Assembly (NCBI RefSeq): GCF_000003815.2
Contig: NC_049984.1
Coordinates: 6,092,935 to 6,156,934, forward strand
Direction: 5' to 3'
DNA from: Branchiostoma floridae
Lineage: Eukaryota; Chordata; Leptocardii; Amphioxiformes; Branchiostomatidae
Length of the DNA stretch: 64,000 nt
The stretch's first letter is position 1. Each line of letters opens with the position of its first letter. The notes beneath the pieces are model-generated. The model saw nothing but the letters and a program-made list of their open reading frames with translations, was not told the DNA's origin and did no database searches. Positions 1 to 64,000 of this stretch are shown piece after piece. Position numbers and translations under genes: made by a program.

Positions 1-240
1 ATAGTTGGTTAGGGCGACTCTTCATTAACGATACAGTTTTCGTTTAAGCTACGTAGTTCTGAACTAAATCACAATTCAAGCACATGGCAATTTACTTGAA
101 TTTTCAATCCTGGTCTGGTGTCGATACAACCAGGTTTAGCACAGGGCTCGAGGGACGTCCCGTTGGTACTGTATGTACCAGTCACGGGTCACGTGACTAG
201 GATGCCTGGCTGAGTCATCTTCTCGCCTGCCAAGAAATTG

Positions 241-409
241 TAATCTCCAAGCAGATCCACGGTGGCGTAATATAGTATCAAACTCAACGTAGGATCTGCA
301 TCCATTCGGTTTCCGGTTTCCGGTGCCCGTTTGACTCCCTTTGACCGGCTATACTCCTTGGCCAGCTTTGATACTATCTTATGGCACCGTAGGATCTGCT
401 TGGAGATTA
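241..409. mobile_element. MITE, family A, with 9-bp target duplication
   Basis: The element begins TAATCTCCAAGCAGATCC and ends with its exact reverse complement, giving an 18-bp perfect terminal inverted repeat. It is flanked on both sides by AAGAAATTG (232-240 and 410-418), a perfect 9-bp target site duplication. At about 169 bp with no coding capacity it is non-autonomous. A 9-bp duplication is typical of Mutator-like elements, so that superfamily is my inference. Relatives lie at 14976-15136 and, truncated, at 58697-58738. Confidence 0.85.
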
Positions 410-451
410 AAGAAATTGAAAGATTTAGCTATCGCCTAGTATAAACAAGTC

Positions 452-653
452 TCCTCTCCAAGCAGAGGTTAGACAGATAAGACTCCGGCTGCTTTTTGAC
501 GTTTTTTTAGTCATTTTCATCGGGCTTTCTGATGTCTCCCGGCCTAGGCCGCGAGGCATAAAGAAAGGAAACGGTATATAATAGAAAGCCCGGGAAAATG
601 CTTAAGCCATAGAAACGTAAAAAAAACATCCGGAACCTAACCTCTGCTTGGAT
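452..653. mobile_element. MITE, family B
   Basis: Inverted termini read TCTCCAAGCAGAGGTTAG on the left and TAACCTCTGCTTGGA on the right, with no coding capacity inside. The outermost bases are shared with family A but the subterminal sequence and interior differ. A second copy is at 38337-38548. It is a non-autonomous DNA transposon, probably moved by the same transposase as family A. Confidence 0.7.
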
Positions 654-2777
654 AAAAGAAGTTATGCTTTCCCACGCGTACGGTTCCCCTATTTGGCCAT
701 GTTCGATTCCGGTCGGAGCCTAACGGACCTTCACATGGTGTTGGTATAACTCTATGTGAGTTTTGTATGCAGTAGACCGATGTATTTCTCGTGAAATGCA
801 AAGGGAATACCCGCGAAATCTAGCCTGCTATCTTTTTCTTCTCGTTTCATAAAATACTTTTGCTGACCGTTTTCAATTTGTGAGTCGCTATACACAAGCG
901 ACCTGGTTAAAAGAAATGTTAGCTAGCTAACGTCCAGGAAAAGTCACTTTTTTGAGCCTAAAAGGTGAAAAAGACGAGAAAAAAAAACGACCCAGGGAGT
1001 CTCCTATGGAGGCTATCTAAGAAACCTTAATGTCCAATTCCAGATGCATGTGTTTGGAAGTCGTGTGCCCGCCCGTACTTAGCAGCCCGCGTGGCACGTT
1101 CCCCACCCCGCTGGGACCAATGCGCTACCGTCATGTGTCCGGAGTTCGGAGTCCAGTGGTGGTGTTGGCGGAACAAGCTGTCATTTTTACTCTGTGACCG
1201 TCGACTGAGTATTGTAATCGGTCTATGTAATGAGTGTTCGTACCTATATTTCATATAAAACATAATGTCACACACCAGAAAACAACACAACCGACATAAA
1301 TCATAATTACGTCGCAGAGTATGTTACCTACGGTCACTGGTTTTTAATTGCAACACAGCTCTATCGCAGTGTTAGGTCGAATGGATTTTAATTTTGGATT
1401 CAAAATAGTTCTTTTGTCGCCTAATGTGCCTTATAGTGTTTTCAACGTTTTCCGATCATTTGGGAATATGGGTACATTAAGGTGTAGTGGATAGAACCAA
1501 AACAATGACATATTTTTTATTCATTTGTGTGTTGAGCTTTTATCTTTTTGACGAGATTGTTGTCATTACCTTCATTACATACTATAGGAGCAAGGTTTTG
1601 AGCTATGTTACGCAATCTGCTACAAATTATTCCAATAAGGCAAACCTAACTTTTTTTCAAAAAGAATGGCTTATTCAGCTTAACGTGCCAAGAGAGCTAT
1701 GGTGAGCTGATGTTGAGAGGTCCTGTTTAATTACTATTCCTTTCCTACTATTGGTCACTCGGTGGTCAACGGTCAACATTTGCACTTTCTGCATGCAGGT
1801 CGTTTGATAAGCAATTGGAGGGCTGTTTCAGACCGCTTCTTTCTTTTCAGATTTTGTCTGATGTAATGGGACCTTAGGAGTTAACAGAAATGGCGACTTG
1901 TTATGAAAACACATTGTTAGAAGCGCCACGGATTTTATGGACTTACTGTATCCATGTTCTCATCACAATCTTATTCAGGTCCGTTATGAGACATCTTCTG
2001 ATCCCTTAGAGTCAGCGAAAGTCGTCTGGAAAGCTGTCTAATGGGAGGAATGAGGTAAGATCTTTACCAAGACCACAGTTAATAAAATTATGCATAGACT
2101 AGATAGAAGGCGACTTTGACCATTCTCTATTCCATGTACTGTCATAGCCTCTTAACTATTCATATCCATTGTTTCTTTATTTCAATGTTTCCTGCGATCG
2201 TGCCGTTCCTTTGCTAGTATTATATAGTAGTAATAGTTTGACAGTGTGCAAAGGCACAATATATTTTTCATGCATATGGCTCTGCCTAGCAATGCAAGGT
2301 TTTGAATTATCTTTATTACATTGTTACAGCGTGAAATGTGCGTTGCTTCAAACAAAATCAAGTCATTACTTTTGTTGATCCCTTCATTAATAATAAATCA
2401 ATATCCGTAAAGACAGATTCCAATCTTTCTGAACCTGCAGTTTACGGGTAACACTTAGTTGTCTAAGACATGTCAGTTTACTCAAGAGATTGTCAAGAAA
2501 ATAGGGTAGCTGAATAAATATTTACCGTTTGTACATCAGAGAAAAAATGAAATCACTTACTCCTGCATCTATGTATCACATCCCTATTCTACTTTCTGAC
2601 CGGATTAAGAGAAATGACAGTTTCTTTTGACTGTTTTGATCAAATGTTTCTAAGGAACATGTCTCCTGCCTGCTCCATATCTTAATTCCGTTTGTCGGAT
2701 ATGCTTTTGTGACTGCTTTCCTCAGCTGTCAATCTGTGAATTTGAGCCCTTCTGGCATATAAGTAGTCCACTGTTGT

Positions 2778-2850
2778 ATGAATGAATGAATGAATGAATG
2801 AATGAATGAATGAATGAATGAATGAATGAATGAATGAATGAATGAATGAA
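2778..2850. repeat. (GAAT)n microsatellite
   Basis: About 18 near-perfect tandem copies of a tetranucleotide (AATG/GAAT). It generates the spurious minus-strand reading frame of repeated HSFI residues. Confidence 0.97.
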
Positions 2851-4082
2851 TTTTATTAACGTGTCATGCGTTAGAACGCCCAGCCCACGTGGGCTTATAA
2901 GACACACACAGTACAAATTATAGTTGAACATAGGATATTATAACATAGAAGAACGTTGTATGTATATTATGTATGTATTTATGTCATACTATATACAATA
3001 TGCAATGTATGCATAAACGTGTCTGTGCCTGCTTCACACCTTACCTTAGGCTTTCTATTTATTTTATGTGTGGGATGCAGTGTCATTCTTCATCCATCCA
3101 TTCATTCATTGGCTACAGGTTGCTACTCAGAGAATACCACGGATGGAAAGGACTATGAGAGGTATACGTAGTGAGCAAGTATGGTCTAGTTTCGCTCGCG
3201 CTGATGGAAGAAGCAGCTGCAAGATGTAGCCAGAATTGAGAGCGTACCGAAGGGCATGGAATTTGAACATAACAAGTAGATTCACAAGACACTGGCTGCA
3301 ACCAGGATTAACCACTGATCGACTGAACCATATCCAACTTACAAGTTTATTTGTTTATTAAGATTCAACACAGAAGTGTAAGGGTCGAGGGAACAGGTAA
3401 GGACACCTTTGCCGGCCCTCGCCCCGACTTAAAAATACAAGTGTGATTCAGCTAACGAAATATAGAAACGGTCCATTACTTTTATGTAGAACGCAGTTTT
3501 GAGTATAATCATAAGTTTCATGTGTTAGACGAACACAAACTGTTTTAACGTTTCCTTTTATCATCCTTTACTCCTGGGGTGGCTGGAAAGTTAAGAAATC
3601 GGCCAAATAGACGGATAACATGCAAGAGGGGTTTGTCCGTTATAGGAGTACATTTTGCTCAGGTCGGCCAATTGTAAACCTTTAGCGGACTAACTCCTCG
3701 GACATAATATCTGTCTACTTGGCCTATTTCTCTTTCCAGCCGCTTTTAATAGTCACAGCTTATGAATGCACCACGTATTTACTGATAGCGTCTACGAAAA
3801 TTATCATCCTTTGATATTGCCAAGAAGAGTAAGATATGTATTGTCTGCTTTTCAACACACCTTGTCATGTATGTATGAAAGGAATACGCCTACCTTGTGA
3901 AAGATATCGATGTAGTTCAAAATTGATCATCATAATTCAATGAGCTAAGTATCATAAACAGGTATGATTGATGACTACGCTGTAACGTCTTATTCAATTG
4001 AGTAGTTCTTTTGTGATCCATTCAACAGGTTGACAAAATATTTGTGCAAATCTACTTGTCATGTACTTTTATTTTCCCTAGT

Positions 4083-4460
4083 AGGGGCAGTCGCCCCATA
4101 CTGGCCCACCACGGGCGATTGTCCTGTCAGGGCAATCGCCCCCAGGTACTGCAAGGACTGACGGGGCGATCGCCCCCAAGCCCTGGCAGAGCGATCGCCC
4201 CCAAGCACTGACAGGGCAATCGCCCCCCAAGTACTGGTCACAGGGCGATCGCCCCAAGCACTGACAGGGCGATCGCCCCGAAGTACTGGCAGGGCGATCG
4301 CCACCAAGTCCTGAAAGCTACAGGGCGATCGCCCCCCAAGTCCTGACAGGGCGATCGCCCCCAAGTCCTGACAGGGCGATCGCCCCCAAGTCTTCTTCAC
4401 TCTGATAAAATCAAGACGAGATGACTGGACAATTCAGACTTTGTACGGGGCAATCGCCCC
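4083..4460. repeat. Array of GGGCGATCGCCC palindromes
   Basis: Roughly a dozen copies of the palindrome GGGCGATCGCCC (some decayed to GGGCAATCGCCC) are spaced 16-37 bp apart, mostly 22-34 bp. They are separated by a semi-conserved spacer resembling CCAAGTCCTGACA. The array is strikingly GC-rich against an AT-rich surround. It is a tandem minisatellite whose unit is built round an octamer palindrome. No coding function is evident; a minus-strand frame of 113 codons across it is an artefact of the repeat. Confidence 0.9.
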
Positions 4461-4584
4461 CACAAGTCAATATTCCTGGGACTTGAGTCTCTTCAAATAT
4501 TGCATTCCAATCCAAAATGACTTGATTTTCAAAGAAATTCAGACTTCGTTTTCTGATTATCACGTCGGAAAAAAAAGGAATAAA

Positions 4585-4638
4585 ATGGATTTTCCTTTAT
4601 TATTTTGGATTCTGTTATTTGTTCTTCCAATACAAACC
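4585..4638 (+). CDS. Candidate signal-peptide exon of receptor 1
   Basis: An ATG opens an 18-codon stretch reading MDFPLLFWILLFVLPIQT, a good signal-peptide core, followed directly by a GTACGT donor. Its position upstream of the first recognisable receptor 1 exon suits a secretory first exon. However, it ends in phase 0 whereas the receptor 2 signal exon ends in phase 1, and the next two expected exons (N-terminal helix and first beta strand) were not found. It is a weak candidate only. Confidence 0.3.
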
Positions 4639-5039
4639 GTACGTCATTCGGAACAAAAGGTTACGAATGCAACATAAACCTGCCTTCCAAAGTTCTTTAA
4701 ACGCCACAATGTAGTAAACTTTCATTGTTTAGAAGGTTACCCCAAGGCCATCACATTAAAAAGGCTCCCTAAAAACTAACTGGAGGGACTACCCTGAAGA
4801 TGTATAGATAAATAAATTAAAAAAAAAAGATACTGAATTTAAATAGATCTATTGATGTGGCATCAGAAATTCCCCAAGACATGCACACGTCAAGTATTTA
4901 GGTGTTCTCAAAAAGGCCTCAATAAGACCATGTGGCTATCTTAGATCTCGGTGGAATTATGAGAGTTGGCGCTGTGTATGTACAGCCGGATGTTTTGCCT
5001 CCCTTTATCATTCTTTCACCAATAAATGTGGTACACTGT

Positions 5040-5300
5040 GGTAACCGGTGCAATGGCCGAGTGTGTGGAGTGTTCGTCTTGCATTCGGTAGGCTGTGAAT
5101 TCGATCCCAGGCCGAGTCATACCAGAGGCTTTAAAAATGGTACATGCTGCTTTCTCTGCTAAGCACTCAGCACTAATGAGGAAGAGAATGGGAGCTAAAC
5201 ACATATCACTATGTACAGCGGACTTGCCCCCTGATGCACAAATGTGTGGCCCACGGGCTACAGAAATGGAGATGGGCGCCACCCTAAGCATCTGTTACAG
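5040..5300 (+). mobile_element. tRNA-derived SINE
   Basis: The head resembles a tRNA: an A-box-like TGGCCGAGTGTGTGG (about 5053) and a B-box-like GAATTCGATCCCAG (about 5098). A non-tRNA body follows, with a GGCTTTAAAAATGGTAC block and a tail near GGAGATGGGCGCC. It is not a functional tRNA because the arms do not pair and the B box is degenerate. Its 3' end lies about 55 bp upstream of the receptor 1 exon at 5354, so it abuts the splice acceptor region. Confidence 0.7.
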
Positions 5301-5353
5301 ATTTACGGGCAACTTTAACTTTTTAATAGATGTGCTACACGCTCTGTTCCCAG

Positions 5354-5565
5354 GACTTCCATGTGAGCATCCAACTGGTGGAGCAGTGGCGGGACCCTCG
5401 GGTGGCGAACTTGACGCAGGAGGAGCGTGTGCCGGTGGCGCCTGAGGTGGAGATGTGGATCCCTCATGTCGACTTCACAAACGCCAAGACCACCACGGTC
5501 ACTACGGGGGAGGACGAGACCTCCATGTGGGTGTCACGGGACGGCTTCATCAATAGAGCATTAAG
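5354..5565 (+). CDS. Receptor 1 exon: beta strands around loops D and A
   Basis: Acceptor TTCCCAG and donor GTGGGC bound an exon entered in phase 0 and left in phase 2, exactly as in the homologous receptor 2 exon 42401-42627. It carries VEQWRDPRV, the equivalent of RQQWNDPRL in vertebrate glycine receptors. Here the conserved Arg that contacts the agonist carboxylate is replaced by Val and the aromatic two residues before it by Gln. [11 protein letters not shown] matches the conserved W-P-D-x-F-x-N-x-K segment. The exon ends just before the Cys-loop. Confidence 0.9.
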
Positions 5566-8500
5566 GTGGGCAACAGACCTCTATCGTCATTATTGAAAGT
5601 ATAAATCATGATCCCACCTATTTCTATATATTGGAAGTACCCATATCCGTTCCTATAATTCTTGGTTCAGTCCTCCACGAAGCATGAATGATGAACCCCA
5701 TGGTTCCCAACCTAAAGATTTGCATGCAATCCTTTTATGAAGGAATGAGACAGTGGATAGAGATCCTTCCCGTATTGTTTCTTACAGACCACCATCAGGC
5801 AGTACATGTTGACACATGTACTATCGGAGCGGGAACATCCTTAGCACATGGCCGAAAATTTGAATGAATAGCTAGCTTTTCAATAAAATTTAGTTCAACG
5901 AATAAAAAGTTTCTCTCATTTGGAAACTAGTACTTCCGCTATCATAAGTGAGACAGAGTATAGTGCTTACACTAATGCGTGTAGAAAGACCAGTGGTCTA
6001 ATCTTTGTGTGTAAAAAATGCCAAAGTTCCAATTACAAGTTCCAAATGGCCGGAAAGACAGAAAACAAATGTGCTGAGGAACAGGCGGTTTGCATTGATC
6101 GTGGTGAAGATGAATCCCAGGGTCCCACCTGATACCTGTTGGAGGTGGTCATCACGCCGCTCCAACAGCTGCTACCCACACACATCAAACACTTATCTTC
6201 CGCCCAGAGCGCTATTAAGACACTCGTATAACATTTGTACTTCATTTCTATCGATCGGGCAAATTTGCGTCGAATTGATGACTCACCCTTTTAACAAGAG
6301 AAGTTGGTTAAGGACAGAAAGTTTCTGGTCCACAAGGTGTTCAGGATGATGCCGGCTCTGGTCCGAGCTGAATGAGGCCGAAGAAATGGTCGGGAAGAAG
6401 AGGGTGAGGAAGATAACCAGGTAGATAGATGAAGAAAAATCCATATAACAAATAAAAGAGATTAGAATCTGAAAATGATTTAAGCAATTTGCGACATTGG
6501 AAAGTTTCTGAGCAAATAGTATTCAGAATGATACTGTGGTCGCGGCTCTGGCAAACTGTACAAAGTAGGAGATATCTCATTAATAGAAGACATGTCTAGG
6601 AGGTGCAGAGTCGGGGAGATAAAAAACGAGCGGTTGGTGAAGGAAAAGATAACAAAAAGCCAGAAAAAGAGACTGTAGATAAGTCTCCTGCAATTTGCGG
6701 CAGAGAAAAGACAGAGTAATGCTGATGCATGTGGTCCGGAGCGATTACTTGGGGAGATAGGAAGCTTCTCCAAACATATCACCTCAAGCAGACTGAAAAC
6801 AAATCACCCTGTTGTCTCTTCGCAGAGATTAAAGCAACCAATTTGCGTCTGTAAGTAGGTGACATGACGGACACAACTTTTTGGACATTACCATAACAGT
6901 ACGATTGTCTGTGCGATACATTTTAAGCCTGTGCCGTGAGTGATGTACAGTTACTTTATCTTTGGGGTACAAATTGGTTTCTGTAACAGCACAACATAAC
7001 AATAGAGTGGTTTGGATAAGCTCTCGTATATGCACTTTCATTTCGGATTCGTCGAATAAGATTGCACTTAATCCATAAAAGGTAAGCTACTCTGCATTCA
7101 TAGTTCTCTTGCATTAGTGATGGACAAGCTTTAAAACTAGCTATACTTAGTTCTTCTAGATCCTGCCTCATCAATATATGGCCTGTGGTTACAATCATGG
7201 TTCTCGGGATGAGCTCGGGTAACTGCTCCGAGAGGTCTGATGGGATTAACGTCAGTGTGGAGATGGAGCGGGCACATTTGTTATACCAGTTCCAACCATT
7301 CAGATGTGACAGAAAGAGGTCACGAAAACGAGCCTTAGAAAAAACGTCTGATCAAGACAGCTGTGCACTTCCACTGAACATGCACTCAGAATGGATGGAC
7401 GCTAATCTAATCTCAAAGAGAGCAGATTGGAGGTTCTCTAAATGAGGGGGAGGTCGTACAAATGGCTACCAAGCTTACCATATGGCCTATATTCGTCCTA
7501 TTTTTACAATGAAACCCGTGGGAATATGATTTTTTGATAAAGTAAATATGACGCGATTGCCACTGGTCGATAAAAGGTTTTTTGTTTGGGGCGCCACCTC
7601 GTCCTTTGACAGTTTCGGATGGAAAAATCCAACTGAATATTGTACACACAAAAAAGTCGAGCCAAACATAGATATGGAATTACCTGAAATCTTGATTTTC
7701 TGTTAAACAGATCTTAATGTGAGTGAGAAGGCATTGGTATTGTCGATGAATGGTGGTCTGTATACTGTTTTTTACATGTCAGCCACTCCCTTTTCTTAAC
7801 ATTAAACTTCAAACGTACAGGGTATATTGACCTAATAAAGTATGTGAACTGTACAACTACAGTTCGAAAAGGGTGAAGGACCCCGCCCAATCCAGAAGGT
7901 TTTATAGTAGCTTATCCCCACATGAAATGATTCATTCCAAAGACTGATTGCTGAATGATGTGCGTAAGTGTGCAGCTGGCTGAACTCAAGTCAACCCATC
8001 CAATGACTAGGATTTCATGTGCTGCCTTGCATCATAACTCTGAATTTGAAAGGTCACATTTCAATTTCATTCTCTTTAGTAGAAAGATATCAAGGAGCAA
8101 CACCGGATATTGACCACGCATTATATCAAAACAAGAAATTCAGTCAACGGTATTTTGATGATTTGTTGGTACATTTCTTCCATGCAGATATGACATCCGT
8201 GCTTCCTGCCCGATGAACCTACAAAGCTTCCCATTGGACAAACAGCGATGCAAGCTCAAGCTAGACGGAGGTATTGCATCATACTGGTGACTTTGTGAGC
8301 CATTCATAAATTTCATAAATAAAGTTTACAATATCTAGATCTACTTTCAAGTAGCATGAACTTGCCAAGAAACTTTCGTTATAACAATTAGTTCATTGAT
8401 TGATTCGCCAACGAAATAAACCTTTTCATGGTAAATAAATTCGGAATATTTGCCGATGACCTCTTTATTCATTTGGCACAAAATGCATCTAATATAAGTA

Positions 8501-11500
8501 CAAAGTTATTTACTCTATGTCCACTGTGGATCTTATTAAGCAGTTCACATTCTATCTCCTACCTTTGTACTAAGGATTTAGCTAGGAGTTAGCCATATAG
8601 CCACCGTCTTGTCTCTGGTCTCTAGCTATTGTAAATGTCGAAATTACTTCAGTAAAACAGTAGACAGTGACAGTATTACTTAGAACAGAAAGGGGTCGGT
8701 AGTAAGGGCAAGTAGCAAGGGGGGTATGTTTGAATGTTTTGATAGAAATCATGCGCTTCCACGTTACAAATATGGATCTGGTGTTGTTTCCTGCCAGGTT
8801 GGAATTTATTTCTCTCCGATGGACGGGGCAGAATGAATTGTACACTCAGAAAATGGGTACTTGAAATGGATTGTTGAAACTGATGAGTGCGGGTAGCCGT
8901 GAGGTGCTTCAGAACATATTCATTACTTTGCTGAGTTATACTGGAGACGGCGCCAGGATGACTCAAATGTCGTTTTGAAAATGATTTGGTTATTCCTCCC
9001 CCTACAGTACTCTAACTTTGTACAAATGTCGGAGAGACACGCCTTCTAGTCGTTTACAAACCACTTGGGAGATATGAGTTCTCCCATGATGCACCAAGAG
9101 CAAATAAGAAGATAAAAGGCACACTATAAAGTTTGCCTAACGACTGAAGAGTCATTTAAACTTTGTGGGCCACAATTCAGGAGTGTCATCCAACATCCAT
9201 TTATATTTCCTCATAAACGTGAAGATGGCTATATCAGCATAATCCCTGCCTGACCTAGATTCCACGGTGCACAGTCCTGTTCAGCAATAAAAGCTAAGAA
9301 TTGGACGTCCGTCTAACTAACACACATGCGCACTGGGTCGACGTGCAGGAAGTTCGCGACCCGACTAGCACAGCAAGCAAAGGGCATGATTACTGTGGCA
9401 CTGTGGCACAATTATGGATTACGCACAAAAATGGCTAGCAATGTTCACCCAAATCTCAAATCATTGTGATCATCTATCATTTACCTGGCGACGCTCTTTT
9501 GAAAATCACTAGGTAAGCGATAAAGCAAGGAAAGCACTAGAGACGCTGTTTATTGAACATTCTTGTGCTACGAAGACACTAGTAGTATTACTGTGAAAAA
9601 TATTTCATTTTATATCTGAATCGGAAAGAAGTGAGTAGCTGACTGAAACCGAGCCGATGGAACCCTGGAGTCTATAGCCCCATCTCTAGTTACAGCCTAA
9701 TGGTCCTAGGTGTCCTGCTTTCTCACTCATCGTTACTGATCTTGAAAGGTAGCTGCAAAGAAATGAAAACAATGGTTTGAGTCTTTGTGGACATTGATAG
9801 CTATATAGAAGGCATTATTGTTTAGAGTTATGTCCTGAAATGTGAGGTATGTTCCCTTTTCACTGATATATTGTCTCAGTGGTGAGGTCGTGAGCTTTGC
9901 CGGCGATCTTTGCGTGCCTGACACCTGAGACGTGCCATAAGCTGATGTTTTTACCTAATGTACTGTCCTAAAATACATTTCGAAGCACTTCTGAAACCAT
10001 GTATCAGTTTTCAGCACGTTTTATTGACAAAATAGCACATAAAGCATCTAAAAGGCCATGAATCATCTTCATAAAGTTTCAAGTCCAAGCGTCCAAGTAT
10101 AAAACTTTTATTTGCCATGACATACAATTTCATCTCTGGAAATAGTAAAATTTGAAGCTTACGCCATTATATGAGTCGGATATCACATTTCACAGCTATG
10201 GCAAATAAAACCATTGTATATATAAATACATATATATTTTGTAGCTAACAAAAACATCATAAAGGTTTCTTAGTCCAATAGGGAAACATAAAACACCTGT
10301 TCACGCTTCAATAAACAAACGCAAGTGAGGCGACTTCATTGTTCGGCGAAATTCCTCCCACAACGGAACACAAGCCATTCAGGTAAAACCAGATTTTATC
10401 ATGAACTAAAGGAAACCTTTTTGGGTTCGGCAGGACGCTGGGTTCAATTTATGTAGGAGGTCTAATTGTTTGGAGGCCTATTTACGAGTCTATCAGGAAT
10501 ACTGTTGCACACACTTGCATACATAGTCAGAGCGAGGTCATTACGAAAGGGTACCAGAAATATACTATCTGGAGTAAAATGCACATTGTAAAATCGTCGA
10601 TAAACCTTAATAGAATATCTATTATACATCAAACACAGAGTGTGATATTTATGCTGCCTATTAATAATCCAATGTAATGGGTAAAGTACAAAAATTGAAA
10701 TAGAGGCTTGATAGTAAACCATCTGCCACAAAGCCACTCAAATAGCTTGCCTCAATGTATAAATGAACAGTCAATTCTTTATGTCGTTTTTCTATTGCGG
10801 CAGATAGAAACAAGGGATCCATTTAAACAAAATTCCTATCTTAATGGCAAATTAAAGTGACAGGTAAATTGCAACCACAATAACTTTACCTTAATAATGA
10901 CTTGTCTGTGCGTAGTAGTTGAGCTTTATTGCTTTTGATGTGATCACTATCTCTGAGGAGCTGTACTCTGAAGATACCGTTCATCAGGAGTGATTTAGTA
11001 CGTTAAGGTATCAAATCACTGTTATATTCTGTCCGAAATACTTTCGAATCATATTGATGCGCTGTTATTTTACAATCTGTAACGGACCAGTTAGATTGCG
11101 AAGCAATAAAAGAAAATGCGTCTTTATGTTTCTCAATAGATACTGGAAGATAATATTACCTTGAATTGTCTTGATATTGCATACCTGTGCAATTGTCCAT
11201 TTGGGTTTATCGTAAATATGCACGTAGAATACGATCTGTTCTGACGGAACAAAATTGGATAAGCCTCTGTGGTTAGCCGGAAGTACACATCATATAGCTA
11301 CTTTATAGGCAATGTCGTCATGGTCTGATTCCCCAGGATTCCGACACAATACTTTCGGGGTATTCTGAAGATATTCAAACTGTGGTGTTTGGACTTTCTT
11401 TTTATTTTATTTTACATAACTAATTTTATTTGATTTGCATATACAGGATTGGAGAAAGAAACATATGTGCTAATATAAATACGAAACCTTTTCCTTAGCA

Positions 11501-14500
11501 AATGAAACATTGACAAAATCGATTCATTTTCATCCTATGTTTGGGGGCCATCATTTCAGCTAACATGCAAGTGATTCACAAAGAAGCCCTAAGATAAGAG
11601 CATAAGCTACACCAAAAACAAATTGTCTGTCTTCTAGAGTACGAATTGCAGTATTGCAGCACGTACTAGCATCTGTCAGATGATGTAACTGATTGTCTCC
11701 GACCACAGTATCTAGTTCAGCAGGTAAAAGTCGATGAAAATACAAGATTTATAACAAGCTTCGCTGGTATCGAGAATTAAGTTTGTAACCTACTCCATCT
11801 AATATTTATGATGTCGGATGATCGAATGAGAATGAAGTCAACACATCTTTAGTATTAATAATAATACGACCAGGGACGTTGTCGAAGCAAGTTTCAATTG
11901 CCCATGACAAGAACGCGACAATGTATCAAATGCACACACATGTTATCGAATCATGCACCCTACTAACTTGAAGAGAGAAGGAGAACCAACGCAATATGAT
12001 TTTTGGCTCCCTGGATGCCCCGGCAAAAGTTTTCCCCTACCAACGACAGGACAACTCGCCTATCTAGCATATGAATGATTACCTTGAATTAGATAGTTAG
12101 GAATGTAACACCTTGCCAAGCGACAGAATTTCGATGGAAGTATGATTTTCTGATTAAACAAATTGACCAAGAAAGCTGCCGCCCCTCACTTATAGAGGTC
12201 AGTGCGACTCCCCTAGCTGACATGTAGATAGATTTTCCTGAATTACATGGTTAGGAACTATGAACCCGAACTTTGTGATAAACGGTGGTGCTATCCCAGA
12301 GCCAGATAAGGTAATCTGCTTAACGATCTCAAGCCTAAAGACACTTGGTAAAACATTCAACAACCGACCTTTTACCGATGCAGGTTATCTATCTTTGAGC
12401 AGACGCTGCCCGGAGAAGCAATGTTAAGCTCCTGACGAATGTTCCCATCTTTATACAATAGAAACAGCAGGATAAGGTCCATATCAGAGTCAGACGTTGG
12501 GTATGAAATATATATCTCTTGGTTACGATTGAAGAAACCCAATATCCTGTGATTTACCAAACTGGTGAAACTATTCACGGACAGTCCGACATTGCAGATG
12601 GCATCCGTTGTCTGAGTGTAGAACAAGAACTAGTGTAGTATAAACGTGTTCTACCTGTTTCCAACACCACTAGGTCCCACCAACTATCAGCAGAGACTAC
12701 TTCTGACATTAACAGTCCACTGATGAAGATGCTACCTAAAATGCATGACTTTGTAGGAGAACTTAATTACATTTGATTTATCATTTTGAATGATATAGAT
12801 GTATCACGTACATGGACATCTATTCTTCATATCAAGGCTATGCTCCCTTCCACAGTTGATGACGTCCGGCTGCAGTGGGGTTTCCCGTTCATCTGGACCC
12901 AGGACGTCCCGGTGGTGACGGACGCCACGGCGCTCCACTCACAGTTCAAACTCACCGGCATCACCACCAAGGCTTACGTCAACTCCTTCCTTCCGAACGC
13001 TAAAGGTACGTGTAAAATAGTAACAATTGATATTTCAGCACCAAGGCTACACCTAGGGTTTTCCTATATGCCGTATTTTTCTGTAAGCTATCCTCACCAA
13101 AACAGCATATTGGGGAAACGATTTTCCCAATAAACCTCTTCTTGAAGAGTAGCTGATACATGGATAGACCACTCATCCACGGCACTGAAGAAATAGCATA
13201 CATCAACTCAACGTTAAAGCTCAAATGTACGGCAGACTAGCAAACTAGCGGTAGCTATGAATCTTTATATATACACATATGTATATATATAAACAAAGTC
13301 CACTTTTGTGCATTTTAAGTAACGTATTAGAATATGTGGTCAATTGGAACATAAAGAGAGTATGGCATATCACGTCTACTTCAATGTGCTGCAGGAAAAG
13401 GCTGTACCTACGCGGCGAGCATGTGCGGTTTTGAGGGTGCTGACGACTGTCTGACCGACACCCAGCACTGTGAGGACGCCGTGGGCACGCAGGAGTGTGA
13501 CGGCTGTCAGTACTTCACTGGCACCTGTCAGAACCGGAGTAGGGACTGCAGTCTACTGGAAACAGGTACAGCCGAAGTGTTAAGAAACAAATCTAAGCTT
13601 TCTTCAAGTCTATGGGTCGACTATAATTGCGTTTATACAGCATGGCAACAGGCATTGGGCTTGGAAGTTGTACAAGTGTCCGTGCAGCACAGTACAGAGA
13701 CTATACTTAGCACTTACAGTGGAGAAGCTACTAAGTACATACTACTAGAGTACCTGAAACAAGAGCACTTTGCTGAGATGGCTTCCAATCCACAAGTCTA
13801 GAGGAGATGTGTGGTCGATTACTCCGCAGCCTTTGATTACTCATTTTGTTGTGGTTTTTAAGTTCAGCAAATCAGGTGCCACGTTTTTGACGTTGTGCAT
13901 TAAAACGTCTGCAACCTCAGCATTTACTTCTGACTGTTGTATACTGTCCGTCAGGTGACAAGAACACCTTCACAACCCTGGAGATCCAGCTGCACCTGTC
14001 CCGGCGGCTGGCCTACCACCTGCTGCAGATGTACATCCCCTCCACCTCCATCGTCATCATGTCCTGGGTCTCCTTCTGGATCGACATCGCCGCGGTGCCG
14101 GCCCGGGTTTGTCTGGGCGTCACCACCGTCCTGACCATGACGGCGCAGAGCGGTCGCACCTTCGCTATGCCCGAAGTGTCGTACGTGCGCGCCATTGACG
14201 TCTGGATCGTCGTCTGTCAGCTCTTCGTCTTCTCGGCGCTCATCGAGTACGCCGTGGTCAACTTCGTCTACAGATTCGGGGGGCTGGTGGTTCGTAAACA
14301 ACCCAACTCTAAAGCACAGGTAGGCCCGACACTCCCGACAAGTTCTTTCTTCTTCGCAGGCCACTATATTCTGTTATTCCATATCTTCCTATACAAGTTT
14401 CAGATGCCTGTTAAGAGAATGGCTGACGGTTCAGGAGAATACTTACACCTGGCATAAGTCATAACTAAGCAAATCAACATATGATGTTCCAGATGAATCA

Positions 14501-14945
14501 TGAAGTTAGCCCTTACTAATAAATACAATGTGCCAGATAGACGACCTTTATCTTGAAGGGAACAGGTCGAACGAATATCCTCAACACTTATCCCACACAA
14601 TGTTATTTACTTGCGATTGGTTGTCCGATATGTCAAAATGATTAGCAAGAATTCAACATAAAACAGTAATATAAGTAGTTAAACTTGCATTTGACTATAT
14701 TCAATCCCAAGTGCAAGAAGCATGGAGTCCGTTGGTCTACTAGTTCAGCATTTCAATTGCTGATCCTCCCTTTCTTCCAGGACCACGGTACAGATGACGT
14801 CACCGCTGTGAAGATCCAGCAGCTGAAGAACCCCGGAGACAAGGGCAAGCGGAAGGCTCAGACCATAGACAACGCCTGCCGGGTCATCTTTCCGTCATCC
14901 TTCATTGTGTTCAACCTGGTCTACTGGGCAGTCTACCTCCTTTAA
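5354..14945 (+). CDS. Cys-loop ligand-gated anion channel subunit (receptor 1), N-terminus missing
   Basis: Pentameric ligand-gated chloride-channel-type subunit of the plasma membrane (glycine/GABA/GluCl superfamily). Six phase-consistent exons were found: 5354-5565, 8188-8270, 12856-13005, 13395-13565, 13955-14319 and 14781-14945, giving 381 residues to a TAA stop. Motifs in order are the WRDPR strand, [11 protein letters not shown] (loop A region), the C-x13-C Cys-loop, M1 beginning at [13 protein letters not shown] before M2 (the anion-selectivity signature), M3, a short cytoplasmic loop of about 50 residues, and M4 ending YWAVYLL. Oddities: the agonist-binding Arg of the FLRQ strand is Val (LVEQ), pore position 2' is Cys, and an extra Cys-rich exon sits in loop C. 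The signal peptide, N-terminal helix and first beta strand were not located. The ligand is unknown. Family assignment is secure; subtype is not. Confidence 0.9.
5566..12855. other. Receptor 1 introns around the Cys-loop exon
   Basis: Apart from the 83-nt exon at 8188-8270 I see no further exon in these two long introns. Around 6319-6790 there are two weakly similar blocks (both start GAAAGTTTCTG and share TTCAG/AATGAT) about 180 bp apart. In the minus direction they translate to hydrophobic but unrecognised frames and may be an old duplicated repeat. The remainder is AT-rich sequence without identifiable features. Confidence 0.5.
8188..8270 (+). CDS. Receptor 1 exon: the Cys-loop
   Basis: An 83-nt exon between acceptor CATGCAG and donor GTATTG. 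It encodes [18 protein letters not shown], with exactly 13 residues between the two cysteines and the FPxD core that defines the family. The receptor 2 counterpart (43027-43109) is also 83 nt with the same phases, which strongly supports both models. The join to the next exon is shorter than in receptor 2 by about four residues ([11 protein letters not shown]). Confidence 0.92.
12856..13005 (+). CDS. Receptor 1 exon: beta strands 8-9, loop F, start of loop C
   Basis: Acceptor CTTCCACAG and donor GTACGT; phase 1 at both ends, as in receptor 2 exon 43295-43426. DDVRLQW matches the D-D-L-x-x-x-W strand after the Cys-loop, and the exon ends at FLPNAK where loop C should begin. Normally the next residues would run directly into the strand leading to M1. 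Here an additional exon is interposed. Confidence 0.85.
13395..13565 (+). CDS. Receptor 1 extra exon: 57-codon Cys-rich insertion in loop C
   Basis: 171 nt between acceptor GTGCTGCAG and donor GTACAG. It is symmetric (phase 1-1), so it can be included or skipped without a frameshift. It encodes eight cysteines spaced C-x6-C-x7-C-x6-C-x8-C-x2-C-x6-C-x6-C, with Asp/Glu/Gly/Thr-rich spacers and an NRS glycosylation sequon. Receptor 2 has an intron at the equivalent point but no such exon. Skipping it would join NAK to [15 protein letters not shown], a normal-looking loop C. The even cysteine count and extracellular position suggest up to four disulfides. I do not recognise the domain. Confidence 0.8.
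13955..14319 (+). CDS. Receptor 1 exon: pre-M1, M1, M2, M3
   Basis: A single exon encodes the strand [12 protein letters not shown]1, the PAR motif, M2 and M3 up to the start of the cytoplasmic loop, and leaves in phase 0 at GTAGGC. Receptor 2 splits the same region into four exons. M2 reads from R0': [15 protein letters not shown], so 2' is Cys, 9' the gate Leu and 13' Ala. The motif SYVRAIDVW between M2 and M3 is typical of glycine/GABA-type subunits. The region is visibly GC-rich relative to its introns. Confidence 0.93.
14781..14945 (+). CDS. Receptor 1 last exon: cytoplasmic loop end and M4
   Basis: Acceptor TTTCTTCCAG, then a charged stretch ([18 protein letters not shown], then KGKRK) and the fourth transmembrane helix [17 protein letters not shown], ending YLL and TAA. 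M4 of this family commonly begins R-x-x-F-P and contains F-N-x-x-Y-W, both present. Candidate polyadenylation signals AATAAA follow at 15477-15482 and 15657-15662. Confidence 0.93.
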   Translation, partial: DHGTDDVTAVKIQQLKNPGDKGKRKAQTIDNACRVIFPSSFIVFNLVYWAVYLL

Positions 14946-14975
14946 GCAAGGAGGTTAGAAAAAGAGACAACCTCC

Positions 14976-15136
14976 TTAGTCTCCAAGCAGACCCTATGGT
15001 GCCTTAGAGATAGTATCAAAGCTGGCAAAGGAATATAGCCGGCAAAGGGAGTCAAACGGGCCCGGTGCCAGCTATATTCCTTTGCCAACTCTTGATACTA
15101 TCTCTAAGGCACCGTAGGGTCTGCTTGGAGACTTAA
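14976..15136. mobile_element. MITE, family A, in the receptor 1 3' UTR
   Basis: Ends are AGTCTCCAAGCAGACCC and the reverse complement GGGTCTGCTTGGAGACT. Subterminal arms (about 60 bp, GGTGCCTTAGAGATAGTATC and its complement) pair to make the whole element a near-perfect foldback. It starts about 30 bp after the receptor 1 stop codon, so the mature transcript would carry a long hairpin. I could not see a clean target duplication. Confidence 0.8.
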
Positions 15137-15815
15137 CCTTGCTTTAAGACTAAAAAAACTCAAAAGAAGACAAGGGGACTTGCCAACACGCTGAGGACCT
15201 TTCTAACAACTGAGTTTCTAGCAGTGAGTTAGCAATTGAAGTTAAAAGCTATCAGGAATCCCTTTTGTAGCGAAAGCTTATGGACAAGACTCTTTCTGCC
15301 ACCAAATATATCTAAACCGGAAATTCTGCTGCTGTACTATAGAAAGCTGCTAGAGGCTTTCATTCCCTGCTCACATACATCTATAGCTTCTTCCTCAGAC
15401 ACATAACCTTCTTGGAAGGTGATAACAGTGAATTTATATCTCACCCGTGTGTAAAGGTTCCATCCCATGTATGACCAATAAAGTGGTATGCAATGGGGGG
15501 TATGTGGTAAACAGGTTAGGCCATGTTGACTTCATTTTAGGGATGGTATCCACGCGCATCAATATTTGGAAGCCCCCCACCCCAAGAAATTTTTTTAACA
15601 TACTGTAAAACGCACAAAGCAGTTGCAAAATGAGCAAATATGTGCCGAGGGTGGCAAATAAAGTATCAGAAAACGTATACTAATGTCATAGAATTCCAAC
15701 ATCAATTTCAAGATCTAAGATGATGTGAAAGGACTAAAATGAAAAAGGCATTGTTCGGTACACCATACCCTGTGCATTTAGCCTTTTGTTCAAACTTCCT
15801 TAGCACTTAGATTTG

Positions 15816-15857
15816 ATCAAGGAGGTTGGAAAAAAAAATTTTTTCAACCTCCTTGAT
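15816..15857. repeat. Short perfect-arm inverted repeat
   Basis: ATCAAGGAGGTTG followed by an A-run pairs with a T-run followed by CAACCTCCTTGAT, giving arms of about 19 bp with almost no loop. A related AAGGAGGTT/AACCTCCTT pair occurs at 14947-14977. It lies between the convergent receptor 1 and Mextli-like genes and could be a transposon remnant. Confidence 0.7.
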
Positions 15858-16288
15858 TTGATAAAAGCAACTTTTTTGGGGCAAATGTTTGATCCGCACG
15901 CTCGCATCAGTTTTGGGGTTTCCAGACGATGTCATCCATATAATCAAATCAACATAGCCTGAATATGAACAGACAGGGGAACTATTGAAATGTCTGTTTT
16001 TTGACAATCAAATGTGTTTATGGTAAGATGAATTGTTGAAAATTAGTTAGCCTGCAAGCGGTTTCATTTCAAGGTTTCTAGTGTGAGTGGAATGTTGACG
16101 AGATGTCATATGCACGCATGTGTACATAAGCATGCATGCTGATGTCTGTCAGGAACAATGTAACCTGTGATCCTACATAAGCTGTCCTTTCCCATGTGTA
16201 TATGATAGAGTGCCGACCATGTGATAATATACTTACATACCTCATGTCTTTGTCTTACACTGAAAGGGGTAAAATTCTTGCTGCAAGG

Positions 16289-16318
16289 AGTGCTTAATCC
16301 TTGGAAGGAATAAGCACT
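16289..16318. repeat. Small inverted repeat
   Basis: AGTGCTTAATCCTT pairs imperfectly with GGAAGGAATAAGCACT. It is a short foldback in the intergenic region; no function is evident. Confidence 0.5.
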
Positions 16319-16989
16319 CTACAAATACAATTTATAAAACATTTATACTCCAAAGGTTAGAAGGGTGATTCTGTCATTTGACATACTATAATCAGGATGC
16401 TGCACAAAATAACCACGAGACAGGCTTTGGCAGTGTACTCTATATTCATTAATATTGTAAAGTCCTTGCTCTCATGGCTCTCAGATCTGATGTAAGTATA
16501 TGTATATAATATCACTTATTTCTGGATATTTCCTTCCTATGTAATAAGACTGGTAATAAGATAACAACATATCAACAGAAGTAACAATAAGCTTGTAACA
16601 TATAGTGCAAACAGTTGTATGTACAAAATAAGTCTGAAGACTTCAGAATCTATAGCTGTCTTTCCATACATACAGCATATATCCTGGAAGACAAGTTCTT
16701 GTTGGCCCAGCATCAAAGTACTGGCATCTCACATTGCTGAATACATCATAATGAAACATCTCCTTCATCTTCACCATGTCTATCCTTTGTATAGTAAGGG
16801 TTATTACACCTCTGAGCCCGCAGGAATAAATTATTACCAACAGTGCTTCCTCTCCACTCTCACCATACTTTGTGCACAATTACCAAACTTCTTTGGCAGG
16901 CAGTCTATCTGTACATCCTTCTGCTTTTGAGTGACATAAGCAAACAACGGTAGCATAAACTACTAGTACAATTCTAACACACACTATCA

Positions 16990-18688
16990 GGAATGAGGTT
17001 CAATATATTTATTTGTGGATAAAATAAAGACGGTATCTAAACGTGATTCCTGACATCGCTCTTCTTTTTACACATATCTGCTTGAAATGGCTGCCAGGCA
17101 TTTACAGACCTATAGTTGCTCCTCTTTGCAACTATTCTATTTGTACAATGTGAAAAGCTAAATCAGTCATCTTCACTTGAGGTTACAACAGTGCCATTTC
17201 TGACGCATCCAGACCAAGATGGTCACATTGACACAGTATGACTACCTAGCTCTTCTTTTTTACCCCATAGGTAGAGTAGGTCACCTGAACTGACCCCTTC
17301 ATCACTGGGGATTTCATCCTTCCAGGAGATTCCATGACCTGGCATCAATTTCAATTCTTCTTAAGATTGGTCAGGCAATGTGGATCTGGTCGCGCTATCG
17401 GCCACAAATCCTGGCAAGACAATCTTCAGATGTATCACAACACTCCCAAGGGCATGACAAGAGTGCTGATATTCACCTAGATACATCCACATCTTACAGA
17501 TACTGTCAATGCCAGGACATTAATAAGGATTAGGGTTGACACAGGAGGCTTGACTTGGTTAGAGGGACACGAAACATCCCCACCCAAGTATGACCTGTTG
17601 ATCCTAATTTTCCTCCAGCCTGTGTGAATTTTTATGGTTCGGCTGAAAATTGCTCCAGCAGCGCAACAGAGGTCAAAGCCAGCCGTAAAGGGCCAAGTGT
17701 CAAAGTCACACACAATCAATTTCTTGGCTCTATGTTCATACACACATTACATCTCTGCATTTATAATGTAAAGTACAGGACAGAGGCATTTGGAAGTCTG
17801 CCATCAAGCCATTACATCCTATATATCTAACCCTCATATCTACAACAAGGAAAACAGACTTATAACAAATAGTAACGAAGTGTTGGTCTTCATTTGATGT
17901 CTACCTTGGACGGTGGATAGTGACTGTGGGAATACTGCCATTAAGCCACTACATCCCAGATGTATTCAAATCTAATATAACCCTCACACAACAAAGAAAA
18001 CAGACAATGTAACAGATAGTAAAGTTAGTAAATGCACAAGATCATACGTTGTAAACTTGGTCGATAGATAGTGCCTTTGGGAATACAGTCATGTGCAAAT
18101 CAGGACAGCATCCATGCTGACCTCCGTGTTAACTGCATTATATGGTCTTATCCATGAACAACAAAGTAAAAGGTAACAAAAGTGCAAAGAGATGTCTTCT
18201 AACCTGAAAAATGTACTAAGTCTTAATTGTGATGAACAATCCTGTGAGTTTGGCGAAGTCGATATCTTCCATTGATTTTTTTCTCCAAGTTATTGCCGCC
18301 TGTAACACAGTTTTGCAGGGTTTGGGCAATGGATCATCTTTTGTGAGGAGTGGTGATAGAATGGGCACAAGCCTTACTGTCAGGATTAGCCATCCACCAC
18401 GACCCCTGAGCAAAATATTAGCCGCGTTATTGATGGAACTAGAATAATCAGGAACACACAGGTCTTCTGAAAGATGACACGACGTTCTGAAAAGGCCACA
18501 GCAACAACTTGTTAAGTAGGTGGCAGTATTTCAGAAGTCTCTCACTGCACACATGGTAAGGGTGGTAACCCTGATGGCTTTAGTAGTCTTTCACTGCACA
18601 CATGGTAAGGGTGGTAACCCTGACGGCTTCAGTAGTCTTTCACTGCACACATGGTAGGGGTGGTAACCCTGACGGCTTCAGTAGTCTC
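16990..18688 (-). other. Probable 3' UTR of the Mextli-like gene
   Basis: Sequence downstream (minus strand) of the TGA at 18689-18691 has no further exon. The first good minus-strand polyadenylation signal (AATAAA, seen as TTTATT on the plus strand) is at 17008-17013, implying a UTR of about 1.7 kb. It contains three diverged tandem blocks (17780-18200) and most of a 49-bp minisatellite. The extent is inferred from the signal only. Confidence 0.4.
17780..18200. repeat. Three diverged tandem blocks of about 140 bp
   Basis: Blocks beginning near 17788, 17925 and 18073 share the order (G)GGAATACTGCCAT / AAGCCACTACATCC / TAACCCTCA / ACAACAAAGAAAACAGAC / TAACA-ATAGTAA. Similarity falls off in the third. 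They lie in the presumed 3' UTR of the Mextli-like gene. Confidence 0.55.
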
Positions 18689-18731
18689 TCACTGCACACA
18701 TGGTAAGGGTGGTAACCCTGACGGCTTGATG
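18536..18731. repeat. 49-bp minisatellite, four copies, spanning a stop codon
   Basis: Copies begin at 18536, 18585, 18634 and 18683, each opening AGTCT(C/T)TCACTGCACACATG and containing GGTGGTAACCCTGACGGCTT. Divergence between copies is only a few bases. The copy nearest the gene supplies the last codons and the TGA of the Mextli-like reading frame; the others are in the 3' UTR. Confidence 0.95.
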
Positions 18732-20074
18732 CTGCAGGCTGGACTGTGAGATAGCCTGAGAAGCACGTCACGGCTGTACCTCTTCACTGGACCTTCCCAC
18801 TGCACTGGACCCTCCTGCTGCACCTCGCTCTGATCAGGGTGGTGGTCTGTGATAGGAGAGACAAAGGCTGACTGTTAGTAAAGTTTAGTGCACGTCCTTG
18901 TAGGCAATATGAAAGGGGACAGACAAATAAATGCAGAACAGTATATCATGTGTCTACTTTATTCTAAAGAGCTGAATAGTAGTGCCACATGGCTGGTGTG
19001 TTACACCAAAGGTTAATTTTACCGGCTATACGGCTATACTGAAGCTGGAGTATTACAACAAAGGGTGGTTCTACTTGCTATTTATTTATTCATTTGTTTG
19101 GCTGACAGACAGGTGTTTTAAACTGGCTATACAACACAGAAAGTTTTAAAAAATATGCAATAAAGACATAGAAGTTAAAGGAAAGCAAAACTTAGAATCG
19201 GAAAGCCTTCTAGCATAACTTTCTAAAAAAGTTTTCACTTGTTTCACATAAGTCGGTCATAGCGCTGACAGTTACTAGACTGATTGAATTTGGTGACCTG
19301 AGGAGGGGTCATGTCCCCATTAGTTCTGATCTTGCTCAAAAATCATTTCAGTTTTAAGTTTTCCTTTCCTTTAACAGTTATAAATCAGCGTACCTTCTTT
19401 CTTTTTTTCAAAGCCTCTTTTGAACTGAAGAAGAGGTTAATAAGAATCAGTCAGCACAGTTAGAACCTCACAGTAACAGCTCTCATTTGAGTGATCTTCA
19501 AAGACATTATCAACATGACCTTTGCAACCAATTATAGCACACATAAAATTGGAACCTTAATTAACAATCAGACAAAGGTGGACACACTTCAGGGCTTCAT
19601 ATACCACTTCATTCGCCTATCACATGATTTAAACTCAATGTTATTAAAACTACCGACACTGTAAATCTTGAAATGTTTGCTGTGGTCTAATTTTCATGCT
19701 GGCAATTCCAATACAAACTTATGACTGTCAAAGGAACTTGCCTCTTCCATTGCATCATTACTTTATTACAAAATTGTTTACAACCATGAACACAAAAACC
19801 TCCCTTTCCCTCCTGAATACAAAGATAAACCAGGAGGAAAGTTGAAGAATTTTCAGTATTTCCAGCCCTGAACTACCGTGGTGCATGAACATACCGTAGT
19901 AGAGTTTGGCAGTCTTGGCGAACAGAAAGCGCCGCTGCCCCACGTGCTTGTTGCCAGCCTGTCCATAACAGCCGTCCGTGCTCCTGTCCAGGACAGTCTG
20001 GTGGTACAGCGGGCTGAGGGGCTGTCTGATGGTGTTCACCAGGAACCTGGGCAGCTTGAACTGTGGTCTGGTAG
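18689..20074 (-). CDS. mxt: Mextli-like exons 12-13: C-terminal eIF4E-binding region
   Basis: Exon 20074-19895 carries a well-conserved-looking block (PQFKLPRFLVNTIRQPLSPL, then RRFLFAKTAKLYY). Exon 18846-18689 carries PVKRYSRDVLLRLSHSP. Y-x4-L-hydrophobic (YSRDVLL) is the canonical eIF4E-binding motif shared by eIF4G and 4E-BPs and should dock on the dorsal face of eIF4E. The last 13 residues and the TGA are encoded by a copy of the 49-bp minisatellite, so the extreme C-terminus looks recently acquired. Confidence 0.75.
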
Positions 20075-23000
20075 CTGGGGAACGGTTTAGGAACGTTGGA
20101 TTATTCTAAATGTTAATGTTCTCTACTGCATAACCAAAGTTTTAAGTGACAATTTTCAGTAGTCTTATGCTTATTTCTTCAGGACAACAAATAATGGCTG
20201 ATTGTACTTTATTTACAAATTTGGTGCCAAAAGGCTTACCTTAAGCATACTGAAGGTTGAAATAAACTAATCTATAACACTAGTTCACCTTGATATCCTT
20301 ACATTTAGATACACATTAACAATAGAAATAGATTACTCCATGAATAAAGGTAAACCAGCATTACCTGAAAATGCACCCAGCAATGAGAATCCTGGCTTCT
20401 CCGCAGTGCTTGCCTTTGTACTTCTGACACACTGCCTTTCCTCATGCATTCTGCTAGGAGATGTCACATCAACTGCTGCCTTCTCACTGATGCCCTGAAT
20501 ACCCAGACTCACAGGAGAACGTCTGCTATTGACCTCCAAACCATCTTCTACTACAGTGCTACAGCTGCAGATGTCTTGTACTGCCTCTGTCTCATCGGTT
20601 TTGTTGTTGTTGTTGTTGATAGTGTCCTCACAGTTGCTGCTGTTGTTGTTGTCCTCTGCACCTTCGTCTTTTTCCTCCCTGATGGTCACCAGGCCTGTGT
20701 GACTGCTCCTTGGGCTGTAGAACTCCTCAACGATCACATCTGGGGACTCGGGAGAGGCGGCAAGACGTGCAAGAGGACAGCAGTTTTCACACAAGGCGTC
20801 CAGTAAGTCATCCTCATCGCTGTAGTAGATGTCATCTTCGTTCCAATCTTCTGCCGAGCTTGCCGTGTGTTCACTGATACCCTCCTGGTCCTTCTCTGCA
20901 AGGCTCATCATCATCATCATCTCTGCAAGGCTAGCAACGCTGGAATCACTGAGGGGAGAGGGATCGTGCTCGGTTGAAGCTGTGTGGCGATTCTGCACAT
21001 CGCCATCCACAGAGGGAACGTGCTCAGGGAAAAAGGCAGTCTCTGAGAGCTCCATGGGAGATCTGGTGTTTTCATCCACCCAGCCAGCCCACATGGGTTC
21101 AATGGTCTTCTTCTCTGCATCATTGTCTTTTACACCATTTGACAGTGGAGTTGTGTATTGGGAGGTGTTGCCTTGTTGGCTACTGGAAGAGTTCAGATTG
21201 TCATGATGTTTTAAACTGTCTGCAAGGCTACTGTTCGCTTCAAGGGAAGGAGTTCTGTCTTTGTGGACCACTTCACTGTTAGTTTTCTGCTTGAGGGTTT
21301 GTGAAGCTTCACTTCTCTGAACCACTGCCTCTGGGATTGGGTCAGTGCCACCAGAAAAGGAGTTTACATCATCAAGTTTATGGGTGTTCACTGTGTTGTC
21401 ATAGATATCTTTCGCAATACTGGGTGGTATTCTGTCCTCATGTACCACCGTGCTACAAGAGCTGCTGTTCTGTTTCTCTGTGGGTGACAGGGCAATCTGC
21501 TTTGTCTTCTTTGTTTTGATTTTTCCACAGGGCACCTCCTTTTGGTGGTCAAACCCCACGTTTGGTTCCTTCACCGCGGCGAGCCTGTTGACCTCACTGG
21601 CCAGGGTCGTGTGTGCTTTCCACACAAACAGCTCCGAGTTGTCATCAACATCATCCCAGTCCTGGGAAAATTGGGTGGAGAAAGAAGAGATAAATAAAGT
21701 GCTACATCATACAACATTTCCAATTCTTCTAACATGTTACAATCATGATATCTGCTCAAAGTCAATATTACATATAGCCCCGTCGGTCAATATTAACCAT
21801 GGTTTAATTGCTATTATCATATAGCCAGGCGCCGCGGACCAATCAGAAGGCCCCGTTCCACGTTGGTTATGACGCCGTAACACTTCGATTCCGGCCAGGC
21901 AGGTGCAAATTAACACCAGTGGTGTTAATTCATTTTGAATTAACACCAGTGGTGTTAATTCATTTTGAATTAACACCGGTGCTGGTGTTAATTCATTTTG
22001 AATTAACACCGGTGCGGGTGTTAATTCATATTGACCAATCAAAAGGAACGAAAGAAAGGTATATGCAGGCATTGGCCAATAAAAAGGAGCAAAACATATG
22101 CCGGAGCAGACTGCAAGGGGGAATGGCTCCTTCTGTTAACATTGATAATGAGTTTTGTTTTTCTAAAAAGCCTGCAATGTTTCGAATATTTTCTGTGGAA
22201 ATTTTGGTTTCAAAATGCAATCTGTAATCTCCTTACATATGTATGTACCAAGTGAACTTTCAGAAATTCGACAAAGGAATTCACACGCATAGTACCAAGG
22301 GATCTATGCGTCATACAGGAATTTGCAAGTTTGGGTAGGCTATATGATAATAACTTTAATGCCCCGCCTTATCCTCGGTGTATATGGTGAGATAATCCCT
22401 GGTCAGGTGCGATAACCACCTCATAAACCACCTCGTTCGCTACGCTCACTCGGCGGTTATTGTTCTGGTAGTTGTCTCTGCCCAGGGATTATCTCACCAT
22501 ATACACCTCGGGCCGGGGCATTAACCCTTTATTCACATCAAAATATAAAATATTCACAAATCAAAGAAGATACATGTATGCTGAAATAATCAAAAGGAAT
22601 AGACAACTAACAGAACAATAAAATCTGGAAACAATAGAGGTGGATTTCATAGATAACGAAGGAAAAAGCAGCACCTAAAAACTGTCCATATTATAATACA
22701 GCTACAACATTCACTAAAGTTATGGTTGCTCAAAGAAGTGTGTTGTTTTAAGTTTGTGGCTGAATGGATCTTTACCAAGTCATCCTGCACATGTGTGACT
22801 GTGGGAGTGATGACAGGTACAGACTCAGGTACAGGTCTGGCAGGGAGGATGTTCTGATGCTGTCTGCTGCTGAACACAAGCGTTGTTGTCTCTTCTTTCA
22901 CTGGCTTTTGATAGGTGCTTTTTTCTTCAAGGGAAGCAGGAGACACTGAAACATAACACTTTCAAGTCACGCACGGTATACAAAAGTAGTTTTCAAACAA

Positions 23001-26000
23001 ACAATATCATTCCTGATTGAACTAGTTTATGGAAGAGTTTTTTCATTAAATATTTAGAGTTTATTTCAGACAACAATTTACACTATTGATTCTCTGCGAC
23101 TTGCAGGGCTCATGTATCCATACAGGGAAAATAGGCAAATAATTGGCACACGATCTGCAGCCTACCCTGCATCAATCATGACATAACCAAACTAACTCCT
23201 ACAAACCAATATCGTTCCATAAGGATTGCAGCAAATATTCTTGCTTCCCAAGAACTGTTGCTGACTGGAACTCAACACCATACATGTATAACGTCATAAA
23301 AACTTCAGACATGTAAAGGGCACAGTACTCCTACATCCGAAATTGCGGCAAGAGCAGTGCTGTGCAGATCCCTGGACACTTAACCCCAATAGATGGGTAC
23401 GTGCCTGATTGAACATAAACAACAAGATAAACCATTGCCTGTTGCATAGAGCCATTATCACAAGTCAGAACAACCAACTGATTGTCTTGCTGAGTGTCTC
23501 CTCCTCTTCAATAAAAGTTTGTTTCTACTACAACAGACCAGCAATGGACCAGCTTCCTGAATCCTGCTCAATGACAGTTTATATCCCTTCTGATGGCATC
23601 ATAAATATAGCTTTTCCTTGGTGTATCATGGCCTTCAGCAAATGAACACAGATTTTATCAACTGACTTATCTGTAACCTTTCTAAACTCCTCTGATGACT
23701 TTTCTTGCCGTTGATACTCCAATGTAATGAAAGGCTTTCCTACAAAGCACTTCTCATGTATTTCCACGAAGAGTTTCATCAGGTTGCTATACTAGTTTCT
23801 TCTAAAGGGATTTTGTGCTCCAATGTTTTGGTACCTTTTCATCTATCGTCCTTAGTTTAATGACCTCTACTGTTCCTTGCACATTTGGGAGCTGAGAGTT
23901 TGCTAAAACATTGGCAGACAGACTGAAACATTCTAAATAACAACCCAGTATATACTGAACACTAAATTGACGAAATTCTTAATGGAAATACATAGTGATT
24001 CTTTGTAGGAAAGAATGTTATTACATTGAAGTATCAATGGCAAGAAAAGGCATTAGAGATAATTTACAAACTGCATTGTATTGTGGCTTGTCTGTATTCT
24101 CTCAAATCCAACAAAAATGGCATTATCTATCAGCAATAAACTGATAGTCTCTCAAATCCAACAAAAAATTGTACACTTCATCAGCATTAACTTGACCATG
24201 ACATAAACAGAGGATGGCTCAAAAGAAGACTACTCTAGTGGTTCTTCCATAAACAAGATGACATCCCAACCTGTGCATCAAGACTAACAGTCAAGCCCAT
24301 ATTTTTAGTGTTCTTATCCAGGGGTAAGATAAAAAAACTAACAAATAAAAATCCAAACAAAGTAACTTAACATAAATGTATTTTCCTGGCTGAAAGATAA
24401 AGTGGAAATGAACAACGAAAATCCCAACTGGCTGAAAAGCAAATCGATAAACTAAAAACAGACAGCTGTGAGATCCCCTACCTTGTGTTCCATTCCCCAT
24501 CTGAGTCCCCCCATTATATCTGGCCCTGGCAGCGATCTTGTCCTGATAGCTGGAGTACTGGAGTGTTCCCCAGCTGTCTGCTGACTCCATGTCCCTTCCG
24601 CGTGGTCTGTGCCACACATCTGCTTGGGGCGGCCGTCTTCTCTGTCTCTCCTGAAGCTCCACCTCTGCAATGGCTTCCTCTATCACACCCACTGCATGGC
24701 TGGGGAGGACAAGGAGGAGGCAAGATACTGTAAATGTACTTAAGTTTGCGGAGATTTAATTTCGCAGTAGCGGGAAAAGGGACTGTTCGCGGTGGTTTTA
24801 AGTTCGTAGTAGCACCATGCACTGTAGTCTCTTACAGCCATGAAAAAAATGTTTGCAGTGGTTTTAAGTTCGCAGTAAATTTGCAACGCAAAAACCGCAA
24901 ACATAAAACCAAAACATAAAATTTCTGCATTATTTTACAGTAGTGAAAACAGGAGCTGGAAAATATTTTGGTTCAACTGTGTCCCTAAAAACTTTATCTG
25001 ACAGGCTATATAGCTAGTTACAACCAAATGTGTATGTCTATCTCACTCCTAAACTCCAGAGACATGTCCCACTTTCTTCTCTAATTTCCTCTGCTGTACT
25101 GGGTGGGGCTGACTCTTAAAGATCAGACAATTAACCTTTAATGAACACCTTAGAGACAGCACAGAGCCACTACATCCTGCTACTATCTGCGGGCAGGGAA
25201 AAATTCACACTCATATATAGAGTTAGGAATTACAAGACACAACATAGCCAGGTACATCTAGATTTCAGGTTCCTGTAGGATTTCTAGATATAATTAATTT
25301 GTACATTTTTTTGTAACAAGCAACTGCCAAGCTGCATGATGAAACTACATTGTATTTGTCTCTTAGTACTTGCTAGAAGAAGTGTCTAGTAATAGAAATT
25401 GCTCTATGTATACTAAGTGGGAAGTACTTACTTGATAACATCCTGACTTTCTGCAGTGATTCTCACCAGGCAGTCTTCACCCTCAGCATCTAAAACAAGT
25501 ATGACATATCTATTTAGTACAGTTATTGGGAACAACAAACACATTGATGATGGCAAGATGCACAAAGATGGCATATTGAGATATAGATGTTCATTCAATC
25601 ATTGTTTTCTTTTTGATAAATAATAGTTTGTGGCAGCATCGTTCTCAATGTAGCGTATGTGCTGCATCACCTATCTAGCAGTGGTCAACAGTGCTTTGGG
25701 GAAGGTACCAAAACAGGACTATCAACATTTTGGCATGTGCATTCTAAGTTTGTTACACAGACAAGAAAACTACATACTGACCAGGATAGCACTCTAGGTT
25801 AGCTCTACACCTCTGCTCCAGTCTTCTGATCTTCTCAGTTGACTCAAATACTGGCCAATAAGGAACAACAGAACACAGATCAGCTGTACTATGTGGCCCA
25901 AGATTAGCTGTATTGCTGCATTGATTTGACACGATATGTTGGGGTCACAGATCAGAGCACTTTCACTAGCAATCAGGGCTCTAGCCAGCGTCCGTTTTTC

Positions 26001-29000
26001 CGTAAATTGACGGAAATTTGCTGCGTGTGACGGAAAAATTTTAAAACCAATCTGTCAACCTTGACGGACAAAAATCCTTGGTGGAAGCTACAGGCGGCTT
26101 GGGGACGCCGTCCATGGCCGTAAAAGCCACACACTGTTTGTTTTGCTATTGTTATTATTGTTGACGAAGTGTGTCGGCGCTTTTTGCATACAATAATCTC
26201 ATTAAAAACCCGTTTTTCAAGGTCTCAGTTCAGTCTCTGTAACTCCTGGAATAGTGTTTTCGCGACAATGGGAATTGGCTGACGGAAAAAAATTTCGAGC
26301 TGGCTAGAGCCCTGCTAGCAATCTACTTTCTCCTACCATTTCATCGCAAGAAACAGCAGCGTCCGTTATGTGATAAAGATGGCAGGGATCATGAGATGCG
26401 ACACTTGTCTTTCACTCCATTTCAGTCCAACAAAAACAATGTTTGGAGGTTGTCTATTTGGCATTGTGTACACAACGGAAGCTGTTTTCTATGATTACTA
26501 CCAACACAGATGATACATCGATGTAGGTTAGACATCTAGGTAATGAGAAAAAGACACTGACGAAAGATGGTGGATACCATTTGAAACGTCTGACCATTTC
26601 CAAAATCATATCCAGTTGCTTGTCGATAAGTAACTGCTTTTTGGCAGAGCTTCCATGATGTTAAGCAACTTTTTCAATACTTTGTTTGTCATTATTCTTT
26701 AGTTGGTAACAATCAGTACAGCAAAAATATCTATTTGCACTGTATACTATACTGGATTGTGCAGACCTTTGGCAGCCAGACTCTCACAGACAGTGATGGT
26801 TTCCTGACATGTTCTCCTCTTTGTCTCTTCCTTCTTATTTTCCACCACAGGACCTCGGGGAGAGAAGCCTTTAGGAGTGGTCAGGCTGGAGAAATAATCA
26901 ACAATTAGGACACATGCAAGTAAGGCACTGTTAAATCTTCATCTACAATATCTGCAAAATAAAACATTCTCCATGTTTTGTAGGTTATTTTGGTACTTTT
27001 GGAACTCACCATGAGAGCACAGATGCTACAGCTGATGGAGTGTTGGAAGGTGTCAGCATCTAAGAGAAAAAAAAAGGAACACAGAATATCACTATTCCAT
27101 TCTTAACAGGGTTAAACTGCAAATTTCAACAATGGAGAAAATGGAGAAAATGGACTAACATCAACAGCATTGGTGTTTGCCAAGGATGAAGAACCATCAC
27201 TTCTTTGTCATGTGAAAATGATTATGAGGATAGGAAATGCTTGTCTTTGACTGTACTGTGTACTCTACCAGGTAAGTAAATTCCTAAAGTCAAAAATGAA
27301 ATCTCTTCTAACTTACAATAATATTAAGAATATCATATCACCATCAATCTCAAGTTGAGTTTCAGTATTAAGATTCTTTGCACACAACCACATATTAGTG
27401 AGAAGTACACATGAACATCAATAAGTAATCATTGAGGAGGGCAGAATATGGGACTTAATTCTTTATACTAAATATAATTTGAAGGATTTTCTGGTCAGTT
27501 TGCATTTTTCATATTTGATCAGACATTGTTCTATGAGTAAATAGGAGCAATGTACTGCTACGCTAGTTGACAATTAGCCTCCTTTAGGTTGGTCGTTGCA
27601 AATGCTAGAATGCACACGCTAGAACCCTGCGACTTCCCCACAGTGCAGCTGTGAACATTAGGAACCTTCCACACCTATTAACCACCACAGTCAGTGGTAA
27701 TTAATGAGCCTACAGGCATCCCTGAAGAGGAGAGGGGAAATGAGCGTTATTGATTCCCGGAAACGAACCTTTATCTCGGGAAACTTCTCCAATTTCCCTG
27801 CGTAGTAGCTGTGCAGGTGTGGTGAGGTGTCCCAGCGGGCAGCGCGCAGCTCTATCAGCTCCAGGAGCAGCAGGCGTGAGAGGTACGCCAGCCCTGAGTC
27901 CCGCCCCAGGTCCCGTAGAACCACAAACACTGAGTCCAACTCACCTGGAGGGAAATAAAACAGGACTCAAATTAAAAGGCATTTTAGGCAGTGAACCTAA
28001 CCTGAAAATTTAGGTATAGGGCTGTGTACCTAAATACCCATACCTATACCATGCCTTGAAAATTGTTTAGGTACAGGTCCAGGCCTAAACATCTGTGTAC
28101 CTGTGCCTAAACAAACTAAATCACTATTGAGCACCACTTCTTGAGGCTCAAGATAAGTACATGCTGAATCAATGATGACGATTCTGATAATCTTGCTGTT
28201 GAAAATTAAGAAATCTTTGTCTAAATCCTCATACAAAGATGACAATTTCTCACTAAATAGACAGTTGACTACATTTATGACTTACAGATAATTGTTTAGG
28301 TACAGGTAATGGTCCAGACCTGTACCTAAACCTCTGTAACTGTACTTGTACCTAAAATTGTCATTGACATTTGTGACAAACACTTCTTGTTGTGCCAGCA
28401 GTTTGCACTTAAATTGCTAGGTGGCGTTTTTCACTCTAGCTACATCTTTGACCATCATGATGCTGTGCATATACTTCATAACTTATAAGACAGAATTTGC
28501 GATACTGGAGGCAACCAGAAGAAAATGTGTTGAGCAGTGCTTAGCTTCCATGTTGGTAGCATACCAGGGCTCGAAATACCACATGCATATGCAAGTTTGT
28601 GCATGTAAAATTGGTGTGGTGCAAGTAAGTTTGGACCAAACTTGCACCAGTGCAAGTTACTTTTATCCACTAATACCTGACTTTAGAAAAAGCTTACACA
28701 CACCAAGAATATTGTCTGCCATTGAAAGGTAAAAGAAAACAACACTGAATAAAAAAAATAGCCTAAATTTGTTATTTCTAAACTTGGTTAGACATCCAGG
28801 TAAACAAAATTTGAAGACAATTCCATCTCTATAATGCTAATAATTCCTATGGTGTTGTCTTACCTTGATTTGCATATGAGTAAATACATTTTGCATACAA
28901 TTTAGTGACTTTGATATGATCAACTGGATTTTCCAGTTATATGTGTTTGTATTGAGTTGTTCTAGCGATGGTTAAGAATAGTGATGGAAGTCACTCGAAG

Positions 29001-31157
29001 AGTCCAGAAGAAATCTATTGATCTTATCAAGTTGTAGACATTGAATTGTCTTAAATTAAGCCTAAATTCACATTTGTTGTACAATTTGAAATCCAAAATA
29101 AAATACGCTTTGGAAAACAAATATCCAAACATGTGGTCTTTATGTATCCCCATATATTTGCAAATTTTCAGAAGAAGAATAAAGGGTTAACAGTTCACTA
29201 TTTTGGGTTGTGCAAGTAAGTTTCTTTTGGTGCAAGTTACCTTTGGCTTAACTTGCACTGGTGCAAGTTGACTGAAAAGTGTATTTCGAGCCCTGCATAC
29301 TGTTATGTAATTGAGTTGTGAAGGTTATGCAAGCTTGTCATGATAATGCTTCAATTGTCATGTGTCCTTGGGAGTAACTGAGGTACCCGGCAATGTGGAT
29401 TTCCTCTGTACAATGAAGATTACATAACCCATTCAAACCTTACCTTTACCTTGTCCCATTCAAACCACTCTGGTAGACTTACATCTAATCCTCTCACTGT
29501 TAGGTGCAAGAGAGCCATACATGAAAACACAAGAAAACAGTACACACAGCTGTGCAGTAGTAAGATGATTAAGGTTTTTTTGGAGGTAATAAAGATTCAG
29601 GGCTTGAAAGTTGAATTACTTTTTTCTGCATGCCAGCACTGGTGCAGGTAACATTAAAAATGACCTGCACCAGACAAATTTTACCTGCACCACTCTGAAC
29701 TTAGAAAGTATGGATCATAATGAAATTGTTTAGGAACCATTGCTATATTTCCTTTTATACAATAGGTTGTAACAGACATGAATGCAGCTAATAACAATCC
29801 ATATACACCTGCATCATAGGACATATGGATAAAACCCAGTACATAGACCAGTGCAGGCTAGGTGCAGGTAGACACCAGAAATACCTGCACAGCTCCAATT
29901 TTACCTGCACTAACCTGCATATGCAGGTGGTATTTCGAGCCCTGAGATTCCACCACAGGTATAAAACACTACAGCTGTATCTACCGACATGTACCTTTAC
30001 AGCTGCCATCCAGCATCTTCCCGTACACCTTGAGATGGCGGTACAGGTTATGGATGTGTTCCTGTGCCTCCTCATCGTCAGCTGAGTACTGCACTCTGGA
30101 CAGGAGCTCCCGCAGTAATAGCAGGGTAGCATGGTCAGGGCCGGAAACCTCTTCTGAAGCACTGAGGAAAAAATAGAAGGACATCCAGTCAGAGGGTATA
30201 AGCAGTGGTCAAAAAATCATGTGTAAGTCATTGTCTTACAGCTATGAAGCATTGTCACAAAAAAGAAATTAGAGTTGTCCCAAACAATGAAACTCAAATG
30301 TACAAACCCAAAGGAATACCCAACAGACCTATATTGCAGGGTGTTGTATAGGATCAAGAAGATGGACTTAATTAGTGACACAAAATTAGAGGACTTAAAC
30401 ACAGGGTAGATAACTGATATTCAGAAAGTTCCTTAACTAACAGCTCTTCCAGTTTGAAGTAATAAAATAAAACAAAAACAGTCCTTTCGGTGGTTAGCTA
30501 CAACTGGAGTAAACAAATTTCTTTACAGACAATTCTAATGATACTGATCAAATTTGATCTAAAACAACAGTACCAGAGTGGTAGTGCAGGGACATGTGGT
30601 GGGGAAGACACAGCATTGGTCTTTGTAGAGACAGGAGCAGACGACACCTCCGTTTTTCTTTCTCCACAGACAGATGCACTCTCTGTCTTCCACACGTTAG
30701 AGGTAGGCACATCTTCTCTTTTCTGTGGTACAAGACAAGTTGTATCATTTGCTGTCTTGGTTGAACTTGAAACAGCCTCTGCTTTCCGGGGCCTTCTCAG
30801 TGTCACCTCTTCAAGTGTCCTTGCCACATGGACAGGGCCACCCTCTGTGTTTCTCAATGTGCAAGCTGGCACATCTACTATTTTCTGTGGTACAGCACAA
30901 GTTATATCATTTCCATTCTTGGTTGAAGCTGACCGTGGCCTTCTAAGTGTCACCTCATCAAGATTCCTTGCTATGTAGACAGAGCTACCCTCTGTCTTCC
31001 TTGCATTAGAAGAAGGCAAATCTTCTGACTTCACTGTCACAGAACAATTTGTACTGTTTGGTTTCTTGGTTGAGGCAGCCTCGGCTTTCCTGGGCCGTCT
31101 CAGCGGCGCTGTGTCGTCCTTGTTGAGCAGGTTCCTCCCGTGACATGTGGGGAACAT
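18689..31157 (-). CDS. mxt: Mextli-like eIF4E-binding protein (MIF4G-KH-4E-BM), 1081 aa
   Basis: Thirteen exons; coding exons (minus strand, 5' to 3') are 31157-30574, 30161-29995, 27944-27769, 27059-27010, 26885-26767, 25850-25782, 25489-25432, 24699-24482, 22945-22776, 21661-20365, 20074-19895 and 18846-18689, all in compatible phase. The protein has three N-terminal repeats of about 50 residues (19-174), a short MIF4G-like helical region (about 195-309, SRLLLLELIELRAARW), a divergent KH domain (about 345-420), a long acidic/Ser-rich linker (538-970) and a C-terminal canonical eIF4E-binding motif YSRDVLL (about residue 1053). Known biology: Drosophila Mextli has this domain order, binds eIF4E and promotes translation in the cytoplasm. 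Orthology is inferred from architecture, not alignment. Alternatives are other MIF4G proteins such as CTIF or PAIP1, which lack KH and a C-terminal 4E motif. Confidence 0.72.
20365..21661 (-). CDS. mxt: Mextli-like exon 11: 432-residue acidic, Ser-rich linker
   Basis: The largest exon in the window. It begins DWDDVDDNSELFVWKAH after acceptor TTTTCCCAG and ends at LLGAFSG with donor GTAATG. Composition is Ser/Thr/Asp/Glu-rich with a poly-Met run (six Met), a DEDDLLDALCENC segment and poly-Asn tracts encoded by AAC/AAT repeats. No folded domain is recognised; it is probably a disordered linker between the KH region and the eIF4E-binding C-terminus. Confidence 0.8.
21907..22028. repeat. Four tandem palindromic AATTAACACC units
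   Basis: Units AATTAACACCAGTGGTGTTAATT (two), then versions with ACCGGTGCTGGTGT and ACCGGTGCGGGTGT centres, are separated by CATTTTG. Each unit is itself an inverted repeat. The array lies in a Mextli-like intron and could form cruciforms. It may be part of a larger repeat element. Confidence 0.85.
22355..22524. mobile_element. Foldback element flanked by TTAA
   Basis: TTAATGCCCCG followed by GGTGTATATGGTGAGATAATCCCTGG pairs with the reverse complement ending CGGGGCATTAA. Arms are about 43 bp around a loop of about 70 bp. TTAA at both ends fits a TTAA-targeting (piggyBac-type) non-autonomous element, which is inference. Intronic in the Mextli-like gene. Confidence 0.7.
24482..26885 (-). CDS. 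mxt: Mextli-like exons 6-9: divergent KH domain
   Basis: Exons 26885-26767, 25850-25782, 25489-25432 and 24699-24482 join into a KH-like pattern: strand ETITVCESLAAKVF, helix TEKIRRLEQRCRANLEC, acidic loop, strand EDCLVRITAES and helix QDVIKHAVGVIEEAIAEV. The GxxG nucleic-acid-gripping loop expected after the first helix is not recognisable (local residues FEST). That suggests altered or lost RNA binding. A basic RQRRRPP stretch follows. Confidence 0.6.
24726..24942. mobile_element. MITE, family C, copy 1
   Basis: Starts TACTGTAAATG and ends with a variant of its reverse complement (TTTTACAGTA). The interior contains repeated GGTTTTAAGTTCGCAGT and TTTGCGG blocks plus CACCATGCACTGTAGTCTCTTAC. 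Closely matches 32103-32314. Intronic. Confidence 0.8.
25974..26314. mobile_element. hAT-like MITE with 8-bp target duplication
   Basis: 341 bp bounded by CAGGGCTCTAGCCAGC and its inverted form GCTGGCTAGAGCCCTG. Directly flanked by CTAGCAAT on both sides (25966-25973 and 26315-26322). A perfect 8-bp duplication with CAGGG-type termini is characteristic of hAT elements. It has no coding capacity. Intronic in the Mextli-like gene. Confidence 0.88.
26530..26650. repeat. Dispersed repeat family D, copy 1
   Basis: Contains the block TGAAACGTCTGACC then TTTCCAAAATCATATCCAGT, shared with 42700-42870 and, in altered order, 58450-58570. The block is followed by CTTTTTGGC and preceded by GACATCTAGGTAA. 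It is probably a short non-autonomous element of unknown class. Confidence 0.6.
27769..30161 (-). CDS. mxt: Mextli-like exons 3-4: MIF4G-like helices
   Basis: Exon 30161-29995 encodes HATLLLLRELLSRVQYS and HIHNLYRHLKVYGKML. Exon 27944-27769 encodes LDSVFVVLRDLGR and YLSRLLLLELIELRAARW. The L-L-L-E-x-I-E-L-R-A-x-x-W string is the hallmark of the last helices of MIF4G domains in translation factors (PAIP1, CTIF and MIF4GD families). Only about 115 residues are seen, shorter than a full MIF4G domain, so the N-terminal helices are either diverged or in an exon I missed. Confidence 0.7.
28010..28360. repeat. Inverted AGGTACAG/CTGTACCT repeat
   Basis: Several direct and inverted copies of TGTTTAGGTACAGGT and its complement (CCTGTACCTAAAC) are grouped at 28065-28120 and 28280-28350, making imperfect foldbacks. 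Located in a Mextli-like intron; no coding potential. Confidence 0.55.
28565..29295. mobile_element. hAT-like non-autonomous element, CAGGGCTCGAAATA termini
   Basis: Begins CAGGGCTCGAAATACC and ends with the inverse TATTTCGAGCCCTG. Subterminal repeats of GTGCAAGTAAGTTT and TGCAAGTTACTTTT appear at both ends. GCATAC occurs on both flanks and may be a decayed target duplication. No transposase frame. Intronic in the Mextli-like gene. Confidence 0.75.
29598..29944. mobile_element. hAT-like non-autonomous element, second copy type
   Basis: Begins CAGGGCTTGAAAGTT and ends GGTATTTCGAGCCCTG. AGATT flanks both ends. Subterminal GTGCAGGTAA / TACCTGCAC motifs play the role that GTGCAAGTAA plays in the 28565-29295 element, so the two are sister subfamilies inserted 300 bp apart. 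Confidence 0.75.
30574..31157 (-). CDS. mxt: Mextli-like exon 2: start codon and three 50-residue repeats
   Basis: The exon opens after acceptor CCTTCCAG at 31174; the ATG at 31157 is in CACCATG context. Residues 19, 71 and 120 each begin LRRPR, and the intervening 49-55 residues align (STK, C-V, the E/V-D-V/L-P block, the N-x-x-K/N-T-E block, V-A-R). These are three tandem protein repeats, Ser/Thr/Lys-rich and probably disordered. The donor GTACTG leaves phase 2, matching the next acceptor. An unspliced reading would run on to a stop near 30498. Confidence 0.75.
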
Positions 31158-31252
31158 GGTGCAGGACAGGAGACCTGGAAGGTGGGATGAAAAAGGTCAA
31201 AATGTAGCTGACATCAGACTGATGACATCATATGCTGACTAACCTCGACATA

Positions 31253-31355
31253 ACTGTAAATGCAGAAATGTTCACGGTGGTTTTATATTCACGCTTTTCA
31301 CGGCAGCCACTTTACCGTAAACTTAAAACTGCCGCGAACATTTCTTCATTATAGT
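31253..31355. mobile_element. MITE, family C, short copy
   Basis: About 100 bp running from ACTGTAAATGCAGAAATGTTCACGG to CCGCGAACATTTCTTCATTATAGTA. It is a foldback with the same ends as the other family C copies but a deleted middle. It lies in the first intron of the Mextli-like gene. Confidence 0.75.
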
Positions 31356-32102
31356 ATGATACTTTTTTACTGTCCAGCTCAAGTTTTGGAGTCAGTTGGA
31401 CAGTCAAAGTTTGAACCAGGTTTCCTTCAATCATCATTTTGCTCTCTGAGTTCTCCTGTAAATCTTCACAAAATACAAGTTAGCTCCAAGATCCCTCCCA
31501 CCTCAGACTCAACCTCAGCATAAATCTTATTTCTAAATCTAACGAGTCGAACGAATTTCACCTTTCCCACATTTTCAGACCAGGAGGTGGTAAATGGTAA
31601 CCATGCTGTACCTTTTGTATGTAAAACTTATCAAAACAAACATATTCAAATGAGCTGTCAAAGTGTCAAATTATATGGGACATATGGGAAAATGGCTTCT
31701 GTCAGTTCTGTAGCATCACCAAACTCAGTAGCCTCCTTCGCAGACTTCTGGACAGGTGCCTTTAATCATTTGGGGGAGCGCCAATTGTAAGGCTATTGTT
31801 TGACTGTATGTCCAGGAAAGGTATTGTTACACTTTGCCAGCATAGAAAACCTTAGGCCAAGTTGAACATCGTTGAGAATCAGCGATGTCCGAAAATGAAC
31901 GCCGCATCCCCAGAAGTCCCCCCAGAAGGTTAACCAAACTGCAGCCCGAACATCGAAAACAGCGTACAGTGATAGACTTCAAGTTGTGTACAAAACACTA
32001 GTTCTACTTTTTTTTTGCAAAACTGCATCATGCAGATATAATCAGCGATCTACAAGTCGTCATATGAGCCATACTTTTTGCCGTGCAACGCTGTTTGGCA
32101 TT

Positions 32103-32314
32103 TACTGTAAATGCATTTAAGTTCGCGGGGATTTAATTTCGCGGTAGCGGTAAAATGGACTTTTCGCGGTGGATTTAATTTCGCGGTAGCACCATGCACT
32201 GCAGTCTCTTACTGTTATGGAAAAATGTTCGCGGTGGCTTTAAATTCGCGGTGAAGCGGCCGCCGCGAAAACCGCGAACATTAATCCACCGCGAACATTT
32301 CTGCATTTACAGTA
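32103..32314. mobile_element. MITE, family C, copy 3
   Basis: TACTGTAAATGCATTTAAG at the left and TTTCTGCATTTACAGTA at the right. Internal repeats of TTCGCGGTGG(A/C)TTTAA and CACCATGCACTGCAGTCTCTTAC nearly match copy 1. It sits about 160 bp from the Mextli-like first-exon donor. Confidence 0.85.
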
Positions 32315-32469
32315 CTTCTCGGCGGGAAGCTCGCGTCCTACCGAGTCACATGGAGAGAACTCCTGACCAAAACTCTCCGATTTTCCCTCGTAATCAGCGA
32401 ACCATACATCATAATACAGTTTGACAGCCTAAAAATGCTTCAGATGATCTACACCGTGCCCATTCCTAC

Positions 32470-32620
32470 CTGTTATTGGCGGGAAAGTCCGTGATTTTTT
32501 CCTCAGCTCGCTCCAGACGAAAACAGCTCCTCACACCTCAGCCGAACTCCCGGGAAAGTTTCGAATTCGGCTAGCACGCATGCGCGAGAGCAACTCTCAG
32601 AGGAATCCTTGTTTTCCTAT
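32470..32620 (-). promoter_or_regulatory. Probable 5' UTR exon and promoter of the Mextli-like gene
   Basis: On the minus strand the sequence ends CCGCCAATAACAG|GTAGGAAT, a good donor that pairs with the acceptor at 31174. The stretch 32470-32600 has no ATG-led frame, is CpG-containing and includes GGCGGGAAA, an E2F-like element. The start of transcription is not determinable; about 32600 is a guess from where composition changes. Confidence 0.45.
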
Positions 32621-33059
32621 GTCCAAGCAGATGTAGGATAGGCTTGGTGTTTTGAGGACTTTTATACGTCTTTTCAGTGGTCCGCGTTTTCCTCACTAGG
32701 AGTAAGACGAGAGAAGAAAAAAACATTTTCTTATTCTACTAATCTTATTGTACTTTGTCGATGAGGTTAGTCAAAGTTAATTCTGTTGTATTCTGTGTTG
32801 TTAATTTGTTTGTTTGCTTGTTTGTTTGTTTTTGTCTGGAGTGCGGACAGGTAAACAGTTTTTACCGCGGTAGCCTGAGTTCAATGATATTATATTATGA
32901 ATGAAATTCTTGTTGAGATGAAGAGTCGGAGATAGAAAAAAAACAAATAGAGAAAGCTGAAAAATCACAGCAGGAGCAGAATCATAAAAAAATTGTGACA
33001 TGAACAGTGCTACAATATCCGTCCATGGTGTTCTGCTGTGAACTACTTTTCATTATATA

Positions 33060-33219
33060 GGACGGGGTAAGCGCGAACGCAGACCCCCACTATCAGAAAT
33101 TGCGCAGCCGAGTTACCCGCGTTTGGGGTAATCGCAGGGGTCAGCCCAGACCGTCAGTGCAATGGTCGGGCCTCGCCCTGGACGGACGCCGTTCGGGATC
33201 AGCGTATCGTCTCTGCCAG
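33060..33219 (+). other. CpG-rich candidate non-coding first exon
   Basis: GC- and CpG-rich, ending CTCTGCCAG|GTAAGTATG, a near-consensus donor. It lies divergently about 450 bp from the presumed Mextli-like first exon, so it could be a bidirectional-promoter partner or a far 5' exon of receptor 2. There is no convincing reading frame. Confidence 0.35.
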
Positions 33220-34077
33220 GTAAGTATGCCGTCATGGCGTCCGTTTACACACCTAGGTGGGACTACTACCATTTTCCGTCGTGGTTTTTGTCAAAAGTTC
33301 AAGTCTACAACGGCCGTTCTAAGCGTATGTAACCATAGAGGACAAAGTTTTCTAATCTTTGAAATGTTTGCAACTTTTTCTAGGTTATGGAAATGAACTA
33401 ACATGATCCTTGACTTTAAATAGGAAGAAACAATCATGCTATGAATATGCTATAATGCTCATTAGCATAATATTCTACCTGTCATCGACGTCCTTGTTTC
33501 GTTGACATAATTGCCAGTGACGCTACCGTGACTCACCTGTCGCCTTGAAGCGGTTCTGTACCATTAAGCAAGATGGCGATTTTGCTAACTTCGAAAAAGA
33601 AAACAAGCACTTTATTGCGACAATTGTAACGGGTATAATATTCCGGGTAAAATGTATGGCAAACTGCATTGATTGTGTCAAGGGCTTCCAAACTTATCTT
33701 AACACAAAGACATTTTGCGCTGGTCACCTTGCCCCTTTCATTTATAAGTGACAGATTGATCAACTGGATGATAGTGGGCACTTCAAAAGGAAGAGGTATG
33801 TACATGGAGGTTCAACTAAATGTATTACTAATATCTGCCAATTCTGAAGAAACATTCTAATCTAACAGTATAGACAATCTAGTACTAGAAGTATTACTTA
33901 ACTTTAAACATGCTAGTACTAGTACTCTCGTTGTCAATCAGTGCCAGTATGGCGGCATTGTCTCGCAGTTTGCACTGAGGAGTTGATATGAAAGCAGCTA
34001 CGAAGGGATCTTATATTTGTGGCATATGTCACTAACGTTGACGTTAACATCATTATATACAAATCATACAAGTTATA

Positions 34078-34107
34078 CATAATACATAATTTCGATTATG
34101 TATTATG
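34078..34107. repeat. Perfect 13-bp-arm hairpin with TTCG loop
   Basis: CATAATACATAAT and ATTATGTATTATG are exact inverse complements around TTCG. It is isolated, with no flanking gene. It could be a transposon remnant or simply chance in AT-rich DNA. Confidence 0.7.
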
Positions 34108-34879
34108 AGACAATGATTATTTGGCCTATGAGGTCCGGGACCCGCTCTACTGCTGTTGCATGCAGTTTTAAGAGAACTTGTCTAGTGCTGATGTCGCCAT
34201 GCAGTATGTAAATCTACACTTCCTTACATGGTCAACAACCATAGCTTGTAGTCCCAAGCGAAGCCTATGAGACCCATTCAGGGTGCGTGCGTGTCCTGCG
34301 TCCGACCATGTTGTTCAGACCACGCGCTTTTGACAATTTGTCAGGGAAGAGAGGAAGTAGAACAATAGCGCATGGCTTAGGTTATTTTTACCGTTGTACC
34401 ATGCGGCTCCCTGACACAGACTATGCCATAATACTTGTGCAAAGAGTATGTTATGATAACGGCTGTGGCCGCACATACAATGTATAGTTAATCACAAATT
34501 TCACCTATTCTACAATGAAGCCATATACACATGTACCAGCTTCCACTGCCAACCTTGCTTGACCTGAACGCGGAACGGCTGTGGCGCACTTTGACCTACT
34601 CGGTAAGTAGGTTGTTGTTTGTGTTCCACACTTAGGCTGGGACATACTGACAAAGGTAACATAAGATCTTATAACCCTTACATCCAATTATCGATGTCCT
34701 TCAAAATGACTCTCATCAGATTGAACAAATGAAATATTGACAGGAGGAGACACACATTCTCCTCTTTTTATTTACATTTTGGACAGACGAGGATATACAA
34801 TATTGTACTGCACTCAAGTTGATATATTTCAACAGTGCCACATGCAAAGATAAGGTAAAGTAGTCTCCTAGTATTTTGG

Positions 34880-35060
34880 GGTCGTAGGGGCAGTGGGCTG
34901 TTCTCCCATGTGTCACGGTGCATGTGTCAAGGGCATGAAGCCGTCAACTGCCTTTTACCTCTTTTACCAAAGTCAGAGCCCCCTATACATATAAGTTACA
35001 CATGGGTGAAGTTAGGGAAGTCTGTTAAAGTGCCTTTCCGGAACCCAAGCAAGTACACAA
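34880..35060 (-). mobile_element. Diverged SINE relic
   Basis: The segment AGTTACACATGGGTGAAGTTAGGGAAGTC...TTAAAGTGCCTTTCC resembles the central module of the better-preserved SINE at 39990-40140 (TTTACACCTGAGTTAGGTGAGG, then AAGTGCCTTTCCCAAGG). The tRNA-like head is not recognisable. Confidence 0.5.
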
Positions 35061-35146
35061 GAACGGCAGCATCATAGGATTCTGATAGGATTAAAACCTA
35101 GAACCCCAGGTAGGGTTTGGGGTAAAATACCATACAGTTACGCCAA

Positions 35147-35232
35147 ACGCCCCCCCCCCCTCTCTCTCTCTCTCTCACACATCTCTCTGCCCGTCTCTCT
35201 CTTTATTTCTCCCTCACTCTCGCTCTCTCTTA
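35147..35232. repeat. C-run and (CT)n low-complexity tract
   Basis: Eleven C residues followed by interrupted CT dinucleotides. Simple sequence without coding potential. Confidence 0.9.
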
Positions 35233-37282
35233 AAAAAAGTGTTACGTCAGCAGTGAAGGCTTTTCGTTTAACTTAAAAGATACTGGGAACGAAGTTCGTC
35301 AGGTTTAGGTGTTTCTGGTAGCCGTTTACACAGGCTGTAAACATAAACCTTCCCCTTCTACATATATGGGAATTATCACACCCGTCCTCTTACTTTATTT
35401 TGGAACTACTTTGTATCTTTCCATGGTTGCGACGATCCTTTTATGTACATCATTGTCGCCTGATGGGTTTAAAACAACAATGGGTCACGAGTCAGGATTC
35501 TGCGAACTGAGCCAGCCTACTGTTGCAGAGTTCTGCACGACAAAGTACACATTACATGTACATCATGTATTAATCCACTGTAGACAATAGCATGAAACAG
35601 CATTATTAGAAGAGACAATACCCAATAGATGCCAGGAAATCTGCAACAGTTCCATTGACAGACCCGTAAGCTCTGTAAAGTATTTGGTATGTCAGCTTTG
35701 GTCTATTCCTTGAGATGATCACCAGCAAATCTTAAGGCACATGAAAGGTTACCCCCAACCATTGGAACGATAGAATACGCCAGTGCGTCACTTGAGTTAA
35801 TCTCTGTCAATGTTGCTATTCACGCTTCAATTACTTCAATTACCGAAAGATTTGCCATCGAGATCTTTCACCGAAATAATTTATGAACGAGAACAGATTT
35901 CTGAAGATGTTTTCACGCCCAAGCTTAGCGTTATTGTGTCAACAGATATAAGTTTATGTGCGGCTTTTAAGCAGCACATAACCTTATATCCCACGTTTGT
36001 ACATAGAATAGTATAGCTTCACATGTTCTTATTGTGTTATTCATAAAGGAAGGTGGATTGTGGTCACGTCACGGTATATTGCATTGCTATCCCTGAACAC
36101 GATGTAATCGCTTCAGAACAACATTTGAGCAAGGGTCAAATGTAGACGTCTCTAAGCAGGCCTCCGGAGACACAGATAAACCGTACGCCCGTGATCGTGA
36201 GTACATCATTTTCCCCGTTTTATATACACATTAGTTGACGTTTTTCCTGCTGTATCAGAACTGAACGGGGTTTATTTTTAACTGAGGTGTTTGATGACTT
36301 GGTATTCATAGAGTGATACCTCGTCTTTTTCAGTCGACGACGTCAGGCTTGGCTCAACAGTTTTCATATTACACGAAAATGAAGAAGTATGACTTACTTA
36401 ATGTGTAAACGACGTCTACTTTGACTTTAATGACTACAACAATCATTTTTTTGTGTTCCTGGGAAACCCTTGTGTTTTTGCGAGTGGATGCCAATTGTAA
36501 AAAAGATACTTTAGAGTGTATGTCGCTCGAGCTGATATTTTCAGTATGAAGTTGCAAGGGAAAGGAATTCGAAGCTCTCCATTCCAAGTGGACGTCGATT
36601 GATGATATTTCAATGGTCAATAACCCTTCTAGTCACGGGTCTCAGTGAAGGCAGTGTAGAATGAAAAAGTATGCATGCCAAACAACGTGACACTTGCACC
36701 TTAAACGGGGGTTATTTCTAAAGGGTTTTGAAATGTCCTGTCCTACGAGTCGTATCTAGTCTTTTTTATCATCTACAACGGGCACTGAAGTTTTTTTTTT
36801 AAATATCACGAGCATTACCTGATAGCAAAATTGTTACGTCTAACTTCATGGGATATGAAATGGTTATGTCTGTCGCTTTATGAGCCTTTGGAAGCAATAC
36901 TTTTTGTGTGCAATTGGTCTCGTAAAAGTTAGGTTGCAATTCGCCAAATTCATTGCCAAGCGCTTTATAATACACATTAACTAGTATTGATTAAAAATAA
37001 TGAATGTCAACCTCTTCAGTTGTACTTTTTAGGTACATTTGTAGATTTGTATGATGTGTTTGTGACGGCGGTTCAGATGCCAATATTGTGGTACGTTTCT
37101 GTTGATACGTATCCATGGTTACATTTTCACTCCGGGGTCGGCTTGTTTGGGATGGGCCTAAAGGCTGATCATGGCGGAAATGTTAAATGTAGCTGTTAAA
37201 TTTGCAGGCTTTTTTTTTGTCCTGCACATGTGGATCTCTATGGGTTTTTTTTTTTAAAGTTAACTTCGGCTGGCATTTTTAA

Positions 37283-38226
37283 CCCTCAAACACCCGAGTG
37301 GGGTCCATTTGGACCCCAGGCGTACATTTTGAAGTGCCATTTGAACATTTTTGATCTGAAGAAAAAATCCTTCCGTGACTTTGTCAGTCAATATGTCTTA
37401 TACCTTCTCCTAAGTTTTCGCAAAGATTGGTACAATAATGTGGAAAATATAAAGAAAGTTTGTGTTCAGCCCCTCTGGGGTCCAAACGGACCCCAGCAAA
37501 AATGTGCAGTTTTAAAAACAAACTTTGGAGGCTAACTCCTTAACCACTTACAGTATGACTACCAAACTTTTAGACAATAATAAGAATGTAAACCTAAATC
37601 ATCGAAAAAATTTCTGTCATCAACATGAAATGTGACGACATTATGACGTCATTTGCCTCATCAGGGCGGCCATCTTGGATTTTGACCAATGACGTCATGA
37701 AATTAGCATAAATTATACATTTTAAGTCATGAAAATTACATTGAATTTCATAGAATTTAATTGTTGTCAGAAAACAGGTGAAGTTTATCAAGAAAACCTT
37801 GTTTAAATTGAAATTGTCAAATTTTGGCAAAAATATGCCCCCCAAAATGATAAACTTACTTTATTGACCAAAAAATTTTGCAAACAATATTTTGTGATAA
37901 ATTACCAAGTTTCGTAGCTTTAGCTCTAGCCGTTCATGAGTTATGCGACATAAATGTTGCTGAGGGCCTCAAAATTCCCCTATCTGGTCGGAATAGGTTT
38001 AGTGCAAAACGTGGTCCTTCTGAACTTTTGCATACATTATGATAATGAGTTGGAATTAGCAACACCTTAACATCTCAAAATCTTCCTCTTACATTGACAA
38101 AGCAATGTATATATAATGATCGCCGATAAGAAATGGTACTGAGATTTTATGAACAAAACTATTTTGGGGTCCGTTTGGACCCCACTCGGTCATTTTAGTC
38201 GCAAAAAAAGGTCGGGTGCTTGAGGG
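37283..38226. mobile_element. TTAA-flanked non-autonomous element, piggyBac-like
   Basis: TTAA occurs at 37279-37282 and 38227-38230. The termini are CCCTCAAACACCCGA and, inverted, CCCTCAAGCACCCGA (14 of 15 match), followed subterminally by GTGGGGTCC. Three copies of a GGGGTCC-N6-GGACCCC palindrome occur, near each end and at about 37478. TTAA duplication and CCC termini are the piggyBac signature. No transposase frame is visible in the 944 bp, so it is non-autonomous. Confidence 0.85.
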
Positions 38227-38336
38227 TTAATGTGGACAAATGAGCATCTATGTTCTTGTTTGTCAATGTCAAGGTCTTGTGAGACTGTTTTAAAAGTCCC
38301 GAGCCACCTTAATAGTGCGTAAGAGGAGCCTGCAGT

Positions 38337-38548
38337 ACTCTCCAAGCAGAAGTTAGGCGTTGGCTTGTTTCCATTTTGGCGTCTTTTTTAGGCGTTTCAA
38401 TCGGGCTTTCTATTTTGTCAGGTTTTCTTGTTGTCCGTCTTTTGTTTAGCTAGCAGTGACAAGAAATACTCACAGAATACAAAGTCCGAGAAAACTCCCC
38501 AAAGACGTCAAAAAACAGGTCGGAGCCTAACCTCTACTTGGAGAGTGC
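38337..38548. mobile_element. MITE, family B, copy 2
   Basis: Ends ACTCTCCAAGCAGAAGTTAG and CTAACCTCTACTTGGAGAGT are inverse complements with two mismatches. Inside, GTCTTTTTTAGGCGTTTCAATCGGGCTTTCTAT resembles 452-653. No coding capacity. Confidence 0.8.
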
Positions 38549-39280
38549 TAGTAGTCTCCGGAAGGCATTGCGTGACCCCACACAGTTCGCGTTTCAAGCC
38601 CTGTAGGGCGTGTCCACACTGCTGATATTATGATCCGGTGTAGTGTTACCTGCTAACAATCGGTCCCGCTAACTCTACCAGGCAAGGGATAACGCAGACT
38701 TTTTAGTCATTCAGGAAAGAAAAAGGTTGCAATTTTCCGCCAGTGTACATAATTCCCTTGGGGTATTGTACAAAATAAAACGTTTCAAAGCTGCACGTAT
38801 GAATGTATTGGTGATGTCACCGGTTTATACGGACAGTTTACACATACACAGCGCGTATCAGGTGCTTTATGTCGCATGAGCGCCCATCCGGAACGTTGAC
38901 ATATAAACAGTACCTGAATAGACACGCCGTGTCTGGATTCGTCAGTTCCGCAACCAAAAATATTTTGGAAAATAAAAAAGTGTAAGCCAAGCTTAACCAG
39001 TGTAATGGCTACACTGCCGACACTTTTCACCTCGGTACAAGAGAAATTCTACAGATTTAGCAGGAAACTTCCGTCGACGTTGCTATGTTAACGTTAGTGA
39101 AATGCTTTTTATACGTTTTGTTGAATAATTTGTACGATTGCCGATGTGATTTTTGTTACATATAACATTTACGCGTTGAATATATAGTGATATCGGATGC
39201 CCTGTGTTAGTATTTGTTTTAGCAGCTCTCTGTCTGCGTTTTACCTTGCTTCAGGTTGACGCGTTGTTTTTGCAGCCACA

Positions 39281-39330
39281 TGTTGTGACAAATGGGAACT
39301 TATTGCTTCTAAACTGATCATTGTGAGCAG
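39281..39330 (+). other. Candidate 5' UTR exon of receptor 2
   Basis: AACTGATCATTGTGAGCAG is followed by the donor GTGAGTGAAC. The next plus-strand acceptor with a coding continuation is at 40370. The boundaries at the 5' side are unknown; this is inference from splice-site order only. Confidence 0.35.
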
Positions 39331-39779
39331 GTGAGTGAACTATATATCTCTCAGTTCCTTCGCGGAGTAAACAGATAATTTAGTTGGTTGTGTTTTAGAC
39401 ATAAACAGCCTCCTCGCGTTTGGTTTACAGTAAACGTTTTAATCTGTTTCCGACAACGTAATGGAGGAAAGTGGAATGGGTACCGAATGTTGTATCTTGA
39501 GCTGAAGATGTCGTGCGGTGCTTTAATTTCACAGCGTTGAGACTATTGCCTGTTCAGAATACAGAACACAAAAGCTGAAATGTACAACATTTTGTACTCA
39601 TATTCTGATAGTTCTGAGATACAACACATGAACATTGCCGTAAAGCACCGAACCATACTATGCCATCCCCATGTGCGTTTGACTTTATCAAATGTAACGT
39701 GCATGTGAGTGTGTAAAACAGTAATAAACTTAATTTATTTTATTTATTTGCCAATGATACAACTCATTACACGGATCTG

Positions 39780-40140
39780 CCTAGGCAGCTTTGGGCTGGT
39801 AGCGGCAGATCCACAGAGGTTTGTTGTTTGGAGTTTCCGTCTCCTAGGAGGACTTCCGACCAAGGATGCAAGGGGTTCCTCCTACCCCTGACTCATGTGT
39901 CATGGCGGGTGCGTCATGCCCGAACATGCCCCTATGGCCTTTCACCACCACAAAGGCCTGTCACTGCCACTAGCCGCAGCTATGTACTCATTTACACCTG
40001 AGTTAGGTGAGGAAAGTCGTGTAAAGTGCCTTTCCCAAGGGCACAAGATCGGTGACACGGCAAGCGGATTTGAACCCGGGACCTCTCGGGCCTGAGACCA
40101 ACGCGCTCCCGATCGTGCCACGCGGTCCCACGCGGTCCCA
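39780..40140 (-). mobile_element. tRNA-derived SINE with conserved central module
   Basis: Read on the minus strand, the tRNA-like head starts near 40137 (GGGACCGCGTGGCACGATCG) and has a good B box GGTTCAAATCC. A module TTGGGAAAGGCACTTTACACGA...CACCTAACTCAGGTGTAAATGAGTAC follows. Modules of this kind are shared by SINEs of many deuterostomes. The 3' boundary is uncertain. An 11-bp duplication (CACGCGGTCCC twice) lies at the head. Not a functional tRNA. Confidence 0.7.
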
Positions 40141-40381
40141 CATTAATTAATGGCAAAGACATTGATTGAAAACATCCTTTTACATCTGACATGTGGTCAC
40201 CGCTATACTGTTAAAACAAACAATACCATTTGGAATAGAAGCGTAAAAAGCTTGGAAAGGATAATGAACTATCGGATGCTGAAGCAGCACAGGGACGTTG
40301 TTAGTTTTATCATAACGGAGATACAGTATTGTCTTGTTGAAACGTTGTTTTTCTTGTTGTGTGCAACAGAAAACTAGCACC

Positions 40382-41097
40382 ATGGCTGTGGTACCTAGGG
40401 TGCTGTTTCTTCGTGTGATGATCCTGTGCTTCGTCATGAGGATTTGTGGTGAGACAATACTATCCTTTATGTTGACCGTCATATACGGTTCAATACTACT
40501 CAATGTGTTCAATGTATACAAAAATAACTAATACGTACACAGTTCATCCGCAGGGAATGCAGTATCCGCCTTAATGAATGGGGGAGTTATTACAAATTAC
40601 GTGTAATAACACCTGTAAAAATACATAAGCCTTAGTCTTATACTGTCTACTTGTGGGGAGGGGGGCATTTGCTGTATATTCGACCGTGATAGTGTTACAT
40701 GTGGGTTGATCTATCAGTGAGATCAAATGTCATGCTGTCCTGTCATTGAAGACAACGTTATTACGATCTTCCCATACAGCCTGGACCTGTAATTGTTTGT
40801 TAACGAATATAGCTTTCAATTAACATTTTGTTCGTTAAAAATTCCAGGACGGCCACATTGTTTCCCTTTCAATAATATGTCATCTGTCATCCCGATCATA
40901 GCTTATATGTATGTATTTCACTTCATTCAATAAAAACGTACATTCATGTAAACGGCAGATGCTGTTAATGGCACCAGCGCTAGCACCAGTCCTAGTCCAA
41001 CAGCAGCGACAACAGCCGGGACAGTGCCGGCAACATCAACAACAGCCGGGGCAATGCCGACAACGACAACAAGAGCAGAAACAACAACACCCTCCGG
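40382..41097 (+). CDS. Receptor 2 exons 1-2: signal peptide and mucin-like segment
   Basis: Exon 1 (40382-40448) encodes a hydrophobic leader [20 protein letters not shown] ending at Cys. Exon 2 (40959-41097) encodes about 46 residues composed mainly of Thr, Ala, Ser and Pro, built from ACA/GCA/ACC codons with an internal near-repeat ([10 protein letters not shown] / [10 protein letters not shown]). Such a stretch is a likely O-glycosylated stalk before the ligand-binding domain. It is low-complexity and poorly conserved by nature. Confidence 0.85.
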
Positions 41098-42195
41098 GTA
41101 AGAACTTGTTTGTCAGATATTAGGATTTGAGCTGAGTGTATTCTGGACAGGCTTAATTTTTGTGTTTGCACCATGCACACTATAGTATCTGTTGATGCAC
41201 TTAATTATCATTCCCCGGCAGTCAAATCATTGTCTGTCAAAGCAATATAATTCATTGAAAATACATTGAAAGCCCTTACGTCATATGCACCTCTCCAAAA
41301 AACCAAGATTCGATGCATCAAGATGGAGAGATCCTATGGAGAAATCTTAACTTTATTACTTGTATTTTTCTACTGTACATCCAAGTCCCCTCTTTCTAGA
41401 TTCCAAGACAACTTAAGTTTTACTTTCTCTGCTGTGGGAAGTCTGGTGCACCCAGGTTCATCGTTCTTACTTTTGTTCCAGAACTCAGGTAGCGACGACG
41501 CCACCACCAGCCCCGCCGGAGATGAATTCTATGAGGGATTTTTACAGGATTCTGGAGACATACGACATGAGGATCCGCCCTAACGACCAAGGTGAGCCGC
41601 CCTCTCCTGTAAGAGAAATGGGTGTCTCAATAGTCAGTTCAGTTCCTCATATGAGGTGCCATTAACAATGACTGTCCATGCGTTTCCATCAAGCATGGCG
41701 GCTAGCAAGTTATAGTCCTTTAAACCAACCTCCTCTTCCAAAACTTTCTTAAGTGTTAGGTTCGGTCGTCCCCTTTTTCTCTTTGCGTCAGGTTCCCAGA
41801 GGAGGACTTAGGCAGCCATCTCCTCATGACGTACTACATGGCCAGCAAGGGCCAGTCTTCTTTTCTGAATAGTTCTAGTGATCGGGGAAAGTGTCTCAAT
41901 AAGGCTCGATTAAAACAGATGACGTTTAGATGTTGTTTTTTGAAAGCTTAATTCGGCCTGCAGATTTACAGCTGAGTAACTAAAATAACAGATTTGATTT
42001 GCCGTTTCCGTGTCAGGTCCCGGAGTTCATGTTCTCATGCAGATGTACGTGGAGAGCATCGCTTCTATCTCCGAGATATCAATGGTAAGGTTTTCATTGT
42101 GTTTGCTGCAATATTGAGACCGGAACTCTCAAATCTTCCCACATTTTCGTTTTCACCTAGAAAGCTGTGTCGTTAGTAATCTGTATGCATTTCCT

Positions 42196-42233
<38 letters not shown>

Positions 42234-45200
42234 GTTAGTGTTTGTGTGTGCGTGTGCATACACGTATGTATAACACAAGAAGTTGAATTGCGAATGCATC
42301 CGTTTGATTTTTGTGTATGTAAATGAACGACAAGTTCAATTATGGCCTCTAGCGTCTTTCCATGGAACTGCATCAAATTCCTCTATTTTTCCTTTAACAG
42401 GACTACGTCATCACGTTCTACTTCCGGATGTGGTGGAACGACCCCCGGTTCCGGTTCACGCCGACCCAGCCCAACCAGACGGCCCAGCTGCACGTGGCTG
42501 CCCGCAGCCTAGTCTGGACGCCTGACGTCTACTTCCTGAACGAGAAGGACGCCGGGTACCGGGCCTCCAGCGCCTTCACCAGCCTGCTGTGGGTCTGGCC
42601 GAACGGAGACATCCTGTCCAGCCAGAAGTAAGGTTCCATTTGCTCCAAAAAGTAGTCACTCAAGCAGTTTCTCAAGCAGACGGTCAGACATTTCAGTCAA
42701 ACATCACTTTGATAGTCTTTCGTCTGTGACACTGAAAGATAGTGGATGCTATCTGAAACGTCTGACCGTTTCCAAAATCATATCCAGTGCTTGAGACAGG
42801 TACTAAGATATATCTACTAAGGTACTAAGATATATCTTAGTACCTGGATGTCTGACAGTCATCGACGTAAGGTTCCATTTGGTCACAGGAAAAACTCAGC
42901 CTCAATACAATAAGTAAGCTGACAGTTCTGGTAGGGGATGAAGCATGATAGCTGATGTTTTAAAATGCCTGAGTATATGAAACACTGTTATTTCGTAAAG
43001 ACGGTTTCCTTCCGTTGCACGTACAGGAAGACGTTGAAGAATTCCTGCCCGATGGATTTCCGCATGTACCCTTTCGACGCCCAGTTCTGTAAGATTCAAC
43101 TGGGACCATGTAAGTACTTCTCTCATCGTCATGTACTGGTTGCAACGTATTGTAACTGCAAATTAGTCTTTCTTCAATGTGTTCAGCTGCGCCTTTCGTA
43201 CTAGAAACAACATTCTTTCCAATTTGATAACACTCACGATTTAGCTGTTTCGAAAACGCTATATTTCTTGTATCCGTGCCCCGTGCGCCTTCAGATGGTA
43301 TGACAACGGATGACCTGGTAATCGAGTGGAAGGAGCCGGCTGTGGAAACCAACCCCGGGATAGAGCTACCGGAGTACGTCATCGATGGGTGGACATGGAC
43401 GAGCTGTGGCGGGAACTACTCCATAGGTAGGTGGGAAGTAAACTACAATAAGATGTACGGTGTGTGGAACATGTGCTACACAATTAATTGGGCCTCCTCC
43501 TAGACAGCTAAGCTTGTTGTCGTTCACCGTCTAACTTCAGAGAGCCGCTCCTTTTTCCAGGCATGCACTAGTCAGGCTAGGGTTTCCACAGTGTTTTTCG
43601 TGTGTTTTTGAGTCTCTCGTGCATCTTTCTATTCTAGTGACCGCGCTCGTCTTCAGTAAGGGGTGCGGAAATATCCTCAGAGTATAGGAATGAAGTATCT
43701 ATCGAGGTGCTTCAGATAAATCTTCTCTTTCTTCCTACAGGTGAATTCGGCTGTAACCAGGCCACTTTCAAGTTAGTACGTAGTGTCGGGTACTACATCA
43801 CACAGACATATGTGCCCAGGTAGGTTATGGACGTCTCCATACTCTCCGAATTGTAATCTTTTAAATTCAGTCTATAAGCCAGATGCTAACCCAGATTTTA
43901 TCTGACGCAATGTTGGTACATTGTATGAATCTACATCGTAATCTGTTGCATGTATGTATTGTATACATCAGTCACCAGGGCTAGCTCTTTGTTTGCTATT
44001 ATGGTAGCCATAGCTATATTTCTATACAACCAAAGAAATAAATTCAATTGAATTAAGCTCTTCATCCGCCCATTGATGTACCGACCTAGTCTCTACCAGA
44101 CTGACTACGCTGGCCATCATTTGGAGAATAATTTGCCAGGGAAGTTTTGCTACCAGAGAATTTGGTCGGCTGCGCAGCGCAGTGTTTTCCGGAGGGAAAC
44201 ACGAACATTTTAAAGTTCAAGAAGCGTGGACTGACTCCTTTGGCGAATTTCCCGATTTTTTTGCCGAATTCTACGATCCCCGCACCTCCGTAGGAAGGCC
44301 TGGTGGAGACTACTACCGACCTATCAGATTTTTAACCTAGTACCGTGTGATATCCCCTCCTGCAGCGCGCTGATCGTGGCGCTATCGTGGCTGACGTTCT
44401 GGATCAGTCCGCTCCAGGCCCCGGCCCGGGTCGCCCTGGGCATCACCACCGTCCTGACATCCACCACGCTCACCTCGGCTACAAGGAGCTCCATTCCTAG
44501 GTAAACAAGAGTTCGTAGACCTCAGGCCTGCATGAAATGTATTGGGTTTCTGTAGACCTATTGTGTATTTTTGCCTTTTTGTCTGTGGTACGTGGTTGGA
44601 AAAATGAGCTTTTTACCGTGTTGGTTGTGCACCATGCAAAAGTCTGACTCTGAAATTCCATTTTCTGAATTTGTAAGTTTGGACATGGATGAACATTACT
44701 TATTTTGGATTTCTTAAGTATGTAACCAACCACAGTACTTTGAAGTTGTTGAGACGCTACCTTTTTTTGTCTCAGATGGCCCATGCACATGTAGTTACTC
44801 TGTCACATGATATACTAATATCTTCCTATTTCAATGTACTGACCTAATGCAGCTGCTAAGTCTCCTTGGTTTGTGTTCTTCCAATGATATTCATTAAAGA
44901 TTTATTTCTGGGGTGTTATTCACTTGACATCGGAATGTTACTCGCATAATTTGACCAATGATACTTTTATCTGTAGTTCCATAGACATTAGACAATATGA
45001 ATAGTGGTAGCCCCCATGCAGCAGCAACAGTTAGTCCCCAGGGTGGTATGATATTTTCATTCAATCCATCCAACCCAAACCTAAATCTCCTGTAGTATCT
45101 AAGCCAAATTTAACAGCACAATTTACTATGAAAAATGTCCTTGTCAATCCCATTTATAGATGGCAAGCTGCTGGCAATGGAAGCTTTGAAAAGTTCAGAA

Positions 45201-48200
45201 GCTGTTGTAGTCAGAGCAAACACCCAGCAAACATCCCCGCAAACCAATGAGCAGTTGCTTAGAAGGGGAATTTCATCATATATTTGCTGCGACAAAATGC
45301 AACAAACGATACTGAATTCAAAACAGAACAAAGCTAAGCCTCCACCACTTAACCCTGCCTGTACCATAGATTAAGCAGGCCCAAAAACCAAGCGAATATG
45401 ACTAGCCCAAAACAACAAATTACCTGTATACAGTATGGAAATGGCATTACCAAAGAAACAAAAAGAAACACAGGACAAACTAGAGTTCGGCGACCTCATA
45501 CCTCCATGAAAATTTAGAGCTTTCGTAAATTTCATGCAATTGACTAGCACATTAACATAATTTATGCATGGTATTGTTCATCATTGACTAACGTACACAT
45601 GTCACAATTATAAAATTCCCATTATTAATCATAAAGCGTTTTTGCAATTTTTACATGAATTATGCAAATAAGTTCCTCATTACCATATTTGGTATCTGCT
45701 TATATTCCACCTATCATAGTTAACATGTGTTACATTTATTGAAGTCCAGTTATTGAAAACAATGGAATTATACATTTTCCTCATTAATCATGCAAATTAA
45801 GTCCTCATTTGCATAAAATGTATATCATTATGAACATATTTGCCTAAGGTACCCGCATGCCTAGTATGATGCCAATCAATCAATCCTTTCTGCAGTTATC
45901 CTCTTTAGAATGTCTTGACAAAAACGCCCCTGCAGTTCCGCAATTAAATGTTAGGGGGCTGAAACCTGCCCCACTTTGTCATGACACTGAAATCTATCTA
46001 CCAGCCAAATGTCAAGACCATATCACATCCAGGACAAGAGATACATTGAAAAAACTGCCATGATATAATATCCTCATTAATTATGCAAATGTACTCCTAT
46101 TTTGCATAATTAGTATTTAATCTTGTACAAAATTGTCTAAGGTACCTACATACCAAAAATGATGAAAATCCGTTGTTCCCTTCTTGAGTTATCCTCGTCA
46201 GAAGTTTTTGACAAAAATGCCCCTGCTATTCCCAAACTAGACGCTAGGGGGTCCAAACTTACGTAATTTTTTCCTGAGCACAAGAGCTATCTAATGCTTA
46301 AAAATCTTGACCATAGCATGTTCAGAACACCGAGATAGCAAAACCGGAAGTTGCGCTGCAGTACCAAGGCCACACACCAGGAGGCCCAAAATTGACCTTG
46401 ACCTTCGTCTTCCCAACCCCTACCTACATACCAAATATCATCGTAGTCCATCAAGAGGTTCTCAAGTTATGATGACCACAAATATGCGGACACACAGACA
46501 CACACACAGACACACAGACACACAGACACACACACACACAGACAGACACACCAAAAACTATACCTCCATTTTTTCATGGAGGTAATCATACACATACCTT
46601 TCTCTTATGCCCACACTCTATACAGTTCTCCTCCACATTAGAAAATTGCATCTTCTTCTGTTTAAGTTCAAGTTCAACCATGATTGCCAACAGGGTAAAG
46701 GAACTTGTACCGGAACTTAAAACTCAGTACTATACAGCTCTAGAAACACCACAAAGAGTAATAAGCAAACTCCAATTATACCTGACCAACAGATATATAA
46801 TCTGGCACACTCCCGTCATCTGGCAAACTGTCAGTGCCACTAAGTAACCTGATACATTGAAGGTGGCCCAGGCCAGATGATGGTTCTACACCCAACCATA
46901 ATCTGTTTTTAAAACCAAGCAGATATTGGGAGGATGCCCCAACCACACTAAAACAGGGTCAACCTATACAGTATCAAGTTCAAGCACTAGGAGGCCCAAA
47001 ATCAAACCTGACCACCAGGACACCACAAACAACTCACGTACCAAATGGCAACACAATGGCACCTTGCGTTCCGGAGATACAGCGCACGCCCCGTACCCGC
47101 ACAAAAGGTAACCTAAAATGTCAAGTTCAAGCACCAAGGGCGCCAAAATCAAAATTGAGCATTATTCAGCCACCGCCGACACATGTGCCAAATATCATCG
47201 CGCCAGCACCAGCCGTTCAGAAGATATAACTCCGGAAACACCCCTCCCGGACACAAAATTCGACCTGCCGGGTCAAGTTCAAACGCGACAAGGCCCAAAG
47301 TCAATCCTAGGCAACAGGCAACAACCCCCCACCCATGCACCAAAAATCGTCACAATCGCGCGTATCGTTCCGGACACACAGCGCCAAAAGTGCCCCCAAA
47401 ACACCAAAAATGCCACCTTCAATGTCAAGGTCAAGCGCCAGGAGGCCCAAAATCACACCTGAGTGTCAAGCTACCACCCCCAACCCACGTACCAAAAATC
47501 GTCGTGCTCGCACCATCCGTTCACGAGATACAGCGCCCTACATCCCCGGCTACCGAAAAGTTTCCACCAGCATCAAAACCATACCTGCATACATGCAGGT
47601 AATAAAAGACTGGACTGGGTCGTGGTACTTGTAGTATGGCCCTTGCAACTCCACATTGCCTGTAAATAATTGGACTCCAAATTGTAACTATTCAACATCA
47701 GATATATGCGTTTTTGTGTATAATGGCAACTGATGGATATCATATAGAGAGGCAGAAGGATAGACAGCTAAATAAACATAAGATAGATACGTAGATGGAC
47801 AGATAGATAGATAGACAGATATAATGTTACATGGTGTTGAATGGATTTACACATTTGTTCGCGAAGCCTAGCTAGCCGAGAGAGAGATGTATGCCGAGGT
47901 CTACATAACCTCCTTGTTTCTAAGTTGAGACGTATTATATCTGGCTCCAGAAGCTGAATTACCTTTAGATCTGCGTGTCTGCCAATCCTACCATTGAACA
48001 TCCGATATTTCCCTACCCCAGGTTCTCCTACATCCGGGCCATCGACATCTGGATGCTGGTGTGCACCATCTACGTGTTCACGGCGCTGGTGGAGTTCGCG
48101 GCTGCGCACCACTTCTCCCGCAGGAAACAGGAGAGCCAGATCTCCAACCAGATGTACAAGAACAAGGATGTAAGTCAAACTTGTTTCAAACAAATAGTCA

Positions 48201-49440
48201 TAGTTGCTTCCAAATCTTTGTCATATTTTGTCCGTCCGTTACTTCCTCACTCATAACGTCAATTTGAAAAGCAACCTGAAAGCTGGTTTGAGCGTATCTT
48301 GAATGCACAAAGGTTAAAAAGGTGAAATGTTATATTCTGTACCGTTTTGTAGTTATTTTTTGATTGATTGATTGCTTGATTGCTTGATAGTTGTTTCGAA
48401 GTTTTGTCAATCACATTTTGTCCATTCTCACCATGCTCGTGAGTTCAATGAAAAGTGGCCTGCAGTCTGATTTGAGTTAATGATGAATAAACAAAGGTAA
48501 ACAAATCTTTAGAAACTTTGTTCAATGATTGTACATTCTATATTATTGTCTGTAATCTTCTAATCTAACAATGGATTTGTCAAATTTTTATCAGCGCCGA
48601 CGGAAGAAATGGGTATGTCAAGCTGTACTTACCTACTCATTTCACCCACCTAGCCAGCGGACTAACTGTGCACCGAGCACTGGCATCCTTAACATAACCT
48701 TTAACAACACTTGCACACAACTCAATGTGAAATCACAATGTCAATGTCGTCTTATTTTACTGATGCATGAATGAATGGTTTTATTCCAAAAACTGTCGTG
48801 ACAGCGGCGGTCACCGTTACCCACCACATAGTAAATGTACGATCTGCATGAGTGGAAACGAGAAGTCATTCGTTTTGAAGATCTGCAGTTGTCAACACAT
48901 TTTTGACTGTACGATGAAGTCATTGTTAATTCACTGCCTGTGCTATTGCAGTTCACACCAATCGTCACCTAGTGCTTCATGTGTACTGTGTTATTATCAA
49001 TTCACATAAAGATTGGTTAAGATCTGTCTTCCTAATAGATTCTACTAACACCTCACTCATGCACTCGCTCACTCTGTCAAACTTGCTGAATCTTCCCAAG
49101 AATTACCATCCAACACCTAAGAACTTTCAAACTAAAGAAGTAATTTGTTTATCCCCTTCCCTTGCAGGCCTTCCAGACCAACGGTATCCTGAAGGTCCAC
49201 CCCTTCCAGAATGAGAAAGATGTCGTCACCGACGGAAAAGACAAGAAGAAGGAGAATCAAGATGTGGAGGAGGACTTTGATGAGGATGTTGCCCAGGCCA
49301 TGGCGGAGAGTGACGAGCGTGGTCAGATGATTGCCGCCAAGATAGACCTGATGTCCAAGATCTTCTTTCCTGCAACCTTTATACTATTCAACATTATCTA
49401 CTGGGCCGTGTACATGGGTAGTTATGAAGGAAAAGTGTAA
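40382..49440 (+). CDS. Cys-loop ligand-gated anion channel subunit (receptor 2), 486 aa
   Basis: Complete plasma-membrane pentameric channel subunit, glycine/GluCl-like. Coding exons: 40382-40448, 40959-41097, 41482-41591, 42017-42084, 42401-42627, 43027-43109, 43295-43426, 43741-43819, 44366-44500, 48022-48169 and 49168-49440; all phases agree and sum to 487 codons. Order: signal peptide in CACCATGG context, a Thr/Ser/Ala-rich segment, helix with YDMRIRPND, strand [10 protein letters not shown] retaining the agonist-binding Arg, [12 protein letters not shown]-x13-C Cys-loop, loop C with a second Cys pair ([13 protein letters not shown]) as in vertebrate glycine receptors, M1, PAR anion motif, M2 (2' Ala, 9' Leu), M3, an acidic/Lys-rich cytoplasmic loop and M4. 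Likely ligand glycine or another amino acid, inferred from loop C and the Arg. Confidence 0.95.
42196..42260. repeat. (GT)n microsatellite
   Basis: Interrupted GT/GC dinucleotides within a receptor 2 intron. Confidence 0.9.
42700..42870. repeat. Dispersed repeat family D, copy 2
   Basis: CTGAAACGTCTGACCGTTTCCAAAATCATATCCAGT, preceded by GATAGTGGATGCTAT and followed by a TACTAAGATATATC inverted repeat. Matches 26530-26650. Lies in the receptor 2 intron before the Cys-loop exon. Confidence 0.6.
43295..43819 (+). CDS. Receptor 2 exons 7-8: loop C and start of M1
   Basis: Exons 43295-43426 and 43741-43819 meet in phase 1 inside loop C (NYSI|GEF). The pair of cysteines flanking the tip matches the second disulfide that distinguishes glycine receptors and GluCl channels from GABA-A subunits. 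This intron is the positional equivalent of the site that carries the extra Cys-rich exon in receptor 1. Confidence 0.92.
44366..48169 (+). CDS. Receptor 2 exons 9-10: M1 end to M3
   Basis: Exon 44366-44500 encodes the rest of M1, [11 protein letters not shown] and M2 ([15 protein letters not shown]). Exon 48022-48169 begins [10 protein letters not shown] and carries M3 plus the first part of the cytoplasmic loop. The 3.5-kb intron between them splits the M2-M3 linker and is filled with repeats. M2 has Ser at 11' and Leu at 14' where vertebrate glycine receptors have Met and Gln. Confidence 0.93.
45500..46583. mobile_element. Repeat element bounded by ACCTCCATGAAAA motifs
   Basis: The left boundary ACCTCCATGAAAAT and the right hairpin ACCTCCATTTTTTCATGGAGGT are related. 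Inside are two diverged tandem units (about 45787 and 46070) each containing TCCTCATTAAT.ATGCAAAT, AAGGTACC(C/T)..AT.CC, TTGACAAAAA(C/T)GCCCCTGC and GCTAGGGGG or TTAGGGGG. A (GACA)n tail follows near 46490-46552. It is a composite non-coding mobile repeat of undetermined class in the receptor 2 M2-M3 intron. Confidence 0.6.
46960..47560. repeat. Diverged tandem array, unit about 148 bp
   Basis: Four units, starting near 46975, 47120, 47270 and 47425, each read CAAGTTCAAGC-C-AGGAGGCCCAAAATCA...ACCC.CGTACCAAA.ATCGTC..CGC....CGTTC.G.AGATACAGCGCC. A fifth, related segment occurs at 46370-46460 inside the neighbouring element. The plus-strand frames rich in RRPK, TKN and PPP are products of this array, not genes. 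Confidence 0.8.
47783..47822. repeat. Interrupted (GATA)n
   Basis: AGATAGATACGTAGATGG followed by tandem GATA units, about 200 bp before the receptor 2 exon at 48022. Confidence 0.8.
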
Positions 49441-51005
49441 ACTTAAAAAAACGTTTACAATCCTTAATCATGAGCCTATTGAAATAATGTAAATACAAAT
49501 GTACTGTACTTTAAACGTTCATACCATGGTCAAGACCATGGCTTGCTGAACAAAACTATGTACAAAGCCTGTTGACTAGCACTGCACTGCACAAGTTTTA
49601 TCACTATAATGTACCATGGTACTATATTCTTGTAATTGTTCGTGTAAGATACTAAGTACAGAAAGCGAGTTAGGGGAGGGATCAGTTAGTCATCAAATGT
49701 TCATGACAAGATAAAAAAAACATGCCGATGGCTCCAACACAGCAATAGAATTATAGGGTTTCAGTGGTAAGATATGACGCGATTTTGCTATTTTCCCAAA
49801 ACTAGTGAGGTATAAATCCCCACATTGTTATCGTTTCATGAGTTCAGTGATAGGTCGGAAATCAATCCTGTTGTATATAGCTGTATCGTCACAGCATGTC
49901 TGTACAGTCATGAAATGTCTATCGTAGCTCATGAGATTCAAATGGTCACAGTAGATAGCTGGACACTAGAGACAGAATTCTTAACAATTTTGTCAATTGG
50001 AAATTCATCCAAGGGACCATAAAAAAGAGGCCACGATAGCCAGGTGATCCTTGTGAAGAGTCGGTCGCTAGTACACTGTTTGTATGTGTTTCGAATCGTG
50101 ATTGTCCCGTGAATTTATGCTCACTACACTTATTATCATCTCACGTGTGTAATAGATGAGGCGAAGATCTGCCCGGCACATGTAGAATGGATATTCTATT
50201 TTGCCAAAGCAAAGTTACTCCGACATGGACAGATAACCTGGTCCGTTCGTTTTGAAGATACTGTACTCTATAACATTTAAGTACTGAACATGATACTAGT
50301 ATGCTGTCATGTTGTACCTTGAACCCGTAGCACCCTTAGTTTCCAGAACGGTGACATGTTATTTTATTCAAATGCTTCATATGATCTGATAATATGGATT
50401 TAATTCAGAAACAATGATACAAAGCATTTGACGACAAAAAAACGCTTACTATGTTAGAACGAATTTGACTGTTTGATATCAAGATTCGTAAATCATCGGC
50501 GAAGATTCAAGTACGTCTTACCTATGCATGTATCTAAATGTATACGTGTCTATGGATGACTGATTCTTAAATTGCTACAGGGCTTGGAACGGCAAAAATG
50601 TAATAAAGTTGAGTAACAATCACTATCAAAAGTATCGACTGGTGTGATTTATTATAATACTTTAAGATGTCACAGAGGTGTGCAGCAAGCTTCTTTATCT
50701 TTACCAGTGAGAAAAGTGCAGTTGTGCCTCTTGGTTTACTTAGCTTATACCACAGCCTGTTGACTGGTTTCAATGCTATTGCACTGCTGCTATTATACGT
50801 TACAATACAAAATTTGCTTTGATAAAAGCAACGCGAGTTTTGACATTCCATTGCACCGTCGATTTAAGCAGCTCTCAGAACTAGAAATAAGTACTAGAAT
50901 GTACTGTGGGTGTCATTCAGTATTGCAAGTAATTGAATTATGTGAATGAACACCTGTAGTAACTGCTGCTAGCCATACAGGTGGTGTTACCGGTTATCTT
51001 ATTGT
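49441..51005. other. Convergent 3' regions of receptor 2 (+) and SIAE (-)
   Basis: No exon is recognised. A plus-strand AATAAA at 50602-50607 and a minus-strand AATAAA at 50648-50653 are only about 40 bp apart. The two genes' 3' ends would abut or overlap if both are used. The rest is featureless AT-rich sequence. Confidence 0.45.
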
Positions 51006-54000
51006 TCAGGAAACTTTCCCCTTGAATGGCGGCGCCGGCAGCTGGGTCTCCTGGCAGTAGATCGCGCACTGTTTGAATAGACAGGGAGTCGGCGCCCACT
51101 CATATCGCCAGGACGTCACGTGCTTGGCACACGTGGAGGTAGAGACGGTGACCGTGCTCTCAGTGTGACCAATAATCTTTGCTGGCATCCACGTGGAGGA
51201 AGTCGGTTCACAGCTATTCTCCTGACTGGAGCAACAAATCTGAACAGAAACATATGTTTCCGGCCAAACACTTCATTTTTGCACAATGATAGCTTAAAAC
51301 ATACCTCTTAAATAGTATTGGTAACATTATTCTTTGATGTTTATGACATACATAACGCAGGCTCCGAGGGGCAAATGGATCAGCGACGGCCGGCAATCAG
51401 CGACCCAGTACAAAAAGAAATGGCCAGCAAAAGTATATTATGAGCCGAAAAAAGAGGCTAATTAGTCCTACCGCTTACCTCAAATCCATCGGGATTTCTA
51501 ACTTCCAGCCTGAGCGTACCGCCCATAGTCATGTTGTAGAGCACGTCCATGGTGTTCGCTGATGAGCTGACCTTCACGGCAGTAGGCAGCGGGCCCTGGA
51601 AGACGACATCCTCCCCGTACGCCACGGCACGGGCCCCCAGCAGCAGGCGACTCCCCACGTCCTGCTTGTCCCGGGGATGGACACTTCGGTTTGTGAAAAC
51701 AGAAGCATGTGACTCGGGACATCATGCGATCGCAAACGTAGGGTATCTTATGAGAACTGTGAATGTGTCCTGCAAACTTCGGCAGTCAGGTTTTGATTAA
51801 TTTGGAATAATAAAACAGTTTTCCGTCGTTACAAATAAGCCAGAAGTTGAATTATATCATATTTCTGTACCCATATCACCCTAGTGAAAGTATAGTTGCG
51901 TTTGTTCTGCTGTACCTGAATTTATCACAGCGGTGCAACGTTGTACAAAAATGTCTTCTTTATTATCATATCATGTTGTTTCCCAAAGCAACAAAAGTTC
52001 CGTACCCAGCTGCATGTGACCTTTCTAGATCCATGGCCACAGCCATGAAGACGCGGGGCATGTCGGGATTGGGTGCAGAACCATAACCGTTGGTCTGGCT
52101 CCAGCGCAGTTCGGGAAAGTCCTCTGTGGAACTGACTGACAGCTGTGGAGGAAATAGAACCTCAGAAACTGATGATGTCTAAGCGTCAGCTTATACCGAC
52201 TATAACGTTATAGATAAACATACAGATGCAGATGCAGATGCCGAGTCTCACCTGAACGAATCCAAAAGGAAAGACCGACTCAGTCTGTCTGCCGGACCCC
52301 AGATGGAACCCAGATCTCCACGTGCTGATCATGTTAGTAAACAAGCAGCCGTAAACATCGGTCTCGTTATACACAGCATTTGCCTCACCTACAAATGCAG
52401 ACGGTACATGATATAATGTCAGATTTGAACAGTGCCGTATGAAGAGCAATGAACTGGCAAATGTATACGGCATGATACATGTACATTCCATTTTGTGTGC
52501 CTTTCCTATTCCAGCTTGTATTCGCTTCTCTTATCGCTTTTTCCGCAGAATATTAAGCAAGAAATGGATGGATATTAAGCAAGCAGACGATGTTACAAAT
52601 GTACTTCATAAGCTGTTATTATGTACATACCCATGTAATAACATAAGAATTTGCTATAAGACTACAAAATCATCAGTTGAGTGGCATTCTTAAGTAGATA
52701 ATATAGTAATTTGATAATTGAAACGAAAGGTGATAATATTGATGGCGAATAAAACTCCATTACTTTGAATATTTCCTCATAACGACGCCAAACACGACTT
52801 ACCTTGATACCAGATGACTCCCTTCAGAGTCATGTTGAGAATAGGGTGAATCATGGCGTTCCAGAGAGCAGAGTTGTGCAGCCGCGGGTGGTTTGTTATG
52901 TCTATGACGTCAGCTTCCCAGCTGTCCTCACCAATTCCAAGATGGCTGGCCGGTGGTTTGTTGATAGCTTTGTCCACTCTGAAAGGGGAACAGGAATATT
53001 AGCCAGGTTATCTTACTGTGTAGCGAGTCTGAGACCCATGTGCCGCCTACATTGATAGCTTGCCCCTGTTATTATTTTTTTTTTTGGGGGGGGGGGGGAT
53101 CCAGAAACATCTCACGGCTGCCATAAGAAACATTGGCTGTCGGCGGGAATAGGCAAGTAAAATACCCCCGTATGCCGATATGGCATCAAAGTTGAGGATA
53201 TCTGTCAATACTCCAAACAGGTATAAAGATCACAGTTGAAAAAAGAAGTTTGCATTTTTTACGTTAAGTTTTAAAAAGTCTCTACAGCTTTAGAACAAAG
53301 ACAGCAAACCATGACAAAAATTTGTTTTGTAAAATTAACCTGGTAGTTAAAATGTTTATATCAATAGTTTTTGCTTCAAATTCTCAGCGCACTTTTAGTT
53401 ACCTGTTTATGTCAGACGTGATATTACAGGTCTTTATGACCTCCGGAGGGGACCAGGCTTCGACGCAAGTCCCTCCGTACGCCGACACGACCAGCCCGAT
53501 GGGCACGGTGATGTTGTCGTACAGGTCCCGCCCGAAGAACCAGCACACCGCCGAGAAGTAGCCCCGGTTGAAGGTGGCGTTGGACGGACCCGATATGCTT
53601 TCTGGGACGGACGGTGTTTTGTTAAGTTTATTCTGAACCCTCGTATTAGCTTTAGCTAACTATTTTGGAAGTCACGGCTACTATATTACAACATAACGTC
53701 AGGATAACAGAAAAAAAACCCAGAACATTTAGAAATGTACGTATAGAACAGTTCCAATCTTAGAAATTCTTACACATTTAAGTGCATTGGGTTCTTTGCT
53801 CTCTGTGAATCTTTTTTAAAAGTATATGTACTCTTTTTATTATTGACTCTAAGAATTGATGTCTTTTTGTGACTCGTTGGGTTGCTGAAATAGTAAGTAG
53901 AATTTGGCCAAACCAGCCAAATGATTTGCCAGGATCTACAAATGTAGCCGACACAATCAGGCATATGTATAACCGACTCATTCAAATTATTCAGTTTATC

Positions 54001-55134
54001 TGACCAACTTTTACTATTTTTCCAGCAACCCATGGAGTCTGGTAGAGACTGCTGCAGACGCACCAGGACTTGCCACGGCCCACGGCTGCAGGATGGACTG
54101 TAAGTCGTACAGCGGGGAGTCAGACCTCACCAGGTCAGCCGTGAACAGCCGGATGTGGGGATAGTCAGCAGCGCGGGCGATCTCAGCACTGGCGTTGGTA
54201 GTCTGGGATGGCAGAGATACAGGTCGACAAATCAGGTGCACTATCTAAAACGTACACGTCTAACACCATGTGTAGCGTTCGTAGTCAAGTGGTTAGCCAT
54301 CCTGATTCTGGACCAGAAGTGTGGGTGCTCAAATCCCGGATGTGTCGCTCGACAGACGCGGACGCTACTGTAAAGAGCTGCAGTCCCCAGGACTAGGCAC
54401 TAAGACGTGGCGTACTGTTCAGTTACTGCCAAGAACAGCTAGAGGAATTCAATACGGTACCCTAAGTAATGTACATATCGTCTGTTTGATCCGTCGCGAC
54501 CAGTGTAAGATAAACTGTCTGTGAGATAAACTGATTAAAGATCACTTTCACTTCAGTTTTTATACCCGACTTAAGGTATGGTTTCAAATTCGTCCCATAT
54601 CAACCACTTTCTTTTGTTAAAACGAACTTATAACCCATTCTTATCTATATTGTTTTTATGCGTAATACCACAAAAAGAAGAGGTTCTTACATATTTCATA
54701 GTAAAAACCATGTTGCTCTGTCCGCTGCACAGCCACACGTCCCCGAATAGCACGTCCTTCAGCACCAAGGACAGTCTCTGCCCCGCAGCAGTCTGCACGG
54801 CCTCCACGGTGTGCGGTCCCCCCGCCGGCATGGCGTCTAGAGTCACCTTCCACACTCCCTTACCCGCAGGACCTGCACGTTAGACACACAAGCGGCATGT
54901 GTGGGGAGATTGAAATCAGATTTAAAGGTTGCTGTTGTGGGATCTGAACTATATAAAAACGGAGGTATCACAGAAATCCGAAAGGTGGTCCATTATCAAA
55001 CTTGTTTTGCCAACACCTACAAGGTTTGTATCCACGTAACAAATACGGATATCATATGAATCCATTGACACCTTCTTGAGTCATAAACGAATCACGTACA
55101 CAAACACACACACGCACACGCACATACACACATA

Positions 55135-55224
<90 letters not shown>

Positions 55225-55720
55225 CATACATGACACAATCTTTTGAAGTACGCGATATCTACCCGTCTGCACTATCGATTGGTAGACTTTCCCCTTCTCG
55301 CTGGGGTACACAGAGACTGTGACGTTAGCGCCGACGTCACCGTAACCCCAGATAACCGCACGGCTAGGTTCCCTCTGTAGGACCATGTGGTCACTGTAGT
55401 AGGAGGCCCACGCAAAGTCGTCCGGTGTAAAAAGAAAATTGCATTTTTAAAGTGCTTAGAATTATGTCTTATGTAAAAAAAAGGCAGGCAGCAACACGAG
55501 ATATAAAGTTAACATCATTACAATGAATATTTTAACTAACCGATATTGACGCTACATGCGTACGCGTGTGATGCCGATGGGTGAATTGTAAAACTCAAGG
55601 TTTTCAAGTACCATTATACTTACTCATGTTACTGTAGTTGTCCGTGTTGGCGTTTAGAGAAAACACATACAAGAAGATAATCGGGATCAAACAGCACTTC
55701 AACATACTCCTGTGTCCCAT
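51006..55720 (-). CDS. SIAE: Sialate O-acetylesterase, about 549 aa
   Basis: Secreted/lysosomal esterase that removes O-acetyl groups from sialic acids (SGNH-hydrolase fold). Coding exons (5' to 3'): 55720-55624, about 55424-55263, 54872-54691, 54202-54064, 53601-53403, 52978-52803, 52388-52252, 52142-52006, 51683-51479 and 51221-51006. Signal peptide in exon 1; then MVLQREPSRAVIWGYG, the catalytic block GDVWLCSGQSNM (Ser near residue 139), YFSAVCWFFGRDLYD, AYGGTCVEAW, LWNAMIHPILNMTLKGVIWY followed by QGEANAVYN, FPFGFVQ, VFMAVAMDLE, VHPRDKQDVGSRL with the catalytic Asp/His region, and LPAPPF near the C-terminus. Length is close to the roughly 520-residue vertebrate enzyme. All junctions are phase-consistent, but the exon 2 acceptor lacks AG (see findings). 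Confidence 0.95.
51479..52142 (-). CDS. SIAE: SIAE exons 8-9: catalytic HPRD block
   Basis: Exon 52142-52006 ends MDLERSHAAG at donor GTACGG and joins VHPRDKQDVGSRLLLGARAV in exon 51683-51479. The HPRDK segment carries the conserved Asp and His of the catalytic machinery. An alternative donor a few codons upstream (AAG|GTCACA at about 52014) keeps frame but removes four residues. I prefer the longer form because it matches the usual family length better. Confidence 0.85.
54691..54872 (-). CDS. SIAE: SIAE exon 3: nucleophile block
   Basis: Contains LFGDVWLCSGQSNM, the conserved esterase block with the nucleophilic Ser in GQSN. Acceptor GTGCAG and donor GTAAGA. Entered in phase 1 and left in phase 0. 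Confidence 0.95.
55090..55235. repeat. (CA)n microsatellite
   Basis: About 35-40 uninterrupted CA units plus flanking CACG/CATA variants in the SIAE intron between exons 2 and 3. It begins within about 30 bp of the exon 2 donor. Confidence 0.95.
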
Positions 55721-57212
55721 GTTCAGTGACCTGTGCCCTGTAAAAAGATGTTACTCTGGGATCTATCAATATATAAGACACAATACTATCCAGACGTCGT
55801 AAGAAGACCTAACGTCAGAAAATCCTTATCATACATAAGGTTCACTCTTTTAGCAGCGTTGGCTGATTTCTTCCACGTCGGAAAGATTACGCATAGATCG
55901 CCGATTCCAATCTATCACACACGGCTTCCTTTACATGACACTTTCGCTTCAACTCGTCCTCACCGATACGGTCGGTACCTGCAAGGAGTAAAAGCTTCTT
56001 AGTACATGCCGCTTTGCGCTTACAAACTATCTGACCCCCATACCCATTGTACTGACAACCGGTTATTCCAGAGACATGTTTCGTGTTCGACCAACCCGGA
56101 ACTTCGCCTACCGTAATACTGTGTTGTATAAACTGAAGGTACAGACAGTGTTGGTAAGGGCTTCGGCGCGCAACAACTGAACTTACCCGATACTAACAGA
56201 CATCATGTGATATTATTCACTACGATGGTGAACAGAACGACTATACCATCATGCAAAATTATTGTTCCTTTAGCGTGCACGGTCAACAGTTAACAACAAC
56301 AACTACCTGCGCAACTTAATTATTGCCCGAGGAAGATACTTATATTAAATAAACATGAGGACAACCTATACATTGGCCGTTGATTGTTATCAGCAGTGCG
56401 TAATGAACCTTGATGCAAGGTTCAAGATTACCAATTAACTTGGTGAAACTACTCACCGATTGTGAAGGACAATGGATTCTATGTCACTGACTGACGTATG
56501 CGGCTTTTGTACTGGTCTTTGTTCCATGTAGACTGTAGTATATTCTGTCTGTTGGTCGGGTTTGCCGCCGCCAGTCACAGGTTAAAGTTTACGGTTCGGA
56601 CTGATCAATAATGCACAATTGGGTGCGATCTCTCTGTATGGACGTTGAACCAGAAGGTTTTAACTGACAAGGGACGGGTCAAGTCAAAGGCGCTAGTATT
56701 CCAATGAGCCCAATGAGCTATTTCGTTAGTGACACCTAGCTGTAAACTGACTTGCGGATCCGGAAAGCCTCTGTTGACATTATTCAGGCAATAGAGTTCC
56801 TGCATAATATGATTATTACTAGCCCCAACCGTTATTGCAAACATATAAATAACACATGCAATAATTCACTCTTTCAACTGTGCCTTGGCTTTTTGAAAGC
56901 ATGTGTCTTAATGCAAGGCAAAACTGGAAAGTACGCCAAGGTTGGAAACTAGTACCTTGCACTAAACCATAATTGGAATTTCCTACCAATTTTTCCCTAT
57001 TTCTAGATCTGTTCTTCCGGAGAGACCGACCACGTTGGCGCATCGATCTGTTGCCTGATTTGTTTGTGATGACTTCACATACTGTATGATACCAAAGCAT
57101 TGGACCACAGCAGTCCTTAACACCCCTACCTGTCGGAATGGTCTCACCCAGATCTCATTCGACCGCCGTAGTGCATCACGGGAAGGCTTGCGTTTTTTGA
57201 ACGGCCAAAAAT
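55721..57212. promoter_or_regulatory. Divergent intergenic region SIAE / chromodomain gene
   Basis: The two genes start 1.5 kb apart and point away from each other, so this interval should hold both promoters. Just before the chromodomain start is CCAAAAATATGGCGGGCGG, a CpG-rich stretch resembling a YY1-type start-site element. No further exon is evident, though SIAE may have an untranslated leader here. Confidence 0.4.
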
Positions 57213-60146
57213 ATGGCGGGCGGTCGCGATGTTTTCGAGGTTTGTGTACCAGATTTATCTCATTTATTACGTTATTCCAACCTCTACGGTTACATGATCG
57301 GATTTATAAGGCATATGACATGTGCATAGCAGTCTCCAGGTGTAAAATTTTTGATGACGTGCCCTCACAGGGCATATTTTCCGCGGCCGGTCTTAGGTTA
57401 GTGTCTTGGTGGTGGTGGTCAAGCGCAGGATCAGCGTAAGAAGGTCTGTTCAAAAACACCGTCGTAAAACAGACAACAGCGTAAAATTTACCCAGCATGT
57501 GAGGCACTCTCTAACTGCGCTGTTTTGAAGTTTATGAGTAACCACAGGGCCTCCAGCGATCCGTGTTTGTGTCCTGAACCAGTCGCTACTCGTTGTTGAG
57601 ATGATGACGCGTGCGTGACGCGCTCCTGACCTTGTCCTATATGTGGGTGTGAGAACGTTACGCCTGGGGCCGATGGATACCGATCATATTTCTGTAAATT
57701 ACTAGTACATGTCTATTATAGAGAGGCTGGAAAGATGTCAAATGTGAATTTTGATTGGTGTATTTAAGTACAACCTTGCTGTTTCAAATGGATTTTATGC
57801 AACCTCTACCCCCTTCATCAAAATCCGTTTGATTGGTTGTGTACGTAAGCACGCTCGACATTTCTAGGCCGTTTGACACCAGGGAAAGGATAGTTGATAT
57901 CCAGGTGTGCTGATGACATAAATTATGCAAGTTATGGAGAGACTGAGGGACTCCAAATTGATTTAGGTACAACAAGATAGTGATCTGAGAATGTGTGATT
58001 GTCAAAATACAATAATTTATAAACTTAGTTACATAAAATCTCACACTTTGTTGAAAGAAAATGTATCGCTATTTTGCACCTGTAGACATTTATCACCACC
58101 ATACTGTTGTGCCAAGGTCTGTGACTTGAGACAAAGGACATTTGATTATATGAATAAGAAATTTGTCCTCCTTGTTGTTGGACTGTTGGTACTTATCATT
58201 CATGCTAAATTGCCTTGAAACTCCAGTTGAAAGTATTTTAGTTGTAGACTTGGGCTTTTGAATGAAAGTTTAACTAAGCCTAAGGTAGTCTGGGACCAGT
58301 AAGCAGTAAGTCTGAAACCAGCTGATCATGAGCTTCCCAGGATCTCTTTGGTAATAACGTGTTACCTGACTGCTGAGGCCAACTACTGCACTTACTAGTA
58401 AATGCACCTAGTGAATTTCTAGAGTAGGTGAAGCAATGAACCTAGTAATAGTCGATGAAGTTTAAACATCCAGGTAATAAGCAACTGGATATGATTTTGA
58501 AAACGGTCAAAATTACCATTTCCAAAATCATATCTAGTTTCTTGAGTAAATACTTTTTGGCGTAATGAACCCTGTGATAGATTTGAGCCATGTGGGTTGG
58601 TACTAGTACCAGGCTAAAATAAATCTGCACATACTCCTCCAGGTGGAGGGAATTATCCAGGACCAGCGTACGCGGCGAGGTCGGACGGAGTACCTTATGA
58701 TACTATCTTTTGCTAAAGTAGGATCTGCTTGGAGATTACAGCAATGAATATTCCCCAAGATAAATTTGGGCTAATCTAAATCTGCACACACTCCTCCAGG
58801 TGGAGGGAATCCTTGACCAGCGCACGCGGCGAGGTCGGGAGGAGTACCTGATCAGGTGGAAGGGGTTTGATGAGGATGAGGACACCTGGGAGCCAGAGAA
58901 GAACCTGTTCGGCTGCGAGGAGATTCTGGAGGAGTGGAAGAGGAGATGGCTCGCTGCTCAGACCCCCAGGGTAGATATAGGTTTTCCTTGTACAGTAGAT
59001 AGATGTGTTGTCTCACTGGACAGTTACTAATATGTTCACTTCTGCAAAGTAATAAATTCACTTACTTTTGCCATGGTGGTTTTGTTTTGCGCTTATACTA
59101 AGTTATAGGGCCCAGCCCGGTCCACACACTGACACAGTCCTATAACTTATAAGCTGGCGTGTTATGCTGAAGGGTGGTTATACACCAGCTATATAGATAC
59201 AGATACAGATACAGTCCTCAGAAGCTTAATTTTATTAGCATGCATGCAAATGTGTTGTCTTTCCTGTGATCATGTGATGGTAATTGTATCCTTACTCCTA
59301 TTTTTCAGAGGACGAAGATCGTGAAGCCCATCTTCAAGCCCCCTCCCACACCTACGTCCACCCGAAAGAGGACAGTGAAGAAGGTGGAAGAAAAGGTGGT
59401 GACCAAGGTAGAGACCCCAAAGAGAACACCCAGGAAGGCTGCACCCACCCCGAAAGCTAAAGTACCGGTAAGTTTTATCAGAAGACTTGCAACCAGAACT
59501 CATATTGAAATCCAGATATCCTTGTTTCCATATATGTCATAATTACTATTCCTTGTTACATGTTTACAATTGTATCTTTAATAACAAGTTTGTCTTGACT
59601 CTAGTAGATATGAATCCCGAGACTGCCATCCCAAGCAGATGTTATAGATATTAAGTAAAAGGTACTAACTAGTATGTCTGTACATCAAGCTGTTGTAACT
59701 TGGAACTGTTGATAATGCAATGCACACAATAATTAACTTTCAAACTATATTGCACAAATTTTTAAACTTTAATCAGTATTACTGTAAGTCTGTTGTTACT
59801 AACCCTTTCTTTGCCATGGCATACACATTGTATATATAAATGTAGTACAAGCTTATATGTAATATCCATTCCCAAGGTCATCACAGTGAGTGAGAGTGAA
59901 GAGGAGACTGTTGTGGTCAAAGTGACACAGAAGACAACTAACAATTCTGCAACAACTCATGCAGAAAAGAAGGAAGAAGTTGTGAAAGTTGCAGAAAACA
60001 GTGGGCAGAAATCTGTGTCCACACTCGTGGGAAAACAGTTGCTGTCTGCCCAGACAGTTGCAGCCCAAGAGCAGAAAATCGCTGAGGTTGCTGTTTGTTA
60101 TGTAGTCTACACCCCTAACAAAAATATGAATGCACCTCAACAATAA
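57213..60146 (+). CDS. N-terminal chromodomain protein, 208 aa model
   Basis: Nuclear chromatin-reader candidate. Exons: 57213-57239 (MAGGRDVFE), 58800-58970, 59309-59467 and 59877-60146, all joined in phase 0. The chromodomain (about residues 7-62) has VFEVEGIL, EYLIRWKGF, DTWEPEKNL and CEEILEEWKRR. The aromatic cage positions (the V/F before VE, W of RWKG, W of TWEPE) are intact, so it should bind a trimethyl-lysine histone peptide. After it comes a Lys/Pro/Thr-rich basic tail (TPRRTKIVKPIFKPPPTP onward) and an acidic/Lys segment. It most resembles the MPP8/CDYL class, but no ankyrin or crotonase domain is seen before the stop. AATAAA at 60184-60189 supports a real short transcript; a longer isoform past the gap cannot be excluded. 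Confidence 0.8.
58450..58570. repeat. Dispersed repeat family D, foldback copy
   Basis: ACTGGATATGATTTTGAAAACGGTCAAA is followed by the inverse ATTTCCAAAATCATATCTAGTTTC, then CTTTTTGGCG. Shares the CCAAAATCATATCCAGT core with 26530 and 42700. It is in the first intron of the chromodomain gene. Confidence 0.6.
58612..58738 (+). pseudogene. Truncated duplicate of the chromodomain exon fused to a MITE end
   Basis: The intron tail, acceptor and first about 54 bp of the chromodomain exon are duplicated: GCTAAAATAAATCTGCACATACTCCTCCAG then GTGGAGGGAATTATCCAGG (VEGII, then QDQRTRRGRTEYL). At about 58697 the copy switches to TACTATCTTTTGCTAAAGTAGGATCTGCTTGGAGATTA, the right end of a family A MITE. 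The copy has one extra codon and several substitutions, so it is not recent. If spliced in, it would not give a chromodomain. Confidence 0.85.
58800..58970 (+). CDS. Chromodomain exon
   Basis: 171 nt, phase 0-0, acceptor CTCCTCCAG, donor GTAGAT. It encodes VEGILDQRTRRGREEYLIRW through the end of the chromodomain helix (CEEILEEWKRRW). A partial copy lies 157 bp upstream. Confidence 0.93.
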
Positions 60147-62762
60147 TGAAGACAATTGTAGTGCATGTTTAGCATGCAACTTGAATAAAACACAATTGAA
60201 AGCATGCAGCCCACTGATAAAGCACATTTCTTATTGTCATGTTCAAAATATCAAGCATGGTTGGTGAAAAGGTTCATTCTGCAGGTTGAAATTAAATGCT
60301 AGATCTACAGGAAAATGCATGATGTAAAAGTTTAAGTACCATGTTTCCAGGAGGAGAATTGCATGTACGCCGCCTAGACTGTCCGTTCTTGAGGTCGATG
60401 TTGAAAACAAATTATGACCCTCNNNNNNNNNNNNNNNNNNNNNNNNNNNNNNNNNNNNNNNNNNNNNNNNNNNNNNNNNNNNNNNNNNNNNNNNNNNNNN
60501 NNNNNNNNNNNNNNNNNNNNNNCCACATTGTGACCGGAAAGCCTCCTTGTAATCAACTTCGTCAGATTTCTGAGGTAGGAAAGTTTTATGAGAGGAAACA
60601 AGATTCTACGTGTCAGTGTCTTGCCTGTCCATTTTACGTTTTAGTTACATAAATAATGAAGTAGTATTCTCTTTGGATTTTATTGACTATGGGTATTTGG
60701 TATTTTATTGCACTTCTGCTTTGCATTCCTTGTTTTGTATGAGATGCCAGCTTTTATATATAGGAACATTATAATGTATTGTCAAGTTCAACCTTGGTTG
60801 GTTCTAATGTAAAACTACATATGCCCACGTACATGTGTGGTATTCTTACACTACCTCATTCAAAATGGCAACCTAAACATTACAACAGATATAGTAGTCA
60901 ACTATAAGTGCCTTTGTACTTAATGAAATATGTCATATCTCACTCAGTTGTGTTTGCATCCTACCAAGTCTCTTCAGTTTGAGAATTATACTGTCTCAAT
61001 GGTGTCCCTTTTGAAATTAAGTTAAGAAAAGCGTAAAAAGATGGAATAATTCCAGGCGCCTTTCTAGAAAATTAGATAAATTAGTGTTTGATGTTATTAT
61101 GCAACCAAGGGAATTTGACCAACCGATAAGGGGGGATGTTACAGTGTTTTAGAACATGTGATGTAAAAATCGGGTCTTCTATGACTTCATATGGGTAAAA
61201 TAAAGGACAAACAACTTGACTGTGGCCTCCTTTGTACTGGCTCAGTCAGTACAAGCCAGCAGATGAAATTCCACTTTTTCAAGGGAAGGATTCTATCTAT
61301 TAAAACATAAGTGTTATGATGCATGCATAATTTAGATACATTGATGAAGGTGATGTCCAAAATATCAGAGCAGAAACATGTTTGAGATGCTTAAATGATG
61401 AGAAGGTGTAGTAGTTGGTAGAGCATAAATCATGTGATTAGACCTCATAGGAAAGATACAAAGTGTTATATTCTAAGGCATAGTTACAAGCACATGTACG
61501 GTGATCTCTCTGTGACTGTATTCTTTGTTAATGATGTAGATAGGCATAGAAATACAGTAGCTTGGTGTATTTATTGTCATTTCTTCCAATGTTGTCAGCT
61601 CCCACTAAGGGAAACTTCCAGGGACCAAAGACTTAAAGCCAGTGAGAAGTGGTATGTCTGTACTGTAACGAAGAGAAGGATAGTCTTGTCTGTGTTCTTT
61701 GCTACACTGTATCTTACCTTTGCTACACTGTATCTTACCTTAGCTTTATGTGTATGAATCGAGTTACATTTTATCATAATGCCCTTTTAGTACACTCTAA
61801 CTTTTGGTTGAAGGAGAATGTTACACACACCTTCTTCTGGTTAATACCTGTTTTCTGATGGCCAACTTCTTTAAGGATTTGGGCTAATCAGACAATGGGT
61901 ACAAAATAGAGGGTAAAATTTTCCTTCAACCACTGTTTGGGGAGTACTTCTAAGTACAACGCCCATGTAAATATTTTGCGCTGTTTTTAATTAGTATTAT
62001 AACCAAGTTTTGATTTTAATAATTGTTACTTTGATGTAGTTTTATACATTTTGTTTGATCAACTTTTTATGATAGTTACATGTAGTTGAGATCATTTATT
62101 TTTTGCAAATTATTCTATGAGCTTTTGTGCAATGATTGCAGCAACCTTTCTGGATTAAGGAATGCTTAGCATTGGCATTTTTCTGTGCGTAGATCAACTT
62201 AAACCATAATATCTGGATTAGATGTGTTTAGAGCAGCAATTGAGGTGCTGGCAGCTCTAGCTTTGTATTGGGCAGGCTTTTCTATGTAATTGTACCATGG
62301 AATACATCTGTGTTGATTGTACCTGTCTGGCATTATGTCCTTTGATTTTGGTACCAATGACCATACATCACAAAACTGTTCAGGTGCCTTTCCCCACTTG
62401 ACTCTGGAGAATGGCTTCTGTCAATGATGCCCTCTTTAGTAAAAGCTTGCGATCCTGTGTTTGAGGAGAGCCAAATCATGAGCATGATGAGGAACCCACT
62501 ACACTTTAATCCATAACCAAGGGATAAGGGTAGTGGCCCTTCACAGTGCAACTGAATCAAAACTCAATCTGGTCTTGCACAGTGTACATGTGGTATGCCT
62601 TAGGATGAACAATTGAACATAATGCTGTTGGTGTCTAAACCTTTATTGCAACATGAGGTAGTGACAAATGATAACAAGACAGAACAGGCGTAACTTTCAC
62701 TTATTGAATTGACCGTCAAATCTCTGGAGCCATATGAAAGAATTTACAGTTTACATTAACTG
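60147..62762. other. 3' region of the chromodomain gene to USB1
   Basis: Contains the AATAAA at 60184, the assembly gap and AT-rich sequence in which I recognise no exon. Two short tandem duplications occur: about 61703-61741 (TTTGCTACACTGTATCTTACC twice) and, inside USB1, 63074-63121. Plus-strand exons of a longer chromodomain isoform could be hidden by the gap. Confidence 0.45.
60423..60522. other. Assembly gap of 100 N
   Basis: Exactly 100 N, a conventional placeholder for a gap of unknown size. True length and content are unknown. Confidence 0.99.
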
Positions 62763-63992
62763 TTATCTGAGTGGAAAAGAGAAGAATCTGTTCCCACTCT
62801 TGCACTTTATCTCCTGCACCAGGAAGCCTCCCAGGGAAGGGAACTCTTCCTGGGCCTCTGCTAGGCTGGCCTGTAAAGATAAATAGATAGAAGTATTACA
62901 TTCCAGCAATGTCCTCAAACCAATGGAATACCTACCAATCCTGCACTGCCATTACAATTTTAGCCACACTATAAAATTTGTTAATGGCCAAGTTATCACT
63001 CCAAGACTTCCTTAATCTAAATCTCCCAAGATGTCACAATAAAATTCTACATACACGATTGGCCTCAGTGAAATTCTCTGTCGGTGACAACACTACAATT
63101 CTCTGTCGGTGACAACACTACAGTTTGCATAATAGATGAAACAGCTCATCTTGCATGACTAGAATACGAATGCTTGATGGGTCATCTAACCTGCAGTTTT
63201 TGGTTGAACTGTTGGGTGTCCTCGTGAACATCTCCGACACACCATCCTACAGTCATGTGGAAAGAGGGATTCTGGAAGGAAAGTAAATACAATGAGTAAG
63301 AAAGTGGCACATTGACAGGTGAGGTAGACAAAAGTTCCTGTAAAATAAAACTTCACATTTTATGGATGTGAAAAATAAAACACTGATGAATTAGCCACAG
63401 TAGAAAACAGCATGCCTCACTCAATAAGCTATTCAGGTGGTGTCATCCAAATTCTAGTATAGCATTTGTAGAGCTATTACGACAAGGCCTAGACCATCTG
63501 GGAAGTTTTTTTGTGTTTTGGGAACAAATTTTCCTTGTTACAGCTTTTGCAACAAATTTGCATCTCAAAATGATGGGGCAAAAGCACGATAGACAGCCTT
63601 TGCCAAGTCAAACTCATAATGGTCTAACCCGCAAGTCCCTACCTTGTAATATTTCTGCAGTCTAAATTCCTCCAGACAGCTGTCCACACCTAGTACCAGC
63701 TGCAACAGGTGGTTATGACCACCTGTGACCTCAAGGCCCAGGAATGACCTGTCAAGATGAAAGAAGTACATAAATTATACATAAAAACATACCTGCAGTC
63801 TGAACAAGTACCGGTAGTGCTTGATTCAGTACAAGTAGCTCCGTGCACAATAAAAGGTCAGTAGCAATTGAATGAAGTTGTCCTGTGTTAATCACTTATC
63901 ATCAGTATTGACTATTGGACTTGATAAGAAAGACATACCTTGTCTTTTCATCATTTGTGTATACTTTTGCTCCATGGAATGTGCAGAAGAAT
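62763..63992 (-). CDS. USB1: USB1, U6 snRNA 3' phosphodiesterase, C-terminal exons
   Basis: Nuclear 3'-5' exoribonuclease that trims the oligo(U) tail of U6 snRNA (2H phosphoesterase fold). Exons on the minus strand: 63992-63939 (its acceptor TTTTCAG is at the window edge), 63748-63643, 63271-63191 and 62870-62763 with TAA. Motifs match the family C-terminus: TRSFLGLEVTGGHNHLLQLV, NPSFHMTVGWCVGD, which contains the second catalytic H-x-(S/T) motif, and IKCKSGNRFFSFPLR at the end. The first H-x-S motif and N-terminus lie beyond the right edge. A minus-strand AATAAA at 62642-62647 is about 115 bp past the stop. The gene is convergent with the chromodomain gene. Confidence 0.9.
63074..63121. repeat. 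24-bp tandem duplication
   Basis: AATTCTCTGTCGGTGACAAC followed by ACTAC is present twice in direct succession, in a USB1 intron. Simple recent duplication. Confidence 0.9.
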
Positions 63993-64000
63993 CTGAAAAC

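Follow-up and report, generated by a model that had tools for sequence, protein, structure and literature searches.

In the Cys-loop superfamily, agonist recognition centres on the closing motion of loop C. A cysteine-rich exon within this very loop of a lancelet channel gene raises two questions, namely whether the exon belongs to the gene at all and, if so, what a domain at that place is for. The gene, hereafter gene A, lies in a window of 64,000 nucleotides (C6:6092935-6156934) that also contains a related channel gene, paralogue B. Our preferred answer, to which we give a probability of about 0.6, is that gene A is one of about 25 Cys-loop channel genes, related to glycine (GlyR) and GABA receptors, that form a clade in which an unclassified disulfide-rich domain caps loop C and serves a non-classical ligand or partner.

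The loop C exon and its host gene

The recognised exons of gene A lie on the + strand and begin with that for loops D, A and E of the ligand-binding domain (5354..5565), which is supported by splice sites, translation and a phmmer match to GlyR alpha. It is followed by an 83-nt exon with the Cys-loop, C-x13-C (8188..8270), equal in length to its counterpart in paralogue B, by an exon with an altered loop B, loop F and beta9 that ends in phase 1 (12856..13005), and by the loop C module exon itself (13395..13565). The remainder of loop C, M1, M2 and M3 are encoded by 13955..14319, and the end of the cytoplasmic loop, M4 and the stop codon TAA by the last exon (14781..14945). The first exons, for the signal peptide and the first strand, were not found by reading the open reading frames in positions 1-5353 of the window. 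Without the module exon, the closest PDB sequences to gene A are the glycine receptors alpha-2, alpha-3 and alpha-1 (best E 3e-60); in phmmer M1-M3 match GlyR strongly and M4 weakly. The transmembrane region is identified as PF02932 (E 1e-24) and, as in vertebrate GlyR alpha, a PAR motif precedes M2 (VPARVCLG), pointing to a pore that is probably chloride-selective. Further, 60 of 92 transmembrane residues are identical to alpha-2, whereas the extracellular part is identical at only 45 of 155.

The module exon measures 171 nt (57 codons), is in phase 1 at both ends, is bounded by splice dinucleotides and encodes eight cysteines spaced C-x6-C-x7-C-x6-C-x8-C-x2-C-x6-C-x6-C in the translated frame, all as the first-pass annotation had described it. 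The translation also has a sequon, NRS, and a net charge of -7. When gene A with the exon included was compared with GlyR alpha-3 in HMMER, one block of the match ended at query residue 119 (GlyR 177) and the next started at query residue 209 (GlyR 205), where the GlyR sequence reads GKFTC. The 89 query residues 120-208, of which the module makes up 149-206, are opposite only 27 GlyR alpha-3 residues (178-204). The block boundaries thus place the module in loop C, where the first reading of this Cys-loop channel had put it. A tandem duplication of the intron was rejected as the origin of the arrangement: the two flanking introns are both 389 nt long and dissimilar, with a local score of 12 vs a shuffle mean of 13.2 and 165 of 200 shuffles scoring as high.

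The GC content of the module exon is 59%, that of the other exons of gene A 51-60% and that of the introns 37-43%, and of the three coding-strand frames only the translated one is open. Eight or more cysteines in 57 codons have a probability of ~2e-4 from the base composition. On a rough splice matrix, the acceptor ranks first among the 70 AGs of 13006-13954 and the donor joint second of the 67 GTs, tied with 13469; the top-ranked GT is that where the next exon begins. An open phase 1-1 stretch with at least eight cysteines also occurs at three other sites within the 64-kb window, and 10 random strands of 64 kb contained three clusters of this kind; by itself, without paralogues, such a stretch is weak evidence of an exon. 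The proof is instead comparative: exon 13395-13565 is real and coding because the exon and its conserved cysteines recur in 22 other clear genes.

Paralogue B provides a module-less control in the same window. Its 83-nt Cys-loop exon (43027..43109, + strand) is followed by an exon with loop B, PYGMTTDD, and the first half of loop C (43295..43426, + strand), which ends in phase 1, and by one with the second half of loop C (43741..43819, + strand). The phase-1 intron that corresponds in position (43426/43741) holds no candidate exon with five or more cysteines. The earlier observation of an intron at the same point and phase with no module exon was thus correct, while the distance between the genes is 30.4 kb and not the 27 kb first given.

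A module family in the lancelet genome

The 513,431,437-base assembly was searched with three modules as queries (E limits of 10, 1 and 1), and all counts for the genome are lower bounds. Among 22 distinct places found, 21 are channel genes, the exception being a weak partial match on C11 (L047) with no nearby channel exon. Two more copies (L016 and L018) were recovered by tblastn in loci from a transmembrane search, and at least 23 clear channel genes, gene A included, carry the module. The M1 exon, which starts within the latter half of loop C, lies directly downstream of the module in 23/23 (in one, L064, by a separate reading), and a phase-1 acceptor and donor adjoin the module in 23/23, phase 1 being the only phase that the script sought; in three copies the donor past the last cysteine came from a separate reading. 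The upstream loop F/beta9 exon was recognised in 16 of these genes and not in the other seven. A 24th copy is L066 (C6:7246875, profile E 1.2e-6), and the 25th, in L026, is degenerate (profile E 1.3) and recognised mainly by position. No copy outside channel genes and no shuffling donor was found in the module searches of this genome.

On C6, four module genes, gene A among them, share a span of about 150 kb, with a further group located at 7.21-7.25 Mb. The modules at C6:1537998 and C6:1401401 have a single synonymous difference and encode the same protein; they may be a recent duplicate or an assembly duplicate. In a number of module genes, C6:7239203, C6:7232066, C6:1395695 and C137:169021 among them, the region matched to M1-M2 contains stops, which may be exon ends or signs of broken genes. 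In L026 (C9:22206000-22215900), the start of the M1 exon occurs three times in tandem over positions 6691-7819. The last of these repeats includes M2, of which an additional partial copy is also present, and L024 shows similar repeated M2 pieces. The repeated M1/M2 pieces of L026 are possibly mutually exclusive channel exons.

A tree of the M1-M2 exon (~60 aa) separates 25 module genes from seven module-less sequences, namely gene B, L011, L012, L065, L067, L068 and the PDB GlyR alpha-2, with a UFBoot support of 94. For L065, L067 and L068 the absence of the module was read over some 1.8 kb that precede M1. Most branches within the module side have low support. A preceding tree that included three further sequences as outgroups placed GluCl among the module genes with a support of 46, so that the position of GluCl relative to the module clade is tentative. 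The notion of a one-off exon in one channel has to be abandoned, since the module is common to about 25 genes on one side of the split; it is therefore old, and the exon is probably constitutive in these genes. As judged by comparison of sequences, the loop C module is a hallmark of a channel clade and not an optional exon of one gene.

Conservation within the module was read from an alignment that covers 16 copies out of 23. The other seven (C6:1401401, C6:7224774, C6:7239639, C6:7232545, C14:9440164, C137:167984 and C5:21851816) were identical or found later, and were taken into the surveys of exons, dN/dS and cysteine counts. Columns C4, C11, C19, C38, C45, C52 and G43 are invariant in the alignment, and Y6 is nearly so. 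Eight cysteines are present in 21 of the 23 copies and six in the other two, both of which are without the fourth and fifth. Their joint loss suggests that these two cysteines pair with each other in a disulfide bond, predicted as C26-C35. An N-glycosylation sequon is found in 19/23 copies and the net charge ranges from -11 to +2 over the 23. Seven pairs were compared for dN/dS and five were usable, giving 0.27 (the window copy vs C6:6043531), 0.16, 0.12, 0.10 and 0.20, where the pair at 0.10 has a dS of 2.07 and is near saturation; one unusable pair had a single substitution and the other was saturated. The module is under purifying selection. Conservation of the cysteines, which had been set beforehand as a refuting test, held among paralogues of the same genome.

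Searches for the identity of this domain returned no relatives. The window copy had no Pfam or NCBIfam match at E 10, a Pfam scan of the 16 copies gave a best E of 0.32 spread over seven unrelated families, no PDB chain matched the module at E 10 by sequence or profile, and viral and prokaryote scans found nothing related. The tail, C-x2-C-x6-C-x6-C, resembles the pattern of the PSI domain, a reading that was dropped as it has no Pfam support. A single-sequence AlphaFold model of the lone module had a pLDDT of 43.5 and no usable fold. With no convincing match among these searches, the module appears to be a disulfide-rich domain of about 45-60 aa that belongs to no classified family. A description of a cysteine-rich domain in loop C was likewise not found in the open-access literature, most subscription papers being outside its reach.

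A remade agonist site and what it may recognise

The first-pass annotation proposed that alternative splicing of the exon could let the subunit alternate between canonical and modified receptor forms, a proposal that bears on the state of the remaining agonist site. The glycine contacts, in GlyR numbering, are F63, R65, F99, E157, F159, Y202 and F207. Thirteen GlyR loop positions were compared on this numbering, their choice following PMC13335744 and PMC4006026. Gene A matches GlyR at only one of the thirteen, F207. The five aromatic-box positions read Q, D, gap, L and F, the loop D arginine (R65) is V, E157 is D, and the two cysteines of the loop C disulfide, C198-C209, are V and T. The shape of the loop B loss varies with the aligner, a 4-residue deletion in MAFFT and gaps elsewhere in phmmer, and the aromatic is missing in either. 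Paralogue B is identical to GlyR at 6/13 positions, is aromatic at 5/5 box positions and keeps R65; it differs at E157 (G), S158, Y161 and T204. Because 12 of 13 loop positions of gene A, the loop C disulfide included, differ from GlyR alpha, the protein formed by skipping the exon is not canonical, and the proposed alternation with a canonical form is not supported.

Other module genes follow the same pattern. The loop D aromatic and arginine and the loop A aromatic are lost in all six module genes read (gene A and L020-L024); of eight paralogous loci searched five were positive, and no loop D/A exon was found in L025, L026 and L027. In five of the six, including gene A and with L024 as the exception, loop A reads PH[VI]DF. 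This conserved substitute suggests that the site has been re-specified and has not decayed. The loop C cysteine of the M1 exon is absent in 25/25 module genes and present in 6/7 module-less sequences, and thus the bracing of loop C may have passed to the module. Several distant module genes are without the PAR proline (for example SARITIG), and L043, L044 and L045 (on C9, C14 and C137) read SSAR/TSAR, so that ion selectivity may vary inside the clade. Collectively, the sequences suggest that the module receptors have been remade to sense something besides glycine or GABA.

Precedents for extra peptides in this loop exist in insects. The first-pass statement that loop C tolerates only short variation is contradicted by the loop C insertions of insect GRD and pHCl (PMC2064938): Tribolium GRD variants gain a loop C peptide via differential splice-site use, a stretch of 75 aa occupies the corresponding position in fly GRD, and an insertion in loop C is also present in pHCl variant 4 of beetle and bee (PMC2064938), although this variant was not predicted among small hive beetle proteins (PMC7017565). 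Gene A resembles GRD and pHCl in having an extra peptide inside loop C. However, the text consulted describes neither a cysteine-rich loop C domain nor a multi-gene clade for these channels (PMC2064938). A different likeness is with the cephalopod chemotactile receptors and Alpo4, Cys-loop receptors that have lost the signature ligand motifs and on which other ligands act or are proposed to act; these are nicotinic-like, and the text consulted mentions no loop C domain (PMC10338036). As to origin, the module shares a symmetric phase-1 exon and, by position, an extracellular location with class 1-1 shuffled metazoan modules (PMC8001218), and frequent exon shuffling with a 1-1 phase bias has been reported in lancelets (PMC4284660). 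Unlike such modules, it is seen in this genome only in the loop of one channel family and matches no Pfam family, and no donor gene for it was found.

The history that would fit best begins with a single ancestral acquisition of the module into a pre-existing phase-1 intron of loop C, probably by exon shuffling (for which PMC8001218 and PMC4284660 provide the background), after which gene duplication would have spread the module-bearing channels. The domain would fold autonomously from a constitutive exon and brace loop C in place of the lost disulfide. Seated at the loop tip, it would form an outward cap and contribute to the surface that recognises either a ligand, neither glycine nor GABA, or a partner protein, and in gene A this recognition would gate a probably chloride-selective pore, perhaps in a subunit of a heteromer. 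A bolder version, which we regard as rather improbable, has the clade as a repertoire of ligand-gated anion channels in which proteins, peptides or environmental ligands are recognised chiefly by the captured domain; if true, this repertoire would be the chordate counterpart of the cephalopod chemotactile receptors. In either case, a clade of about 25 genes with an extra loop C domain, and with the classical contacts lost in the six read, amounts to a natural experiment on remaking a gate. The clade points to an undescribed domain and makes the ligands of these channels testable in a chordate, the lancelet, whose place is near the vertebrate root.

Other readings of the locus have to be set against this one. 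The module might hold an extracellular partner or the matrix and have no role in gating, with its bearer a non-agonist-binding accessory subunit of heteromers. The loss of classical agonist contacts and the purifying selection on the module would suit such a structural part, as would the insect example: GRD, whose loop C in the fly contains an unusual stretch of 75 aa, combines with LCCH3 into heteromeric cation channels (PMC2064938). The loop A motif shared by five of six genes is not random, however, and suggests a working, re-specified pocket, and about 25 diverse genes would resemble a receptor repertoire over one accessory subunit; we consider this reading somewhat unlikely. Less probable still is a module folded over its own or the adjacent pocket that keeps the channel open or closed. 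Its location at the agonist cap and the disulfide-rich, acidic character of the window copy (-7) are compatible with the idea, yet a charge that varies so widely over the 23 copies speaks against it and occupation of the pocket has no direct support, so that we hold it to be quite improbable.

An exon whose splicing toggles the subunit between a canonical neurotransmitter receptor, when skipped, and a modified one, when included, is in our view unlikely. The symmetric 171-nt exon would leave the frame intact if skipped, three of the four remaining donors in gene A outscore that of the exon on the rough matrix used above, and loop C insertions are spliced in insect GRD and pHCl (PMC2064938); but the skipped form would still be far from GlyR in its loops, and an exon with conserved cysteines in 23 clear genes suggests constitutive use. 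There is finally the prospect that the exon is non-coding or cryptic, or the product of a pseudogene or an assembly error. Chance cysteine-rich open stretches do occur in the window, some other module genes have stops within the region matched to M1-M2, as described above, and another group has ascribed much of the domain novelty of lancelets to gene-model errors (PMC4967905). That criticism does not easily apply to an exon shared by 23 genes. A chance or cryptic exon was ruled out by the genome search for module copies, and with exon, place, phase and cysteines repeated in 22 further genes of this genome and a module dN/dS well under 1, the chance of an artefact of any kind is very small. The preferred reading remains that of a channel clade whose loop C is capped by the module.

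Other features of the window

Open stretches with 5-6 cysteines were seen upstream in gene A and within its intron 5566-8187. Just past the stop codon of the gene lies a fold-back element (14978-15133) with 42-nt arms that are 98% complementary; a related second copy is located near the start of the window, at about 320-406, and the pair looks MITE-type. GC-rich tandem repeats around 'gcgatcgcc' occupy 4081-4450. On the - strand, 19761-31196 contains an open reading frame of 457 aa (20336-21706) and other fragments, none over the Pfam cut-off, one of which may resemble MIF4G proteins. Also on the - strand, 50941-55446 contains fragments with a likeness to a sialate O-acetylesterase gene; the SASA domain scored E 0.0055, below its cut-off. 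A run of 100 N, either an assembly gap or a withheld stretch, is found at 60423-60522, and on the + strand an exon at 58764-59027 encodes a chromodomain (PF00385, E 5.7e-18).
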